From Parvibaculum sp. (GTDB lineage Bacteria > Pseudomonadota > Alphaproteobacteria > Parvibaculales > Parvibaculaceae): a stretch of 64,000 nt of DNA. Numbering within the stretch: the first letter of the stretch is position 1; each line of letters opens with the position of its first letter. Shown one piece after another: positions 1 through 64,000 of this stretch. The stretch covers positions 62,001 to 126,000 of the forward strand of contig JAUSMV010000012.1 of assembly GCA_030645235.1 (NCBI GenBank), read 5' to 3'. A program made the position numbers and the translations under genes. The notes below the pieces were generated by a model. That model was not told the DNA's origin. It saw only the letters and a program-made list of their open reading frames with translations, and did not search any database.

Positions 1-4
1 TATC

Positions 5-1513
5 ATGTCAGGGACGGAAACACTTGAGCGGACCACGTCCGCGTCATCAAACAAAGTTGAACATTTCGATGTTCTCGTCGTCGGTGCCGGTATCTCGGGT
101 ATCGGTGCTGCCTATCATTTGAAAACACAGAACCCCGATAAAACATTCGTGGTGCTCGACAAGTTCGAGACCTTCGGTGGTACGTGGCATACACACAAAT
201 ATCCCGGCATTCGCTCCGATAGCGATCTCTACACATTCGGCTATCGCTTTAAGCCGTGGGTCGGCGCGCCGATTGCGACAGCGGCTGAAATCAAATCCTA
301 TATGAATGAAGTGATCGACGAGAACGATCTCAAAAGGCATATCCGTTATCGCCACCGCATCGAAAAAGCGAGTTGGTCAAGTAAGACAAATCTCTGGACG
401 GTGACAGCGACAAATCTTGCGACGAATGAAGCTGTGACTTTCACGACAAATTTCATGTTCATGGGTTCAGGCTATTACAACCACGAGAAGGGCTATACGC
501 CCCAGTGGAAGGGCATGGACAAGTTCAAGGGCAAGATCGTTCATCCGCAGCATTGGCCCGAGAATCTTGACTACAAAGGCAAGCGCGTTGTGGTCATCGG
601 ATCGGGTGCAACAGCCGCAACCGTTATTCCGGCTATTGCCGCAGATGTTGAGCATGTAACGATGCTGCAGCGGTCGCCGACCTATTTTATTCCGGGGCTC
701 AACAGGAACGAACTTGCTGACATGCTGGCACCGCTTGATCTTGATCCGATGCTGGTGCATCAGATCGTGCGTAAGAAGATTCTCCATGATGCCGGTGAGT
801 TGACACGGCGCTCCTTTGAAGAACCCGAAGCATTGACGGCGGAATTGCTTGAAGCTGTGAAAATGTTTGTCGGCGAAGATATTGCGAAGAAGCACTTCAC
901 GCCGACTTATCGTCCGTGGCGGCAACGTATCGCCTTCGTGCCGGAAGGTGATATTTTTCAGGGCATCGCGTCGGGCAGAGCCTCTGTCGTTACCGATGAG
1001 ATCGACTCATTTGTGGAGGATGGCATCAAGCTCAAATCGGGTGAGGTGTTGAAAGCTGATATTGTTGTGACTGCAACAGGCTTTGACCTTTGCGTGATGG
1101 GTGACATCAAATTCTCGGTGGATGGCAAGTCGGTGTCTTGGCCCGATACGATCAACTATCGCGGTATGATGTTTACGGGCGTGCCGAACCTTATCTGGGT
1201 TTTCGGTTATTTCCGCGCGAGTTGGACATTGCGTGTTGATCTGCTCGGCGACTTTTTTGCACGCTTGCTGAAAAAGATGGATGAGAAGGGCGCCCGCCAA
1301 GTTCGTGTCGCCTTGCGACCGCAGGACAGCAATATGCCTTTGCTTGACTGGATCGACTCGGAGAATTTCAATCCGGGTTATCTCACGCGCTCAATGCATC
1401 TCTTGCCCAAGCGCGGTGACAAGCCTGAATGGATGCATAATCAGGACTATTGGGCTGAGCGGAATGAAATTCCGGCGATTGATCTTGATGGTGCCGAATT
1501 CGTCTATAGCTAA
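5..1513 (+). CDS. EthA-like flavin-dependent Baeyer-Villiger monooxygenase
   Basis: The product (502 aa) is a class B flavoprotein monooxygenase that would use FAD, NADPH and O2 to insert oxygen into ketones or oxidise sulfur or nitrogen groups in the cytoplasm. The FAD-binding Rossmann motif GAGISG lies at residues 27-32. The class-typical GGTWHTHKYPGIRSDSD segment starts near residue 58. The Baeyer-Villiger fingerprint appears as FKGKIVHPQHWP (174-185), where H180, W184 and P185 fit FxGxxxHxxxWP. The NADPH-binding GSGATA follows at 199-204, and a TATGFD block lies near the middle. Length and sequence resemble mycobacterial EthA (about 490 aa) more than the longer cyclohexanone monooxygenases. 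The gene begins at the left edge, so its promoter is not visible, and a clear terminator follows it. The substrate cannot be inferred. Confidence 0.9.
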   Translation: MSGTETLERTTSASSNKVEHFDVLVVGAGISGIGAAYHLKTQNPDKTFVVLDKFETFGGTWHTHKYPGIRSDSDLYTFGYRFKPWVGAPIATAAEIKSYMNEVIDENDLKRHIRYRHRIEKASWSSKTNLWTVTATNLATNEAVTFTTNFMFMGSGYYNHEKGYTPQWKGMDKFKGKIVHPQHWPENLDYKGKRVVVIGSGATAATVIPAIAADVEHVTMLQRSPTYFIPGLNRNELADMLAPLDLDPMLVHQIVRKKILHDAGELTRRSFEEPEALTAELLEAVKMFVGEDIAKKHFTPTYRPWRQRIAFVPEGDIFQGIASGRASVVTDEIDSFVEDGIKLKSGEVLKADIVVTATGFDLCVMGDIKFSVDGKSVSWPDTINYRGMMFTGVPNLIWVFGYFRASWTLRVDLLGDFFARLLKKMDEKGARQVRVALRPQDSNMPLLDWIDSENFNPGYLTRSMHLLPKRGDKPEWMHNQDYWAERNEIPAIDLDGAEFVYS

Positions 1514-1528
1514 ATGATCTGATGCCGG

Positions 1529-1564
1529 AGGCGAGGCATGCAGAATTTTGCGGCCTCGCCTTTT
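1529..1564 (+). terminator. Rho-independent terminator after the monooxygenase
   Basis: A perfect 8-bp stem, GGCGAGGC (1530-1537) with GCCTCGCC (1553-1560), is followed directly by TTTT. It starts 16 bases after the monooxygenase stop codon and points in its direction. On the other strand there is no T-tract, so it is not expected to end the convergent KdsD gene. Confidence 0.8.
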
Positions 1565-1618
1565 GCATTCCGTTATGGCAACGGCAGTGATTGCGCAACA
1601 CGCTTTTCGGAGTCCCGC

Positions 1619-2605
1619 TTATGCGACGCCGGCCTTCAGGAAGTCGTGAATGTGAACGACGCCGACGGGTTTGCCTTTGTCCACAACAAAGAGGCTTGTG
1701 ATGCGCTTTGTATTGAGCACGTTCAAGGCTTCGGAGACGAGCATGGTTGGCGGAACGGTCTTGGGTGACGGGTTCATGATGTCGTTAACCGTTTTTTGCA
1801 GCAGGTCTTTGTTCATGTGACGGCGGAGGTCGCCGTCCGTTACAAGGCCTTTGAGCGCACCGCTCGCATCCACCACACCGATGCAGCCAAGCCGCTTGTC
1901 GGACATGACATAGATCGCATCTCCCATAGACGTGCCCATCGCGACGAGCGGTAGGTCTTTTTCCTTGTGCATGATGTCGGAGACGTGACGAAGGCCCGCG
2001 CCCAATTTGCCGCCGGGATGGAAGACGTGGAAGTCGCTCGCCGTGAAGCCGCGCTTTTCGATGAGCGCGACGGCGAGCGCGTCACCGAGTGCAAGCTGCA
2101 TTGTTGTTGACGTCGTGGGGGCGGAGACCGCGTCGCAGGCTTCTTCTGATTTCGGGAGGATGAGCGGTACGGTCGCCGCTTGACCTAAAGTGCTGTCGGC
2201 ATTGGATGTCATTGAAATGAGCGGGATTGAGAAGCGTTTGGCATAGGTGATGATACTTTGTAGCTCCGCGCTCTCGCCGCTCCATGACAAAGCCAGAATG
2301 ACGTCGTTTGTCGTGATCATGCCGAGGTCGCCATGGCTGGCTTCGCCGGGATGGACGAATTGCGCGGGCGTGCCGGTGGAGGCCATGGTCGCGGCGATTT
2401 TGCGTGCAATGTGTCCGCTCTTGCCCATGCCCGTCACAATGATGCGACCTTTGGCGGCAATGATAGTCTCAATGGCGTCAGCAAAAGAGGCGTTGAGCGA
2501 ATCTGCGAGCGCTTTCAGGCCGTCGATTTCGAGCGACAGAGTGTTTTTGGCCGAAGCGAGAGCGGCGGCGGTCGCTTGGCTCTTTTTGCCATCGGTTTTG
2601 GTCAC
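1619..2605 (-). CDS. kdsD: Arabinose-5-phosphate isomerase (KpsF/GutQ family)
   Basis: The product (328 aa) converts D-ribulose 5-phosphate to D-arabinose 5-phosphate, the first committed step to Kdo for LPS or Kdo-containing capsule. It has an N-terminal SIS domain with the GMGKSGHIARK block (K62), PGEASHGDLG (86-95), SWSGES (E111) and FHVFHPGGKLG (H196), matching the Lys, Glu and His positions important in the family. Two CBS repeats fill the rest (about 210-328). The start is GTG, chosen because AAAGGAG lies 8 bases upstream. It stands at the edge of the polysaccharide locus, reading away from the phosphatase gene. Whether it serves LPS or the local polymer cannot be told from sequence. 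Confidence 0.93.
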   Translation of the reverse strand: MTKTDGKKSQATAAALASAKNTLSLEIDGLKALADSLNASFADAIETIIAAKGRIIVTGMGKSGHIARKIAATMASTGTPAQFVHPGEASHGDLGMITTNDVILALSWSGESAELQSIITYAKRFSIPLISMTSNADSTLGQAATVPLILPKSEEACDAVSAPTTSTTMQLALGDALAVALIEKRGFTASDFHVFHPGGKLGAGLRHVSDIMHKEKDLPLVAMGTSMGDAIYVMSDKRLGCIGVVDASGALKGLVTDGDLRRHMNKDLLQKTVNDIMNPSPKTVPPTMLVSEALNVLNTKRITSLFVVDKGKPVGVVHIHDFLKAGVA

Positions 2606-2751
2606 GTCGCGTCTCCTTTTGCGGTATGTCTGTTGCTGGGGGTGTATCAGAAGGCGGGCGTGGCGAAAATCTCAGAAATGATGTCCGCCATTATTTAGCC
2701 TTCAAGGGTGTTTAACTGTTACGCGTATATTCCGAAGCTAAACTTAAATGG

Positions 2752-2774
2752 CGCAACTTGGCATAAGGGTTGCG
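2752..2774 (+). promoter_or_regulatory. Inverted repeat overlapping a sigma-54-like -24/-12 element
   Basis: CGCAAC (2752-2757) and GTTGCG (2769-2774) form a perfect inverted repeat with an 11-base spacer. The same stretch reads TTGGCA (2758-2763) and TTGC (2770-2773) with exactly ten bases between GG and GC, as in sigma-54 promoters, though CACG is replaced by CATA. It lies 68 bases upstream of the phosphatase ATG. It could be an operator, a sigma-54 promoter or chance. Confidence 0.3.
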
Positions 2775-2841
2775 AATGCGTATTGGAAATTATCCTTTAG
2801 ATGTCGATAATAGGCATTCGTGAATTCTTGCTCGTGCGGAC

Positions 2842-3684
2842 ATGAATTCATTGGTGGGAAACGAGCTCGGAAAGTTTGAGGGTCCTTTGGTTTTCGGTAG
2901 GTTCTTGGGTCGGTTGAAGTCTGGACCGAACGTGCAGCCCAGTGTGCCGGAAGATATGCGTCTTTACGCCGTCGGCGATATTCACGGGCGCAACGACTTG
3001 CTGGAACAGCTGCTGACCGATGTCGCGGCTGATGGGTGTCTTTACGCTGATAAACGTAAAGTTCTGATTTTTTTGGGGGACTATGTAGATCGCGGTCTCC
3101 AGTCCCGTCAGGTCATTGAGCGGCTTTCAACGCTTGACCTTGAGGGCTTTGAGACAGTGTTTCTGAAGGGCAATCACGAGCTTGCCATGATGCAGTTTTT
3201 GGGTGACGCGCAGTTTGGCCGGACCTGGAAATATTACGGCGGTCTCGAAACACTCCATTCCTATGGCATTAATGAGTTAACTCTGTCTGATAACCCGGAT
3301 GATTTTGAAGCGGCGCGTCGTCGTTTCAATGAAATCTTGCCTCTTCGTCACCGCCAGTTTCTGGAGTTCCTGCCTTTGTCTGTCACGTTTGGAGATTACT
3401 TCTTCACCCATGCGGGCGTCCGTCCGGGTATCTCGCTTGCACGCCAGATTGAAGATGATCTTTTGTGGATTCGCGATGACTTTCTCAATAGCAGAAGCTC
3501 TTTTGGCAAAGTGGTGGTGCACGGGCATACGCCGCAAGAAGACGCTGTTTTTCGCTCTAACCGCATAGGTATTGATACGGGCGCTTATGTGACCGGTGTG
3601 CTGACATGTCTTGTGTTGGATGGTGCGTCCCGCTTTTTGATCCAAACGGGAGACGTCAAGGCAGAAATGGCTTTAGCGGACTAA
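2842..3684 (+). CDS. PPP-family metallophosphatase (Ser/Thr protein phosphatase type)
   Basis: The product (280 aa) is a two-metal phosphoesterase of the bacterial PPP type. All signature motifs are intact: GDIHGR (45-50), GDYVDRG (79-85), GNHE (110-113), HAGVRPG (190-196) and HGHTP (227-231), with the LLWIRDDFL block common in bacterial Ser/Thr phosphatases. There is no signal peptide or membrane segment, so it acts in the cytoplasm. It is the first plus-strand gene before the polysaccharide export genes, separated from the Wza-like gene by about 160 bases. By position it may dephosphorylate the tyrosine-rich tail of the Wzc-like kinase at 6777-9044; this is inference. A diadenosine tetraphosphatase or general phosphatase role is possible. 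Confidence 0.85.
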   Translation: MNSLVGNELGKFEGPLVFGRFLGRLKSGPNVQPSVPEDMRLYAVGDIHGRNDLLEQLLTDVAADGCLYADKRKVLIFLGDYVDRGLQSRQVIERLSTLDLEGFETVFLKGNHELAMMQFLGDAQFGRTWKYYGGLETLHSYGINELTLSDNPDDFEAARRRFNEILPLRHRQFLEFLPLSVTFGDYFFTHAGVRPGISLARQIEDDLLWIRDDFLNSRSSFGKVVVHGHTPQEDAVFRSNRIGIDTGAYVTGVLTCLVLDGASRFLIQTGDVKAEMALAD

Positions 3685-3841
3685 TGCGCGACTGAACGGG
3701 TTCGTTTCAATTTTGACGAATTTTGAGCTTAGGCTCTCAAATGCCGGGCTATTAAATATCGGGCTATGTCCGACGCACTTGCAGCCAAGACCGATCAGGA
3801 TGATCATCCGTTGCAAGTTGTGAATAAGAGAGGGGTTTGTT

Positions 3842-4459
3842 TTGCAGCTTTTTGGTGGCTTTAAGCGCGGGGTTGTTGCCGTAGGCTTCTTGATCATTGC
3901 CCTGACGGGTCTTTCTGCTTGTGCCGGTGGAGATCAGTCGAACTCGTCAGTGGTGTTAACCGCTCAGGCGCAGGTTGCTGTCGCTACGGTGGATCAGTCC
4001 TCACTCTCCTATCGTTTAGGGGCGGGTGATAAGCTGCGGGTCGGTGTTTTCGGCGAGCCGGATCTCTCGGGAGAGTTTGATGTGCCCGGCAATGGAAATG
4101 TATCGCTGCCGCTGATTGGTCAGGTGAAAGCTAGCGGGTTGACGCTTTCGGAGTTTGAAGGTGAGATTCGTGAGAAACTTCAAGAAGGTTACCTCACAAA
4201 CCCCAAAGTAACCGTCGAAGTCCTCAATTATCGCCCCTTTTATATTATCGGCGAGGTCGGCAAGCCGGGTGAGTATCCCTATACGGACGGAATGACAGTG
4301 CTTAATGCGGTTGCCGTAGCGGGGGGCTTCACTTATCGCGCCAATGACAGTCAAGTTTACATAACCCGCAACGGCGGCGAGGAAGCCGCCTATCAGGTTG
4401 GTCAGTCGATCCGTGTGCTGCCGGGCGATATTGTGCGTGTTCCTGAACGGTTCTTTTAA
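3842..4459 (+). CDS. Polysaccharide export lipoprotein (Wza/KpsD family)
   Basis: The product (205 aa) is a short outer-membrane polysaccharide export protein. A lipoprotein signal ends in LSAC with lipidated C27. Then come a Poly_export domain (about 54-128) starting YRLGAGDKLRVGVFGEPDLS, and one SLBB domain (about 132-180, FYIIGEVGKPGEYPY). The usual C-terminal alpha-barrel helix of Wza is absent, as in the short versions that work with a separate beta-barrel; one is encoded two genes downstream. The start is TTG, chosen because GAGAGGGG lies 6 bases upstream and no ATG or GTG fits the signal peptide better. Two CGGGCTAT direct repeats (3745-3752, 3760-3767) lie in the upstream gap. Confidence 0.9.
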   Translation: MQLFGGFKRGVVAVGFLIIALTGLSACAGGDQSNSSVVLTAQAQVAVATVDQSSLSYRLGAGDKLRVGVFGEPDLSGEFDVPGNGNVSLPLIGQVKASGLTLSEFEGEIREKLQEGYLTNPKVTVEVLNYRPFYIIGEVGKPGEYPYTDGMTVLNAVAVAGGFTYRANDSQVYITRNGGEEAAYQVGQSIRVLPGDIVRVPERFF

Positions 4460-4653
4460 TTTTGGTTCTGAAACGTTCACGGTACGTATGGTTGCGTATG
4501 GTAATGTTGCCACGTGATAGAACAAAAGCGACTCATTCGGGGTGTGCAGTGCGGCAAGCTTTCGACAGATGAGACTCTTTCATATATCGTTAGGAATTCG
4601 TAAAGCTCTTATATCGGTGCCACAATTGCAGTGTATTTGAGCCATTCTTGAGT

Positions 4654-4680
4654 TGTTGATCATTGCGTATGTTGATCATC
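4654..4680 (+). promoter_or_regulatory. Tandem GTTGATCAT direct repeats
   Basis: GTTGATCAT occurs at 4654-4662 and again at 4671-4679, 17 bases apart, each holding the palindrome TGATCA, and similar bases follow each copy. They end about 30 bases before the ATG of the small secreted protein. The arrangement suits a dimeric regulator binding side by side. It is the main structure in the 249-base gap after the Wza-like gene, where I see no terminator. Confidence 0.35.
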
Positions 4681-4708
4681 GTGTAATGAGCAGGATTGGG
4701 AGGCTTGA

Positions 4709-5257
4709 ATGATGCAGAAGTTTTTATTCGCCGTGGCAGTGAGTCTTGCGGCTTTGGTTGGCGTTTCGCAGATTTCGGTTGCTTCAGCCGCTGAAGGCGA
4801 TCCGGTCACTGCTGAGCAAGCCGCGTTTGATGCCAAAATCGGTGCCATTGAGACGCTTGTTCTCCAGTATAAAGATGATCCGGCAGGTTTGCAGGCTGCG
4901 ATTGAGCAGTATGTTGCAACCTCCGAAGATCCCGAAGCAGCCGGAAATGCTGTTCTGTTTGTTTTCGACAATTCGAACAACCCGGAAGTCAGGGCTCTGC
5001 TTGCGGCCAATGCCGATCTCCGCGCTGCCATGGGCCAGGGTCTCGGTGCTGCCATTGCGATTATCGCGCTGACCAATCCTGATCTCGCGACGAAGATGAC
5101 TGCAAATGTTGTCGCTTCAGGAAATGCGGAATTGATTGCCTCGGTTCAGAGCGGTACAGACATCAAGACAGCGTCGTTGAACGAACAGAACGACACTGGC
5201 GATGACGATGCAGATAACGAAGACTCGACGCCGGAAAACCCCGCCAGCGCAAGCTGA
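4709..5257 (+). CDS. Small secreted protein of the polysaccharide export region, function unknown
   Basis: I do not recognise the family. The 182-aa product starts with a clear Sec signal peptide (Lys at position 4, hydrophobic 5-20, cleavage near ASA at 25-27). The mature part is alanine-rich and probably helical, with repeated short helices containing AAIEQYVATSEDPEAA and AALLAANADLRAAM. It ends in an acidic tail (DTGDDDADNEDSTPEN). It has no lipobox or transmembrane helix, so it should be periplasmic or exported. The start has GGGAGG about 6 bases upstream. It sits between the Wza-like lipoprotein and the beta-barrel gene, suggesting an accessory role in polymer export. Function is inferred from position only. 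Confidence 0.75.
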   Translation: MMQKFLFAVAVSLAALVGVSQISVASAAEGDPVTAEQAAFDAKIGAIETLVLQYKDDPAGLQAAIEQYVATSEDPEAAGNAVLFVFDNSNNPEVRALLAANADLRAAMGQGLGAAIAIIALTNPDLATKMTANVVASGNAELIASVQSGTDIKTASLNEQNDTGDDDADNEDSTPENPASAS

Positions 5258-5364
5258 GTATTTTCCGCGATCTGCTTCTATTAGACGAACCGGTTTGTTG
5301 AACTCGCGGCAGTCATAGTCTCGCTGTGTCGTGTCGCCTTACATTTGCTAGGTGGAGCTTTTCA

Positions 5365-6633
5365 ATGCCAACGATTTTTCTGAGGGGAATGCTCTCGGCT
5401 GCGCTGATTGCCCTGACAGCGGGTGCCGCTATGGCTGCCGACGATGCTGCAACACCGATGGCCGATCAGCGCGGAAGCGTTGTTGATCGGGCGCGCCCGG
5501 CCTATGACGCTATCGGCATTCGCGCCGGTGGGTTTACGGTTTTCCCGAAGGCAACTCTCGGTGGCACGTATGACGACAATATCTATGCCACAGACGTGAA
5601 TGAGACTGATGACTTCATCACGACGCTGGGAACGTCTGTTTTGGTGCAATCGAACTGGAGCCGCCACGCATTGAACTTCAATGCCGGGGTTAAACAGTAT
5701 CTTTATACCGACAATGATGATGAAGATCGTCTTGACTGGAATATCGGCGCTGACGGCGTCATCGATGTGACGCGTAATACGCAGTTTGCCGGTGGTTTGA
5801 GCTATGCGCAGCTTCATGAAGATCGTGGTGACCCGAGCACGCCTGCGGCCGCAAAGGAGCCCACCGAATATTCGCTCTTCTCAGGCAATGTGAGCGCGCT
5901 GCAGCGCTTCAACCGCCTGTCGGTCAAGTTGGCCGGTGAATATAATGACTATGATTATGATGATGTCGAAAACACCATTGGCGGCATCATCGATCAGGAC
6001 GGTCGTGATCGTGTCGAAACGTTGGAATCGCTGCGCTTTGGTTATGACGTGACACCCGACACGAATATCTATGTGCAGGCAGGGCTCAACCAGCGCGAAT
6101 ATGATTTGCAGCCGCCGGCTGTTGCGACGAACCGTAATTCGGATGGTTATGATGCTGTCATCGGTTCGGATTTCCGTTTGGGCGCCTTGTTTCAAGGCGG
6201 CATCTACGGCGGTTATCAGGAGCAGAAATATGACTCCGCTCTGTACCCCTCGATTGATGGTCCGAGCTATGGCGCCAACATTGAATGGTATGTCACGCCC
6301 ATGACGACAGTGACGTTCGATGCTGATGCGTCAATTCAGGAAACGACATCGGTCGGTGCTTCGGGTTATTTTTCCCAGTCATTCGGCGTGCGTGTGGATC
6401 ACGAACTGGTCCGCAACATCCTGCTTAATGCGCGTGTTTCTTATTCGGATGACGAGTACGAAGGCATTGCGCGCTCAGATGATACACTTCGTGGCGGTCT
6501 GGGGCTTGATTATCTGGTAAACCGTAACTTTACCCTTGGAGTCGATTATGGCTACACGGATAAAGACTCTGACCAGATCGGCTCCGACTATAAGCGTAAC
6601 GAGATTGGTTTGACGCTGACGGGTAAGCTCTGA
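5365..6633 (+). CDS. Outer-membrane beta-barrel protein of the exopolysaccharide locus (BBP2-like)
   Basis: The product (422 aa from the chosen start) has a Sec signal peptide (ALIALTAGAAMA) and a mature part made of alternating amphipathic strands rich in Tyr, Asp and Asn. It ends in a typical barrel strand, NEIGLTLTGKL. It resembles the putative beta-barrel porin type 2 proteins found in alphaproteobacterial polysaccharide clusters, thought to form the outer-membrane pore with a short Wza-like lipoprotein. I chose ATG 5365 over an upstream in-frame GTG (5326) because GGTGGAG lies 7 bases before it and the signal peptide begins there. A strong terminator follows, before the Wzc-like gene. 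Motifs such as DNDDEDR suggest acidic loops. Confidence 0.8.
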   Translation: MPTIFLRGMLSAALIALTAGAAMAADDAATPMADQRGSVVDRARPAYDAIGIRAGGFTVFPKATLGGTYDDNIYATDVNETDDFITTLGTSVLVQSNWSRHALNFNAGVKQYLYTDNDDEDRLDWNIGADGVIDVTRNTQFAGGLSYAQLHEDRGDPSTPAAAKEPTEYSLFSGNVSALQRFNRLSVKLAGEYNDYDYDDVENTIGGIIDQDGRDRVETLESLRFGYDVTPDTNIYVQAGLNQREYDLQPPAVATNRNSDGYDAVIGSDFRLGALFQGGIYGGYQEQKYDSALYPSIDGPSYGANIEWYVTPMTTVTFDADASIQETTSVGASGYFSQSFGVRVDHELVRNILLNARVSYSDDEYEGIARSDDTLRGGLGLDYLVNRNFTLGVDYGYTDKDSDQIGSDYKRNEIGLTLTGKL

Positions 6634-6683
6634 GACGGGCGGGTTCCGGAGACAGTTGAGAGCTGTTAAGCAAACGGAGAAGT

Positions 6684-6726
6684 GTAGGGCAGGAGCGAAT
6701 TTCGTATCCTGCCTTACGTCTTTTTT
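6684..6726 (+). terminator. Rho-independent terminator or attenuator upstream of the Wzc-like gene
   Basis: GTAGGGCAGGA (6684-6694) pairs with TCCTGCCTTAC (6707-6717), 11 bp with one G-T pair, and a run of six T follows at 6721-6726. It stands between the beta-barrel and Wzc-like genes, which run the same way. It should reduce read-through, so the kinase gene probably has its own promoter or is expressed at a lower level. Confidence 0.75.
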
Positions 6727-6776
6727 GAGAGATTGAGTGTGCTTTTTCGGCAAGGTTTGGATTTGCGACAGGAAAA

Positions 6777-9044
6777 ATGATGAACGCGCCGATAAAGAGT
6801 GGTGGTCCGCAATTGCCGACAAGTCCTTATGGTGATGCGCACCTCGTTAATCCGACTTCCGTTTTGAATCTTGATATTCTCGGACTGTTGCGAACCTTGC
6901 GTAAATGGATGGGTGTGATTGTCGGCATTACTCTGGCGCTGACGGCCATTGTGACAGTCACGGTGTTTCAGATCACGCCCCGGTTTACGGCCGAGGCGCT
7001 GGTTCTGCTTGATCCGCAGAAGACGCAAGTTGTGGACATGGAAACGGTCATGTCCGGTCTTGGGTCGGATATGGCGACGATTGAAAGTCAGGTCGAAATC
7101 CTTCGCTCACGCACCATTGCGCGAAAGGTGATCGAGGCTGAAAACCTGATTGAAGATCCCGAGTTTAATTCGGCCCTGCGTTCGCCTTCTGCCCTCCGCT
7201 ACGTTGATCCGGTTTTCTGGTTTTCAAAACTCTCTGATGAGCCTGTCCCCGTTGATCCTGCGTCGGCCTATGAAGCGCGCATGAATTCGATCATCGGGCA
7301 GGTCGTGAGTTCCACCGCGATTACGCGTAAGAACCTGACCTATATTTTGTCCATCCAGTTCACATCGATCGACAGGGCCAAGGCTGCCCGTATCGCTAAT
7401 GCGATTGCTGACACTTATGTTGTTGATCAGCTGGACGCCAAGTTTGATGCAACCAAGCAGGCTAATGAATGGCTCGCTAAGCGGCTTGCCGATTTGCGTA
7501 TGCAGGTTGAAGCGTCTGAACGTGCGGTTGAGTTGTACCGCTCCGAGAACGGTCTGCAAGGCACAGCAAGAGGCGGTATTACAATTAATCAGCAACAGCT
7601 TTCCGAACTCAATGCGCAATTAATTTTGGCCAAAACGGATCTTGCCGAAAAGCAGGCCAAATATTCACGTGCGCGTCAGATCCTTGCGACCGGCGGCAGC
7701 ATAGAATCTGTCGTTGACGTTTTGCAATCTGCCACGATTTCGAATCTGCGTGCGAAGGAAGCCGAACTGGCGCGTCAGCGAGCCGAGCTTTCGTCCAAGT
7801 ATGGTGAGCGCCATCCGGCAATCGTCAATACGGAGGCACAGCGTCGCGACGTTGAAAAGCAGATCGGTGCGGAAGTTCGCCGTATTGTCGGTAGTATTCA
7901 GAATGAAGCGGCAATCTCATCGACACGTGTTGCTTCTCTTGAATCCAGTTTGCGCGAGCTTGCCGGAACATCCGGTAGCAATGACCAGGCCACTATCCGC
8001 CTGAATGAACTGGAGCGCGAAGCGCAAGCCAACCGCACTGTTTATGAGTCTTTTCTTAATCGCTATAAAGAAACGTCGCAGCAGCAGGATATTCAGACGG
8101 CTGATGCGCGTGTGATTTCGAAGGCGCCGATTCCGGGATCAGCTTCATATCCCAAGCGTGGACTGACAATCGGTCTCGCCCTGATCATTTCTCTCATGAT
8201 CGGCCTGTCGATTGCTTTGCTGCTCGAACAACTTGATAGCGGCATCCGGACAAGCACAGAAGTGGAGCAGATTCTCGGGCTGACGCATCTCGTGTCGGTT
8301 CCTGAAATTCCCAAGGAAAAGGCGGCAGACGGACGCCGGTTGATGCCGGTCGAATATGTGCTCGCCAAACCGCTTTCAGCCTTTTCTGAATCCCTGCGTA
8401 GTTTGCGTAGCGCCCTGACACTGTCCAATGTTGACAATCCGCCCAAGGTCATTTTGTTCACGTCGGCGCTTCCCAACGAAGGTAAGACGACGACGGCGGT
8501 GAGCTTTGCGCGCGCTTCGGCTCAGGCTGGATTGAAAACGATCCTTATTGACTGCGATTTGCGTCATCCATCGGTTAATAAAATTCTGGGTCTGGGCGAA
8601 GCCAAGCAGGGGCTTGTGGAAGTTCTTGCAAGCATGTGTACGCTGGAGAATGTGATCGTTGTCGATCCGCAATCGCAGCTCAATCATATTCCGGTGGCAG
8701 CCGGCTCCAGTAATCCTCCGGATGTGTTGGGGTCGAGCCAGATGCGTCGTCTGGTGGCGCGCCTGCGGCAAGAATATGACTTTGTCATTCTCGACTCTGC
8801 GCCGATTTTGCCCGTGTCGGACTCGCGAGTGCTTTCCGCGATAGTGGACAAAACAGTCTTTGTTGTCCGCTGGAACGAAACGCCGCGTGATGCTTCGATC
8901 AATGCAATTCGGTCACTGCAGGCGGCTCATGCGGATATTGCTGGGGCCGTTCTTACAGCCGTCGATACGGCCAAGCAATCGCGCTATGGCTATGGTGACG
9001 GGGGCTATTACTACAAGCAGTACAATGGCTATTACGCAGACTAG
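6777..9044 (+). CDS. Wzc-like polysaccharide copolymerase with C-terminal tyrosine autokinase
   Basis: The product (755 aa) is an inner-membrane BY-kinase that controls polymer length and export. Transmembrane helix 1 is at 44-65, and a periplasmic Wzz-type domain with long coiled coils and a GNVR region follows. Helix 2 is near 462-486. The cytoplasmic P-loop kinase has Walker A NEGKTT (K570), Walker A' ILIDCDLRHP (589-598) and Walker B ILDSAP (D673). The last 21 residues hold eight tyrosines, the usual autophosphorylation cluster. The fused membrane plus kinase form is the Proteobacterial type. The start (tandem ATG) follows CAGGAA. The next gene overlaps its 3' end by 20 bases. No low-molecular-weight tyrosine phosphatase (Wzb) is seen in the window. 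Confidence 0.93.
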   Translation: MMNAPIKSGGPQLPTSPYGDAHLVNPTSVLNLDILGLLRTLRKWMGVIVGITLALTAIVTVTVFQITPRFTAEALVLLDPQKTQVVDMETVMSGLGSDMATIESQVEILRSRTIARKVIEAENLIEDPEFNSALRSPSALRYVDPVFWFSKLSDEPVPVDPASAYEARMNSIIGQVVSSTAITRKNLTYILSIQFTSIDRAKAARIANAIADTYVVDQLDAKFDATKQANEWLAKRLADLRMQVEASERAVELYRSENGLQGTARGGITINQQQLSELNAQLILAKTDLAEKQAKYSRARQILATGGSIESVVDVLQSATISNLRAKEAELARQRAELSSKYGERHPAIVNTEAQRRDVEKQIGAEVRRIVGSIQNEAAISSTRVASLESSLRELAGTSGSNDQATIRLNELEREAQANRTVYESFLNRYKETSQQQDIQTADARVISKAPIPGSASYPKRGLTIGLALIISLMIGLSIALLLEQLDSGIRTSTEVEQILGLTHLVSVPEIPKEKAADGRRLMPVEYVLAKPLSAFSESLRSLRSALTLSNVDNPPKVILFTSALPNEGKTTTAVSFARASAQAGLKTILIDCDLRHPSVNKILGLGEAKQGLVEVLASMCTLENVIVVDPQSQLNHIPVAAGSSNPPDVLGSSQMRRLVARLRQEYDFVILDSAPILPVSDSRVLSAIVDKTVFVVRWNETPRDASINAIRSLQAAHADIAGAVLTAVDTAKQSRYGYGDGGYYYKQYNGYYAD

Positions 9045-9816
9045 TTCTGAGCCCAAGCGGGTTCATGCGAAAGGCGGGCGTGTGAAACGCACCGGGTCGC
9101 GTGAGCCCGTTTCCAATGCGGGCCTGGTTGTCGGCATCGGGCTTGGGTTGTTGCTCGTTGCACTGTCATTGCCTCGCGTCGTGGCGTCAGCATCTGTCGC
9201 GGTCGTGAGCGGCGATGTTCGGATGGCTTTCAAGTCCGGTGCTACATTGTCCGAACCAAAATTGACACAGGCAATTGACCACTATGCTTTGGCGCTTTCC
9301 TGGCAACCGCAAAGCGGGATGTTGCGCCACGGATATGCTTCGTTGTTAATGCAACAGAAAAACTTCAAGGAGCGGAAGGAACCTGAGTTTCGCTCTGCTG
9401 CTGATCGTATTGAAAGCGAACTTATGTCGGCTGCGCGCGCGGCGCCGGGTCGGCCTTTGATCTGGGCTGATCTTGCGCGGGTGGAAAGCTACTGGGCGCT
9501 GCCAAGCGGTGACTATGAAAATATGCTGCGTCTGTCCTCCCTGCTCGGACCGTATGAGGTCTCAAATGTCATACGGCGTCTGGAAGTGATGGCTCCGATT
9601 TGGACTGAGTTGCCGGATGATTTGCAGGCAGTGACGAGGCGTGATGCACGTATGCTTTGGGAGTTTCCAGTTCTCAGGCGGTATCTGGTGTCGATCTATC
9701 TCGCGCAGAATTTTCAGGGCCGGACGATGATCCGGACCTTGGCATTCAGTGACTCGAGGGAAGTTCGCCGATTTGACCGGTATCTTGTTGAGAGATTGCG
9801 CCGCAAGAATAGCTGA
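9025..9816 (+). CDS. Membrane-anchored periplasmic protein coupled to the Wzc-like gene
   Basis: I do not recognise a named family. The 263-aa product has a basic cytoplasmic N-terminus, one transmembrane helix (about 32-53) and a helical periplasmic part. Blocks such as LTQAIDHYALALSWQPQSGM and WADLARVESYWALPSGDYE look like degenerate TPR helices. ATG 9025 overlaps the end of the Wzc-like gene by 20 bases, pointing to translational coupling; the in-frame sequence further upstream is only the other reading frame of the kinase. It ends 10 bases before the convergent polymerase gene. A role as scaffold for the copolymerase or polymerase is inferred from position and topology. Confidence 0.75.
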   Translation: MAITQTSSEPKRVHAKGGRVKRTGSREPVSNAGLVVGIGLGLLLVALSLPRVVASASVAVVSGDVRMAFKSGATLSEPKLTQAIDHYALALSWQPQSGMLRHGYASLLMQQKNFKERKEPEFRSAADRIESELMSAARAAPGRPLIWADLARVESYWALPSGDYENMLRLSSLLGPYEVSNVIRRLEVMAPIWTELPDDLQAVTRRDARMLWEFPVLRRYLVSIYLAQNFQGRTMIRTLAFSDSREVRRFDRYLVERLRRKNS

Positions 9817-9826
9817 CCTTGCGAGA

Positions 9827-11227
9827 TCAGCCGGTTCTGCTCCACGATTGTGAAACGGCAACGCCCATGATGAAGGCGTAAAGAGCAGAGATTGCCGGAA
9901 TTTGCAGGCTGAAATCAAAAAGCGAATGAATGCCGACCAGTGTTGTGGCGGCGACACCCACGGCTGGGATTTGCCAGTTCCTCCGGCGCGTGACGACACC
10001 CCAGAGGGCGAACAAGGCGGTCCAGCCAATGGCGATATTGAGCAAGGCTGCCATCGGGACACCAAGCTCAATCGCGTTTTCCAAATAGGTGTTATGCGCC
10101 TTGTCCCAAAAGACGAGCGGGCCATTGCTCATATCCCGATAAGCAGGGAAGATGTCGGCAAATGTTCCAAAGCCGGTGCCGGTCCAGGGAGCCGAGTCGA
10201 TCGCAGCATAAAGACTGCTGTATATTTCGGTGCGGGGATTGCTGCCGAGATTTGCGTCATCTTCGCTCAGCCTGTCGATCAGAAAGCCGCCGCCCACCCA
10301 GAAGGCAAGGCTGGTGACAATGCTCACAATGGCGAGCATCACCAGTATCTGGCGCCACTTCATCTTCTTGTGGTTGAATTGGCACATTGTCAGCACAATG
10401 AGACCGATGACCGATGATGCAACGCCTGCGCGTGACGCGCTCATTATGAGTGAGAAGGCGATGGCAAATACAGCAAAGGTCGTGAAAGCAGACTTTGACG
10501 CTAGCATCTCAACCAGCATGATGACGCGCGTGCGCAGGGGTGCGGGCACATTGAGAATGAGGCGAGTTTTTTCAAGAAGGACCGTGAGCGCGCAGAGAAG
10601 ACAGAGACCGGCAAACGTGGCGTAAGAGTTGCGATTAACAAATGTGCTGGAAAGTGAATCCTTATAGGCCCATTTTTCGTAGATGAGGATTGTGTCATTG
10701 CCCATCAGAAAAATAATGATGCCATACAAAGCATAGAGTGCGCCGATGGCCGCGATGGCCCGCATGGCAAGCCAGGCTGAGGCGTTGCGATGGGTCAGTT
10801 GCAATGCGAGCCAAAACAATCCGCCATAGCTCATCAAACGCATAAGGCCGTTTAGTGTTTCATCTGGATTGACGCTGAGGCGTCCGCGCAAATTCCCGCC
10901 GAGGGCATTGCTTGCCGAGGCCCATATCGGATCGGACCAACTGTCGGGGAGAACCGGCGTGGCCTGAAGAAAAATCCAGAAGCACACAAGTGCGAATAGG
11001 CCGATCGGCCAGATGACGCGCCGTAAAGCGACTTGTGGCGATCTGCCGTAGAAAACGCCCCATGCGACAATGAGGCAACCTGTGCTCAGGGCTAGAATGG
11101 CGGCGGGCAAAGGACGATTGCTTCCCAAGGGTAGGGGAGCCAGCGCAACGAGTGCAAGGGTTAGATAGAGCAGTACATTGCTGCTCGGCCTATCTTGTGT
11201 TTCCACATTGTCGGAAGTGTCTTGCAC
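9827..11227 (-). CDS. O-antigen ligase / Wzy-type polymerase family membrane protein
   Basis: The product (466 aa) is a polytopic inner-membrane protein with roughly ten to twelve hydrophobic helices. It has the family's large periplasmic loop carrying GTGFGTF and AHNTYLENAIELG, preceded by LIMSASRAGVASSV. Such proteins either polymerise lipid-linked repeat units (Wzy) or transfer glycans to lipid A-core or protein (WaaL/PglL), and sequence alone does not decide. The start is GTG, with AAAGG about 7 bases upstream. It is 12 bases downstream of the acyltransferase gene on the same strand, so the two form an operon. A second member of the family is encoded at 25103-26377. Confidence 0.85.
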   Translation of the reverse strand: MQDTSDNVETQDRPSSNVLLYLTLALVALAPLPLGSNRPLPAAILALSTGCLIVAWGVFYGRSPQVALRRVIWPIGLFALVCFWIFLQATPVLPDSWSDPIWASASNALGGNLRGRLSVNPDETLNGLMRLMSYGGLFWLALQLTHRNASAWLAMRAIAAIGALYALYGIIIFLMGNDTILIYEKWAYKDSLSSTFVNRNSYATFAGLCLLCALTVLLEKTRLILNVPAPLRTRVIMLVEMLASKSAFTTFAVFAIAFSLIMSASRAGVASSVIGLIVLTMCQFNHKKMKWRQILVMLAIVSIVTSLAFWVGGGFLIDRLSEDDANLGSNPRTEIYSSLYAAIDSAPWTGTGFGTFADIFPAYRDMSNGPLVFWDKAHNTYLENAIELGVPMAALLNIAIGWTALFALWGVVTRRRNWQIPAVGVAATTLVGIHSLFDFSLQIPAISALYAFIMGVAVSQSWSRTG

Positions 11228-11239
11228 GGAGAGCCTTTG

Positions 11240-13276
11240 TCAGTTTTTTTCTTTTTCTGTGCCGGTCCCTGCTTTTTCAAAGACGGGCCGGATGCTTGGA
11301 GCGAGGTGGCGTGAGGCCAGCAAACTCAGATGGTGTTCATCGCGGACAACCAGATGCCCGTCAAAGTCAGCATAGCAGAACTCCTTTGAACAGAATGTTG
11401 TCGAACCGTCATAGACAAACACACCAGAATGTTTTGCCGCCAGTTCGGCAAAGATAGCATTGACTGGTGCGAGCATGGCATTTGAATAGGAGGTGCTGAT
11501 TTTGCACATTTCGTGATCGTTCCGGCCCAAAAATCGTTGCCGGATGACGCAGTCACCGCCGCCATTGGGGTAAACAGGTGTTTCGCCCAGCAAAATGACT
11601 TTCTTGTCTATTCGTCTCAAGGCGACGATAAGGGCTTCAATTTCCTTTTCAAACTGGCGGTAAGCGGAACGCGGCGAGGGCTGCCTGTCGGTTTTGGCAT
11701 CATCGTCACTTGTGCTGTTTGACCAGAAACCCGCCAATACCACGGTCTTGATCTTTTTATTCTGTTCTAGTGCGCGGAGTGCATTCAGCATGAAAGCACG
11801 GCAGCTTCGAACACTCTGGCTGCGAATGATCGTGCCCGCTGGAACGGTTTCTTTGAGAACCGGACGACATGATGATTTGGTCCATTGCAACATACCGAGA
11901 TTCAATTCTTTGCCGATGGCATCTACAGCCGCGGCATAGGCACCGGCATGTGAATCACCGAGCAGGACCACAGACGCATCCTGCTCAGATCCCGCCCCCA
12001 TGAAGCAGCCTTGTTTGCGGGGGTGTTCACCGCGACTGACATCAAGGACGCAACCTTTAACTCCGCGTGCGGGTAAGGAGAGTTCACGTTCGGCTTCCAG
12101 CACACTGGCTGATGCGCGCGACGGCCAGCCGTTGTTCCAGGCTGTCGTCACACCCGCTACAAAAAGGATGGCCAAAAGAGAGACGCCGACGGTGATTGTT
12201 TTTGTCTGTGAGTGCGTTTTGCCGGGCGTGCGGAATGGCTTCTCAACGAATTGCCAGCTTGCCCAAGCGAGGAGAAATATCCAGCAAAGAGCGATCAGCG
12301 TCTCAAGCATGCTGAGTTCCTGCCCCTGATATATATTTGCAAATACTAGGACCGGCCAATGCCACAGATAGAGGGAGTAGGACAGGAGACCAATAAACAC
12401 CAGCGGCCGAAGAGACAGGAGTTTGCTGACCTGCGTCGGCGATGACTGTCCGGTGGCGATAATGAGTGCTGTTCCGAGGCAGGGGGGGAGAGCGGCAAGG
12501 CCCGGAAACGGCGTCTCGCCGCTGACATAGAGAAACATTGGTGCAATGATTAAAGCAAGACCCAGTGCCGCAAGGGCTTCATTCATGCGTGCCGAAAACT
12601 TCGGAACAAAGCCCATTGCGATCATGCCTCCAAGTAGAAGCTCCCACGCGCGAAGGGGCGATGAATAGAATGCAATGGTCGGGCGCACATTGGTTGCGTA
12701 GCAAGCCATGGCGAAGGACAAAATGAAGGCTGTGACTATCAACGCGCGCCGAAAGCGCACTAAGGCGGGTAATGCCAGTGTGAAGATGGCCAGAGGCCAG
12801 AAAACATAAAACTGCTCTTCAACCGATAGTGACCATGTGTGCAGGAGCGGATTGGCCGCGGCGCTGCGGGCGAAATAGCCGGTTTCTTCCTGGAAAAGAA
12901 AATTTGATACAAAGAGCGCTGTTGAAGCCAGGCGACGTCCATAGTCTGCCAATTCATTAGGCGGAAGAATAATCCACGCTGCAGCTGACGTCGCAGCGAC
13001 CGCCACAAAATAAGCCGGGAGAATACGCCTGATACGACGGTCATAGAATTTCCAAAGGGAAAAACGGTTGGCCGAAACGTCATTGTGCAGAATGAGCGTG
13101 ATCAGGTAACCCGAAATGACAAAGAAAATGTCGACGCCGATAAAGCCGCCCGTGATGCCAAATCGTTCAGCATGATAGAGAATTACCGAGCCAACCGCGA
13201 TTGAGCGTAGTCCGTCGATGTCACTGCGGTATTTGAGAGAGCCATGGGGGCTGGAATTGATCTGCGACGGGCTCAT
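11240..13276 (-). CDS. OafA/YrhL-type acyltransferase with C-terminal SGNH domain
   Basis: The product (678 aa) is an inner-membrane O-acyltransferase that would move an acyl (usually acetyl) group across the membrane onto a glycan. The N-terminal part (about 15-350) is an acyltransferase-3 domain with some ten helices. It contains YRSDIDGLRSIAV, a His in ILYHAERFG, GVDIFFVISGYLIT, and the Arg-rich FYDRRIRRILPAYF. A periplasmic SGNH domain follows with LLGDSHAGAYAAA (nucleophile Ser) and a C-terminal DEHH element supplying Asp and His. Length and order match fused OafA proteins. It heads the minus-strand operon with the polymerase-like gene, so decoration of the locus polymer is the natural inference. 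Confidence 0.92.
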   Translation of the reverse strand: MSPSQINSSPHGSLKYRSDIDGLRSIAVGSVILYHAERFGITGGFIGVDIFFVISGYLITLILHNDVSANRFSLWKFYDRRIRRILPAYFVAVAATSAAAWIILPPNELADYGRRLASTALFVSNFLFQEETGYFARSAAANPLLHTWSLSVEEQFYVFWPLAIFTLALPALVRFRRALIVTAFILSFAMACYATNVRPTIAFYSSPLRAWELLLGGMIAMGFVPKFSARMNEALAALGLALIIAPMFLYVSGETPFPGLAALPPCLGTALIIATGQSSPTQVSKLLSLRPLVFIGLLSYSLYLWHWPVLVFANIYQGQELSMLETLIALCWIFLLAWASWQFVEKPFRTPGKTHSQTKTITVGVSLLAILFVAGVTTAWNNGWPSRASASVLEAERELSLPARGVKGCVLDVSRGEHPRKQGCFMGAGSEQDASVVLLGDSHAGAYAAAVDAIGKELNLGMLQWTKSSCRPVLKETVPAGTIIRSQSVRSCRAFMLNALRALEQNKKIKTVVLAGFWSNSTSDDDAKTDRQPSPRSAYRQFEKEIEALIVALRRIDKKVILLGETPVYPNGGGDCVIRQRFLGRNDHEMCKISTSYSNAMLAPVNAIFAELAAKHSGVFVYDGSTTFCSKEFCYADFDGHLVVRDEHHLSLLASRHLAPSIRPVFEKAGTGTEKEKN

Positions 13277-13306
13277 CGGGGGGGCGAACTTTCACGGGAG
13301 GGGTGC

Positions 13307-13324
13307 ATGTCAACTAATGTCAAC
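13307..13324 (+). promoter_or_regulatory. ATGTCAAC direct repeats in the divergent promoter region
   Basis: ATGTCAAC occurs at 13307-13314 and 13317-13324, exactly ten bases apart, one helical turn. On the minus strand each copy contains TTGACA, a good -35 match, but no convincing -10 follows. They lie in the 154-base gap between the acyltransferase and flippase genes, which diverge, so a regulator here could act on both. Confidence 0.3.
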
Positions 13325-13430
13325 ACGCTCACTTTTTATCGCCTGAAATGACTATTCCCTCAAGATATTCATGCTGTTGGGTCCAATTTGAATTCGATGA
13401 TAAGGTGACTTAATCGCAAAGTGATATTGG

Positions 13431-15038
13431 GTGTTCCGGACCAAACCGGTGCCGGATACAGCAAGAGGGAACGTGGATTTGAGCCTTGAGGAAGGTGACC
13501 CGACCGGGGATAAAAAAGTTGTGCAGCCGGGCGGTGGAAAGAAGCGTGTTACCCGTACCCTGAGTGACCGATCTGTTTCAGGATTCTTTTGGGCCTTTTC
13601 CGGAGCGGGCGTTCAGAGCGTTTTGAAAATGCTTGTTTTAGCTATATTGGCGAGACTGCTGACGCCGCATGATTTTGGTGTGGTGGGCGCTGCGGCAGTG
13701 GTCATAAGTTTTCTCAATACGACGACACAGCTTGGTGTCGGTCCTGCCATAGTACAACGCGCTGATCTTGAAGACGTGCATATCCGCACCGGACAAACGC
13801 TTTCGCTCGCCATGGGATTTGTGACCGGCGCGATTTTCTATTTTGCAGCCCCCCTTATTGAGAGTCTTTACAGGATTGACGGGCTTGCGGGTGTAGTGCG
13901 AACCCTTGCCTTTGTCTTTCCACTGAAAGGTATGGCTGTTGTCGCCGAAGGTCTCTTGCAGCGGAACATGCGGTTTCGGGCGATGGCGATGGTTTCAACT
14001 GTGAGCTATGTGCTGGGTTATGCGCCTGTGGCGATTGGTCTTGCGATGCTCGGTTATGGTCCACAGGCGCTCGCATTTGGTGTCTTGGCGCAGGCCGCCC
14101 TGACTCGCGTGAGCTATCGTTTTCTTATCCGCCAGCCTTTTTCGCTGGCAATAAACATGGTGGCGCTGCGCCAGCTGCTTTCTTATGGGGGCGGGCATAC
14201 GCTGGCAAAGCTCGGCAATTTTACGGCGCTTAATGCTGACTATTTTATAGTGGGGCGTTGGCTTGGTGCTGAGGCCCTGGGCTTATATGCGCGTGCCTAT
14301 CAGCTCATCATGCAACCGACCAATCTGTTCGGAACCGTTGTCGACTCTGTGCTCTTTCCGGCTATGTCGAGCGTGCAGGACGACAAGCTGCGACTTGCGC
14401 GGGTTTATGAACGCCTGACAGCGGCGGTGGTGCTTGTAACGCTGCCACTGAGCATGGTGATGATTGTGTTGGCTGATGACATCATTCTGACTGTCCTTGG
14501 CGGGCAATGGGGCGGGGTGGTTCTGCCCTTCCAGATATTGATTTCAATGCTTGCGTTCCGCACGGCCTACAAGCTCAGCGATACGCTTTCCCGCTCGCTC
14601 GGCACAGTCTATCGGCGTGCCTGGCGGCAGTGGGTTTATGCCGGGGCCGTGCTTGGTGGTGCGATGATCGGTCAGGCATGGGGCGTTTCCGGTGTGGCTG
14701 TCGGTGTCGGGGCGGCAATCCTGCTCAATTATCTGCTGATGTATCAGCTGTGCTATGTGCTGATTGATCTGTCGCCTTTGACGACTTTGCGCACGCTGTT
14801 TCGCTACAGTCTGATCGGCATGGGATGGAGTGGGGTTGCACTGGCAGGTAAGCTTGCTCTGCTTGAGGCGGGAGCGCCGAAGCCGGTTATTCTTATTGTC
14901 GTCGGAACCGTGCTCGCCTTGGTCGCACTTGGTGCATTCCGCTATATTCCTTCGCTCTTTGGTGAGGAAGGACGTTGGCTTAAAGACACTTTTATGACCA
15001 AAATGCAGCAGAAGCTCCGGCGTCCGGCGAAGCAGTGA
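13431..15038 (+). CDS. Wzx-like lipopolysaccharide/exopolysaccharide flippase
   Basis: The product (535 aa) is a polytopic protein of the MOP superfamily (Polysacc_synt_3 type) that would flip undecaprenyl-linked repeat units to the periplasm. About 45 hydrophilic residues precede the first helix. The family-typical segment DRSVSGFFWAFSGAGVQSVL is followed by LARLLTPHDFGVVGAA, and later blocks include GRWLGAEALGLYARAYQL. The start is uncertain: GTG 13431 gives the longest form but has a weak ribosome-binding site, while GTG 13473 has GAGGG 3 bases away. A terminator-like hairpin overlaps the stop codon region. It is the only Wzx candidate in the window. Confidence 0.9.
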   Translation: MFRTKPVPDTARGNVDLSLEEGDPTGDKKVVQPGGGKKRVTRTLSDRSVSGFFWAFSGAGVQSVLKMLVLAILARLLTPHDFGVVGAAAVVISFLNTTTQLGVGPAIVQRADLEDVHIRTGQTLSLAMGFVTGAIFYFAAPLIESLYRIDGLAGVVRTLAFVFPLKGMAVVAEGLLQRNMRFRAMAMVSTVSYVLGYAPVAIGLAMLGYGPQALAFGVLAQAALTRVSYRFLIRQPFSLAINMVALRQLLSYGGGHTLAKLGNFTALNADYFIVGRWLGAEALGLYARAYQLIMQPTNLFGTVVDSVLFPAMSSVQDDKLRLARVYERLTAAVVLVTLPLSMVMIVLADDIILTVLGGQWGGVVLPFQILISMLAFRTAYKLSDTLSRSLGTVYRRAWRQWVYAGAVLGGAMIGQAWGVSGVAVGVGAAILLNYLLMYQLCYVLIDLSPLTTLRTLFRYSLIGMGWSGVALAGKLALLEAGAPKPVILIVVGTVLALVALGAFRYIPSLFGEEGRWLKDTFMTKMQQKLRRPAKQ

Positions 15039-15067
15039 GCTGGGCCTGAGAGGCCGCTCCTGTTTTT
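15037..15067 (+). terminator. Rho-independent terminator after the flippase
   Basis: GAGC (15037-15040) pairs with GCTC (15056-15059), enclosing GGCCT-GAG-AGGCC (15043-15055); CTG and five T follow. It overlaps the flippase stop codon and would separate the flippase from the broken gene downstream. Confidence 0.65.
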
Positions 15068-15498
15068 GTCACATCATTTGAGTCTGTTTGTGACCTATAT
15101 TTCCGAGAGACAAATACCCGCTGTCACGCAGCTGGTGCGCGAGCTGTGCATCAGGCTGACAGCCGAAGATGTGGCCTTTGCTCATTTGAAAAGCAATATC
15201 AATTTCGCTGCCGGTCTTGCCAGCGCGATAGATATTGATGTTCTGGTCAGCGTCGGGACAAAGCGGCATTTTTGAGCAGGCTTTGTTGGAACTCAAATTC
15301 ATCCGTATGCTGGGTCTGCCCTCGGCGCGTTATCCGGGCATCGAAGACTGGCTCGGCCTTGATTCCACGACTGGCGTGATTTTGCATATGGAGGTTCACT
15401 ATGTGCCTTTGTCGGGTATTAAGTATGTCAAATACTTGAGGCTGCCATGGGAGAAGGCCATGTCTCAATATGAATGCGTAAATGACGGCAAAATGTAA
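15066..15498 (+). pseudogene. Frameshifted N-terminal remnant of a capsule-cluster nucleotidyltransferase/kinase-like gene
   Basis: Two overlapping frames read as one protein. The first (to 15275) gives a helical start, then FAHLKSNINFAAGLASAIDIDVLVS, quoted here only as the pattern KSN..L..AL...IDIDVLV. The second (from about 15250 to 15498) continues with GIFEQALLELKF, ARYPGIEDWLGLD, VILHMEVHYV and YLRLPWEKA. These are, in order, the hallmarks of the N-terminal nucleotidyltransferase-like part of the roughly 600-aa proteins in capsule clusters often annotated as thymidylate-kinase-like. A single-base shift near 15245-15260 breaks the frame, and the protein stops before any kinase domain. 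No good start codon or ribosome-binding site is present. The gene looks dead and truncated. Family assignment is from recalled motif order. Confidence 0.6.
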
Positions 15499-15872
15499 GC
15501 TTGACCATGGCTCTGGGTATATATGCGAAAAAGCAAAATTCGCTGCGATACTGAAATTTGACAAAACTTCCGTTGTTGAATTTCAGCGCCGATCAAAAAC
15601 CAGAACCAGTTCTTAGGAATGTTAAGAAAGTTATTTGTGCAAACTTATGATATTATAAAATCAGTTAAGGTGTTCGTTGCTTATTGAATTTGCAAGTCTG
15701 CCGAATTAAACAATACCATACTTGAATACTTGCCGATTGCACTGTGGCGCTAATGGGCTTAGCGAGCTTAAAGTTGCAAAGTTGTTGAAATCACAATAGT
15801 GTTTTGTGTGTTTCAAGTAATTGTCTGGTGCCATCAGATGATAGAATGGTATTTATAGTTTGCGTTAGGCGC
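15499..15872. other. AT-rich non-coding stretch before the sulfotransferase
   Basis: This 374-base stretch is clearly more AT-rich than the genes around it and shows no ORF with coding character in any frame. It follows the truncated remnant and probably contains decayed remains of it or of an insertion. I see no inverted repeats that would mark an insertion sequence. It must also hold the sulfotransferase promoter, but no -35/-10 pair stands out. Confidence 0.5.
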
Positions 15873-16844
15873 ATGGACAATTCGGGCAAGACATATTTTT
15901 TAGTAGGGGGCTGTCCCCGCAGTGGCACAACGCTGTTGGCCTCTATGCTTGGCGCATCGCCTGAATGTGTTGCACCGCCTGAGTCTGACTTTGTCATTCC
16001 ATTGGCGCGCGCGTTGAAGGCGGGACAAGTTGCACCGACTGTGGATGCAATGCGAGCCTTCATTTCTGGCCATTGGCGGTTCAGATTCTGGAACGTGACG
16101 CTGGGTAATCATCGGCTTGATGTCACGGATCACGATAACATCTGGGCAATCTATGCGGCAGTCATCTTTGATGTGGTCGATCATTATGCCAGGGCGCAGG
16201 GTAAGCCCGACTGGAAAGTTTGGATCGACCACCGGCCTGACAATATTCGTTGGGTGAGTTTTCTCAACAAGGTATTTTTATCATCCGAGTTTGTTCATGT
16301 GGTGCGGGACGGGCGAGCGGTGGCACATTCGGTGATACCGCTTGATTGGGGTGCTAATGACGTTCTGACCGCAGCTGACTTCTGGACATCGCGCACGGCT
16401 TACGGGCTCGCAGCCGAAACTACGCTCACGGGCCATGTGCACCGGATGCGCTACGAAGATATTGTGGAACGTCCTGAGGTTGAGCTGCAGCGGCTCTGCA
16501 AGTCAACGGGTTTGGGATATTGTCCGGCCATGCTTTTGGGCGGTGGCTCTGAAGTCCCGGTTTACACCCGTGCTCAACACGCGCTCGTTGGTCAAGGCGT
16601 CCAGAGCAGCCGGAAAGACATATGGAAAACTCACTTTACCGCGCGTCAGGTCGAGATATTTGAGAACAAGGCCGGATGGCTGCTTGAGCAGCTCGCTTAT
16701 GATTGTGATCGTGCCATGATTGCAAAGGGGCCGAGCTTTTCAGAGCGGGCCCATTCTCGGATTGTTGCGCAGTTCCTGACGGTGCGTATTAACCGCTATC
16801 GCGGCAAGTTGCGGCAGGCGCGCGGGCTTGCGGCACCGCAATAA
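15873..16844 (+). CDS. PAPS-dependent sulfotransferase family protein
   Basis: The product (323 aa) has the 5'-phosphosulfate loop GGCPRSGTT (12-20) and a 3'-phosphate-binding block VHVVRDGRAVAHSV (about 141-154), the two sites that bind PAPS in sulfotransferases of the Sulfotransfer_3 type. There is no signal peptide or membrane helix. ATG 15873 is chosen because homology-like sequence starts right after it; ATG 15846 and TTG 15804 in frame are weaker. It lies between the flippase and the glycosyltransferase operon, so the acceptor is probably the lipid-linked sugar repeat, giving a sulfated polymer. The acceptor is not evident from the sequence. Two hairpins without T-tracts follow the gene. 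Confidence 0.85.
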   Translation: MDNSGKTYFLVGGCPRSGTTLLASMLGASPECVAPPESDFVIPLARALKAGQVAPTVDAMRAFISGHWRFRFWNVTLGNHRLDVTDHDNIWAIYAAVIFDVVDHYARAQGKPDWKVWIDHRPDNIRWVSFLNKVFLSSEFVHVVRDGRAVAHSVIPLDWGANDVLTAADFWTSRTAYGLAAETTLTGHVHRMRYEDIVERPEVELQRLCKSTGLGYCPAMLLGGGSEVPVYTRAQHALVGQGVQSSRKDIWKTHFTARQVEIFENKAGWLLEQLAYDCDRAMIAKGPSFSERAHSRIVAQFLTVRINRYRGKLRQARGLAAPQ

Positions 16845-16910
16845 AACTCTGTCCGCATATTTTCTTCCCGTTATACTCTTTGTAGATATTTTGGATGAGC
16901 GCCTTCTTGG

Positions 16911-16961
16911 CCGGAACTATTCCGGACGGGAGCATTTCTCGCTTGCGTCTCTTTGGAGACG
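16911..16961 (+). other. Two perfect hairpins between the sulfotransferase and the glycosyltransferase operon
   Basis: CCGGAA-CTA-TTCCGG (16911-16925) and CGTCTC-TTTG-GAGACG (16946-16961) are perfect six-base-pair stems. Neither is followed by a T-tract, so they are not standard terminators. They lie 50 to 100 bases before the first glycosyltransferase start and could be mRNA structures or operators. Confidence 0.35.
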
Positions 16962-17012
16962 TTAAAGTGTAGAGTTTATCAAATCGCCTGAGGATTGAAT
17001 GAGGTACCTCCT

Positions 17013-18158
17013 GTGATCGTCATGATGATCTGCCACTATGACGATACAAATTCGAGCGGTGGTTTGGATAAACAGGCGCGGCTCCTGAGTCGCACTTTGA
17101 GTGCGGCCGGTGAAGATGTCGTGATGCTCGCAAGCACGCGGAAATGGAGCCGCGCGGGCTGGGTGACTGATGAAGGGGTTCGCGTCCGTTATTTCTGGAC
17201 CTTTAACACGCCTCAGATTGCAGGACGGCATTTGCCTGCGGCATTGCTCTGGGCGGCTCAGCTTTTCTTCTGGATCACCTGGCATCGTGCCAAGATTTCA
17301 GTGTTCCATTGCCACCAAATTCGTATTCATGCGTTTGCGGCGGCCCTCGCCAACAGGCTCTTCAAAATTCCTACAATACTCAAGTCTGCAACCGGTGGAG
17401 CGGGCGCCGACATTATTACCATTGGGTCGCACAAATATTTTGGCGCAGGCGGACGCCGTTTTGTGATCCGTCATACGAGTATTTTTGTCGCGACGACGGA
17501 GACGGTGGTAAGCGATCTGCGAACTTACGGCGTTCCGCCCGACAAGATCATAGTCATTCCGAACGGACTAGAACTCGGGCCATTGGAAGTTGGTGAACCT
17601 CCGGCGCGCCGGCGCGGGCGGTCGTTGTTTCTTGGCAGACTGGGCCCCGACAAGAACACGCCGGCTCTTGCGGATGCTGCGGCGCGCGTGGCGCAGGAGG
17701 GCGTGTTTGAAGTTGATTTTTATGGACGCGGACGTGATCAGGCCCTTCTTGAGAAGACGATTGAACGTAACGCAAATGGGGCTGTTTCATATTGCGGCTG
17801 GACGCCGGACCCGGCACCCATTTTGCTCCATTATGGCTATCTATTACTCGCATCAGACGCAGAGGGGCTGTCTAATTCGATGATTGAGGCTATGTCGCAG
17901 GGCGTGGTGCCGGTGACGACACGGGTGAGTGGCTGCGTTGATCACATCACTTCAGGCGAGACAGGGTTTTATTTTGAGGGTGTTGACCGGGACAGTCTTG
18001 CCGCGGCGCTTGAACACCTGAAAACCATTCAGGAAGACGAGTGGATGCGACTTTCGGCACGTGTCAGTCAATATGCGCGGGAGCGTTTCGATATGAAATT
18101 GATATCAGCGGCTTATCGCGCGCTATATGCGAAGCTGACGGGCGGGACACAAATATGA
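17013..18158 (+). CDS. Glycosyltransferase, GT4 family
   Basis: The product (381 aa) has the two-domain GT-B fold of retaining family 4 glycosyltransferases and would add one sugar to the lipid-linked repeat at the cytoplasmic face. The N-terminal acceptor domain has the glycine loop NSSGGLDKQARLL. The C-terminal domain shows LFLGRLGPDKNTPAL and the E-x7-E motif as EGLSNSMIEAMSQGVVP (about 283-299). I chose GTG 17013, which has GAGG 8 bases upstream, over TTG 16995. It is the first gene of an operon running to 24099, and its stop overlaps the next start as ATGA. Donor sugar unknown. Confidence 0.88.
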   Translation: MIVMMICHYDDTNSSGGLDKQARLLSRTLSAAGEDVVMLASTRKWSRAGWVTDEGVRVRYFWTFNTPQIAGRHLPAALLWAAQLFFWITWHRAKISVFHCHQIRIHAFAAALANRLFKIPTILKSATGGAGADIITIGSHKYFGAGGRRFVIRHTSIFVATTETVVSDLRTYGVPPDKIIVIPNGLELGPLEVGEPPARRRGRSLFLGRLGPDKNTPALADAAARVAQEGVFEVDFYGRGRDQALLEKTIERNANGAVSYCGWTPDPAPILLHYGYLLLASDAEGLSNSMIEAMSQGVVPVTTRVSGCVDHITSGETGFYFEGVDRDSLAAALEHLKTIQEDEWMRLSARVSQYARERFDMKLISAAYRALYAKLTGGTQI

Positions 18159-19195
18159 AAGTTGTCATTGCCACGCACGGGTTTTTGCCCAATATCGGCG
18201 GCGTTTCGACTAATGTTTCGATACTGGCAAAGGGTTTTGTGGCGGCGGGACATGATGTCTGTGTCGTGAGTCTCAGCCCTGGTCCGACTGATGGTTACGG
18301 CCATAAGGTGGTTCGCAGGCCCATGCCATGGGTGCTCTTCAAGCTTTACCGGGACGCTGATCTTTTGATCCTCTCAAATCTTGCGATCAAGCTCATTTAT
18401 CCGCTTCTGGTGCTTCGCAGGCCGTTTGCTCTTCGCCATCATTCGGAGAGTGCATTCAGACTTTCGAATTCTCCATTTTCAATTGATGTATTGCGCCGCG
18501 CGGTGCTTCCGCGCGCGAAGCATTTCATGACGAGCGCCTATATCGGCCGTAAAAGCGGCTTTGCAGAATTTTCGATTACCCATCCTTTTGCAAATCCGCA
18601 TCATATAACCGCTGATGTGATAGCGTCCATAGAAGCGCGCCGCGATGCTGTGTTTGTCGGACGGCTTGAGCCTGAGAAAGGCATTTTGTGGCTGCTGGAT
18701 CACTGGAGGTACATTCGTCAAATCCTTGGCGTTGACCAATTGCGTGTCATCGGCAATGGCAGCCTTACGGAAGAAGTGGCGCGCCGCGTGGTGTCGGGCT
18801 CTGCGCCGCATGTGGTTCATGTTGGGCATTTGCAGCGGGCAGAAACTGCACGCGAAATGGGGCATGCAGCCTATTCAATTGTGCCGTCGCTTTGGGAAGA
18901 ACCTTTTGGCGCTGTCGGACTTGAATCGCTGGCAGCCGGAGCTGTCGTTGTGCATACCGATCGGGGCGGATTGCCGGAGACGACAGGCGGGATGGGCATC
19001 AGTTTTGATCCGGACGACCAGGAGAGCTGCGATGCGGCCTTTCTGAAAGCCCGTGCGCTATACGAGCAGCGGCTTTCGTCGCCTGAATTTGAGAAAAAAT
19101 ATTTGTCAGATGTGTCGGCTTTCACATCGAAGTTCCGGCCAGAGGTTGTGGTGCAGAAAATTATTTCAGTGATGGGCGCAGATGGACAAGGGTGA
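18155..19195 (+). CDS. Glycosyltransferase, GT4 family
   Basis: The product (346 aa) starts MKVVIATHGFLPNIGGVSTN, with the N-terminal glycine-rich loop of GT4 enzymes. The donor domain carries FVGRLEPEKGILWLL and the E-x7-E motif in EEPFGAVGLESLAAG (about 247-261). It is somewhat shorter than usual for the family. ATG 18155 lies in the ATGA overlap with the previous gene, implying translational coupling; in-frame codons further upstream are the shadow of that gene. Its stop lies 14 bases inside the pyruvyltransferase gene. Donor and acceptor are unknown. Confidence 0.88.
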   Translation: MKVVIATHGFLPNIGGVSTNVSILAKGFVAAGHDVCVVSLSPGPTDGYGHKVVRRPMPWVLFKLYRDADLLILSNLAIKLIYPLLVLRRPFALRHHSESAFRLSNSPFSIDVLRRAVLPRAKHFMTSAYIGRKSGFAEFSITHPFANPHHITADVIASIEARRDAVFVGRLEPEKGILWLLDHWRYIRQILGVDQLRVIGNGSLTEEVARRVVSGSAPHVVHVGHLQRAETAREMGHAAYSIVPSLWEEPFGAVGLESLAAGAVVVHTDRGGLPETTGGMGISFDPDDQESCDAAFLKARALYEQRLSSPEFEKKYLSDVSAFTSKFRPEVVVQKIISVMGADGQG

Positions 19196-20267
19196 AGGTC
19201 TGCCCCGCAATGCCGGTATGACGGCACTCGCTGCGCGCCATGCGGAGATTGCTGCGTTGATGCCGCGTGATCAGAAGATTATTTTTCTGGATTATCCGCT
19301 CGGCAAAAATGTCGGCGATCTTCTTATCATGCTCGGCACGCTGTATTTTTTCAAGACGCACGGGCTCTCTATCAGGCTTTCGCGTAATTTGCGCAATACA
19401 GAGCCAAGAGGTCGCCTGCCAATCGGCGAGGGCGATACAATTGTTTTGCAGGGCGGAGGAAATTTCGGCGATCTCTATCCGCATATCCAGAATTATCGTG
19501 AGAGGATTATTGACGAATATCCCGATCATCGCATTCTGATTTTCCCGCAAACTATCTTTTATCAAAACAAAGAATTATTTGCGCGGGCTGCCGAAAGAAT
19601 TAACCGTCATCCTGATCTCACTTTTTTTGTACGTGACACTGTGAGCGCGGAAATGGCACGACCTTATTTTGGTGAACGCGTTCGGCTGGTGCCGGATATG
19701 GCGCATCAGCTCTGGCCCGCTTTGCGTGAAGCAACCTTGTCGCCGGATAATGAGGGTGACCGCATTCCTCCATTGTTCTTCATGCGCGATGATGAAGAGG
19801 CCGGAAAATCATACCCGGCAGTTGATGTATATCGCGATGCGTTTGTCGATTGGGCGGATGTTAATGCCAATTCGCTGCGTATCTGGAAGCGCCTTTTTGA
19901 AGGGTTGGCTGTCGCTGAAAACAGGTTCGGCTTTTCTCTTCATTCCGAGCGGTTGTATTTTGACATTATTCGCCGCGAGGTGGAGCGCGTTGCGCGGCGT
20001 ATGGGCAGGCATCCGGTCTGGGTAACGAGCAGGCTCCATGGATTCATCATGGGTTTGCTGCTTGGTAAACCGGTCTTTGCCGTCGACAACAGCTACGGAA
20101 AATTGTCATCTTATATTTCGACTTGGCAGAATGAGATCTCGCCCGTGGTTCTGATAGCGTCTGATGCAGAGGCGATCAGCGCAATGAAATTTGTAAACGG
20201 TGCGCGAACGACGCGGAAGGCCCTTTGGACTTCATATAGCGATGCACATCAAATGGTCGGAGGGTAA
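19182..20267 (+). CDS. Polysaccharide pyruvyl transferase family protein
   Basis: The product (361 aa) belongs to the PS_pyruv_trans family, which transfers pyruvate from phosphoenolpyruvate to a sugar as a ketal, adding a negative charge. Recognisable blocks are FLDYPLGKNVGDLLIMLG, DTIVLQGGGNFGDLYP, ILIFPQTIFY, FFVRD, and near the end VTSRLHGFIMGLLLGKP with the family's conserved Arg and His. There is no signal peptide, so the reaction is cytoplasmic on the lipid-linked repeat. ATG 19182 overlaps the previous gene by 14 bases; an internal ATG at 19218 is a weaker alternative. Four bases separate it from the next gene. Confidence 0.9.
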   Translation: MDKGEGLPRNAGMTALAARHAEIAALMPRDQKIIFLDYPLGKNVGDLLIMLGTLYFFKTHGLSIRLSRNLRNTEPRGRLPIGEGDTIVLQGGGNFGDLYPHIQNYRERIIDEYPDHRILIFPQTIFYQNKELFARAAERINRHPDLTFFVRDTVSAEMARPYFGERVRLVPDMAHQLWPALREATLSPDNEGDRIPPLFFMRDDEEAGKSYPAVDVYRDAFVDWADVNANSLRIWKRLFEGLAVAENRFGFSLHSERLYFDIIRREVERVARRMGRHPVWVTSRLHGFIMGLLLGKPVFAVDNSYGKLSSYISTWQNEISPVVLIASDAEAISAMKFVNGARTTRKALWTSYSDAHQMVGG

Positions 20268-20271
20268 GGCC

Positions 20272-21225
20272 ATGGGCGTTGCTGTAATTCTCACCTGTCA
20301 CAATGAAGCGGAGTATATTGAACAAGCGGTGCGCAGCGTTGCCGCGCAGACTTTGATTGATCAAATCGACTCCGTGATTGTGGTCAATGACGGTTCAAGT
20401 GACAATTCTGCTGAAATACTCGACGGGCTTGTTGCAGAGATCCCGCAGCTTGTGGTGATCACGGAAAGCGGAATCGGGCTTCCGGCTGCGCGCAACCGGG
20501 CCATTCAGGCGAGCGCCGGCGAGTTTATTGCTTTCCTTGACGGTGATGATTATTGGGTGCCGGAGAAACTTGAAAAGCAGATGCCTGCATTCAAGGATCG
20601 GCGTGTCGGCCTTGTCTATTGTGACTATGTGGATTTTACACGAGCCGATGCATCTGATGCACAGGATATATATGTCCGACCCTATGATGTCGATATGGAG
20701 CGGACGCTTGAGACCTATTTCGTTCATGATGCGCCGATCGTTCCCTCATCCTGCATTATCCGACGTGAAACGTTCGAAGATGTCGGATTGTTTGATCCGG
20801 AAATGCGTCTCGGAGAAGACACGGAAATGTTTCTGCGCGTTGCTGAGAAATGGCGTTTTCAGTACGTGCCCGGAGCAATGATCTTTAAACGAAGGCACGG
20901 GCGCAATCTAACGCGACGCCTTGATGCATTGTTGCCTGTTTCCGAAGTTGTGACAGATCGGTTTGTCCGTCGTAACCCTCAACTTGAAGCATTTGCGTGT
21001 AAAAGAAGGGCTCGCCGACTGGCGCGTGCCGGCAATGATTGCGCGCGGCAGGGTGAATTCAGAATTGGTGTCGGTTATATTCTGCGTGCCATCGGAAATG
21101 ATCCGGTATTTTGGCGCAGTTATGCTTATCTGATGCTCGCTCTTGCGCCGCAGCGCATAACTAGTTCTCTTCGTGATGCAATAAGATTTGTCTTTTACAA
21201 AGTGCATTCGCGAAGATCGTTGTGA
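20272..21225 (+). CDS. Glycosyltransferase, GT2 family
   Basis: The product (317 aa) is an inverting GT-A fold glycosyltransferase. The N-terminus AVILTCHNEAEYIEQAVRSV is classical, followed by NDGSSDNS (39-46) for nucleotide binding and the metal-binding DGDDYW (90-95). A later MRLGEDTEMFLR block fits the catalytic base region. No membrane segments are seen. ATG 20272 is chosen for the GGAGGG about 7 bases upstream; the in-frame sequence before it is the shadow of the pyruvyltransferase gene. Among the five operon and minus-strand glycosyltransferases here it is the only inverting type. Confidence 0.9.
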   Translation: MGVAVILTCHNEAEYIEQAVRSVAAQTLIDQIDSVIVVNDGSSDNSAEILDGLVAEIPQLVVITESGIGLPAARNRAIQASAGEFIAFLDGDDYWVPEKLEKQMPAFKDRRVGLVYCDYVDFTRADASDAQDIYVRPYDVDMERTLETYFVHDAPIVPSSCIIRRETFEDVGLFDPEMRLGEDTEMFLRVAEKWRFQYVPGAMIFKRRHGRNLTRRLDALLPVSEVVTDRFVRRNPQLEAFACKRRARRLARAGNDCARQGEFRIGVGYILRAIGNDPVFWRSYAYLMLALAPQRITSSLRDAIRFVFYKVHSRRSL

Positions 21226-21239
21226 GGGGTAGCCCGGAT

Positions 21240-22382
21240 ATGTATCGCAGCGTTGCGATCATCACGCATGAATTCGCACCATTTGCAGGTGGCATTGCCA
21301 CTTATGTTAAAGAGGTTGCCACTGTGCTTGTGGAACGCGGTGTGCCTGTGGAAATCATCGCGCCCTATTATGAGGGGGGTGAGGAGAACAGCCAGGTGTT
21401 TCCGGTTGTCCGGGCGCTAACGCATCATCGTTTGTCGCCTTCTGCCGTTGTCAAAGCTCTCCGTGCTATTCTGTGCCATCCGAAAGACTGTTTTTTGCAT
21501 GCCGCCGATATTCGCGCTGCCTTGTTGCTGCTTCTTGTCCGGCTTCTGAGCGGGCGACGCTATGGCGTTATGATTCACGGCAGTGAAGTCAGCAAGCTGA
21601 CAGGCAGAGGTATCGGATCATTGGTCGCGCGGATTGCCTACCAAAAAGCCGACGTTATATTCGCAAACTCGCAATCAACCCTTTCTATTTTTGAACAAAA
21701 TGTCGGCAAGCAGGTGCCGGGCCGCGTGAGCTATCTCGGTATCGAAGCGCGCTGGTTCGACCGGCACCTTGACGCTTTTGAGAGAAGTGATCTTGAGCAG
21801 TTGGCCGCGTCCTTCCCATATTTTTGTACTGTTGCCCGCATAGAGCGACGCAAGGGTCAGGATCAGGTCATTCGCGCGATGGCTGCGTGGTCGTGTGAAG
21901 AGCGAGCGAGAGTTGCTTATGTCGTGGCAGGGCCGGTGATTGATGAAGCTTACAGGGCGGAGCTGGCCATGCTCGCTGAAGAGCTTGGTGTGAAGACAAT
22001 TTTCACCGGATTGCTGTCGGAGAATGATCTGAAAACTCTCTACCGGAAATCGGTATGTCATGTTCTTCCGGCCCTTCCGCTTGAAGGAAAGATGGAAGGG
22101 TTTGGCTTTGTGTCGCTGGAAGCCGGGGCGCAGGATGCTCCTTCCGTTGCAAACCGAACCGGAGGTATTCCGGAAGTGGTTTTGGATCAGATATCCGGCA
22201 TATTGGTCGATGTCGGTGATATTGTAGGACTTTCAATTGCGCTGAAGGATATGCTGACGGATCGTGTGCGTCGGAATGAACTTGGCAAGGCTGCAGGTCT
22301 TCAGGCCGTCCGGTTCACTTGGAAAGCCTGTGTTGAAAAAACTTATAAGGATATTGTGTCGTTAGGTGAGTTGTCGCATTAA
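21240..22382 (+). CDS. Glycosyltransferase, GT4 family
   Basis: The product (380 aa) is a GT-B fold retaining glycosyltransferase. N-terminal loop ITHEFAPFAGGIATYVKEV; donor domain with VARIERRKGQDQVIRAM and the E-x7-E motif in MEGFGFVSLEAG, followed by ANRTGGIPEVV. ATG 21240 has GAGGGG 9 bases upstream; an alternative GTG at 21222 overlaps the previous stop as GTGA and would add six residues. It continues the coupled operon. Donor unknown. Confidence 0.88.
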   Translation: MYRSVAIITHEFAPFAGGIATYVKEVATVLVERGVPVEIIAPYYEGGEENSQVFPVVRALTHHRLSPSAVVKALRAILCHPKDCFLHAADIRAALLLLLVRLLSGRRYGVMIHGSEVSKLTGRGIGSLVARIAYQKADVIFANSQSTLSIFEQNVGKQVPGRVSYLGIEARWFDRHLDAFERSDLEQLAASFPYFCTVARIERRKGQDQVIRAMAAWSCEERARVAYVVAGPVIDEAYRAELAMLAEELGVKTIFTGLLSENDLKTLYRKSVCHVLPALPLEGKMEGFGFVSLEAGAQDAPSVANRTGGIPEVVLDQISGILVDVGDIVGLSIALKDMLTDRVRRNELGKAAGLQAVRFTWKACVEKTYKDIVSLGELSH

Positions 22383-22398
22383 ACCGGAGAATTTCGGA

Positions 22399-23160
22399 AT
22401 GGAATACGCGCCCAGCAAGAAATGGCATAGCCGGATGGAATATCTAGTGCCAACCTACATTGTACCGAGAATTGAGTCCAACTGGGATATTGTCAGCATT
22501 GGTTGTGGCGGCGGAGATGATGTGGAGCTGCTGCGGGACCATGGTCTGCAGGCCTTTGGTTTTGACCCGGTCAGGCATAAATTTTTTGATCAACGCAAGG
22601 AAAGTGTCAGGCCATTTCTGAGGCAAGGCACAGCTCAGGATATGCCATTCGGAGATAAGCGCTTTGACTATGGATATTCTCTGGAAGTCATTGAGCATGT
22701 AGGTTGCGTGGACTTCAAAACCACATTGGGCCCCGATGCTGAGGCGGAGCGCGTTGATTATCTGAAGGCGTGCTTGCTGATGATCAAGCCCGGAGGCAAG
22801 CTGTTGGTGACAACGTCGAACCGGTTATGCCTGATCGATGTTGGACATCCGCACAAGTATCATGCGTTTGGACGCTGGTTGAGCCGTGTGTTTAAACCGC
22901 GATTTGGTATTTCCCTGCCATGGCACCGTGAAAATTTTTTGCCGTCTGTCAATGATATTCGGCGTTATGCTGAAAAGGCAATCGGCGAAGGTCGTGTTGA
23001 GGTGCGCAGCGTTTCGATCAAGGATTATCCGCAGATAGCGGGTGCCAGCTCATGGAAGGGCGCGCTTGTGCGCCTTATGATTTCCGTTCTAGACAATAAA
23101 GTATTGCGTACGAGTCCTTTTTGCCCATTGTTGAATGTCGAGATTGTGCGCATTGCATGA
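22399..23160 (+). CDS. Class I SAM-dependent methyltransferase
   Basis: The product (253 aa) has the SAM-binding motif I as IVSIGCGGGDDVELL, an acidic post-I residue in GFDP, and the Methyltransf_11-type YGYSLEVIEHVG. It would methylate a sugar hydroxyl or another small acceptor in the cytoplasm. ATG 22399 with GGAG about 9 bases upstream is preferred to the in-frame GTG 22366 that overlaps the previous gene. Its place after four glycosyltransferases and a pyruvyltransferase suggests O-methylation of the repeat unit. Confidence 0.83.
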   Translation: MEYAPSKKWHSRMEYLVPTYIVPRIESNWDIVSIGCGGGDDVELLRDHGLQAFGFDPVRHKFFDQRKESVRPFLRQGTAQDMPFGDKRFDYGYSLEVIEHVGCVDFKTTLGPDAEAERVDYLKACLLMIKPGGKLLVTTSNRLCLIDVGHPHKYHAFGRWLSRVFKPRFGISLPWHRENFLPSVNDIRRYAEKAIGEGRVEVRSVSIKDYPQIAGASSWKGALVRLMISVLDNKVLRTSPFCPLLNVEIVRIA

Positions 23161-23184
23161 ATGAGTGTCAGTTCTGAGGTGAGT

Positions 23185-24099
23185 ATGAAAAATTCTGGTT
23201 TTTCGATCCTCATTTTGGTGTCGTCACTTCTGATTGGCGGATGTGCGTCTTCTGTTGCGCAACCTCTGAGCGCAGATGCGGCTTCTCCCCGTGTGGTGGC
23301 AGACGGAAACGTTCAGAAGAAACAGGATTCTCCGCCAGAGCGGAAGGCAACCAGAACCGAAGAAAAGAAGAAAAAGAAAACTCCTCCTCCGCCACTTGAT
23401 CTGAGCGCCTATCGTCTGACGTTCAATGATGAATTTGACAAGATGAGCATTGTGCCGGACAAGGGAGACGGCACCTGGTTTGCACCGGTGCATGTGACCT
23501 TCGGAGCAGCTCTCCTTGCCCCCCCGTCGCCAAGCGGACCTTTTTTTGTCAAAGACGGAAAGTTGACCATCCGAGCCAGCGTTCAGGATGGAAAATGGAC
23601 ATCAGGACTGATGCAAACCGTGGATTCAACGGGCCGAGGATTTTCACAAGCATATGGCTATTTCGAAATGCGCGCGAAGTTGCCGAAAGGGCGTGCCACT
23701 TGGCCGGCCTTCTGGCTGTTGACGCAGCGAACCTATGTCGACACAACGGCGACGCGCGGCGAGATCGACATTCTGGAGGCCTATGGTTCACAACATGGTG
23801 TTATTCATTTCGCGCTGCATATTCGTCCGCGCGGCGACAGGCGTTGGAATTTTTCCAAGCAATTTAAGCAGCCGACAATGATGGAGGGGTTTCACCGTTA
23901 CGGAGCTTCAATAGATTCGGTTTGGATAAAATTCTATTTCGACAGTGAGGAAATTTATCGCGTTCCGACTTTTGAAGTGTTCAAGGGGCCGATGTATATG
24001 CTTGTTGACCTGGCGATGGTCGACAAGGATATGGCACGGGCGGAAAGTCCGTCAGATTTGATCGTTGATTATGTGCGGGCCTATGAGAAAATTCAGTAG
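23185..24099 (+). CDS. GH16-family glycoside hydrolase lipoprotein
   Basis: The product (304 aa) is an exported endo-glycosidase of family GH16. A lipoprotein signal ends LLIGGC with the Cys lipidated, then a Lys/Pro-rich linker (KKKKKTPPPP) leads to a jelly-roll catalytic domain. The catalytic signature EIDILE is intact at 193-198 (nucleophile E193, D195, acid/base E198). ATG 23185 has GAGGTGAG just upstream; the in-frame ATG 23161 would put eight residues before the signal peptide. As the last gene of the operon it may trim or release the polymer, as ExoK-type enzymes do for succinoglycan. Substrate is unknown. Confidence 0.9.
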   Translation: MKNSGFSILILVSSLLIGGCASSVAQPLSADAASPRVVADGNVQKKQDSPPERKATRTEEKKKKKTPPPPLDLSAYRLTFNDEFDKMSIVPDKGDGTWFAPVHVTFGAALLAPPSPSGPFFVKDGKLTIRASVQDGKWTSGLMQTVDSTGRGFSQAYGYFEMRAKLPKGRATWPAFWLLTQRTYVDTTATRGEIDILEAYGSQHGVIHFALHIRPRGDRRWNFSKQFKQPTMMEGFHRYGASIDSVWIKFYFDSEEIYRVPTFEVFKGPMYMLVDLAMVDKDMARAESPSDLIVDYVRAYEKIQ

Positions 24100-24114
24100 G
24101 GCATAGATTGCGGA

Positions 24115-25062
24115 TCACTGAGCGCCAAGATACTGGCGCGCAATTGTGTTGGTATCCGCGGCACCTTCAGATTTTTTCCCCAGAAAGTAGACGCCGTTTG
24201 CGCCATCAATCTGATATTTTCGGGAGATCAGCCGGTCAAATAATCCGAAGATCATAAATGGCGCACTCAGGATATCCGCAAGCCGTCTGTGGCGCGTGAG
24301 GCCGCGGAAAAAATATTTAGCTGCCCAAAAGAGGGACAGACCCGGTCCGCCCATTGCGCCGCGTTCAATAGCGGCGAAATTGCGCCATAGCCAGCGATGC
24401 CCCAGTTCCGTAAAGCGCGTGAAATCGTAAGCACCTTCATGGATCTGCTGCATGAACGGGGTTTCCGCATAGACAAGACCGTCGGTCTTCAGGACCCGGA
24501 ATATTTCGCTCACAACGACAGACGGCTCCAATACGTGTTCCAGAACAGCCTGAATGCATACGGCATCTATTGAGTGATCGGGGAGTGGTATTTTGTGTGC
24601 GTCGGCTACGAAATGCGTCAGGGGAGAGGGATAGACGTCGAAGGAAATCTGATCAATGTCAGGATCATCATAGAGAATGTCTGTTCCGATTCCTCTTGTT
24701 GCGCTTCCGATCATGAGAAGTAGCGGACGTGAGGTCTGTTTTGATTTTATCAAATTACGGAATTTTCTGAAATTTTCATTGCAGATAGCAGACGTGCCGA
24801 CGAGGTAACTTTTGATGATGCGCGGCAGACTTTGGCGATGTCCGATGATTGAGTAATCGGTATGTGCAAGGTTGAACCAATCGCGGGAAATGATGCTGTC
24901 AGCGAAATCTATCAGGACAGGTTGACTCAGAACGACGGGATAGGAGAGTTCGTCGGAGGTGACCGAGCGCAGTTCTCCGTTTATCCGATCGAGTTTTACG
25001 GGTGTCTCCGGTTGCCCGGGACGCCTAAGTAAACTTTCGATATGTCGGGAATCAATCAGCAT
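24115..25062 (-). CDS. SAM-dependent methyltransferase
   Basis: The product (315 aa) carries a Methyltransf_11-like core in its middle. A motif I-like LLMIGSATRGIGTDILYDD precedes FDVYPSPLTHFVADAHKIPL, then SIDAVCIQAVLEHVLEPSVV and RVLKTDGLVYAETP. Motif I departs from GxGxG, so SAM binding is less certain than for its neighbour at 22399. About 120 N-terminal residues have no domain I recognise. It is the last gene of the minus-strand operon beginning with ugd and faces the GH16 gene across 15 bases. Confidence 0.75.
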   Translation of the reverse strand: MLIDSRHIESLLRRPGQPETPVKLDRINGELRSVTSDELSYPVVLSQPVLIDFADSIISRDWFNLAHTDYSIIGHRQSLPRIIKSYLVGTSAICNENFRKFRNLIKSKQTSRPLLLMIGSATRGIGTDILYDDPDIDQISFDVYPSPLTHFVADAHKIPLPDHSIDAVCIQAVLEHVLEPSVVVSEIFRVLKTDGLVYAETPFMQQIHEGAYDFTRFTELGHRWLWRNFAAIERGAMGGPGLSLFWAAKYFFRGLTRHRRLADILSAPFMIFGLFDRLISRKYQIDGANGVYFLGKKSEGAADTNTIARQYLGAQ

Positions 25063-25102
25063 CTACAGAGTCACCTGCTTCAATCGACGAAGATGTGTCG
25101 GA

Positions 25103-26377
25103 TCAGATTAAGTCCCCGGGAAGTGCATCAGGTCCGTTGAGTGCAATTTCGGAGGGGTTGGTCGTGGCCCGTCTTTTTAATTTTCGTCCATGCTGTGACA
25201 ATGCGTAGTAAAGAGCTTCCGGCAGCAGGGAGATGAAGATCAGCACCACAAATGAATGTGTTCCTGATGCTTCGAACGCTGTGTAGAAAAAACACGGCAA
25301 GAACGGGATAACAGGTAAAATTTTGATCTGGTCTTCAGTGATAATTCCGGCATGAGCAAACAGACGAAGAACCTTGATTGTTCTCAACAGGCTGAAGATC
25401 CAGATTGGCAGATATAGCATGAAGCCCACAATACCGTTCTCGGCCAGGATGCGAAGAAATTCGCCGTGAATACCGATAAGCATATAATCGGGTAGATAGG
25501 CAAAGCGATCACGTACGAGGTCGGTATAGGCGTTAGTTCCGACGCCCAGGATCGGATTGGAGGCAATCATTTCGCCTGAAACATGTAGTGTGAAAATACG
25601 TTGCGCGTTACTGAGTGAAACAGGCGCAACACCCTGCGCAATGCCTTCGTAGGATTGGTATGTCTCGCCAAATTCCAGAAATGTGCGGAGTTGTCGCTCA
25701 AGATACGGATCTGTCACGGTGGCGGCGAGGAAGGCGACTAGGGCATAGCCTGCGGCAATGATCGGTAACGCGCGCACAATTCGTCCACCGCTGAAAAGCG
25801 TGATTGTCAGCAAGCCGTAGATGACAAGGGCCTTGCGCTCGCCCGACAGAAAAATGATGACGGCGAGAATGGCCCACATGAAGAAATGGCGACGGCGCTC
25901 CGACGGATCGGCAAACAGGACCAGCAGGCCAAGTACAAGGGGAAGGAATGTAAAGGTGGCCTTCGGATCATTGAGGCGTTTCCAGCCGGTCCATTGTCCG
26001 TTGTTGATATGCCAGATGATGCTGAAGGCTGTAATAATGCATAAGCCAATCAGAATGAGACGAGCAATTTTTGTATAGTCGATGTCTTCGAGTTTGGATG
26101 CCGTGGAATAGGCAAAGACAGCGACGAGGGCGATTTGCAGGCCTTCGCGCAAGCCGTTGTCGGTGGAGACTGTAAAGGCCGATGTTACATGCCAGAGGAA
26201 GTATGGTACGAGGATCAGGAATCCCAGTTGCAAACGTTTGAGCAGAGCGCCTTGGCGTAGGACAATCAGGAAAATCACAATAGCGATGGCATCAAACGGT
26301 CGAAGTTGTACCAAGCCTAAATTCAATTTGAAGCTGACAAACATGCTGATGATGGCTAGCGAGATTAGATATTCCAT
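25103..26377 (-). CDS. O-antigen ligase / Wzy-like polymerase family membrane protein
   Basis: The product (424 aa) is a polytopic inner-membrane protein with about ten hydrophobic helices and a periplasmic loop holding ILGVGTNAYTDLVRDRF and IGIHGEFLRILAENGIVG, the G-x-G and H..E..EnG pattern of O-antigen ligases and Wzy. It lies 9 bases downstream of a glycosyltransferase gene in the ugd operon. Along with the protein at 9827-11227 it is one of two possible polymerases; one may polymerise and the other ligate, or each may serve a different polymer. Confidence 0.83.
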   Translation of the reverse strand: MEYLISLAIISMFVSFKLNLGLVQLRPFDAIAIVIFLIVLRQGALLKRLQLGFLILVPYFLWHVTSAFTVSTDNGLREGLQIALVAVFAYSTASKLEDIDYTKIARLILIGLCIITAFSIIWHINNGQWTGWKRLNDPKATFTFLPLVLGLLVLFADPSERRRHFFMWAILAVIIFLSGERKALVIYGLLTITLFSGGRIVRALPIIAAGYALVAFLAATVTDPYLERQLRTFLEFGETYQSYEGIAQGVAPVSLSNAQRIFTLHVSGEMIASNPILGVGTNAYTDLVRDRFAYLPDYMLIGIHGEFLRILAENGIVGFMLYLPIWIFSLLRTIKVLRLFAHAGIITEDQIKILPVIPFLPCFFYTAFEASGTHSFVVLIFISLLPEALYYALSQHGRKLKRRATTNPSEIALNGPDALPGDLI

Positions 26378-26386
26378 AGAATCAAA

Positions 26387-27556
26387 TTACATCGTCTGGT
26401 TCTTGGGCGCCATTGCCGAAGGTGAGCTGAGAAGCTTGTGGTAAACCTGTTCGATTTGATGCGCCATTTCACGGGCGCTCCAGGCGGAAAGGTTCATGTC
26501 GCCGCTGGCTTTCGCCATGGCACTGCGTAAATCAGGATTGGTGATCAGCGTTTCGAGAAAGTCGCTGAACTCGGCGGAGCTATTCGCGATATAACCGTTT
26601 TCATCATGCCGAACGATGCGCTCAAGTCCCGGAAGGTTCATTGCCACAATAGGTCTGGCACCGATTGCATACTGAACAACTGAGCGTGGCAGACCTTCGC
26701 GTTCGGAAAAGAAGACGCAAATATCGCAAGCTGCAATCACGGCTTCAGGATCGTCGCGAAAACCAAGCAAGTTGATGCGCCCGGCAAGCCCTAGGTTGTT
26801 GATCAAGGACTGAAGAGATTCTTTCTCGGGGCCGTCTCCCGCAAAAACGAGTCTCACCATACTGTGTCGGGCAAGCAGCGGAGCGATAGCCTCGATCAGT
26901 TCACGATGCCGTTTTCTCTTTTCAAGTACGGCAATATAGCCGATGGTGAGAACCGGCTTGCCCTCGTTATTGTGTTTCGCAAGCTGCAGGTCCTCAGCCG
27001 GACTTGCGCTGCGGAACTGGTCAATGTCCATACCGCTGGCAATTACGTTGTGCTGATCAGGGGCTCCGAGCCTGTGGTTTAGACATAGGTCGCGCATACC
27101 GTCGCTGACATCAATAAAATGATCTGTGAACGGCGTAACTATTTTTTCAAGCGCAAGATAGGTCAGAAATTTCGCTTTGTTCTCGCTGGTGAAAGGCAGG
27201 ATATGGACGCCATGTACAATGATGCTTTGGGGAGTGGCGAGAGTGGCTAGGCGGCCGATGAAGCCTGCCTTGCTTGTATGTGTATGCACTATGTCGGGTT
27301 TTAATTTGGCGAGGTGCCGCGATATCCTTGCGAGCGCAATGATATCTTTGACGGGAGCGACAGGGCGAACGAGATGTGGCACGCGTAGCGCGCTGACGCG
27401 TTTGTCTAGGCGGTTCAGCATGCGATCGGTGAACTCATCGCCGTAGATGAGCGTGACCTGATGACCTGCTGCTGCCTGATAGTTGCAGGTCTCAAGCGTG
27501 TTTTCGTCAGCTCCGCCGTTGATAAATCGTGTGATGATGTGAGCAATCTTTAACAT
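26387..27556 (-). CDS. Glycosyltransferase, GT4 family
   Basis: The product (389 aa) is a GT-B fold enzyme resembling CapM/PglA-like transferases. It has FINGGADENTLETCNY near the N-terminus and PDIVHTHTSKAGFIGRL around residues 90-105. The C-terminal FFSEREGLPRSVVQYAIGARP region shows Glu at the first position of the E-x7-E motif but Gln at the second, an unusual substitution that could affect donor ribose binding. It follows ugd by 58 bases on the same strand. Donor unknown; a uronic acid is plausible from the neighbour. Confidence 0.87.
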   Translation of the reverse strand: MLKIAHIITRFINGGADENTLETCNYQAAAGHQVTLIYGDEFTDRMLNRLDKRVSALRVPHLVRPVAPVKDIIALARISRHLAKLKPDIVHTHTSKAGFIGRLATLATPQSIIVHGVHILPFTSENKAKFLTYLALEKIVTPFTDHFIDVSDGMRDLCLNHRLGAPDQHNVIASGMDIDQFRSASPAEDLQLAKHNNEGKPVLTIGYIAVLEKRKRHRELIEAIAPLLARHSMVRLVFAGDGPEKESLQSLINNLGLAGRINLLGFRDDPEAVIAACDICVFFSEREGLPRSVVQYAIGARPIVAMNLPGLERIVRHDENGYIANSSAEFSDFLETLITNPDLRSAMAKASGDMNLSAWSAREMAHQIEQVYHKLLSSPSAMAPKNQTM

Positions 27557-27614
27557 GCGAATACTTGGTCCTTGTCTGAACGTTCATCATGCAAGGGTGA
27601 CAAGATCAACATGG

Positions 27615-28919
27615 TCAGCGGCCTATGCCGACATATTGAAAGCCGGAGCGTTTGACTTGCTCAGGGTCATAAATGTTTCGCAGATCGATCAATGCACGTT
27701 CCTTCATTGCGGCGCCGAGTTTTTCGAAGTCTAGTGCTCGATAGATGTTCCATTCAGTAATGATTACAATAGCATCTGCATTGATTGCTGCTTCATAGGG
27801 ACCATCACAATATTCCACTTTTTCGGGCAGAAGGTGTTTTGCTTCTTTCATGCCTTGCGGGTCATGGGCGCGGATCGTGGCACCCAGGGCGATGAGGCCG
27901 GGGATAATATCGAGGGAGGGCGCATCGCGCATATCATCGGTTTCGGGTTTAAAGGTAAGTCCAAGGATGCCGATTGTTTTGCCGCTGATGGAGCCGCCGC
28001 AAGCATCGACGATTTTATCGACCATGCGGATTTTGCGCTTTGCGTTGACTTCGACAACTGTTTCGATGATCCTTGTCGGCGCGCCGTATTGTTGTGCGGT
28101 GCGTACCAGCGCGATTGTGTCTTTCGGAAAGCAGGAGCCGCCATAGCCGGGACCTGCATGTAAGAACTTTTTTCCGATGCGTCCGTCGAGGCCGATGCCG
28201 CGTGAAACATCCTGCACGTTCGCACCAACTTTTTCACAAAGATCAGCCATCTCGTTGATGAATGTGATTTTTGTCGCGAGGAAAGCATTAGCTGCATACT
28301 TGATGAGTTCGGAAGAGCGACGGCTTGTGAAAACGATCGGTGTTTCGTTGAGAAAGAGGGGGCGATAAAGCGCACGCATCACGTCACGGGCGCGTTCTTC
28401 TTCAACGCCGACGACAACCCGGTCAGGCCGTTTGAAATCATCGATGGCTGCGCCTTCGCGTAAAAACTCGGGGTTTGAGGCGACGGCAAATTCGGCGTCG
28501 GGCCGGATGCGACGGACGATCGCGTCAACTTCGTCGGCTGTGCCGACGGGGACCGTCGATTTTGTGATAATGACTGTGTAACCCGTCATGGCTTTCGCGA
28601 TATCTTCGGCGGCGGCATAGACGTAAGTCAGGTCGGCATGGCCGTCGCCGCGGCGCGTCGGGGTGCCAACGGCGATGAAGACGGCGTCTGCCCCTTTCAC
28701 TGCTTCTGTGATATCGGTGGTGAAAGAGAGGCGGCCCGCAAACCGGTTGCCGTTTACCAGTACGTCGAGACCCGGTTCATAAATTGGAATTTCACCGCGG
28801 TTGAGAGCGTCAATTTTGGCTGCAACAGTGTCAACGCAAACCACTTCATGGCCAAAATCAGCAAAACACGCACCTGAAACCAGACCAACATATCCGGCAC
28901 CGATCATTGCAACTTTCAT
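27615..28919 (-). CDS. ugd: UDP-glucose 6-dehydrogenase
   Basis: The product (434 aa) oxidises UDP-glucose to UDP-glucuronate with two NAD+. The N-terminal NAD-binding GAGYVGLV (7-14), the central helix domain, the catalytic block GPGYGGSCFPKD (Cys263) and the C-terminal UDP-binding domain (GLTFKPETDDMRDAPS) are all present, and the length is typical. It heads a minus-strand operon with a glycosyltransferase, a Wzy-like protein and a methyltransferase, and diverges from the UDP-glucuronate epimerase gene across a 272-base region. With galU (34099-34989) and the epimerase it gives a complete route from glucose 1-phosphate to UDP-galacturonate. Confidence 0.95.
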   Translation of the reverse strand: MKVAMIGAGYVGLVSGACFADFGHEVVCVDTVAAKIDALNRGEIPIYEPGLDVLVNGNRFAGRLSFTTDITEAVKGADAVFIAVGTPTRRGDGHADLTYVYAAAEDIAKAMTGYTVIITKSTVPVGTADEVDAIVRRIRPDAEFAVASNPEFLREGAAIDDFKRPDRVVVGVEEERARDVMRALYRPLFLNETPIVFTSRRSSELIKYAANAFLATKITFINEMADLCEKVGANVQDVSRGIGLDGRIGKKFLHAGPGYGGSCFPKDTIALVRTAQQYGAPTRIIETVVEVNAKRKIRMVDKIVDACGGSISGKTIGILGLTFKPETDDMRDAPSLDIIPGLIALGATIRAHDPQGMKEAKHLLPEKVEYCDGPYEAAINADAIVIITEWNIYRALDFEKLGAAMKERALIDLRNIYDPEQVKRSGFQYVGIGR

Positions 28920-29153
28920 CTCACGTCCTATGGCTACTCGTGTTTAAATCTGGCAAGCAAACGCCTTGGCGGTCTCATCGATGGGGGCGTCGGGGGAGGT
29001 TAACGTCAGGTTTTCGACCGTGGTGTTAAGTTGGCATTGCGCTCTCGTCTTAAGAATGTACAGGATCATTTTCGTGATTGTCAGTGGAATTTGGTCGAGA
29101 GCGAAACATGATACGCATGCGGCAAATGATGTGCAGTTGCCTGTTTTTTGATC

Positions 29154-29170
29154 GTGACGTGAGACGTCAC
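29154..29170 (+). promoter_or_regulatory. Perfect inverted repeat GTGACGT-GAG-ACGTCAC upstream of the epimerase gene
   Basis: A perfect 7-bp palindrome with a 3-base spacer lies 21 bases before the epimerase ATG, in the divergent region shared with ugd. No T-tract follows, so it is not a terminator. It could be an operator for a dimeric regulator controlling uronic acid precursor genes, or a hairpin in the leader. Apart from this the 272-base region shows no clear promoter. Confidence 0.4.
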
Positions 29171-29191
29171 TAAAGTGGATTCGGAGTTGGG

Positions 29192-30163
29192 ATGGCTATT
29201 TTGGTGACAGGAGCGGCAGGGTTTATCGGATCCTGCGTCTCGAGGGCGCTTCTTGATCGTGGGGAAGAGGTCGTCGGCATCGATAGTATGAATGCATATT
29301 ACGACCCAACTCTTAAAGAGGCCCGTTTGCAAACTTTGAAATCAGAGCGTGGCTTTACGTTTTTCCAGGGGGATATTGCCGAAGCGGATGCGATTGAAGC
29401 TGCAACGCGCGGGCGGGCTATTGATCGGGTGGTGCATTTGGCAGCGCAGGCGGGGGTTCGCTATTCTATCGATAATCCGCGTGCCTATATTCGTTCAAAT
29501 ATCTCCGGCCATTTGGAAATTCTAGAGCTTTGCCGGAGCATCAAAGGGTTTCGGCATCTGGTCTATGCCTCGTCGAGTTCGGTCTATGGCGGTAATGAAA
29601 AAGTGCCTTTCAGCGAAGATGATCGGGTCGACGCACCTGTGTCGCTCTATGCCGCGACCAAAAAAGCTGATGAATTGATGAGTCATACCTATTCTCATCT
29701 TTATGGTCTGCCGCAAACGGGGTTGCGCTATTTTACGGTCTACGGACCCTTCGGACGGCCGGATATGGCCTATTGGAGCTTTACGAAGAGTATCCTTGAA
29801 CGAAAACCCATCCGCGTGTTCAACAATGGCGAAATGTGGCGGGATTTCACCTATATCGACGATATTGTGCAGGGGACGGTGGCGGCTCTGGACAGTCCCG
29901 CCAAGGGTTCACAGCCCCTCCACCGTGTCTATAATATCGGCAATAACTCGCCTGAGAAGCTATCGCGGTTTATTGATATTCTTGAAGGAATTATCGGGGT
30001 TTCAGCAATCCGTGAGATGGCGCCTATGCAACCGGGGGATGTGGTGCAGACTTACGCCAATACCGATGCAATCGAGCGGGATTTTGGCTTCAAGCCGAGG
30101 ACGTCCTTGGAAACAGGCTTAAGTGCCTTTGTCGGTTGGTACAGGGATTATTACAAAGTCTGA
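29192..30163 (+). CDS. UDP-glucuronate 4-epimerase-type SDR enzyme
   Basis: The product (323 aa) is an extended SDR that would interconvert UDP-glucuronate and UDP-galacturonate using bound NAD+. It has GAAGFIG (7-13), the catalytic Ser in YASSSSVYG, and Y153-x3-K157 in LYAATKKADE. The block AAQAGVRYSIDNPRAY is characteristic of UDP-GlcA epimerases (Cap1J/LpsL) rather than GalE. The ATG follows GGAG. It is first in a plus-strand group with gmd and fcl, and its neighbour across the divergent region is ugd, which makes its substrate. A role as UDP-glucose 4-epimerase is less likely. Confidence 0.9.
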   Translation: MAILVTGAAGFIGSCVSRALLDRGEEVVGIDSMNAYYDPTLKEARLQTLKSERGFTFFQGDIAEADAIEAATRGRAIDRVVHLAAQAGVRYSIDNPRAYIRSNISGHLEILELCRSIKGFRHLVYASSSSVYGGNEKVPFSEDDRVDAPVSLYAATKKADELMSHTYSHLYGLPQTGLRYFTVYGPFGRPDMAYWSFTKSILERKPIRVFNNGEMWRDFTYIDDIVQGTVAALDSPAKGSQPLHRVYNIGNNSPEKLSRFIDILEGIIGVSAIREMAPMQPGDVVQTYANTDAIERDFGFKPRTSLETGLSAFVGWYRDYYKV

Positions 30164-30205
30164 ATCCCGTCCGGGATGAGGCCAGAACAATAATATGGAA
30201 TTCGC

Positions 30206-31276
30206 ATGACTAAAAAAGTTGCTCTTGTCACCGGTATTACGGGTCAGGACGGTGCTTATCTTGCAAAGTTGTTGCTCGATAAGGGCTATACAGTGCACGG
30301 TATTAAGCGTCGTTCGTCGTCGTTCAACACAGCGCGGATCGATGACCTTTATCAGGACCCCCATGTCGAGAGTGCGCGCCTCTTTTTGCACTATGGCGAC
30401 CTGACCGATTCAACAAATCTGATCCGTATCATTCAAGAGACGAAGCCGGATGAAATCTACAATCTGGCGGCCCAAAGTCATGTTCAGGTGAGCTTTGAGA
30501 CGCCGGAATATACGGCGAACTCCGATGCCATCGGCACGCTTCGTATTCTTGAGGCGATGCGTATTCTGGGTATGGAAAAATCAACCCGCTTCTATCAGGC
30601 GTCCACGTCCGAGCTTTACGGCAAAGTGCAGGAGACACCGCAGCGAGAGACAACGCCCTTTTATCCGCGCTCGCCTTATGCGGCGGCCAAACTCTATGCC
30701 TACTGGATCACTGTGAATTACCGTGAAGCGTACAATATGCATGCCTCGAACGGCATTCTCTTTAACCATGAAGGGCCGACGCGTGGTGAAACTTTTGTCA
30801 CACGTAAAATCACGCGTGCCGTTGCTGCCATCAAGCTTGGGTTTCAGGATACGCTTTATCTCGGAAATATTGATGCCAAGCGTGATTGGGGCCATGCGCG
30901 CGATTATGTCGAAGGTATGTGGCGTATTTTGCAGCAAGATGAAGCGGATGATTATGTTTTGGCGACCGGTGAAACGCATTCGGTGCGCGAATTTATCGAG
31001 CTTTCCTTTGCGGAAACAGGTTCGCAGATCGTCTGGAAGGGCGAAGGGGTCGATGAGGTTGGCATTGATGCTCAAAGCGGAAAAACGGTTGTTAAAATTG
31101 ATCCGCGCTATTTCCGCCCGACTGAAGTGGAGCTCTTGCTTGGTGATCCGAGCAAGGCCAAGCAGAAGTTAGGCTGGTCGCACACGACGACGTTCCCTCA
31201 GCTTGTGGCGGAAATGGTTGCGTCGGATCTCAAGGCGGTCGCATTGGAAGAAGGCCGGAAAGCCCGTAATGACTGA
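30206..31276 (+). CDS. gmd: GDP-mannose 4,6-dehydratase
   Basis: The product (356 aa) converts GDP-mannose to GDP-4-keto-6-deoxymannose, the precursor of GDP-fucose, GDP-rhamnose and GDP-perosamine. Typical blocks: [17 protein letters not shown] at the N-terminus, [34 protein letters not shown], and [15 protein letters not shown] with the SDR Tyr and Lys. The sequence [20 protein letters not shown] has Glu where most Gmd proteins have Ser (NHESP), a small variation. The gene overlaps fcl by 8 bases, so GDP-L-fucose is the expected end product. Confidence 0.95.
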
Positions 31277-32231
31277 TGCTCACAAAACTTATGATTTGCA
31301 GGGAAAGCGCGTCTATGTCGCAGGGCACGGGGGTATGGTGGGGTCGGCATTGTTGCGGCGTCTTGCGAGTGAAGGTTGTGAAATTCTGACCGCAACGCGG
31401 GCACAAGTTGATTTACGACGTCAGGCTGAGATTGAGGCGTGGATGGACGACGCTCGCCCGCATGCCGTCTTTATACCAGCAGCAACAGTTGGTGGTATCC
31501 TCGCCAATGACACAAGGCCGGCAGAGTTTATCTACGACAATCTGATGATTGAGACGAATCTCATGCATGCCTCATGGCGCGTCGGTGTCGAAAAACTTCT
31601 GTTTCTAGGGTCATCTTGCATCTATCCGAAGTTCGCTGCGCAACCCATGGCAGAGGACGCTTTGCTCACAGGGCCGCTTGAGTCCACCAATCAGTGGTAC
31701 GCGGTGGCAAAGATTGCCGGTATCAAGCTTTGTCAGGCCTATCGTCGCCAATATGGCTGCAATTTCATTTCGGCTATGCCGACAAATCTCTATGGCATCG
31801 GCGATAATTTTGATTTGCAATCGAGCCATGTGTTACCCGCTTTTATTGCTAAGACACATGCTGCCAAAGTGTCGCGCGCTACTTCCGTCACGATTTGGGG
31901 AACGGGCACGCCATTGCGCGAATTTCTCTATGTCGATGATTGTGCTGACGCTCTGGTCTATCTGATGAAAAACTATGCTAGGGAAGAGCACATTAACGTC
32001 GGTGTCGGGCATGACATTTCCATTCTTGACCTTGCAAAGCTTGTGCGTCAGATCGTCGGCTTTGATGGTGAAATCATCATGGATGTGAGCAAGCCGGATG
32101 GTACGCCACGTAAGCTGATGGATGTGTCGCGTTTGACACAGGCCGGTTGGAAGGCTCAGACATCACTCGAAGAAGGTATCCAGACGGTCTATCGCTGGTA
32201 TTGCGATCAGGTGATCGTACCTGCGCACTGA
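31269..32231 (+). CDS. fcl: GDP-L-fucose synthase
   Basis: The product (320 aa) does the epimerisation and NADPH reduction that give GDP-L-fucose. It has [18 protein letters not shown] (cofactor loop), [16 protein letters not shown] with the catalytic Ser and Cys, and [18 protein letters not shown] with the Y-x3-K pair. ATG 31269 lies inside the gmd 3' end; in-frame codons upstream are gmd shadow. It is translationally coupled to gmd. A non-coding stretch of about 360 bases follows. Confidence 0.95.
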
Positions 32232-32595
32232 CTGTCACATCGTTGTGAAGGTGCAATGTATATTCCTACAATGCATTGTCTAAGGTCAATTTGTTCACAT
32301 ATTGCCGGTGGTATAAGTATTCATCCTAGCTGGATAAATTGTCTAAATGTAATGGAATAGATTAAATCTGATTTTTTTTGATTTCCCGCTAATACTCTCG
32401 CAGTGCGGCGATATGTTCGCTGTCGAACTAATGTGTGTGGCGTCGAGCTTGATCCGTATACGTTGTTTTTGGGGCTGGTGGTTTGTGAGCCGTCAGTTTA
32501 GATAGGTGACCTGTATGCCTCGGCGTTGTGTGAAAATTTGCCCTGAATGAAGTATGTGGGGAGATGTTGTTTATCGACGGTTCTGGAGATTTTCT
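32232..32595. promoter_or_regulatory. AT-rich upstream region of the initiating glycosyltransferase gene
   Basis: No gene is seen in these 364 bases. The stretch is AT-rich and contains two copies of ATTGTCTAA (32275-32283 and 32338-32346), the palindrome CAATGCATTG (32269-32278) and AGATT-A-AATCT (32359-32369) followed by a run of eight T. The stem before the T-run is weak, so a terminator for fcl is uncertain. The repeats and composition suggest the promoter and operators of the next gene. Confidence 0.4.
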
Positions 32596-34071
32596 ATGAG
32601 TGTGAAAAATGGACCGGCCGTTAAAGCGCCAGATAATGAAGGGGCTGAGGCGCTCACCGCAAATCTAAAATTTTCTCAAATGGCTCAGCCCTCAAAGCGG
32701 GTTATAGCTGACAGCGTTATGCTGATTGATTTTGTAGTTATTTGTCTTTGTGCTTTGGTAGCGCAATGGATTTACCTTATTAATTATTTGGGAACGTCGC
32801 TCAGTGTTGAGACTTATCTGACGGTAGGTGTTGTGGGTGCCTTTTTTGCAGTTACCGCTATTCGAGGCCGTGGCATATATCGTGTCGAAAAATTGGGTTC
32901 TTTTCGTGGTCAATTGAGTCCTCTTCTGTTTGGTCTGGGCTTGTCATTTGTTATTCTTTTGAGCGTTGCCTATATGCTCAAGATGTCGGCGAATTTTTCA
33001 CGCGGCTGGCTGGCAATTTGGTTTTCACTCAGTGCGCTTACATTATTTTTTGTTCATGTAAGTGTGGCGCGTGTTCTGAGGCGTTGGAAGTCGTTTGGAC
33101 TGTTTTCGAGGCGGATCGCTATCTATGGCAGCGGTGAGGTTGCGCGTAAGCTCGTCGAACATTTGGGCACATGCGCTGATGAAGTTCGCATTTATGGTGT
33201 CTTTGATGATTTGCCTGTCGGCTCAACTCCGACAGTTGTGGTCGCTGGCGGCATGTCTGACATGATCCGGGTTGGCCAGGATATGCATTTTGACGAGGTG
33301 CTGATCGCCTTGCCCATGTCGGAAAAGAACAAGATTTCAAATGCTGTTATGCAGCTATCAATTTTGCCGACGAGTATCCGCCTCTGCCCTGATCTGGTGG
33401 CCTTTAACTTAAGTTTTGTTGGCGTTGCGGATTATGACGGTGTTTCGACATTGGAGATTGTGCGAACCCCGATGGAAAATTGGGCACCTATTCTCAAGAG
33501 TATCGAAGACCGTGTTCTTGCCAGCATTGCGCTTGTGCTTGTGTCGCCGATCATGATTTTAACAGCGCTGGCGGTGAAGCTCGACAGTCCGGGGCCGGTG
33601 ATTTTTCGTCAACGCCGTCATGGTTTTAATCATCAGGTCATTTTGGTCAATAAATTCCGCACTATGAAAGTGGCGCAAGACGGATCATATGTGCCGCAAG
33701 CACAGCGAGGTGATCCGCGCGTGACAAGGGTCGGTAAATTCTTACGCATGACGAGTCTTGATGAGTTGCCGCAACTTTTCAATGTGCTGCGCGGAGAAAT
33801 GTCTTTGGTTGGTCCGCGACCTCACGCGATTGCTCACAATGAGTATTATGCTGCAATCCTTGGCAATTATGCGAGCCGTCACAAAGTTAAGCCCGGTATT
33901 ACGGGTTGGGCGCAGATCAATGGTTATCGAGGTGAGACCGACACGCCGGAAAAAATGCGTAAGCGCGTTGAGTTTGATCTTTACTACATTGAAAATTGGT
34001 CGATCTGGCTTGACATCAAAATTTTGTTTTTGACTCCGTTTCTGGGTCTGTTTGGGCGCAACGCTTTTTAA
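32596..34071 (+). CDS. Undecaprenyl-phosphate sugar phosphotransferase (WcaJ/PssY type)
   Basis: The product (491 aa) would start repeat-unit synthesis by transferring hexose 1-phosphate, usually glucose, from UDP-sugar to undecaprenyl phosphate. It has four N-terminal transmembrane helices, a CoA_binding_3-like cytoplasmic domain (IAIYGSGEVARKLVEHLG), a further helix pair, and the C-terminal bacterial sugar transferase domain. That domain has FRQRRHGFNHQVILVNKFR, MTSLDELPQLFNVLRGEMS, and LVGPRPHA. ATG 32596 with GGAG 7 bases upstream is preferred to ATG 32554. It stands alone between a long upstream region and the convergent galU gene. Confidence 0.93.
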   Translation: MSVKNGPAVKAPDNEGAEALTANLKFSQMAQPSKRVIADSVMLIDFVVICLCALVAQWIYLINYLGTSLSVETYLTVGVVGAFFAVTAIRGRGIYRVEKLGSFRGQLSPLLFGLGLSFVILLSVAYMLKMSANFSRGWLAIWFSLSALTLFFVHVSVARVLRRWKSFGLFSRRIAIYGSGEVARKLVEHLGTCADEVRIYGVFDDLPVGSTPTVVVAGGMSDMIRVGQDMHFDEVLIALPMSEKNKISNAVMQLSILPTSIRLCPDLVAFNLSFVGVADYDGVSTLEIVRTPMENWAPILKSIEDRVLASIALVLVSPIMILTALAVKLDSPGPVIFRQRRHGFNHQVILVNKFRTMKVAQDGSYVPQAQRGDPRVTRVGKFLRMTSLDELPQLFNVLRGEMSLVGPRPHAIAHNEYYAAILGNYASRHKVKPGITGWAQINGYRGETDTPEKMRKRVEFDLYYIENWSIWLDIKILFLTPFLGLFGRNAF

Positions 34072-34098
34072 ATTCAGTGTGCGCCCAACTCACGGCGT

Positions 34099-34989
34099 TT
34101 ATTTGTGCATCAAATCGTCAAGAACCGGACGGAACTGCGGCCCGATGTCGGGCCGGTCAAGCGCGTAGGCGACGTTTGCCGCTAGATAACCGATCTTGTC
34201 GCCGCAATCGTAAGTCTTGCCATCAAATTTATAGGCGAAGAAATCCTGCTCCGAGAGCAACGCGATCATGCTGTCGGTAAGCTGGATTTCGCCACCGGCA
34301 CCGGGTTTTTGCGTCGCGAGTTTTTCAAAAATTTCCGGCTGCAGCACATAGCGACCTGAAATGATGAGGTCGGACGGAGCGTCCTCGATCTTTGGTTTTT
34401 CAACCATCGCTGTGATCGAGTGCGTGCGCTCGTTAAAGGTCTTGCCAAGGGCTACCACGCCGTAGCGGTTCACGTGCTCGTGTGGGACCTGTTCAACGGC
34501 GACAACGTTGCCGCCGTGGTTGTTGTAAGTCTCGATCATCTGGGCAAGGCATCCGGGTTTGCCGTGGATCAGCATGTCGGGCAGTGTCAGGGCGAAGGGT
34601 TCGTCGCCGACGATGTCGCGGGCGCACCAGACGGCGTGGCCGAGACCCAAAGGTTCCTGCTGGCGCACAAAGCTTGCCGCTCCAAAAAGGGGACGTGTGG
34701 CCTTTAGTATTTCGATTTCAGCCGTCTTGCCGCGTGCCTTCAGCGTGGCTTCCAGCTCATAGGCGAGGTCAAAATGGTCTTCGATGGCATTTTTGCCGCG
34801 TCCGGTGACAAAGATGAAATGTTCGATGCCTGCTTCGATCGCTTCTTCAACTGCATACTGAATGACGGGCTTGTCCACGACCGTCAGCATCTCTTTAGGG
34901 ATGACCTTGGTTGCGGGCAGAAAACGCGTGCCGAGGCCCGCAACCGGAAAGACGACTTTGCGGACTTTTCTCGGAGACTTTGCGGACAT
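34099..34989 (-). CDS. galU: UTP--glucose-1-phosphate uridylyltransferase
   Basis: The product (296 aa) makes UDP-glucose from UTP and glucose 1-phosphate. The nucleotide-binding motif is GLGTRFLPATKVIPKEML (18-35), with later DKPVIQYAVEEAIEAG and a VEKPKIEDAPSDL block typical of bacterial GalU. The ATG has GAAGGAA about 6 bases upstream. It supplies the substrate of Ugd and of the initiating transferase next to it, and is convergent with that gene across 27 bases. The 228-base region behind it is shared with the divergent manC. Confidence 0.95.
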   Translation of the reverse strand: MSAKSPRKVRKVVFPVAGLGTRFLPATKVIPKEMLTVVDKPVIQYAVEEAIEAGIEHFIFVTGRGKNAIEDHFDLAYELEATLKARGKTAEIEILKATRPLFGAASFVRQQEPLGLGHAVWCARDIVGDEPFALTLPDMLIHGKPGCLAQMIETYNNHGGNVVAVEQVPHEHVNRYGVVALGKTFNERTHSITAMVEKPKIEDAPSDLIISGRYVLQPEIFEKLATQKPGAGGEIQLTDSMIALLSEQDFFAYKFDGKTYDCGDKIGYLAANVAYALDRPDIGPQFRPVLDDLMHK

Positions 34990-35217
34990 GGTGTTCCTTC
35001 AGGAGATTGGTTGGGGGCAACTGGCTGGCAAAATGTGTCGCATAAAAGGGCGGGAGACCGCAAGAATTGCTATTCTTTTGTTCTGTGCCAAACCTGTTAA
35101 AATGAAAGCAATGTCCGTGCTTCGCGACAAATGGCAGTTTATGAGCAGAAGCGGAGGGGCAAGCGGGTGGTTTTTGGTGTCTGTGGGGCAGATTGCGCCA
35201 CATGAAGGGGTTCTGTC

Positions 35218-36651
35218 GTGAGTGTATTTCCGGTGATCCTGTCTGGTGGTGTTGGCTCGCGTCTTTGGCCGACGTCGCGGGCGCTCTACCCCAAGCAGCT
35301 TTTGCCTCTGGTGTCCGAACTGACCATGCTGCAGGAAACGGCGTGCCGTGTAAGCGACCCGAAGCTTTTTGAAGCCCCGATTATTGTCTCGAATGACGAA
35401 CATCGCTTCATTATTGCCCAACAAATGCGCGAAGCAGGCATCATGCCACTTGCCCATTTGCTTGAGCCTATGGGGCGGAACACAGCACCTGCCGCCGCTG
35501 CCGCCGCCGCCTTTGTGCAGACCTATAATCCTAAAGGCGTGCTGCTGATTTTGCCGGCCGATCATCATATCCGTGACGTTGTCGCTTTTCGCGCCGCCGT
35601 GGCGCAGGGGGCCGAGCTTGCGCAGCAGGGCAAGCTTGTCACATTCGGCATTGTCCCCTCAGCGCCTGAAACAGGCTATGGCTATATCCGTCGCGGCGAG
35701 GCGATCAGTGCCGGTGCCTATGCCGTGCGTGGCTTTGTTGAAAAGCCGAATGTTGAAACAGCCAAAACCTATATGGCCGATGGCGGCTACGATTGGAATG
35801 CTGGCATTTTTATGTTCCGTGCCGATGTCATCCTTGATGAAATGCGTGTCTATTGTCCTGAAATTGTTGCGCGCTCTGCTGAAGCTGTCGTGAAGGGCAA
35901 GCGCGATCTTGATTTTCTGCGGCTTCAGCCCGAAGCTTTTGAAGCCTGCCCGTCAAACTCCATCGACTATGCGGTCATGGAACACACGAGTGTTGCCGTT
36001 GTGGTGCCCGTTAATATGGGGTGGAGCGATATCGGCAGTTGGTCGGCACTTTGGGAGACGGGTGAGCAAGACGAAGCGGGCAATGTCTCTCAAGGTGACG
36101 TGATGTCGGTCGATACGGCGAACTGCTATATTCGCGCCGAGACTGGGCTTGTTGCTACTTTGGGTGTTGAAGATCTCATCATTGTTGAGACCGGCGACGT
36201 TACGCTTGTTGCTAATCGAAACCGCGTACAGGACGTGAAGAAGATTGTTGAGCGTATTGCAGCTGAAGGCCGTAGCGAGCATCAGGTGCATAATCGCGTA
36301 CATCGACCTTGGGGTTTTTATGAAAGCCTTGATGCGGGTCCGCGTCATCAGGTGAAGCATTTGATGGTGCATCCGGGAGCGTCTCTGTCGCTCCAGCTCC
36401 ATCATCACCGTGCTGAACATTGGGTTGTCGTCAAAGGCGTGGCGCAAGTGACGGTCGGCGAGGAAGTCAAAATCCTCAATGAAAACCAATCGACCTACAT
36501 TCCCGTGGAGACAAAGCACCGGCTTGAAAATCCTGGCACCGAACCCTTGAGCATTATCGAGGTGCAATCGGGCGGCTATCTTGGTGAAGATGACATTGTG
36601 CGTTTTGACGATGTGTACGGGCGCAAGTCCGATGCCTCGGCGGCGGAATAG
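35218..36651 (+). CDS. manC: Bifunctional mannose-1-phosphate guanylyltransferase / mannose-6-phosphate isomerase
   Basis: The product (477 aa) makes GDP-mannose from mannose 1-phosphate, and its C-terminal cupin can also isomerise fructose 6-phosphate to mannose 6-phosphate. The N-terminal pyrophosphorylase signature is [16 protein letters not shown] followed by YPKQLLPL, with GYGYIRRGE and FVEKPN. The C-terminal part has RPWGFYESL and a metal-binding HHHRAEHW. The start is GTG, with AAGGGG 8 bases upstream. It is first in a tight run with hldE, galT and galK, and feeds Gmd. No phosphomannomutase gene is seen in the window. Confidence 0.94.
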
Positions 36652-36662
36652 CGGAAACCGAT

Positions 36663-38126
36663 ATGAGCTATAAGCAACGCCTTGCCGACGACGTTGAGCA
36701 GCTCCGCGATACGCGCATACTCTGCGTAGGCGATGTGATGCTTGATCGCTATGTTTATGGCGACGTGGTGCGCGTGTCACCGGAAGCCCCGATCCCCGTT
36801 TTGAAAGTGCGTGAAGAGCGCGCCATGCTGGGCGGCGCGGGTAATGTTGCGCGGAACCTTGCAGCTATAGGTGCGAAAGTTTCTTTCGTCAGTGTCGTTG
36901 GTGCAGATGCCGAGGGTGATGAAATTGCAGCCATGCTTGAAACGCTTGGCGAGACGGATGCCCGTCTCGTGCGCGATGCTACGCGCCGCTCAACCGTCAA
37001 AACGCGTTACGTTGGTATGAACCAGCAAATGCTACGTGCCGATCAGGAAAGCGATGCAGCTTTGAGCCTGGCGCGGCAGGATGATGTCATCGGCCATGTG
37101 CGTTCTTTCTTGCCTCATGTGCAGGTGCTTGTGTTATCTGATTACGGCAAAGGCGTTCTGACGCCGGAGGTTTGCCGCGTGGTGATCGAAGAAGCGCGCG
37201 ATCTGAATATTCCGGTCATTGTTGACCCCAAGGGGCGAAATTACAGTCCCTATGGCGGCGCGACGGTGATTACGCCCAATAAGCGTGAGCTTGGTGAGGC
37301 AACCGGCTACAGCGTTGATAGTGAGACATCCATTGTTGAGGGTGCCCGTAGCTTGATCGGACAATTCTCTATTCATTCGGTCTTGGTTACCCGCAGTCAG
37401 GATGGCATGAGCATCGTGGCGCAGGACGGTACTGTGACGCATCTTCTTGCTGAAGCGCGCGAAGTTTTCGATGTGTCGGGTGCCGGTGACACCGTGGTCG
37501 CCGTTCTGGCCAGTGCTTTGGCGGCTGGCTTGCCATTGGTTGATGCGGCTGGCCTTGCCAATGTCGCGGCCGGGCTTGTCGTGGGCAAGGTTGGTACTGC
37601 TGTTGTCTATCGCGATGAACTCACGGCAAAGCTGCGTGAGAGAAAACTTTCAACGCTCGACAATAAAGTGGCAACACAGCACATTGCACAGGACATTGCA
37701 GAGAACTGGCGGCGTAAAGGTCTGCGCGTTGGTTTCACAAATGGTTGCTTTGATCTCCTGCATCCGGGTCATGTGACATTACTTGCGCAATCGCGTGCGC
37801 TCTGTGATCGCCTTGTTGTGGGTCTTAATAGTGATGCGTCTGTCTCACGTCTCAAGGGACCGACGAGGCCCATTCAGCCTGATGTTGCGCGTGCGACTGT
37901 GTTGGCGTCACTCTCCAATGTTGATCTTGTGGTGATGTTTGAAGAGGACACGCCGGAGAATCTCATCGGCATGATCCGGCCAGACGTGCTCATCAAAGGT
38001 GGTGATTATACGGTTGAGACTATTGTCGGTGCTTCCTTTGTCCAGTCTTATGGCGGTCACATCGAAATTATCGACCTTGTTCCGGGCTTCAGCACGACGA
38101 AGACCGTTGAAAAAATGAACAGCTGA
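36663..38126 (+). CDS. hldE: Bifunctional heptose-7-phosphate kinase / heptose-1-phosphate adenylyltransferase
   Basis: The product (487 aa) performs two steps to ADP-heptose for the LPS inner core. The N-terminal ribokinase-like domain (about 1-330) has [16 protein letters not shown] and the catalytic [14 protein letters not shown]. The C-terminal nucleotidyltransferase domain has [17 protein letters not shown] with the HxGH motif, and RPIQP. Domain order and length match E. coli HldE. It is 11 bases after manC and 6 before galT, an unusual place for an LPS gene. No other heptose gene (gmhA, gmhB, hldD) is seen here. Confidence 0.95.
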
Positions 38127-38132
38127 TCCTCA

Positions 38133-39173
38133 ATGCCGCTCAACATGCACCGCCATGTGAAATCTGATGGGCGCGAGTTGTTGCTCTATAGCGACATGCC
38201 CCTCGACGTTTCGGTGGGGGTGGAGATTGCGAGCGAACGTGGTTCTGCATCCCATATGCGCTGGCATCCTTTGCGGGGCGAATGGGTTGTATATGCGGCC
38301 GCGCGGCAGGCGCGCACGTTTTTACCACAAGCCAATGACTGCCCGCTTTGTCCCGCTCGCGACGGCCACGTCAGTGAAATACCATTTTCCAACTACGACA
38401 TAGCTGTTTTTGAAAACCGCTTTCCTGCGTTTTCGGCCGATGCTGCATTGGAGCAAACCCTACCCGGCGAGAATGTGAAAGTTGCAACGGGCCGTTGTGA
38501 AGTTCTCGTTTATTCATCCGATCATAATGCGAGTATCGGGCAGCTTTCTAACGCGCATCTTTCACGTCTTATTGCGGTGTGGGGTGAGCGTGTCAGCGCG
38601 TTACGCATTATGGGCTATCCCTGTGTCTTGCCGTTTGAAAATCGCGGCGAAGAAATCGGCGTGACGCTTCATCATCCGCATGGCCAGATTTATGCCTTCT
38701 CCTTTGTGCCGGCGCAGTTGCAGCGTGCGGCAGAGGCACAAGCGTCAGTGCCTGTCATTGCGCAGCTACTTGAAACACTTGATCGTGAATTGCTGGTGCG
38801 CGATGAAAGCGACGCTCTTTCCTTCGTGCCACCCTTTGCCATGCATCCTTATGAAATATGGCTCGCGCCGCGTCGTCGGGTCGCTTCGCCCGAATTGCTG
38901 AATGATATGGAGCGTGAAGCGCTTGCTGTGACGCTTGGCGATGCCGTGCGCCGGTTGGACAAGCTTTTTGGTAAGCCCATGCCTTATATCCTCACTGTTC
39001 AGACCGCACCGCGAGGCTTTGAAGATACGTTTCACATGATGGTTGAAATAAAACCATTTCTTCGCGACGTGAACAAACTCAAGTATCTCGCCGGTGTTGA
39101 GCAAGGAGCAGGCGTCTTTCTCGTTGATGTGCTGCCGGAGCAGGCGGCGCAGAAGCTCCGCGCGGTGCTTTGA
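38133..39173 (+). CDS. galT: Galactose-1-phosphate uridylyltransferase
   Basis: The product (346 aa) exchanges UMP between UDP-glucose and galactose 1-phosphate in the Leloir pathway. It contains HMRWHPLRGEWVVYAA, the zinc-binding CPLCPA, FENRFPAF, and the catalytic HPHGQIYAF (nucleophile is the second His). The gene ends TGATG, with galK starting inside the stop, so the two are coupled. The upstream genes hldE and manC run the same way with tiny gaps. Confidence 0.94.
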   Translation: MPLNMHRHVKSDGRELLLYSDMPLDVSVGVEIASERGSASHMRWHPLRGEWVVYAAARQARTFLPQANDCPLCPARDGHVSEIPFSNYDIAVFENRFPAFSADAALEQTLPGENVKVATGRCEVLVYSSDHNASIGQLSNAHLSRLIAVWGERVSALRIMGYPCVLPFENRGEEIGVTLHHPHGQIYAFSFVPAQLQRAAEAQASVPVIAQLLETLDRELLVRDESDALSFVPPFAMHPYEIWLAPRRRVASPELLNDMEREALAVTLGDAVRRLDKLFGKPMPYILTVQTAPRGFEDTFHMMVEIKPFLRDVNKLKYLAGVEQGAGVFLVDVLPEQAAQKLRAVL

Positions 39174-40225
39174 TGCAGTCGGCTTTTGTGGAAGCCTTCG
39201 GACGAACTCCTGTCGCCATCGGGCGAGCGCCGGGTCGCGTCAACCTCATTGGTGATCATACGGATTATGCTGAAGGTTTCTGTTTGCCGATGCCGCTTGT
39301 ACATGTGATCGAGGTCGCTGTTGCACCGGCACAATCTTTTCAGGCAATGAGCCTTACCAATGGTGAGATGCAAAGCTTTGATCCGTCCGGGCTGCCACGC
39401 GGGAATTGGACGGACTATATTGCAGGCTCGCTTGCTGAACTTTCCAAACTTGGCATTGAGGTCCCGCCTGTTGACGTGCTTGTGCGTTCGGACGTGCCGC
39501 AAGGTGCCGGCGTGTCGTCGTCGGCGGCTCTCGAGGTCGCAACGATCCGCGCGGCGCTGGAGCTTGCCGGTGTGACCTTGGATGATGTCGCCGTCGCGCA
39601 GGCAGCGCAGCGGGCCGAGAACCTCTATTGCGGCATGCAATGCGGTATCCTTGATCAAATGGCATCCGCCGTCGGGCGTCAGGGAGAGGCGCTGCTGCTT
39701 GATTGTCGGACAAATAGAGGTGAGTTGATCCATGTACCGTCCGTGTTCCGCTTTGCGGTTGTTCATTGCGGGCAGGAGCGCCGTTTGGTTGAGGGCGCTT
39801 ATAATGAGCGGCGCAGATCGGTTGAAGCGGCTGCCGGATTGCTAGGTGTGCGAGCGTTGCGCGATGCAAGTGCTGCGATGGCGGAGAGCCTTGTCGACCC
39901 TTTGCTGAGAATGCGCGCGCGCCATGTCGTGGGTGAGAATGAGCGTGTTTTAGCTGCTGTTGGAGCGATGAAGAATAGTCAAGCTGAACGGTTCGGCACT
40001 TTGATGGTTGAAAGCCATCGCTCACTTGCGCAAGATTTTGAAGTGTCGACGGAGGCGCTTGACCGGCTTGTTGATAGTGCGCTTGAAGCAGGTGCCTATG
40101 GTGCGCGGCTCACAGGCGCGGGCTTTGGTGGCTGTATCGTTGCTCTGTTGCCTGCGTGTGATACATCGAAATGGTGGTCGCGCGTCGCGGCGCGTAATCC
40201 TTCCGCCTGGTGCGTTCAGATATAG
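39173..40225 (+). CDS. galK: Galactokinase
   Basis: The product (350 aa) phosphorylates galactose at C1. It has the galactokinase signature GRVNLIGDHTDYAEGF, the GHMP ATP loop GAGVSSSAALEVA, and the C-terminal TGAGFGGCIVALL. The canonical Glu of GEHTDY is Asp here (GDHTDY). ATG 39173 overlaps the galT stop; a TTG just before is less likely. A perfect hairpin lies directly after the stop. No galE or galM is seen in the window. Confidence 0.94.
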   Translation: MQSAFVEAFGRTPVAIGRAPGRVNLIGDHTDYAEGFCLPMPLVHVIEVAVAPAQSFQAMSLTNGEMQSFDPSGLPRGNWTDYIAGSLAELSKLGIEVPPVDVLVRSDVPQGAGVSSSAALEVATIRAALELAGVTLDDVAVAQAAQRAENLYCGMQCGILDQMASAVGRQGEALLLDCRTNRGELIHVPSVFRFAVVHCGQERRLVEGAYNERRRSVEAAAGLLGVRALRDASAAMAESLVDPLLRMRARHVVGENERVLAAVGAMKNSQAERFGTLMVESHRSLAQDFEVSTEALDRLVDSALEAGAYGARLTGAGFGGCIVALLPACDTSKWWSRVAARNPSAWCVQI

Positions 40226-40228
40226 AGA

Positions 40229-40245
40229 TCAGGCAATGTGCCTGA
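40229..40245 (+). other. Perfect hairpin directly after galK
   Basis: TCAGGCA-ATG-TGCCTGA begins three bases after the galK stop. The 7-bp stem is perfect but no T-tract follows, so it may be an mRNA 3'-end stabiliser or a Rho-type boundary rather than an intrinsic terminator. The rest of the roughly 200-base gap to the FkbM gene shows nothing clear. Confidence 0.4.
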
Positions 40246-40425
40246 CATATTGAGGGCAGCGCCGTCGACTGCAAAGCTTATGGCGTTGGTCCTGAGATAT
40301 GGTCTGAAACAAGGCGGGGATCTTAATTGGCGCTAAAGTGAAAGCTTCGGATCGTTAAGAAGTGGGTGGAAATGACGCGGGCGGCGCGCGTATAAGGGCT
40401 TGAGCGCGAATTCGGGGAAATGATC

Positions 40426-41139
40426 ATGAAACTACGTCGTAAAATCGCATGGGCCTTGGGTTTTGACCTTTTGCGCATTCGGAAGAGTTCAAGTGCAGAA
40501 GCTTTGGTGCGGCGGTTTATTGAGCAGGTGAAACCCACTCTTGTTTTGGATGTCGGCGGCAACGAGGGGCAGTTCGCTAGCGATGCCCTGAGCGCGCCGG
40601 GAACCCACAAAGTTGTGTCGTTTGAACCGCTTAGTTCAGCGCATGGGATGCTTGTGGAGGCTTCGCGGGGCAACCCGCGATGGGAGGTCGCTAAACGCTG
40701 TGCCATTGGCGAAGCATCTGGCGTGACAAAAATTAATATTTCCAGTTTCTCGGGTTCGTCCTCGCTCCGGCCCATGAACGATACGCATCTTAATGCAGCG
40801 CCGAATACGGGTTATGTCGGTGAGGAAACGGTGGATATTTTCCGCCTTGATGACATTGCGCGCCAATACATCAAACCAGACGACCGTATTCTTCTTAAAA
40901 TCGATACGCAGGGCTATGAGCAGAACGTTCTCGACGGGGCGACCGGCATCATGGATCAGGTCGTGGCCATGCAGATCGAAGTCGCGCTTGTAGAGCTTTA
41001 CTCCGGCGAGACGCTGGCGCTTGATCTCATCAAAGGCGTGCTTGATCAGGGTTTTTCAGTCTTTGCCTTCTGCAACGGGTTCGGCGAAAAAAAGACGGGC
41101 CGGTTGCTGCAGGCTGACGTCTTTTTCATTCGCACCTGA
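40426..41139 (+). CDS. FkbM-family methyltransferase
   Basis: The product (237 aa) is a SAM-dependent O-methyltransferase of the FkbM type. It has LVLDVGGNEGQFASDAL (motif I), FEPLS, and ILLKIDTQGYEQNVLDGA, the three hallmarks of the family. Members often methylate sugars in capsule and EPS clusters. ATG 40426 has GGGGA 8-10 bases upstream; ATG 40420 two codons earlier is possible. It lies at the right end of the polysaccharide locus, convergent with the GH4 gene across 7 bases. Confidence 0.87.
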   Translation: MKLRRKIAWALGFDLLRIRKSSSAEALVRRFIEQVKPTLVLDVGGNEGQFASDALSAPGTHKVVSFEPLSSAHGMLVEASRGNPRWEVAKRCAIGEASGVTKINISSFSGSSSLRPMNDTHLNAAPNTGYVGEETVDIFRLDDIARQYIKPDDRILLKIDTQGYEQNVLDGATGIMDQVVAMQIEVALVELYSGETLALDLIKGVLDQGFSVFAFCNGFGEKKTGRLLQADVFFIRT

Positions 41140-41146
41140 AGGAAAG

Positions 41147-42460
41147 CTAGGTGAATTTCGGTAACCAGTTGCCGTGAGCGTCGATCAGCTCATCCACCAT
41201 TCTCCATATCTGATCGAGTGACAGCTCTGCGCCGACATGCGGATCGAGCATGGCCGCGTGATAGATATGCTCGCGTTTGCCGGTGGCGAGGGCCTCAACG
41301 GTCAGGGCCTGCACGTTGATATTGGTCTGCATGAGCGCTGCCAGATGGGGCGGTAGATTACCCGCATATGTTGGTGTTACGCCATTACTGTCGATGAGGC
41401 AGGGGACTTCGACGCATGTGCCTTCCGGCAGATTATCGATGAGACCGCGATTGGGGACATTGCCGTTGATTGTTGTGGGTTTGCCCGTCACCACGGAACG
41501 GATGATGCGCCCGCCATATTCACCTGAGAAATTCACGTCAATGTGATTGGCGGAGGTGAGATCGCGCTCCTGCGCATCCCATGCCGTAATCTGATCTTCG
41601 CAACGTTTGATATATTCATCAAGCGGCACATTGAACTCGGCAATGAGATCAGGCCGGTCGCGTTTGATGAACCACGGCACATATTCGGCAAAGTGCTCGC
41701 TTGACTCCGTGACGAAGTAACCAGTGCGTTTCAAAATCTCGTAGCGCACTTTGTTATGGGCAGGCATACGGCCTTCGGCTCCAATGGCTTTCAGGCGCGG
41801 ATAGAGGTCTTCACGCGTGCCGTCTGCATGGAGCTTTTCAAGGCGGGTGTAGAAAGACATGTGGTTGATGCCCGCGCATTTATAGCGAAGGTCTTTGTGG
41901 TTCTCGCCCAAATCCTGTGCGAGCTCCCATGCTGTGCCCTGTACCGAATGGCACAGACCCACATGGGCAATGTCGGGTGCCAGGCGACTCAGGGCCCAGC
42001 AATTGATCGCCATAGGATTTACATATTGGAGCATCAACGCCTTGGGGCAGAGCTCGCGCATATTATTTGCTATGTCGAGCAGTACCGGCACGGTGCGAAG
42101 TCCGCGCATGATGCCGCCAATACCCATGGTGTCGGCAATGGTCTGACGCAGACCGAATTTTTTGGGGATTTCAAAATCAATCACGGTGCCGGGTTTGAAA
42201 CCCGCGACCTGAATCATGATGATGACGAAGTCCGCACTTCTAAGTGCTTCGCGCCGGTCTGTGGTTGCGGTGATCGTTGGCGTGATACCCAAAGATGATG
42301 CGATTTTGTCGGCGACGATGCGGGAGGTTTTGAGACGGGCCTCGTCAATGTCGTGCAGTGCAATATGGCAGGTGGCAAATATATCATTCAGCAAAATATC
42401 GCCGACGAGATTCTTCATAAAAACCGTGCTACCCGCACCGATCAGGCAAATTTTGGTCAC
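41147..42460 (-). CDS. GH4-family alpha-galactosidase (NAD- and Mn-dependent)
   Basis: The product (437 aa) belongs to glycoside hydrolase family 4, cytoplasmic enzymes that cleave by a redox-elimination route with NAD+ and a divalent metal. The N-terminal Rossmann loop is CLIGAGSTVFMKNLVGD. The metal-binding GLCHSVQGTAWE (Cys) and GINHMSFYTRLE (His) blocks match the MelA-type alpha-galactosidase branch. The start is GTG with AAGGGAT 6 bases upstream. It diverges from the GH42 beta-galactosidase gene across 97 bases. No sugar transporter lies nearby. Confidence 0.88.
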   Translation of the reverse strand: MTKICLIGAGSTVFMKNLVGDILLNDIFATCHIALHDIDEARLKTSRIVADKIASSLGITPTITATTDRREALRSADFVIIMIQVAGFKPGTVIDFEIPKKFGLRQTIADTMGIGGIMRGLRTVPVLLDIANNMRELCPKALMLQYVNPMAINCWALSRLAPDIAHVGLCHSVQGTAWELAQDLGENHKDLRYKCAGINHMSFYTRLEKLHADGTREDLYPRLKAIGAEGRMPAHNKVRYEILKRTGYFVTESSEHFAEYVPWFIKRDRPDLIAEFNVPLDEYIKRCEDQITAWDAQERDLTSANHIDVNFSGEYGGRIIRSVVTGKPTTINGNVPNRGLIDNLPEGTCVEVPCLIDSNGVTPTYAGNLPPHLAALMQTNINVQALTVEALATGKREHIYHAAMLDPHVGAELSLDQIWRMVDELIDAHGNWLPKFT

Positions 42461-42557
42461 GTCATATCCCTTGCATATTTAGTCGCGCGTGCAGCATTGC
42501 CGAGCTTGCGCAGGACGTCAAATGCCGCCAACGTAAGGTAAAAGCAGGGGGAATACG

Positions 42558-44519
42558 ATGGTCGCGGCAGCAGCAATCGGCGTTTGTTACTATCCTGAGC
42601 ATTGGCCGGAAAGCATGTGGGCGGATGATGCGCGCCGGATGCGTGAGGTCGGCATTACGCGTGTACGTATCGGCGAGTTTTCCTGGTCGCGGCTTGAACC
42701 TGAAGCGGGCCGTTATGAGTTCGATTGGCTTTCCCGCGCTATTGATACGCTTCATGCTGAAGGTCTTGGCGTCATCCTTGGTACACCAACAGCGACACCG
42801 CCGAAATGGCTGGTGGATGCGATGCCGGATATGCTGGCGGTCGGCGATGATGGCCGCGTGCGGAGCTTCGGATCGCGTCGACATTATTGCTTTTCGCATA
42901 TTGGCTACCGGCGCGAATGTGCGCGTATTGTCAGTGAGCTTGCCAAACGCTTTGGTGCGCATCCCGGCGTTGTCGCGTGGCAGACGGATAATGAGTATGG
43001 CTGCCATGACACTGTGCGTTCCTATTCGCAGAGTGCGCTTTTGGGTTTTCGTCATTGGTTACAAGCACGCTATGGCACAGTTGCTGCGCTTAATGAGGCA
43101 TGGGGTAATGTGTTTTGGAGCATGGAATATTCAAGCTTCAACGAGATAGAGTTGCCATCGGGTGCGGTGACAGAAACGAACCCTTCGCATCGGGTGGACT
43201 TTGACCGCTACTCGTCGGATCAGGTGATCGCTTTCAACAAAGTGCAGACGGATGTAATCCGAGCGCGTGCGCCCACCCATCAAATTCTGCACAACTTCAT
43301 GACGTTCCATGTTGATTTCGATCATTTCGCTGTGATGGACGACATGGACATTGCGACCTGGGATTCTTACCCGCTGGGGAGCATAGATGTGTTCGAGCGC
43401 GACCTCGTGCGTAAGTCGATTTATGCGAGGACGGGTGATCCGGACCTCCAAGCTTTCCACCATGACTTATACCGCGGAACCGGTCGGGGTCGTTTTGGCA
43501 TCATGGAGCAGCAACCGGGACCTGTGAACTGGGCGCAGTACAACACGGACGCGAAACCCGGCATGATCCGGCTCTGGGGCATGGAAGGTTTTGCACATGG
43601 TGCCGAACTCGTCTCCTATTTCAGATGGCGGCAGGCGCCTTTTGCACAAGAGCAATTTCATGCCGGTCTCAATATGCCGGACAACACGCCGGATCGCGCC
43701 TTCTTTGAAGTCGAGGAATTGTCGCGCGATTTGAAAATGCTGGGCGATATGGGAACGGCAGCGCCTGCGCGCGTCGCGATTGTCTATTCCTATGAAGCGC
43801 AATGGATGTTGCGCGAACAACCGCAGGGACGGAATTTTTCTTATATTGATCAGGTCTTCTCGGCCTATCGCAGTTTGCGCGAGCTTGGCCTTGATATCGA
43901 TGTTGTCGGCACGAATGCCGATCTTGCGTCTTATGCCTTGGTCATCCTCCCGTCGATGCCCTATGTGCCGGATGCTTTTGCGTCGGCCCTGAAAGCTTTT
44001 CAGGGCACGTTGCTCGTGATGCCTCGTACGGGGAGCCGCACGCGGTCGCACCATATTCCCGACAATCTCGCCCCCGGACCGCTTGCTGATCTGCTGGGTA
44101 TTAAAGTCACCCGTGTTGAAAGTTTCAGGGTGGGGTCCGCTGTGCCGGTCACCTATGACAATGAGACATTCCGCTTTGACCGCTGGCGTGAATTTGTTGA
44201 AGTGAAATCGGCGGATGTGATTGCTCGCGACGGCGACGGCCATCCGGCTCTGACACGGAAGGTCAGGGCCTGTTATCTCACCGGATCGCCTGACCGTGCG
44301 TTGATGGAACGTCTGTTCGGGCGGCTCGTCCGCGAGGCGGGCGTAGAGACGCAAATTTTGTCGGCGGGCGTCCGGATGCGCGGGCGCGGGCGCTATCGCT
44401 TCCTTTTCAACTACGGCCCTGATCCTGTCGAAGTATCCGACTATCTCAAAGGCGACATTGTGGTTGGCGGAAAGCGCCTTGAGGTGGGGGATATTGCCGT
44501 GGCGCGGGAAGCACGCTGA
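42558..44519 (+). CDS. GH42-family beta-galactosidase
   Basis: The product (653 aa) hydrolyses terminal beta-galactosides. It opens with GVCYYPEHWPESMWADDARR and VRIGEFSWSRLEPEAGRYEF, typical of GH42. The acid/base Glu is E146 in WQTDNEYG, and the nucleophile is E317 in GIMEQQPGPVNW. A trimerisation domain and a small C-terminal beta domain follow, giving the usual length. There is no signal peptide, so the enzyme is cytoplasmic. The ATG follows CAGGGGG. Galactose released here would enter GalK and GalT encoded just upstream. Confidence 0.93.
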   Translation: MVAAAAIGVCYYPEHWPESMWADDARRMREVGITRVRIGEFSWSRLEPEAGRYEFDWLSRAIDTLHAEGLGVILGTPTATPPKWLVDAMPDMLAVGDDGRVRSFGSRRHYCFSHIGYRRECARIVSELAKRFGAHPGVVAWQTDNEYGCHDTVRSYSQSALLGFRHWLQARYGTVAALNEAWGNVFWSMEYSSFNEIELPSGAVTETNPSHRVDFDRYSSDQVIAFNKVQTDVIRARAPTHQILHNFMTFHVDFDHFAVMDDMDIATWDSYPLGSIDVFERDLVRKSIYARTGDPDLQAFHHDLYRGTGRGRFGIMEQQPGPVNWAQYNTDAKPGMIRLWGMEGFAHGAELVSYFRWRQAPFAQEQFHAGLNMPDNTPDRAFFEVEELSRDLKMLGDMGTAAPARVAIVYSYEAQWMLREQPQGRNFSYIDQVFSAYRSLRELGLDIDVVGTNADLASYALVILPSMPYVPDAFASALKAFQGTLLVMPRTGSRTRSHHIPDNLAPGPLADLLGIKVTRVESFRVGSAVPVTYDNETFRFDRWREFVEVKSADVIARDGDGHPALTRKVRACYLTGSPDRALMERLFGRLVREAGVETQILSAGVRMRGRGRYRFLFNYGPDPVEVSDYLKGDIVVGGKRLEVGDIAVAREAR

Positions 44520-44615
44520 ACCGAAATGGCTTTGCAATTGATTATTGTGTCCTGTGATTTTGCGCAGTGCCCGTGTTAGCCTGACTACCGGTTCGCGTTG
44601 GAGTATTTGTGCATT

Positions 44616-45887
44616 ATGAATATCCCCCCTGTTCGTCTGCCCCGTCATGGTCTTGGTGCCGGTGTCGTGATTTTGAGCTTGGCGATGAGCGGCTGTGCGG
44701 ATGCGCGTGTGCCGGAAAGCCGCACGCCTATGGCCCCGCCTGTCGGTCGTCACGATGTAAACGAGAGCTTTGCAGCATGGTTGACCAAATTTCGTGTGGA
44801 TGCTCTCAAAGCAGGCGTGACGGCTAAGACGTTTGATCGCGCGATGGCAGGCGTGACGCCTGACATGGACGTTGTGGACAGCGATCAGAACCAGCCGGAA
44901 TTTGTGAAACCTGTTTGGGTTTATCTCAATGGCGCACTGTCCGAAAAGCGCGTGACGCGCGGGCAAGTGCTGCTGAAAGAGAATAAATCGTTGCTTAACG
45001 CAATTGAGAAAAAGTACGGCGTTGACCGCAATGTGATCGTTGCGATTTGGGGGCTTGAATCAAACTTCGGCGATTTCATGGGCTCGCAGCATGTTGTCCG
45101 CTCACTTGCGACGCTCGCCTATGAAGGCCGACGCCAGTCCTATGGGCGCACGCAACTCATTGCTGCTTTGAAGATCATTCAGGCCGGTGATGTGGGTCCC
45201 GATGGATTGCTCGGCTCATGGGCCGGTGCGATGGGGCAGACGCAGTTCATCCCCACAACCTATCTTGCTCATGCGGTTGACTTTGATGGTGACGGTAAAC
45301 GCAATATCTGGACATCGCGGCCTGATACGCTCGGCTCCACTGCGCAATATCTCAATGTGTCAGGCTGGGAGCCTGGTGCGACTTGGGGCTATGAAGTCAA
45401 AACACCCAAAGGTTTTGATTATGCGCAAGCTGATATGAGCGTGAAAAAATCGGTAGCCGCCTGGGGCAAGCTTGGTGTGAAGCGTGTCAAAGGGATACCC
45501 TTTGCCAAGAAAGATGAAACAGCGGCAGCCTCACTGTTTTTGCCTGCGGGTCACAAAGGTCCGGCATTTTTGGTGATGAATAATTTCAGGACTGTGCTTG
45601 CATATAACGCGTCCACCTCTTATGCGATGGCGGTAAGCCTGCTTGCGGATCGGTTTCGTGGGCGTGGCGAGATCGTCGGAAACTGGCCCACGGATGAGCG
45701 GCCTCTGACGCGCGCCGAGCGCGAAGAATTACAGAGCCTGTTGAACGATAAAGGTTATGATCTCGGCGAGCCCGATGGCATTATTGGTTTTAACACGCGC
45801 AAAGCGATCCGGTCATATCAGGTATCGGCAAAGTTGCCGGCGGATGGCTATGCGACATCATCTTTGTTGGATCACTTGCGTCGCTAA
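44616..45887 (+). CDS. MltB-type lytic murein transglycosylase lipoprotein with peptidoglycan-binding domain
   Basis: The product (423 aa) cleaves peptidoglycan glycan strands to 1,6-anhydro ends in the periplasm. A lipoprotein signal ends MSGC. The SLT_2 domain has the catalytic Glu at E148 in IWGLESNFGDFMGSQ, then LATLAYEGRRQSY and GAMGQTQFIPTTY. A C-terminal PG_binding_1 domain reads LQSLLNDKGYDLGEPDGIIG. I start at ATG 44616; an in-frame TTG at 44598 would add six residues ahead of the signal. It appears to be a single gene, unrelated to the sugar genes upstream. Confidence 0.92.
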   Translation: MNIPPVRLPRHGLGAGVVILSLAMSGCADARVPESRTPMAPPVGRHDVNESFAAWLTKFRVDALKAGVTAKTFDRAMAGVTPDMDVVDSDQNQPEFVKPVWVYLNGALSEKRVTRGQVLLKENKSLLNAIEKKYGVDRNVIVAIWGLESNFGDFMGSQHVVRSLATLAYEGRRQSYGRTQLIAALKIIQAGDVGPDGLLGSWAGAMGQTQFIPTTYLAHAVDFDGDGKRNIWTSRPDTLGSTAQYLNVSGWEPGATWGYEVKTPKGFDYAQADMSVKKSVAAWGKLGVKRVKGIPFAKKDETAAASLFLPAGHKGPAFLVMNNFRTVLAYNASTSYAMAVSLLADRFRGRGEIVGNWPTDERPLTRAEREELQSLLNDKGYDLGEPDGIIGFNTRKAIRSYQVSAKLPADGYATSSLLDHLRR

Positions 45888-45916
45888 TTCAAATTTTCTT
45901 CGCATAGGGGATGTTG

Positions 45917-47341
45917 ATGCAGACCAAACTTTTTATTGGTGGTTCATTTGTTGAGGGTGAAGGAGCGGGCGAAGATATTCTGAACCCGGCGACGGGCGCA
46001 CTCATTACCAAAATTCCTTCAGCCTCTAAGAATCAGATTGATGCTGCAGTGGCGGCAGCGGCGGGTGCCTTTAAGACTTGGGGCCGTACGACGCCCGGTG
46101 AACGATCAGGGTTGCTTCTGAAACTGGCTGATCGGATTGAGGCAGAGGCAGAAAGTTTTGCGCGGCTTGAAAGCCTGAATTGCGGCAAGCCTTATCTGCG
46201 CGTTCTCGAAGATGAAATTCCTTCAGTTGTGGATTGTTTTCGCTTTTTTGCAGGTGCGGTGCGCTGCATGTCAGGCAGTGCGGCGGGTGAATATATTGAA
46301 GGTTATACGAGCATGATCCGGCGCGATCCGGTGGGTGTTGTTGCGTCGATTGCACCATGGAATTATCCGTTAATGATGGCGGCATGGAAGATAGCGCCTG
46401 CGCTTGCGGCCGGAAATGTGGTGGTGCTGAAGCCGTCGGAACAAACACCGTTGACCGCGCTGAAGCTCGCCGAGCTTGTGGCAGAAATTTTTCCCGAAGG
46501 CGTATTCAATCTTGTGCTCGGCCGCGGCGATAGCGTCGGCGCACCACTTGTAAGTCATGCAGGTGTGCACATGACTTCACTCACGGGTGACATTGCGACA
46601 GGGCGGAAAGTACTGGAGGCTGCTACCGGAACATTGAAGCGCACGCACCTGGAGCTCGGCGGCAAAGCGCCGGTTATTGTGTTTGATGATGCGGATATTG
46701 ATGAAGTGGTCGAGGGCATTCGCGGCTTTGGCTATTATAATGCCGGTCAGGATTGTACAGCAGCTTGCCGTATTTATGCGGGTCCCAAGATATATGAAAA
46801 GCTCGCGGCGGATCTCACAAGTGCCGTATCAAGTATCGCATTTGCTGATCCCAATGAAGACGACGGCGAATTGGGACCGGTTATTTCAGAGAAGCAGCGT
46901 ACCCGCATTTCCGGCTTTGTGGATCGTGCGCGTGAGATGAAGCACATTGAGGTGACTACAGGCGGTAAGGTGCGCGCCGGAGATGGATTTTACTTTGAGC
47001 CGACCGTCGTTGTGGGGGCGAGACAGGAAGATGAAATCGTGCAACGTGAAATCTTCGGGCCGGTTGTTTCGATCACGCGGTTTAGCGATCCTGAGGATGC
47101 TGTTGCTTGGGCTAATGACAGTCAGTACGGATTGGCGTCCTCTGTCTGGACCAAGGATGTTGGCCGCGCTATGTCGACAGCGGCGCAACTTCAATATGGT
47201 TGCACATGGATTAACACTCATTTCATGTTGGCCAATGAACTGCCGCATGGGGGTATGAAATCGTCCGGTTACGGTAAAGATCTGTCGCCCTATGCGCTTG
47301 AGGATTACACTGTTGTGCGCCATGTGATGGTGAAGCTCTAA
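45917..47341 (+). CDS. NAD-dependent aldehyde dehydrogenase (gamma-aminobutyraldehyde / betaine aldehyde type)
   Basis: The product (474 aa) is an ALDH superfamily enzyme. It contains [21 protein letters not shown], the catalytic Glu in LELGGKAP, and the catalytic Cys in [15 protein letters not shown]. The QDC variant at the active site is typical of gamma-aminobutyraldehyde dehydrogenases (PatD/YdcW) in putrescine breakdown. ATG 45917 has AGGGG 6 bases upstream; ATG 45911 two codons earlier is too close to it. It follows the transglycosylase gene by 29 bases, and no polyamine genes are visible nearby to confirm the substrate. Confidence 0.87.
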
Positions 47342-47421
47342 CCCGAACAAAAGATTTCCCCAGTTTCATTTTGAGCGCGTCTACCCATGTCCCGTGAGAT
47401 GCCAATTGCGGGAGACGATAT

Positions 47422-49188
47422 ATGAGCGCGCAAACTAAATATGTGAGCTATGTCCCCGTGGGGTCGCCTGCTTGGGAACCATCATGCAATCCTAATTGGC
47501 GCGGCGGGCGGTGTGACGGATGGCGGCATGCGAAATCTGTTTATGCCGTCGATTTTCAAAACAATCGTGGTATGAACGGGTTGGCTAATACGCTCCTCGC
47601 TTCATGCCTTACGACTGCGCGGGCAACAACGTCTTATCTCTCCGATAATGCAGGCCTCTATCAATTTTATAACGTTAATGCGCTCGCTCTGCGTGCGGAT
47701 GCGGGTGCCTATATTGGCGGGGCTTTCACGAATAAGATCCGCAATCCACGTGGTGAAGGTGGTGCGAGCGGTTTGATCGGTTCGGGCGGTGTTGCGCCGA
47801 CGAACTGGCTCTTTGAGCAGGCGGGTGTCAATTTTAATTACACGCTTACAGTCGGACAAAGCGAAAGCGGGCTGTCTGCTACCGATATTCGCATTCAAAA
47901 TCTCGGAGGTACACCGCGGCGTATTCTCTTTGAGCAGAGTAACGCGCAGATTGCGGCTCTGCCGGGTGAAGCTTGGGGATTTGATGTTTTTGTGAAACTG
48001 CAAGCGGGGAGTCTTGCCAGCACGACATTGGCACTTGAGCTGCAATGGCGTGACAGTGAAGGCGGAGCAGTAGGATCGGTCAACTCTACAAGCGTCGTTC
48101 CGACGGCGGGTGCGCTTTCGGAGAATTATTTTTCAGTAAAAGCTATTGCTCCCACGCGGACGTCTTATGTTACGCTTGCATTGCGTTTGACGCCACTGTC
48201 GGTGACGCCGGGGATGACAGACGTGACGCTTCGCGTCGGTCCGGCTAAGGCATGTAACCTCCCGACCCTTGATGGGCCGGAGCTGGTATTCAATGGTGAC
48301 TTTTCAAACGGCCTTACAGATTGGGCAACAGTGGGTGCGGCCTCACTTGCAGTTGTCAGTGGCGAACTTGAAATCACGACCGACGGCGCGAACAAAGGTG
48401 CCCAAAGTCCTTTAGTACCAACACAAGTTGGCGCTGTCTATCGTACTACGTGGAGTGGGCGTAAAAGCACAGCGAATTTTCAATTGAATTGGACGAGCCC
48501 TAATCAGGCAATTATGGGGCCGAGCGGTTCGATTACGAACGTTGACTTCACGACCTATTTTTTGGCGAGCACAACAAGCGGCAGGCTTTTTCCTTTCACG
48601 ACGCAGGCGGGCATCTGCTATTTTGATAATTTTTCGATGAAATTACTGAGTGCCGGACATTTGCCTGTCTATCCGATCATGCCGCCTGCAGGAGTGCCGG
48701 GCGACAGCACACGTTCAGCTGATCTGGTGCAGTCATCAAACTTCGATTGGTACGATGGAATGGATTGCGATGCGGGTGCGAGCGTTCTTGTGACGTTGGC
48801 GCTTTCGCATGTGGGAGACGGTGTTGAGCGCACATTGTTTGAGCTGAGTGACGGGACCGGAACCAACGCGGTGCGGGCCTATATCAGTGCGGGTGATCGC
48901 GTCGGTCTTAAAATTATTGCGGGCGGGGTAACGCAAGTGGATGCAGTGCTGACGGCAACCGTGAGCACAGGCAAAAGTGCCTTTGGTTTTGGCTGGAGCG
49001 TTGGGCGTTGCTACGTGACCAATGGCAGTGAGATTGTCAGCGCAGATGCGGCGGCGCTGCCTGTCATAACCCAACAACGTATGGGATGTGCGGTGAGTGC
49101 GGGTTCGCTCAATGACATGCTAGGGCTTGTGCAAACCTGCGTGAGGCTTTCGCCTGATGAAGCGCAGGACTGGGTATTGTCGCGCTGA
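47422..49188 (+). CDS. Phage tail-fibre/appendage-like beta-sandwich protein, orphan
   Basis: The 588-aa product has no signal peptide or membrane helix. After an odd N-terminus rich in Trp, Gly and Arg, two carbohydrate-binding-like beta-sandwich regions can be seen. One is about 120-265; the other is about 285-415, starting ELVFNGDFSNGLTDW and ending ICYFDNFSMKLL. A LamG-like C-terminal region follows (about 430-588), opening with STRSADLVQSSNFDWYDG and closing with LSPDEAQDWVL. This layout is common in phage tail spikes and head fibres. No other phage gene is seen in the window. GGGAG lies about 7 bases before the ATG. Function is unknown; a domesticated phage adhesin or a lone cargo gene are both possible. 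Confidence 0.65.
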   Translation: MSAQTKYVSYVPVGSPAWEPSCNPNWRGGRCDGWRHAKSVYAVDFQNNRGMNGLANTLLASCLTTARATTSYLSDNAGLYQFYNVNALALRADAGAYIGGAFTNKIRNPRGEGGASGLIGSGGVAPTNWLFEQAGVNFNYTLTVGQSESGLSATDIRIQNLGGTPRRILFEQSNAQIAALPGEAWGFDVFVKLQAGSLASTTLALELQWRDSEGGAVGSVNSTSVVPTAGALSENYFSVKAIAPTRTSYVTLALRLTPLSVTPGMTDVTLRVGPAKACNLPTLDGPELVFNGDFSNGLTDWATVGAASLAVVSGELEITTDGANKGAQSPLVPTQVGAVYRTTWSGRKSTANFQLNWTSPNQAIMGPSGSITNVDFTTYFLASTTSGRLFPFTTQAGICYFDNFSMKLLSAGHLPVYPIMPPAGVPGDSTRSADLVQSSNFDWYDGMDCDAGASVLVTLALSHVGDGVERTLFELSDGTGTNAVRAYISAGDRVGLKIIAGGVTQVDAVLTATVSTGKSAFGFGWSVGRCYVTNGSEIVSADAAALPVITQQRMGCAVSAGSLNDMLGLVQTCVRLSPDEAQDWVLSR

Positions 49189-49192
49189 GGCA

Positions 49193-49891
49193 TCAGGCAG
49201 TGAGAGGATAGCGTTCGACGTTGCCTATTCCGTCATAGAGATCGAAGCCGCGTTTGAGCCAGTCATTGAGTTTGTCATCGGCTTTAAGGAGCGGGATCGT
49301 GCAAACCGCACCGGCCCAAAGGAAGCCACCGAGAGCGATATAATCGGCATAATTAGCCGTGTCGCCGCCGAGGAAGGGTGCAGAGAGAAGGGCCGCACGC
49401 ATCGGGCGCAGCGCATAGCGTAGTTCGTCCAGACGCGCATCACGGCCTTCAGCAAATTGCTCAAGCGTTTTTCCGCCGAGGCGCGCTTCGCGGCTTTGAC
49501 GAAAATAGGGCTGATCCTCGGGCCGCGCGTGATTGTGGATGTCGGCCACGTTGATTTGAAATATCCGGTTCATAATTTCGAGACCAAACCAGCCATCAAA
49601 GAAATGTGCCATCGCGCGCTCTTGCGGCGAGGTGAACAGGGTGGGCGCGTCGCGATAGGTCTTGTCGAGATAATCAGCAATGGCCCAGCTATCGCAAACC
49701 GTTGTCGCGCCGTCTTCGATGATCGGCACGGTTTTGTATTTTCCGCCGCAGAGTTTCGGAATGTCGGTGAAACCTACGGGCGCTGCCTCGAACGACAGAC
49801 CTTTATGCGCCAGCGCATATTTGATACGCCAAACAAAGGGGCTAAGCGAACGGCCATTGGCGGCAACAAGATCGTAGAGGCGGATGGTCAT
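49193..49891 (-). CDS. Glutathione S-transferase family protein
   Basis: The product (232 aa) has an N-terminal thioredoxin-like domain with SLSPFVWRIKYALAHKGL and the glutathione-binding KTVPIIEDGATTVCDSWAIA, where the cis-Pro and the Asp-Ser pair are present, then an all-helical C-terminal domain. Ser in the SPF region is a possible catalytic residue. Its ATG overlaps the stop of the histidine kinase as ATGA, so it is translated from the same mRNA. Substrate is unknown; roles in detoxification or ligand sensing are possible. Confidence 0.88.
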   Translation of the reverse strand: MTIRLYDLVAANGRSLSPFVWRIKYALAHKGLSFEAAPVGFTDIPKLCGGKYKTVPIIEDGATTVCDSWAIADYLDKTYRDAPTLFTSPQERAMAHFFDGWFGLEIMNRIFQINVADIHNHARPEDQPYFRQSREARLGGKTLEQFAEGRDARLDELRYALRPMRAALLSAPFLGGDTANYADYIALGGFLWAGAVCTIPLLKADDKLNDWLKRGFDLYDGIGNVERYPLTA

Positions 49892-51696
49892 GTGTTTGTC
49901 TCGCTGGTGATATGGACTTTTGGTGGTTCGACCTGATGGTCTTGCGGAATATAGAGCGAAACCGATGTGCCTTTGCCCATTTCACTTTCGATGGCGAGAC
50001 CGCCGCCGAGTTTTTCGGCCAGTTGCAACGCCATGCTGAGTCCAAGGCCTGTGCCCTGTCCCTGGCCTTTGGTCGAGAAATAGGGCTCGACCACGCTCGC
50101 AATCATATCGGCGGGAATGCCTGTGCCGTGATCTCGGATTTCGATGACAGCATAGTCGCCGGCTTTTATGCTGCCCCATGGCAGATCAAGCGACTGCGCT
50201 AGGTGGCGTGCTTTTACGTTGACGTTGATGGTGCCACCAGCAGGTGTTGCGTCACGTGCATTGATCGCGAGGTTGATGATCGCGGCCTGTAGTTCCTGAA
50301 TATCAACGCGTGCCCATAGGTCTTCGGTGAAGGCGACAATGTTGTAGTCTTTGCCGATAGATGAGGCGATGAGTTCGATGGTGCGTTCGATGGTGACTTT
50401 GAGATTGGTGCGTGTGAGATAGAGCGGATCTTTACGCGAGAAGGTCAGTAGGCGCCGTGTGAGGTCGACCGCGCCGTCTGTGGCACGGATAAGGCGCGAC
50501 ATGTCGATCCCTTTGATGTCGTTTTTCTCGACGATGCTTTCGATGCGTTCAACTTCGCCATACATCACGGTGAGAAGGTTATTGAAATCATGGGCGATGC
50601 CGCCGGTAAGCTGTCCCAAGGCTTCGAGGCGCGAGGCATGGCGCTCGCGCTCTTCTTGCTTAATGCGCTCGGTCAGGTCGCGGATAATGACAAAGATGAT
50701 TTCATCTTGTGGAGAATAGACCGCAGACACCAGGATCGGTACGCACCGGCCATCTTTGGCAATGATTTCCTGCTCAATGGCACTGGAAGGTTTGCCCGCT
50801 ATGACGTTGCTGAGCGCGCTGAAGGCGGTGTCGGCAAATTCGTCCGAGACGAGTTCTTGTAAAGGCGTGCCGATCAACTCGTCGCGGGTGAAACCTGTCA
50901 GTTCAACGCAGTTTTTGCTGATCTCCACCAGAGTGCCATCGGGCTTCAGTTCGGCGACGATGTCGAGCGATGCATCGATGAGGCGGCGATAGCGGTTGCG
51001 CTCTTCGCGGATTTGTTTGAGTAATGCATATTCTTTTTCGGCACTTTCAAGTCGTGCTTGAACTGTCGAATACTCGATGAGGTTTGATTCAAGAAGGCGG
51101 TTGACGCCAAATATTAGCGCGATGCTGACGCATTGAGTAAGTGACCAGATACCGAAGACCGGTAAAAAGGAAACCGGTATGGCCAAGCCCGGCCGGTTGA
51201 CGAAATAGACGAGAGCTAATCCCTGCATGAACGTCGCTGCGATGCTGAGGATGAGTGCGATCCGGCGCGACAGGACGATGAAAAAGAAAATTGAAAGCGG
51301 TGTGCCCCAAGCAAGATGGATCAGGATGTTGGCGGGCTCACTGGCAAAGCCTGCGACCGACCACGTGTTAATGACGACATAGATCCAAGTGATGACAGAT
51401 GTAGGAACGCCGAGTTTTTCGACAGAGCGCTTGGGATAGAGGCGGGCATAGACAAAGATGAATGCTGCAAACGGAAGAAAGAGAACAGCCGACCAATATT
51501 CGACGGGCGTCAGTTGAAACTTTCCACCGACGATAACGCCGATAAGCGCACCCAAACCCGTCAGCAGAGCAGCGCCCTGAAGTGCGATGCCGCCGAAACG
51601 TGTTTCACGGGCAACGAGCTTGCTCACGTGATCTTCGGCTGTCGGGGTTGGTTCAACTTTCATGTTTGGTCCGTGGTCATGCGGCACCGTAATCAT
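49888..51696 (-). CDS. PAS-domain hybrid-type membrane sensor histidine kinase (no receiver domain)
   Basis: The product (602 aa) is a membrane sensor kinase. About six hydrophobic helices (40-205) are followed by a short coiled coil and a PAS domain (about 235-350, ELKPDGTLVEISKNCVELTG). Next come the H-box GGIAHDFNNLL with phospho-acceptor H369, and an HATPase domain with N-box INLAINARDA, EIRDHGTGIP and GQGTGLGLSMA. The IAHDFNNLL form is typical of hybrid-type kinases, but no receiver domain is attached and no response regulator lies nearby. It is translationally coupled to the GST gene. Start is ATG 51696 with a weak ribosome-binding site. Confidence 0.92.
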   Translation of the reverse strand: MITVPHDHGPNMKVEPTPTAEDHVSKLVARETRFGGIALQGAALLTGLGALIGVIVGGKFQLTPVEYWSAVLFLPFAAFIFVYARLYPKRSVEKLGVPTSVITWIYVVINTWSVAGFASEPANILIHLAWGTPLSIFFFIVLSRRIALILSIAATFMQGLALVYFVNRPGLAIPVSFLPVFGIWSLTQCVSIALIFGVNRLLESNLIEYSTVQARLESAEKEYALLKQIREERNRYRRLIDASLDIVAELKPDGTLVEISKNCVELTGFTRDELIGTPLQELVSDEFADTAFSALSNVIAGKPSSAIEQEIIAKDGRCVPILVSAVYSPQDEIIFVIIRDLTERIKQEERERHASRLEALGQLTGGIAHDFNNLLTVMYGEVERIESIVEKNDIKGIDMSRLIRATDGAVDLTRRLLTFSRKDPLYLTRTNLKVTIERTIELIASSIGKDYNIVAFTEDLWARVDIQELQAAIINLAINARDATPAGGTINVNVKARHLAQSLDLPWGSIKAGDYAVIEIRDHGTGIPADMIASVVEPYFSTKGQGQGTGLGLSMALQLAEKLGGGLAIESEMGKGTSVSLYIPQDHQVEPPKVHITSETNT

Positions 51697-51762
51697 CTTC
51701 GCTCTGCCATCTTTGATAGCTTATGCCTATGTCGGGCTTTGAGGGAGTCTTCCGTATAAACA

Positions 51763-51794
51763 AAAACGGGATGGCTTTAAGGGCCCCCCGTTTT
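51763..51794 (-). terminator. Terminator downstream of the limonene-epoxide-hydrolase-like gene
   Basis: AAAACGGG (51763-51770) pairs with CCCGTTTT (51787-51794). Read on the minus strand, the stem ends CCCGTTTT followed by TGTTTA, giving a T-rich tail. The loop is 16 bases and can pair internally. It separates the gene at 51832-52200 from the kinase operon. Confidence 0.6.
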
Positions 51795-51831
51795 CTTCGG
51801 CATTTGTTGTGTCTGTTTGAAGCTTCAGAAT

Positions 51832-52200
51832 TCAGGTAAGTGCTTGCGTGTAGGTATTCATGTCAAAGTAATCACGCCATATCCTGATTTTGCCGTTTTC
51901 CATTTCAAATACACCGCAGCAAGGGAGAGCGACGGTTTTGTCCCCTATATTTGTACGATCGACGCGTTCAGCAAAAACGATGTTCCCCGACGATGCGATG
52001 TTGAGAATTTCCCACCGGGTTTCGCTCCAACCCGTCAGGAATGCGGAAATGAATTTTTGGAGATCGGCGCGGCCCTGTACCGGCGCGATCATCATGTTGT
52101 GATAGATGCCGTCATCGGTGAAATAGCTGACAATCTTTTCGACATCGTGACTCGGCCATGTGTCGATGAAGGCGCGGATTGTATCTTGATTTTTCTCCAT
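51832..52200 (-). CDS. Limonene-1,2-epoxide hydrolase-like protein (SnoaL/NTF2 fold)
   Basis: The product (122 aa) is a small cone-shaped NTF2-like fold protein. Its sequence fits the limonene-epoxide hydrolase family: EKIVSYFTDDGIYHNM at the N-terminal half, then VFAERVDRTNIG and IRIWRDYFDMNTY. The Arg and Asp of ERVD and the Asp of WRDYFD correspond to the catalytic Asp-Arg-Asp set of the family. It is a single gene flanked by terminators on both sides. The natural substrate may be another small epoxide or hydrophobic molecule. Confidence 0.82.
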   Translation of the reverse strand: MEKNQDTIRAFIDTWPSHDVEKIVSYFTDDGIYHNMMIAPVQGRADLQKFISAFLTGWSETRWEILNIASSGNIVFAERVDRTNIGDKTVALPCCGVFEMENGKIRIWRDYFDMNTYTQALT

Positions 52201-52220
52201 TGGTTTTTCCCTGATAAAAA

Positions 52221-52254
52221 TTCAAAAAAATGGGGCAGTCATGCTGCCCCATTT
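52221..52254 (-). terminator. Strong Rho-independent terminator of the fatty-acid oxidation gene
   Basis: AAATGGGGCAG (52228-52238) pairs perfectly with CTGCCCCATTT (52244-52254) around a 5-base loop. On the minus strand the stem runs into a T-tract (the A-run at 52225-52230). It lies about 20 bases after the stop of the minus-strand gene at 52274-54343. Confidence 0.88.
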
Positions 52255-52273
52255 AGATTTTTGTACTGAAGCT

Positions 52274-54343
52274 TCAGAAGCCTTTGCCTTCGGCCACCAG
52301 CTTTTCAAGGAGCGCGGCGGGTTTGAAGTCTGCGCCCATCTGGGCTTCAAACTGCTTCATCTTTGCCAGCACTTTATCGAGGCCAATCGTGTTGCCGTAG
52401 AACATCGGACCGCCGCGATAGACCGGCCAGCCATAGCCGTTGATCCAGACGATATCGATATCGGAGGCGCGAATGGCTTTGCCTTCTTCAAGGATTTTTG
52501 CGCCTTCATTGATCATCGGGTAGATGCAGCGTTCGATGATCTCTTCGTCGGAAATCGTGCGGCGATTGATGCCCTTCTTGGCGGCGAATTCGAGGATGAT
52601 GTCCTCGGTGATTTTCGACGGCTTGGCGTTGCGGTTTTCGTCGTAGTCATAGAAGCCCGCCCCCGTCTTCTGGCCGCGACGGTCCATCTCGCAGAGGCGG
52701 TCACGGATCGTTTCGCCTTTGGATTTGTCCTTGGACCAACCAATGTCGAGACCGGCAAGGTCGGACATGGCGAAGGGGCCCATGGGGAAACCGAAATCGT
52801 AGAGGACGCGGTCAACGTCCCACGGCATGGCGCCTTCCATGATGAGCTTCTGCGCTTCGCGCTGACGCTGCGCGAGAATGCGGTTGCCGACGAAGCCGGG
52901 GCAGACGCCGACGAGGGCTGCGATCTTGCCGATCTTTTTGGCAATCGCCATCGAGGTGGCGATGACGGGCTTTGAGGTCTTGTCGGCGCGCACAACTTCG
53001 AGAAGCTTCATCACGTTGGCGGGCGAGAAGAAGTGTAGACCGATCACGGCTTCGGGACGCTTCACTGCCGTGGCGATTTCGTCGATGTTCAGAGCAGACG
53101 TGTTTGTCGCAAGGATCGCACCGGGCTTGGCGATCTGGTCGAGCTTGCCGAAGACCTCTTTTTTGACAGCCATGTTTTCAAAAATGGCTTCGATGATGAG
53201 ATCGGCCTGGCCCAGGTCTTCAAGCGCCAGTGTGCCTTTTAGCATCCCCATACGCTTTTCAACATCGTCCTGCGTCATGCGGCCTTTTTTGGCGGTGTTT
53301 TCGTAGTTCTTACGAATGACACCGAGACCGCGATCGAGCGCGTCCTGCTTTGTCTCAACGATGGTGACGGGGATGCCGGCGTTGAGGAAGTTCATGGCAA
53401 TGCCGCCGCCCATCGTACCGGCACCGATGATACCGACGGTGTTGACGGGGATTTGCGGTGTGTCGGCCGGAACATCCGGCAGTTTCCAGACCTGACGTTC
53501 AGCAAAGAACACGTGGCGCTGAGCGGCTGACTGTGTGCCGGTCACGAGTTCGCGGAAAAGCTTCTGCTCGACTTTGATACCTTCATCGAAGGGCAGGTTC
53601 ACAGCAGCTTCGATGCACTGGATGTTATATTCAGGCGCGAGGAAGCCACGGAACTTGCGAGCATTTTCTTTGCGGAAGTTTGCAAAAATTTCCGGCTTGG
53701 CGCGGTCGGCGTTCATCTTGTCCTGAAGGTCGCGCACTTTTTTCAGGGGACGCTTTTCAGCGACGATCTTGCGGGCAAACGCAATGGCGCCTTCACGCAG
53801 CTTGCCTTCTTCGGTGAGTTCATCGACGAGGCCCATGTCGAGACAGGCCTTGGCACCGACATGCTGGCCGGATGTGACCATTTCCAACGCCTTTTGTGCG
53901 CCGACGATGCGCGGCAGGCGCTGCGTGCCACCGGCACCGGGCAGCAGGCCGAGGTTCACTTCCGGCAGACCGCATTTGGCTGACGGAACAGCGACGCGAT
54001 AGTGACAGGTGAGCGCCACTTCGAGACCGCCGCCCAGAGCCGTGCCGTGGATCGCGGCAACGACGGGCTTGGAGGCGTTCTCAATCATGGAAAGGGCGTC
54101 GAACAGGCTCGGGCCTGAAGGTGCCTTCCCGAATTCGGTGATGTCGGCACCGGCGATGAAGGTCTTGCCTTCGCAGATCAGCACAATGGACTTCACGGCG
54201 TCATTGGCCAGTGCCTGACGGATGCCGCCGTCGATGGCGACGCGGACGCCCGCTGATAGCGCGTTGACGGGGGGTGAGTTCAATGTGAGGACGGCAACAT
54301 CGCCTTCGATGGTCAGATCGCCGACTTCGTTGATAGCAGTCAT
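52274..54343 (-). CDS. Bifunctional enoyl-CoA hydratase / 3-hydroxyacyl-CoA dehydrogenase (FadJ/FadB type)
   Basis: The product (689 aa) performs the hydration and oxidation steps of fatty-acid beta-oxidation. The N-terminal crotonase domain has [20 protein letters not shown] (oxyanion hole) and [19 protein letters not shown] with a catalytic Glu. The central NAD-binding domain has [18 protein letters not shown], and [19 protein letters not shown] carries the catalytic His. A tandem C-terminal 3HCDH domain follows. The length is slightly shorter than E. coli FadJ (714 aa). The ATG has AGGGAGC upstream. No thiolase gene adjoins it; it stands alone with its own terminator. Confidence 0.92.
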
Positions 54344-54452
54344 GGTTTGCTCCCTTGGACCTTGTCGTTTTTTCGTATGGTCGTTTCTGCTTGTGGATTT
54401 TTGTTGTGTGCTACCCTATAGCCCAATTGAAACTGAATAAAGCAGGGAAGGG

Positions 54453-55442
54453 GTGGCAAAGATCGCCCCTGGAACGAAATTGAACAAGAGCATTTCAAGC
54501 GTGAACGAGGGCTCGGCAGAAGCCGCCATCACATCCATTCAGCAGGGCTTTGAACGCAGCGGATACATCTGTAATTCAAGCATTGCGACCTCCATTTTCC
54601 TCGCGGAACGCTTGCAAAAGCCTCTGCTGGTTGAAGGCCCGCCCGGTGTCGGCAAGACGGAACTGGCCAAGGCGACCGCCGAGCTTGTCGGCAAGCCGCT
54701 GATCCGGCTGCAATGCTATGAAGGCTTGGACGAGAGCAAGGCGCTTTACGAGTGGAAATACGGCAAGCAGCTTCTCTATACGCAGGTGCTGAAAGAGAAG
54801 CTCGGCGACCTGATGACGGGCGCGCAGGGCCTGAAAGAATCCATCGCGCGTCTTCATGATTTTGACGACACGTTTTTCAGCGAAGAATTTTTAGAACCCC
54901 GCCCCCTTCTGAAGGCGCTGTGGCAGCCCGGCGGCGCGGTTCTGCTGATCGACGAGCTTGATAAATCAGATGATGAGTTCGAGGCGTTCCTCCTTGAAAT
55001 TCTGTCGGATTATCAAATCTCGATTCCCGAACTCGGCACGATCAAGGCGCGCACGCCCCCGATTGTGTTCCTCACGTCCAACAACACACGCGAGATTGGC
55101 GACGCGCTGAAACGTCGTTGCCTGCATCTCTATATTCCGTTCCCCGATACAGCGCTCGAACAGCGCATTATCCGTTCGCGTGTGCCGGAAGTCGAAGAGA
55201 GCCTGCGCAATCAGCTTGTCGCGTTTGTGCAGGGGCTTCGTCAGCTTGATCTGAAGAAGCAGCCGGCGGTGAGCGAGACCATCGATTGGGCGCGCACCAT
55301 GGTTCTGCTCCATGCGAAGGAACTTGATGCCGAGCTTGTGCGACGCACGCTGAATGTGTTGCTGAAGTTTCAGGATGATATCGACAATGTGGATGCTGAA
55401 GTCAATGCGCTGACGACCAAGGCCATCGAAGCGGCGAGATAA
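54453..55442 (+). CDS. MoxR-family AAA+ ATPase
   Basis: The product (329 aa) is a cytoplasmic AAA+ chaperone-like ATPase. Walker A is GPPGVGKT (62-69), Walker B is VLLIDELDKSD, and sensor 1 lies in VFLTSNN; GDALKRRCLHLYIPFPD carries the arginine finger region. The start is GTG with AGGGAAGGG upstream. It is followed after three bases by a VWA-domain gene. MoxR-VWA pairs assemble metal centres or protein complexes (for example CoxD/CoxE for CO dehydrogenase), but no client enzyme is encoded here. Confidence 0.92.
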   Translation: MAKIAPGTKLNKSISSVNEGSAEAAITSIQQGFERSGYICNSSIATSIFLAERLQKPLLVEGPPGVGKTELAKATAELVGKPLIRLQCYEGLDESKALYEWKYGKQLLYTQVLKEKLGDLMTGAQGLKESIARLHDFDDTFFSEEFLEPRPLLKALWQPGGAVLLIDELDKSDDEFEAFLLEILSDYQISIPELGTIKARTPPIVFLTSNNTREIGDALKRRCLHLYIPFPDTALEQRIIRSRVPEVEESLRNQLVAFVQGLRQLDLKKQPAVSETIDWARTMVLLHAKELDAELVRRTLNVLLKFQDDIDNVDAEVNALTTKAIEAAR

Positions 55443-55445
55443 TCC

Positions 55446-56918
55446 ATGACTGAAGTTCTGGGCGATTTCATTCGGGCGTTGAGGGCCGCTGATGTGCGGG
55501 TCTCGACGTCTGAGTCCATTGATGCAGGCAATGTGCTCGACATTGTCGGTTTCGGTGACCGGCAGACCTTGCGCGACGGGCTTTCTCAGGTGCTTGCCAA
55601 AAGCGAGTATGAGAAAGAAGCCTTTCGCGACACGTTTGATCGCTTCTTTGCGTTTGATCAGTTCAAACAAAAGGCCCCCGGCGATCCTCAAAATTCTGAG
55701 GATGGTGAAAGCGAAGACAGCGACCAAAACGCAGACCAACAAGGCGGCGAGCAGCAAGGCTCGGCGGGCGGCCAGCCGCAATCGGGTGGCGGCAATCGCG
55801 AGGGGCAACCTTCAGGCGGTGAACGCGCGGAAGGTGACGCTGAGGGCGAGGGCGGAGCGGAGTTTCCCGACCTCGTTCAGATGCTTGAAAGCGGTGATCA
55901 GGCGGCGTTGCAAATGGCGCTGGCGGACGCCGCACGCGAAGCGCAACTCAACCGTATTCGTCTCTTTACGCAGCGCGGCATGTATGTGCGGCGTATGATG
56001 GAGATCATGGGGCTGAACGGTCTGCAAGATGAGATCGAGCGGCGCGAAGACAATGGTGAGCAGGATCGCGCTGACAATCTGCGCGGCCTTCGCGATCAGT
56101 TGCGCGCCGATGTGCGCGACTATGTTGAAAAGCAGCTCGAGATTTTCACGGCCAATGCAGGCCGTCAGTTGCGCGAAGAAGTCCTGTCACAGGTGCGCCT
56201 CGGCAATATTGATGCGCGCGATATGAAAATCATGCGGGTGCTCGTCGCCAAAATGGCCAAGCGCCTTGTAGCGCTGCATTCGCGTCGCAGGAAAGTCGAT
56301 CGTCGCGGGCATCTTGATGTGCGCCGCACGATCCGCGCGAATGTCGAATTTGACGGGTTGATGTTCCACACGATCTGGAAGCAAAAGAAAATCGACCGGC
56401 CGAAGGTTATGGCGATTTGTGACGTGTCAGGTTCCGTGGCGCAAGTCGCCCGTTTTCTGCTGATGTTCCTCTACAGCGTTCAGGAAGTGTTGCCGCGCGT
56501 GCGTTCTTTTGCTTTCTCCGGTCAACTTGGCGAGACGACCGATATGTTTGAGCAGACGAAAAAGATCGAAGAAGCGATTGCCAAGGCCTTGCGCGATCAT
56601 GGCGGCGGCTCGACGGATTATGGTCAGGCATTCGTCGATTTCGAGCGCCTCGCGCTTGATGATGTGGATCACCGCACCACCGTTCTTATTCTCGGCGATG
56701 CGCGGTCGAACTATTCCAACCCGCGCGGCGATATTCTGAAGAAAATTCATTCGCGGGCGCGGCGTGTCATCTGGCTCAATCCCGAAGGCAAGAGCATGTG
56801 GAATTCGGGTGACAGCGAAATGAAACGTTTGCAGCCCTATTGCGATACGGCTGTGACCTGCGCTTCGCTGAAAGACCTTGAGCGCGTCGTATCTGAGCTA
56901 TTACGTCACGCCAGTTAG
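55446..56918 (+). CDS. CoxE-like VWA-domain protein, partner of the MoxR ATPase
   Basis: The product (490 aa) has an N-terminal helical region, a low-complexity Glu/Gly/Gln-rich linker (about 75-140, with stretches such as QQGGEQQGSAGGQPQ), and a C-terminal von Willebrand A domain. The metal-binding MIDAS is intact: D326-x-S328-x-S330 in ICDVSGSVAQ, with GGSTDYGQAF giving the Thr and LILGDARSN the Asp. It belongs to the VWA_CoxE group. The 3-base gap to moxR implies co-translation. The client complex is unknown. Confidence 0.9.
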   Translation: MTEVLGDFIRALRAADVRVSTSESIDAGNVLDIVGFGDRQTLRDGLSQVLAKSEYEKEAFRDTFDRFFAFDQFKQKAPGDPQNSEDGESEDSDQNADQQGGEQQGSAGGQPQSGGGNREGQPSGGERAEGDAEGEGGAEFPDLVQMLESGDQAALQMALADAAREAQLNRIRLFTQRGMYVRRMMEIMGLNGLQDEIERREDNGEQDRADNLRGLRDQLRADVRDYVEKQLEIFTANAGRQLREEVLSQVRLGNIDARDMKIMRVLVAKMAKRLVALHSRRRKVDRRGHLDVRRTIRANVEFDGLMFHTIWKQKKIDRPKVMAICDVSGSVAQVARFLLMFLYSVQEVLPRVRSFAFSGQLGETTDMFEQTKKIEEAIAKALRDHGGGSTDYGQAFVDFERLALDDVDHRTTVLILGDARSNYSNPRGDILKKIHSRARRVIWLNPEGKSMWNSGDSEMKRLQPYCDTAVTCASLKDLERVVSELLRHAS

Positions 56919-57018
56919 TATTCTGTGCTCTGTGGCCTGGCCGCCCTTGCCTGTCCCGTTTTGATGCGATTAACCTTGCCCCGCTTGAGGCACAAGCCCT
57001 GCATCGCTGGGGTTAGGA

Positions 57019-57034
57019 GCCCGTTTTGACGGGT
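57019..57034 (+). other. Hairpin in the leader of the first SGNH gene
   Basis: CCCGT-TTTG-ACGGG with one flanking G-T pair lies 25 bases before the GTG start. No T-tract follows. It may be a leader structure or the weak end of the VWA transcript. Confidence 0.3.
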
Positions 57035-57058
57035 ATATTGCTTTGAATTGGGGCAGTC

Positions 57059-58123
57059 GTGGGCGTTCGGGGCTATTTAGCCGTTTCATCGGTCAGAGTT
57101 GGGGCGCTGGCGCTTTTGGCGCTGGCAGCGGTTCTGTGCGCCTCATTACCCGTTCATGCCGCACCCATGTCGCTGACACCGCCCAAGGTCGCGAAAGCTC
57201 AGGGCACGCTTGTGCCCGCGCCTGTTGTTGCCCCCACCATGCCGGGCGATGAGCCACCGGTTCCCGCATCAGTGGCAGAACAGGCAACGGCCGCGCCGGT
57301 GCTCACCAAGCCCGTGAAACCAAAGTCGCGTTATAACGTGGTCGTGTTCGGGGATTCGCTTGGCGATGGTGTCTGGGCCGGGCTTTATCATGCGTTGCGC
57401 AAAGACAAGCGCTTCAACGTCATCCGCAAATCAAAAGTTGCCACAGGTTTTGTCCGGCGTGATTATTACGACTGGAACGAAGCCGTGCGCGAGGTCGCGG
57501 CGGACACGGTGATCGATATTGCCATTGTCATCATGGGCACGAATGACCGCCAGACCATTGTTGAAGATGGCGGGCGCTATGCGCTCTTCACGCCGGAATG
57601 GCGCAAGGTCTATGAAGCGCGCGTCGATGATTTTACGGCGACGCTGAAAGCCACGGGCGCACGGATTTATTGGGTCGGATTGCCGGTCATGCGCGGTCAG
57701 ACTTTTGAAAATGACATGGTTTCTTTCTCCGATATTTTTGAACGTCGTGCCGAGGCCAATGCGGTTTATTTTTTACCGACGCATGATCTTCTTGCTGATG
57801 AAGATGGCAACTATGTCGCCTATCGTGAGGATGCTGCAGGGCGTAAGAGATTGATGCGGGCCGAAGACGGCATTCATTTCACGATGGATGGCTATAGCCA
57901 GCTCGTAAAGCCGGTGGCCCATGCGATTGTGCGTGATGTGGATCGCGGGCTCATTGTAGCGGACGCGTCGGCTCTTGCTGTTTCGGCGGCAGCCAATGAG
58001 GCAGATACCGGGAGCACGAAAAAATCTGCCGCTGAAATCGGCCTCAAGACGCAAATCTACGACATGGTCGAAAGCCGTCCGGGTCGCAGCGATGATTGGC
58101 GTTGGTCCGGTGCCGCGCGCTGA
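57059..58123 (+). CDS. Exported SGNH/GDSL hydrolase-like protein (DUF459 type)
   Basis: The product (354 aa) has a Sec signal peptide (cleavage after PVHA near residue 34), a Pro/Ala-rich linker to about residue 90, and an SGNH domain. Block I is VVVFGDSLGDGVWAG with nucleophile S100. Block III is IVIMGTNDRQT. Block V is AEDGIHFTMDGY with the Asp and His. Such proteins hydrolyse or transfer acyl groups on cell-envelope glycans, often together with an MBOAT protein. The start is GTG. The next gene is a second SGNH protein 22 bases on. Confidence 0.88.
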   Translation: MGVRGYLAVSSVRVGALALLALAAVLCASLPVHAAPMSLTPPKVAKAQGTLVPAPVVAPTMPGDEPPVPASVAEQATAAPVLTKPVKPKSRYNVVVFGDSLGDGVWAGLYHALRKDKRFNVIRKSKVATGFVRRDYYDWNEAVREVAADTVIDIAIVIMGTNDRQTIVEDGGRYALFTPEWRKVYEARVDDFTATLKATGARIYWVGLPVMRGQTFENDMVSFSDIFERRAEANAVYFLPTHDLLADEDGNYVAYREDAAGRKRLMRAEDGIHFTMDGYSQLVKPVAHAIVRDVDRGLIVADASALAVSAAANEADTGSTKKSAAEIGLKTQIYDMVESRPGRSDDWRWSGAAR

Positions 58124-58145
58124 TCCCTCACAAGGGCAATCTCTG

Positions 58146-59375
58146 ATGGGCCGGTTGCGGCCAGCGCTTCTTGCCTCTGCCGCTCTTATGGTGCTTGCTG
58201 TTGCCGCTTGTGCCGCAACGCCTTGTTCGCCGTCATTGAGCGCCCCAACGTCGCCCGCCGGCCTCAATAAATTTTATGCGGCCCTTGATGGTTTGAAATC
58301 AGGTACGGCCACGCACCCCGTCACCGTTTTGCATTTGGGCGACAGTCATATCGCGCTTGATCACATGACGGGTGTGCTCCGGCAAAAATGGGTCACGCTT
58401 TTTGGTGATGCCGGTCGCGGCCTTCCCGCCGGTGTGCCTTACCCCTATTTTTCGCCACGCGGTTTCAAAGTCTCGATGACATCCGACTGGACAATTGTTT
58501 CAAGCCTCAAGGCAGGCGTCGCCGGTCCCTTCGGCATTGCCGGTTTTCGCATTGAGGCGTCGAATGCAACGGCGCGCATCTCGCTTGTCAGCGATACGCC
58601 CGTTGATGGTGTTGAGATTGAAGCCTATGGCGGACCGCAATCAGGCTCGCTGTCGCTGACCCTTGGCAATGCTGCGCCGCTCAGGCTCTCAACGCGGCGC
58701 GCGACACCGGGCGTCGTGTTCCTGCGGCTTCCGGCGGCACAGGTGCGCGATGTTGTGCTGATGCCGCAAGGCGATGGCCCTGTCACTCTGCTCGGCTGGT
58801 CGATGTTGAAATCCGGTGCCGGCCTTCGCTATGACAGTTATGGCATTTCAGGTGCGACGCTTGATGTGGTGAGCCATTGGGACGAGGCGATTGTGGATGA
58901 GGAAATCGCACGCTTAGCGCCCGACCTCATTTTGCTTGGCTATGGCACCAATGAAGGCTTTAACGACAATGCCGATGTGGCGGCCTATACGCGGCGCTAT
59001 GAGGCGCTGGCGACGCGGCTTGAGCGATTGGCGCCGCATGCCTCCATCGTCACGCTGGGTGCGGTGGATGGCGCACGCCGCGCGCGACCTGCTGATCGTC
59101 AGACTTGCGGTGACGGTTTTGCCGTGCCGCCGAAGCTCGCCGTTTTGCGTGAGGCGCAGCGCGGCGTCATGCGCGCGCGGGGTCACGGCTTTGTTGATCT
59201 GAGTGCGGCCATGGGCGGCCCGTGCGGCATTTCTCAATGGGTGCAGGCCGATCCGCCGCTGGCCTGGCCTGACCATGTGCATTTGCGAAAGAGCGGTGCG
59301 GAAACGGTCGGCAGATTTCTTTGGCATCAATTGATGCAGCCGTTTGAAACAGCCGTTTGTTTGTCTTCACACTGA
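58146..59375 (+). CDS. SGNH/GDSL-type lipoprotein
   Basis: The product (409 aa) is an exported SGNH-fold protein. A lipoprotein signal ends VAAC (C22). Block I is VLHLGDSHIALDH with nucleophile S67, using the GDSH form common in glycan O-acyltransfer partners; block III is LLGYGTNEGFN; block V is WPDHVHLRKSGAE with Asp and His. The middle (about 120-240) is a carbohydrate-binding-like beta region. ATG 58146 is preferred because the signal peptide begins there. It probably shares an mRNA with the SGNH gene upstream. The paired exported SGNH proteins suggest work on one surface acceptor with the MBOAT at 62545. Confidence 0.87.
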   Translation: MGRLRPALLASAALMVLAVAACAATPCSPSLSAPTSPAGLNKFYAALDGLKSGTATHPVTVLHLGDSHIALDHMTGVLRQKWVTLFGDAGRGLPAGVPYPYFSPRGFKVSMTSDWTIVSSLKAGVAGPFGIAGFRIEASNATARISLVSDTPVDGVEIEAYGGPQSGSLSLTLGNAAPLRLSTRRATPGVVFLRLPAAQVRDVVLMPQGDGPVTLLGWSMLKSGAGLRYDSYGISGATLDVVSHWDEAIVDEEIARLAPDLILLGYGTNEGFNDNADVAAYTRRYEALATRLERLAPHASIVTLGAVDGARRARPADRQTCGDGFAVPPKLAVLREAQRGVMRARGHGFVDLSAAMGGPCGISQWVQADPPLAWPDHVHLRKSGAETVGRFLWHQLMQPFETAVCLSSH

Positions 59376-59376
59376 G

Positions 59377-59404
59377 TTGCGTCCTCTGGTTTAATGGGTA
59401 GTAT
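59377..59404 (+). promoter_or_regulatory. Candidate promoter of the autotransporter gene
   Basis: TTGCGT (59377-59382) and TAGTAT (59399-59404) are 16 bases apart and match four of six bases each with the sigma-70 consensus. Transcription from it would start within a few bases of the base of the structured leader at 59407-59469. It starts two bases after the preceding stop codon. Confidence 0.35.
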
Positions 59405-59406
59405 CT

Positions 59407-59469
59407 GATCAATTAAGACTTCGCTTGGGGGCATACCTGCTGAAGCAGGTGTGTTGGCGAAAATTGATC
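59407..59469 (+). ncRNA. Three-tier structured mRNA leader abutting the autotransporter ribosome-binding site
   Basis: Three nested perfect stems can be drawn. The outer is GATCAATT (59407-59414) with AATTGATC (59462-59469). The middle is TTCGC (59420-59424) with GCGAA (59457-59461). The inner is ACCTGC (59435-59440) with GCAGGT (59445-59450), closed by a TGAA tetraloop and extendable by four more pairs (GCAT with GTGT). The left arm has a 5-base bulge, and a 6-by-2 internal loop holds TTGGGG. The structure ends at the base before the ribosome-binding site GGGGAGAG. No T-tract follows, so it is not a terminator. It looks like a cis-acting RNA element; its ligand or trigger is unknown. Confidence 0.6.
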
Positions 59470-59482
59470 GGGGAGAGATCAC

Positions 59483-62341
59483 GTGACTTTTGTATCGTCC
59501 AACGGACGGCGCAATTTGCGCCGCAGCCTTCTTGCTTCGTCTGTTTTGAGCACGGTTCTTTTGGCTCATACAGGGGCCGCCTTCGCCGGTGATCTTTCGG
59601 TATCGACGGCATTGACTGATCCGATCTCGACCAGCGTTGGCGACGGCGGTGGAGCTGGCGATATCGACATTTTGACGTCAGGCTCTGTGACGCTTGATCC
59701 GACAGATGTCGGAGCGGCGGTCACGCTCGACAGCCCGACGGAATCAATCACCAATAGTGGTTCGATCACCGCCGGTCAGGGCACGATTGCGGAGAACCTC
59801 GGACAGAACGGCATTCGGGTTACGACGGCGACGACCGGCGGGGTCAGTAATATCGGTACGATCAAGACCGGTACGACGCAGACAACGGATTCGAACGGCG
59901 CTATCGTGATTACAGGTGTTGGTGCCGATGCGGCGGTTCTTATTGAAGCCGATCTCGGTACGGGTTTTAACAATACCGGCACCATCTCGTCGATTGCTTC
60001 GTCAACCAATCCTTATGCCGTTCTCATTCAAAGCGTCGGCGCTCCCATTACATTCGGCGTGATCGACGCGGGTGACGCGGCGCTGAATTACGGCATTCAT
60101 AATAAAGGCACGATTTACGGGATCGGCTATATCAACGGTAACTCGACAACAGCAATGGGCTTTGTCGGTTCGATCGCCAATCCGATTTCCATTCCTGGTA
60201 TCAATAATGAAACCGGCGGCACCATTCAGGCGACGTCGGCCGATGATGATGCAACGGCGATTGATATTGGCGCCTTCACCTCAATCACTGGTCCGGGCAT
60301 TGTGAATGGTGGTACCATCACGGCCAGCATTGCCTCTCCGAATAACGCAGGCGTTGCGACAGCCATTCATATCGGTGCAAACGGTTCGGTGACCGAGATC
60401 GCCAATAGCGGTACCATTCAAGGTGCAAGCTCGGGGGCGGCCGGTGGCGATGCCTTTGCGATTGACGTTGATGCGCTCGGCTCTCTGACCACCATTACCA
60501 ACAATGCCAGTTCGAGCATTTTTGCGACGGCGTCAAATGCTGGTGATGATGCGACAGCGATCCGCGATCAGTCCGGCACACTTGCAATGATTGCCAATGC
60601 CGGTTCAATTTCGGGAGCGACAACGGCGACCGGTACAGCTGTTGCTATTGATCTGAGCGCGGGTGCGGGCAACACGATTATCAACAATACCGGTAATATC
60701 GTCGGTCAGATCAATTGGGGCGCCGGCAACTATCAGTTGAACGCGTCGGACGGCGTTATCATCTCCGATTTCTCAATCAATGCAGGTGCTGCCGTCATTA
60801 ATCTGACCGGTGACGCGAGTTTGACCGCAGGCAGCACGCTGCTTGGCGGCGGTACGCTCGATCTGAATGCGGCCACAGGCACAACGCTCAGTGCGAATGC
60901 CAATAATTTCAACGTGACCAACATAACGTTTGATAGCGGTTCGACTTATGCCGTGAGCTATGACACGGCAACGGCAACGCCTTCAGGCCATATTGCGGCT
61001 GATACAGCGACATTGCATGACGGCGCGATCATCAACGTGACGCTGACCTCCTATCTCGGTGCAGCGACGCCGACCATCACGGTTGTCGAGACCAATACGG
61101 CGCTCAATTTTGATACGCCTGCCGATCCTTCGGGTCTTGTCATTGGCGGCATTGGTGCGGGCTACAATGCCGTGCTTGCAACCGCCAATGCCAATGCGGA
61201 CCTCACCGTAACACTGTCGCGCAAGACTGCGGCTCAGCTGGGTCTCGTTGGCAATGCGGCGGTGATTTATGATGCGTCGGTTGATGCGCTTGAAGCGGAT
61301 ACAACATTCGGTGCAGCCGTCGGTAACCTGGGGACAGTTGCAGGCGTTGTCAGCCTTTATAATCAACTTCTGCCTGATCTGAGCAGTGCGCGCGAACAGC
61401 AGGCCATGCGGATGCAGGATGTGGCGTCTGGCTTCGTTAATGACCGTCTGAACCTCATGCGCACAGCAGAACAAGGCGCGGGTGACGGCGGTGGACGGTA
61501 TAATAAACGCTACCGTCGCGCCGGCCTGTGGCTGCAGGAAGCTGCATCGTTTGAAAAAGGCGATGGCGATGTCGGTACGCAGGCCTATGACGGCGAGCTT
61601 ATTGCGCTCGCGCTCGGCTATGATGCGCGTGACGATGATGGCGACGTCTGGGGCGGTTCGCTGACCTATGCGTCGATGTCATATGACGCGGGCCTCAGCG
61701 AAGAGGACAATGTTGCCAGCACGACCATGGCGCAAGTCTATCATTCGCTTAATCGTGGTGCCTTCTTCTGGGATACGATGGGGTCTGTGGCCTGGAATTC
61801 CTATGAATCCAATCGCACTGTGACGGCGGGTGCCGTGGCGCGGACGGCCAGCGCTGACTGGACCGGTTATCAGGGTGGTCTGTCGAGCCAGGTCGGCGTT
61901 GCCGGGAGGCTTGGTTTTCTCACGTTCCGTCCGTCAGCAGGTCTTTCCTATACCTATCTGTCGCAAGATGGTTATAGCGAAGAAGGCGGTGGTACGGGTG
62001 TGAACCTCAAAGTTGACTCCAGCACTTTCTCTTCTTTGCGGGGCAATGTTGAATTGCGTGTGAGCGGCATCTTCTCTAAGGAACCGCAGATTGTGCCTTA
62101 CATACGCGGCGGCATCAGCCAGGAGCTGATGGACACCAAGACGGAGACATCGGGTAGCTTTGTCTCCACCGGCACGACTTTCACGCTGCAAAACACCGAG
62201 CTTGATAAAAGCGCGCCGTTTGTCGGTGCGGGTGTTTCGGTTGTCGGCGGCTATTCACGCCTGTCATTTGAATATACCGGTCAGCTTGGAAGTAAGTTCA
62301 CATCGCATCAGGGTGTTGCAACTGTGTCCTTCATGTTCTGA
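59483..62341 (+). CDS. Autotransporter with beta-helix passenger and C-terminal barrel
   Basis: The product (952 aa) is a type Va secreted surface protein. After a Sec signal peptide (cleavage after AAFA near residue 35) comes a long passenger (to about 650) of short repeats of the form N-x-G-T/S-I, such as ITNSGSITAG and IANSGTIQGAS, typical of a right-handed beta-helix. Residues from about 690 form the translocator barrel, with YRRAGLWLQEAASF, WGGSLTYASMSYDAGL and a final GVATVSFMF ending in the aromatic residue needed for outer-membrane insertion. The start is GTG with GGGGAGAG upstream, directly after a structured leader. No protease or adhesion motif stands out in the passenger. Confidence 0.92.
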   Translation: MTFVSSNGRRNLRRSLLASSVLSTVLLAHTGAAFAGDLSVSTALTDPISTSVGDGGGAGDIDILTSGSVTLDPTDVGAAVTLDSPTESITNSGSITAGQGTIAENLGQNGIRVTTATTGGVSNIGTIKTGTTQTTDSNGAIVITGVGADAAVLIEADLGTGFNNTGTISSIASSTNPYAVLIQSVGAPITFGVIDAGDAALNYGIHNKGTIYGIGYINGNSTTAMGFVGSIANPISIPGINNETGGTIQATSADDDATAIDIGAFTSITGPGIVNGGTITASIASPNNAGVATAIHIGANGSVTEIANSGTIQGASSGAAGGDAFAIDVDALGSLTTITNNASSSIFATASNAGDDATAIRDQSGTLAMIANAGSISGATTATGTAVAIDLSAGAGNTIINNTGNIVGQINWGAGNYQLNASDGVIISDFSINAGAAVINLTGDASLTAGSTLLGGGTLDLNAATGTTLSANANNFNVTNITFDSGSTYAVSYDTATATPSGHIAADTATLHDGAIINVTLTSYLGAATPTITVVETNTALNFDTPADPSGLVIGGIGAGYNAVLATANANADLTVTLSRKTAAQLGLVGNAAVIYDASVDALEADTTFGAAVGNLGTVAGVVSLYNQLLPDLSSAREQQAMRMQDVASGFVNDRLNLMRTAEQGAGDGGGRYNKRYRRAGLWLQEAASFEKGDGDVGTQAYDGELIALALGYDARDDDGDVWGGSLTYASMSYDAGLSEEDNVASTTMAQVYHSLNRGAFFWDTMGSVAWNSYESNRTVTAGAVARTASADWTGYQGGLSSQVGVAGRLGFLTFRPSAGLSYTYLSQDGYSEEGGGTGVNLKVDSSTFSSLRGNVELRVSGIFSKEPQIVPYIRGGISQELMDTKTETSGSFVSTGTTFTLQNTELDKSAPFVGAGVSVVGGYSRLSFEYTGQLGSKFTSHQGVATVSFMF

Positions 62342-62457
62342 ACGGGCGACCTTCGATAACGCAGCAAAAGCCTCGTTCCCCTGTTAACCATAAGTTCAGG
62401 GAATGATTGAGCTTTTTGGCTGGTTGTTCGATATTGAGACAGACTTTATTGAGACTG

Positions 62458-62508
62458 ACCGTCACGCCCCCCTGACGGTGATTTGCTGCGGCGCGAATTT
62501 ATTCGTGC
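62458..62508 (+). other. Two hairpins in the leader of the MBOAT gene
   Basis: ACCGTCA (62458-62464) pairs with TGACGGT (62473-62479) around a C-rich loop CGCCCCCC. GCGCGAAT (62491-62498) pairs with ATTCGTGC (62501-62508), one pair being G-T. They lie 36-87 bases before the MBOAT start and have no T-tracts. They are in the 203-base gap after the autotransporter, where I see no standard terminator. Confidence 0.35.
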
Positions 62509-62544
62509 CGGTTTGTTTGCGTTGGTATTTGAGTTTGGTGGGCA

Positions 62545-63996
62545 ATGCTTTTCCCGACACTTACGTTCGGCATTTTCTTTCTGATCGTTTTCACGGTCAG
62601 TTGGTCCATGCACTGGACGCCGGAGCCCCGCAAATGGTTCCTCGTCGGGGCAAGCTATTTTTTCTATGCCTGGTGGGACTGGCGCTTCACCACTTTGTTG
62701 TTCGGGACAACGCTCATCAATTATCTCGGCGGGCTGGCGCTTGATCGGGCCAAGCGTGATGCGACGCGCAAGTGGATTGTCGGGTTTGTTGTCGTTGTCG
62801 ATCTCGGTGTGCTCGCCTTCTTTAAATATTATGACTTCTTCCTGACATCTCTTGATGGTGTGATGCGCACACTTGGTCTTGCGCGCGATCTGCCTTTTAT
62901 GGAAGTGATCCTGCCTATCGGCATTTCCTTCTTCACGTTTCAGGGCATCTCTTATGTCGTTGACGTTTATCGCGGGCATGTCCGCGCGGAACGTTCGCTG
63001 CTTGATGTGATGCTGTTCAAGTCGTTCTTCCCCCAACTTGTTGCCGGTCCCATCGTGCGCGCCGCTGATTTTATTCCGCAGCTTCAAGCGCCGGTGCAGC
63101 TTACGCGTGATCATGTGTCAGTGGGTGTTGTGCTCATTCTCACGGGTCTTGCCAAGAAGATGGTGATTGCCAATTATCTCGCAACCGAGATTGTTGATCC
63201 TGTGTTCTTTGATCCCTCCGTTGTGAGTGCGCTTGATCTGCTCATCGGCATCTATGCCTATGCGATCCAGATTTATTGCGACTTTTCGGGCTATAGTGAC
63301 ATTGCTATTGGCGTGGCGGCGCTGCTTGGCTATCGCTTCCTTGCCAATTTCGATCAACCCTACCGCGCGGCGAGCCTGCAGGATTTCTGGCGGCGCTGGC
63401 ACATTTCGCTGTCCACTTGGCTCCGCGACTATCTCTACATTCCCCTGGGCGGTAACAGGGGCGGCGAGGCGCAACGCTATCGCAATCTCTTCATCACCAT
63501 GTTCCTCGGTGGACTTTGGCACGGCGCTGCATGGACCTTTATCATCTGGGGTTCATTTCACGGTGCGATGCTCGGCCTTGAGCAATGGCTCAAGCGCAAG
63601 CTCGAAAGTGTCGCGCCTGTTTCTGCTGATGCGCCGGGTCTTCTCACACGTTTGGGGAATGGTGCGCAGCATGTCGTGGGTGTTGTCTCGACATTTCATA
63701 TTGTCTGCTTTGCCTGGATATTTTTCCGCGCCGATAGTTTTTCGACCGCTATGGATTATCTTATCGGCTTCGGGGATTGGTCGTCGGCCAATGCTTATGT
63801 CACGCCGTTCGTTGTCGGTCTTGTCGCTGTGGGTCTTCTCTTTCAGTTCACCCCGCGCCAGATGGGTCGTGAGCTTGCGATAAATCTGCGCGAGTTGCCC
63901 GCACCCGTGCTCGGTTTGCTGTTGGGCTTGGGCATTTTTGTCATCTGGTCTGTGGCCCCTGAAGGGGTTGCGCCGTTCATTTACTTCCAGTTCTGA
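62545..63996 (+). CDS. MBOAT-family O-acyltransferase (AlgI/DltB-like)
   Basis: The product (483 aa) is a polytopic inner-membrane acyltransferase that passes acyl groups from the cytoplasm to periplasmic partners. It opens with LFPTLTFGIFFLIVFTVSW and has YFFYAWWDWRF, ILPIGISFFTFQGISYVVDV, and FFPQLVAGPIVRAADFIPQL. YCDFSGYSDIAIGVAALLGY and RRWHISLSTWLRDYLYIPLG follow, and the catalytic His lies in FLGGLWHGAAWTFIIWG. Length and motifs match AlgI. The stop lies 4 bases from the window edge, so a following partner gene (AlgJ/AlgX-like) may lie outside. The two exported SGNH proteins encoded upstream are the likely acyl acceptors or transferases. Confidence 0.93.
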   Translation: MLFPTLTFGIFFLIVFTVSWSMHWTPEPRKWFLVGASYFFYAWWDWRFTTLLFGTTLINYLGGLALDRAKRDATRKWIVGFVVVVDLGVLAFFKYYDFFLTSLDGVMRTLGLARDLPFMEVILPIGISFFTFQGISYVVDVYRGHVRAERSLLDVMLFKSFFPQLVAGPIVRAADFIPQLQAPVQLTRDHVSVGVVLILTGLAKKMVIANYLATEIVDPVFFDPSVVSALDLLIGIYAYAIQIYCDFSGYSDIAIGVAALLGYRFLANFDQPYRAASLQDFWRRWHISLSTWLRDYLYIPLGGNRGGEAQRYRNLFITMFLGGLWHGAAWTFIIWGSFHGAMLGLEQWLKRKLESVAPVSADAPGLLTRLGNGAQHVVGVVSTFHIVCFAWIFFRADSFSTAMDYLIGFGDWSSANAYVTPFVVGLVAVGLLFQFTPRQMGRELAINLRELPAPVLGLLLGLGIFVIWSVAPEGVAPFIYFQF

Positions 63997-64000
63997 GGGG

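What the first reader, a model, noticed from the sequence alone, without database searches (positions are those of the whole stretch)
59407..59469. Compound RNA hairpin leader ending exactly at the autotransporter ribosome-binding site
Seen: three nested perfect stems (8, 5 and 6-10 bp) with a bulge and an internal loop, spanning 63 bases, directly followed by GGGGAGAG and a GTG start, and preceded by a plausible -10/-35 pair that would start transcription near the base of the outer stem. No T-tract follows, so it is not an intrinsic terminator. Inference: a cis-acting element (thermosensor, riboswitch, small-RNA target or ribosome standby site) controlling the autotransporter. I do not recognise a known family.
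Basis: partly seen in the sequence, partly recalled or inferred. Interest (0 to 1): 0.62.

Follow-up and report, generated by a model that had tools for sequence, protein, structure and literature searches.

The report
Shape-conserved leader hairpin before autotransporter gene
Just upstream of a surface-protein gene in a Parvibaculum bacterium the messenger RNA can fold into a strong hairpin, and in the closest relative found the letters have changed in matched pairs so that the same shape survives, which points to a real but ordinary-looking RNA control element.

Summary
The hairpin at 59407-59469 is real: -28.5 kcal/mol, z -6.1, 4th of 179 leaders sampled from its genome. It precedes a 952-aa autotransporter in Parvibaculum and matches no Rfam family or terminator. 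Of seven family orthologues with a readable leader only the closest, G003 (62% protein identity), keeps it. There a structure-blind ungapped alignment puts two of three stems in register: 11 of 11 pairs kept, 6 by changes on both sides, none broken; simulated neutral drift never gave as good a joint fold (0 of 5000, four runs). Hairpin letters are 18 of 46 identical, near the gene's four-fold sites (164 of 376): letters drift, pairing stays. The outer 8-bp stem is not kept letter for letter. Calculated melting argues against a simple thermosensor, poorly conserved loops against a riboswitch. Most likely it is a fixed leader structure that protects the mRNA and perhaps limits access to the ribosome-binding site, as a leader stem-loop protects vacA mRNA (PMC4843948). 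Mechanism is inferred, from one species pair. New member of a known kind, modest interest.

The parts
59407..59469 (+). compound leader hairpin as first reported
   Evidence: MFE -28.5 kcal/mol, z -6.1; one match in own genome with a 116-base query
59420..59424 (+). 5' arm of middle stem, pairs with 59457-59461
   Evidence: 5 of 5 pairs kept in G003, 3 with two-sided changes
59457..59461 (+). 3' arm of middle stem
59435..59440 (+). 5' arm of apical stem, pairs with 59445-59450
   Evidence: 6 of 6 pairs kept in G003, 3 with two-sided changes
59445..59450 (+). 3' arm of apical stem
59425..59434 (+). G-rich 5' side of the internal loop (UUGGGGGCAU here, UGGGGCGGAA in G003); partly paired differently in each species
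59404..59414 (+). 5' arm of outer stem with basal extension 59404-59406; can pair with 59462-59472 and mask the first three G of the ribosome-binding site
   Evidence: fold from 59402; UCUG/CGGG helix possible in both species, alignment-dependent
59462..59469 (+). 3' arm of outer stem
   Evidence: left open in the joint fold with G003
59470..59477 (+). GGGGAGAG ribosome-binding site, inside a block of high identity with G003 (18 of 22 alignment columns)
59483..62341 (+). autotransporter gene, 952 aa, GTG start
   Evidence: PF03797 at 682-928, E 4.8e-38
59366..59395 (+). possible promoter TTCACA-N18-TTTAAT (by eye, inference)
   Evidence: sequence; the scan found none at its threshold

Best explanation
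A cis-acting leader hairpin of the autotransporter mRNA, kept for its shape and not its letters in two Parvibaculum species. Shown: the fold is strong and the two inner stems are maintained by compensatory change. [quoted passage not shown] No ligand or partner is needed.
For: Strength: z -6.1, 4th of 179 leaders. Selection on pairing: 11 of 11 core pairs kept in G003, 6 two-sided, 0 broken; slid versions 27-50% of cells paired; 4 of 500 letter shuffles reach the observed values. Random-site drift gives 11 of 11 in 4 of 200,000 and a joint fold of -22.4 in 0 of 5000 in each of four runs. Local control: among 17 leaders compared between the window and the syntenic G003 contig this one has the lowest joint energy (-21.6) and the most two-sided changes (9 of 21 pairs). 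Shape not letters: hairpin columns 18 of 46 identical, unpaired ones 8 of 24, against 164 of 376 four-fold sites of the gene. RNase E/G is encoded (two PF10150 matches). Precedent: a leader stem-loop raises the half-life of vacA mRNA (PMC4843948, abstract and section 5 read).
Against: Only one species pair carries the covariation; the model finds no convincing third member in 40 family genomes. The G003 hairpin alone is only moderately strong (z -2.8, 5 of 500 shuffles as good). The 11 core pairs were picked with both sequences in view; of the 17 pairs of the window's own fold G003 keeps 13 (P 0.0023 under random-site drift; 1276 of 20,000 if the differing sites are held fixed). The transcript's 5' end is unknown; with a 107-nt gap after the SGNH gene and no terminator found the two may be co-transcribed, and then the hairpin is not 5'-terminal. 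[quoted passage not shown] subtilis (PMC7509114 section 12).
Confidence: 0.45

Rival explanations
1. A translational gate: the basal helix (59404-59406 with 59470-59472, and its counterpart in G003) masks the ribosome-binding site until a small RNA, a protein or ribosome traffic from the upstream gene opens it.
For: Folded from 59400, 59402 or 59404 the GGAG core is 0.35-0.37 unpaired, from 59411 0.80; in G003 0.14 when the RNA starts just before CUCUG and 0.70 or more once that is cut off. UCUG/CGGG is possible in both species.
Against: With starts further upstream (59360, 59390, 59396) the core is 0.50-0.70 unpaired, so the masking holds only for some starts. The basal helix depends on where a 6-nt gap is put, four of its seven pairs never vary and two are U.G. 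No opener is known.
Confidence: 0.27
2. An intercistronic hairpin of an SGNH-autotransporter operon that marks a processing site or stabilises the upstream or downstream segment after cleavage.
For: A same-strand SGNH frame ends 107 nt upstream here; in G003 a same-strand long frame ends 143 nt upstream. No terminator and no promoter above threshold between them here.
Against: The other six orthologues also follow a same-strand long frame (its identity was not checked) but lack this hairpin. Co-transcription not shown.
Confidence: 0.15
3. A ligand-, protein- or small-RNA-binding leader (riboswitch or similar) with the G-rich internal loop as the site.
For: GGG of the loop and one further G are identical in both species.
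Against: Unpaired columns are only 8 of 24 identical; no Rfam match above cut-off; no convincing member outside two species in the genomes searched.
Confidence: 0.08
4. Chance: a strong hairpin without function.
For: Other strong hairpins exist in the window (10 places with z below -4.5), and six of eight autotransporter leaders lack this one.
Against: Compensatory changes in exact register.
Confidence: 0.05

Closest known systems
vacA 5'-UTR stem-loop of Helicobacter pylori
   Same: Stem-loop in the leader of an autotransporter mRNA (that VacA is an autotransporter is recalled); substitutions often keep pairing; disrupting it lowered mRNA level and half-life (PMC4843948, abstract and section 5).
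   Different: There it sits at +4 to +30, 80 nt upstream of the ribosome-binding site; here it abuts the site, is larger and has internal loops, and its 5' end is unmapped. No sequence relation was tested.
ompA/papA-type 5' stem-loops (E. coli)
   Same: Leader hairpins that protect mRNA, ompA for an outer-membrane protein (passages and titles in the reference list of PMC3997798; passages and section 12 of PMC7509114).
   Different: Position at the 5' end and effect on decay are established there, not here.
RNA thermometers (ROSE, FourU; recalled)
   Same: Leader hairpin near a ribosome-binding site.
   Different: The hairpin holds at most the first three G's of the site, and the calculated stem stays closed to 50 C.
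Structured ribosome standby sites
   Same: Structured leader next to the ribosome-binding site (PMC3936740, PMC7708055: start of the abstracts in the listing only).
   Different: No single-stranded landing region identified here; not tested.

Membership tests
mRNA-stabilising 5' stem-loop (vacA/ompA kind) | stable hairpin upstream of the start codon | tested here: met
   MFE -28.5, z -6.1
mRNA-stabilising 5' stem-loop (vacA/ompA kind) | pairing, not sequence, is conserved | tested here: met
   6 of 11 pairs two-sided, 0 broken; identity 18 of 46; two species only
mRNA-stabilising 5' stem-loop (vacA/ompA kind) | hairpin at or within a few nt of the 5' end | not testable with these tools
   no 5'-end data; no promoter above threshold
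mRNA-stabilising 5' stem-loop (vacA/ompA kind) | loss of the hairpin shortens half-life | not testable with these tools
   experiment needed
RNA thermometer | ribosome-binding site held in a helix that melts in the growth range | tested here: not met
   by calculation, RNA from 59405: outer arm 0.02 unpaired at 50 C; site 0.27 to 0.38 unpaired from 15 to 50 C
Known riboswitch or leader family | match to a curated covariance model | tested here: not met
   no Rfam match at gathering score in the window; matches listed at loose E-values are far below cut-off
Intrinsic terminator or attenuator | T-tract after the stem | tested here: not met
   0 found in 59200-59600
Ribosome standby site | single-stranded landing region next to the structure | not tested
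   transcript start unknown

The most novel reading that the evidence does not exclude
A new lineage-specific cis-regulatory RNA: a leader hairpin whose basal helix, possible in both Parvibaculum species, gates the ribosome-binding site of a fast-evolving autotransporter, while sister species have put unrelated leader hairpins at the same spot.
Probability: 0.25. Interest if true: 0.42.

Novelty: new member of a known kind. Interest (0 to 1): 0.28.

Why it matters
It is a small clear example of an mRNA leader in which sequence has drifted to about the level of four-fold sites while pairing is kept, in a genus for which three searches of open-licence papers found no description of such leaders. 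If the protective role holds, it would extend the vacA/ompA theme (structured leaders on surface-protein mRNAs) to Parvibaculum. It would not change a general view of RNA regulation.

Tried and rejected
Rfam search of the window, of the site and of the G003 locus: nothing above cut-off. Thermosensor: rejected on calculated melting. Terminator: rejected. Repeat or mobile hairpin: one match in the genome. Plasmid search: no match. Viral contigs and the first genome-contig scan with the protein: no relatives; the second, with an alignment, gave seven loci, all seven with contig lengths equal to genomes already found.

Covariance model from two sequences: in 40 family genomes the two founders score about 85 bits, a third match is 17 bits, E 0.48. 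In 385 class genomes (stricter filters; G003 not among the rows shown) there is one extra match, G384, 28 bits, E 3.2e-4 for one genome, so about 0.1 expected over 385. It keeps 10 of the 11 pairs and the TCGGGGAGAGA string, but lies inside an open frame (1179-1532 of L061) upstream of a terminase-like frame (label from my reading, no call), so I take it as chance; this was not followed further. Weak matches in neighbouring loci (best E 0.044 in L030) were not followed.

Controls that speak less clearly: 4 of 500 letter shuffles reach the observed covariation. Sliding G003 against the window without gaps by up to 12 columns either way, the joint fold is -20.8 in register, but -16.3 at +7; the other 23 offsets give -0.6 to -8.3. 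The six other orthologues reach 8 or 9 of the 11 pairs somewhere along about 260 positions each. Pairwise joint folds of the eight leaders (28 pairs): column-shuffle z values are unreliable where the alignment is gappy (G010/G018 gives z -33 at only -8.2) and G000/G003 ranks seventh by z there, so I rely on the ungapped tests; by raw energy G000/G003 is lowest (-19.0), then G015/G006 (-14.8). The same caution holds, where some of the 90-nt stretches also run into the upstream gene.

Script faults: one null failed by a length error and was rerun; others (no output; missing file; wrong strand for three loci) were redone. Start codons of G006 and G018 were set differently and.

Full report
Setting. 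The window lies in a 3.83-Mb genome of 86 contigs. Its relatives are named Parvibaculum, Parvibaculaceae, Hyphomicrobiales or Alphaproteobacteria in genome contigs; one, L036, has the contig length of G003:C110 and is titled Parvibaculum sp.. The gene at 59483-62341 encodes a 952-aa autotransporter (PF03797). Upstream on the same strand are two SGNH/GDSL-type frames (57059-58123 and 57975-59375), downstream an MBOAT gene (62545-63996).

Observation. The 63-nt hairpin folds at -28.5 kcal/mol, z -6.1, 0 of 200 shuffles as good. It is followed by GGGGAGAG and a GTG start. It is not a terminator and no promoter passes the scan's threshold. A grid scan of both strands of the window shows 154 of 31,970 segments at least as stable, and ten non-overlapping places with z below -4.5, this one sixth. 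Of the nine others six lie inside called genes; the top one is intergenic and ends in a T-run. In 179 leaders of at least 63 nt from 294 crudely called genes in 364 kb of the same genome it ranks fourth by z (-5.77; mean -1.64, sd 1.50). So it is unusual but not unique.

Relatives. The protein has matches at E 0.001 or better in 18 of 40 family genomes; nine of 40 pass 1e-20, the window's own included. Eight of these nine (the window and seven others) have a readable leader; the ninth, G034, runs off its contig. Leaders of G004, G015, G006, G010, G030 and G018 do not hold this hairpin; their best z in the three stretches tested is -3.3 (G010). G003 does: its own hairpin is weaker (-24.8, z -2.8, 5 of 500 shuffles as good), but a structure-blind alignment of the two leaders is ungapped over 68 columns up to the start codon. 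In that register the middle stem (5 pairs) and the apical stem (6 pairs) are complete in both species; 5 pairs are unchanged, 6 changed on both sides, none changed on one side, none broken.

Is that chance? Sliding the partner by 1 to 3 columns leaves 27-50% of cells paired; 4 of 500 shuffles of the 3' letters reach the observed values. Dinucleotide shuffles of G003 reach 11 of 11 pairs in 1 of 20,000. Drift from the window sequence by the same number of changes at random sites reaches it in 4 of 200,000; holding the differing sites fixed and dealing out the letters, 162 of 20,000. These counts use pairs picked with both sequences in view. For the 17 pairs of the window's fold alone G003 has 13; random-site drift reaches 13 with P 0.0023, the fixed-site null in 1276 of 20,000. 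A test without picked pairs, the joint fold energy, gives -22.4 against means of -4.2 to -5.0: 0 of 5000 in each of four drift runs, and 0 of 2000 in each of four runs with column shuffles or shuffled G003. One ungapped offset, +7, also folds jointly well (-16.3 against -20.8 in register; the other 23 offsets -0.6 to -8.3).

Local control. Of 47 genes called in the window 37 match the syntenic G003 contig; 17 with a match from the first residue, a start codon and at least 60% identity were compared over 90 nt upstream. This leader has the lowest joint energy (-21.6; next -17.8) and the most two-sided changes (9; next 7).

What is conserved. The hairpin columns are 18 of 46 identical, the block with the ribosome-binding site and start 18 of 22. 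Four-fold sites of the gene are 164 of 376 identical. So the letters of the hairpin drift about as if free, the pairing does not. Unpaired columns are 8 of 24 identical. This speaks for a role of shape and against a ligand pocket, with the caution that two sequences are few.

Outer stem. The window's 8-bp outer stem is not kept letter for letter: in ungapped register G003 has an AT-rich stretch there, and the joint fold of 79 columns leaves it open. A longer alignment with a 6-nt gap offers a basal helix, UCUG with CGGG plus three pairs, two of them changed on both sides. If it forms, the first G's of the ribosome-binding site are masked: the GGAG core is 0.35-0.37 unpaired when the RNA starts at 59400, 59402 or 59404, but 0.50-0.70 from 59360, 59390 or 59396, and 0.80 from 59411; in G003 it is 0.14 just upstream of CUCUG, 0.18 and 0.30 for two longer starts, and 0.70-0.73 for the five later starts. 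The transcript start therefore decides the matter and is unknown. By eye TTCACA-N18-TTTAAT at 59366-59395 would start near 59402.

Mechanism. Shown: strength, position, compensatory change. Inferred: function. A thermosensor is not supported, since the outer arm stays paired to 50 C by calculation. The best fit is a fixed leader structure that protects the message; RNase E/G is encoded. The nearest precedent is the vacA leader stem-loop, whose disruption cut mRNA level two- to sixfold and shortened half-life (PMC4843948, abstract; position from section 5). Against it: the hairpin here abuts the ribosome-binding site, and too close a stem-loop lowered delta-ermC mRNA stability (PMC7509114, section 12). 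A translational gate is the main rival.

Distribution. A covariance model from the two sequences finds no convincing third member in 40 family genomes or 385 class genomes; the class search used stricter filters. Its one extra match (G384, E 3.2e-4 for one genome, 10 of 11 pairs) lies inside an open frame and is about what 385 genomes give by chance. In G006 and G015 a different short hairpin stands directly before, or one base before, a GGGGG ribosome-binding site (sequences), so leader hairpins at this gene may turn over.

Literature. Searches for Parvibaculum with autotransporter, with riboswitch, and with untranslated region plus mRNA gave 1, 0 and 0 papers (the one is a Brucella genome paper, seen in the listing only). 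Only open-licence papers are held. A Pelagibacter RNA survey lists two intergenic regions beside autotransporters; the passages seen name no motif for them (PMC2704228).

Checking. On re-reading the calls I corrected the account of the G384 match (one non-standard pair, not two), added the longer starts, the +7 offset, the shuffles and the G003 hairpin's own z; none of these changes the odds given.

Noticed in passing
L029 and L030, leaders of the orthologues in G015 and G006: A 6-bp hairpin GTGRGG/CCTCAC stands directly before (G015) or one base before (G006) a GGGGG ribosome-binding site; the one stem difference is A-U to G-U. An unrelated leader hairpin at the same gene.
   Followed up: partly
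window 59465-59481: By eye, UGAUC-GGGGAGA-GAUCA could form a 5-bp hairpin with the ribosome-binding site in its loop, exclusive with the outer stem; in G003 only about 4 bp (GUGG/CCAC) with a longer loop are possible.
   Followed up: no
window 57975-62341: The SGNH frame and the autotransporter are 63 and 61% identical to their G003 matches, while 16 of the 24 genes with a match between 27 and 64 kb are 74-94% identical.
   Followed up: no
window 9800-27600: Of 15 called genes here 8 have no match on the G003 contig and 7 match at only 33-55% identity: a variable region.
   Followed up: no
window 6673-6735: Strong hairpin ending in a run of six T between two same-strand genes, a likely intrinsic terminator.
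   Followed up: no
L044, about 16464, - strand: Leader hairpin of -35.3 kcal/mol, z -6.2, before a gene whose start reads MRRVVVTGIGMVSPLGG (FabF-like, label recalled).
   Followed up: no
L061 1382-1449: A stretch in an unrelated class-level genome that keeps 10 of 11 model pairs and the TCGGGGAGAGA string, inside an open frame upstream of a terminase-like frame; taken as chance.
   Followed up: partly
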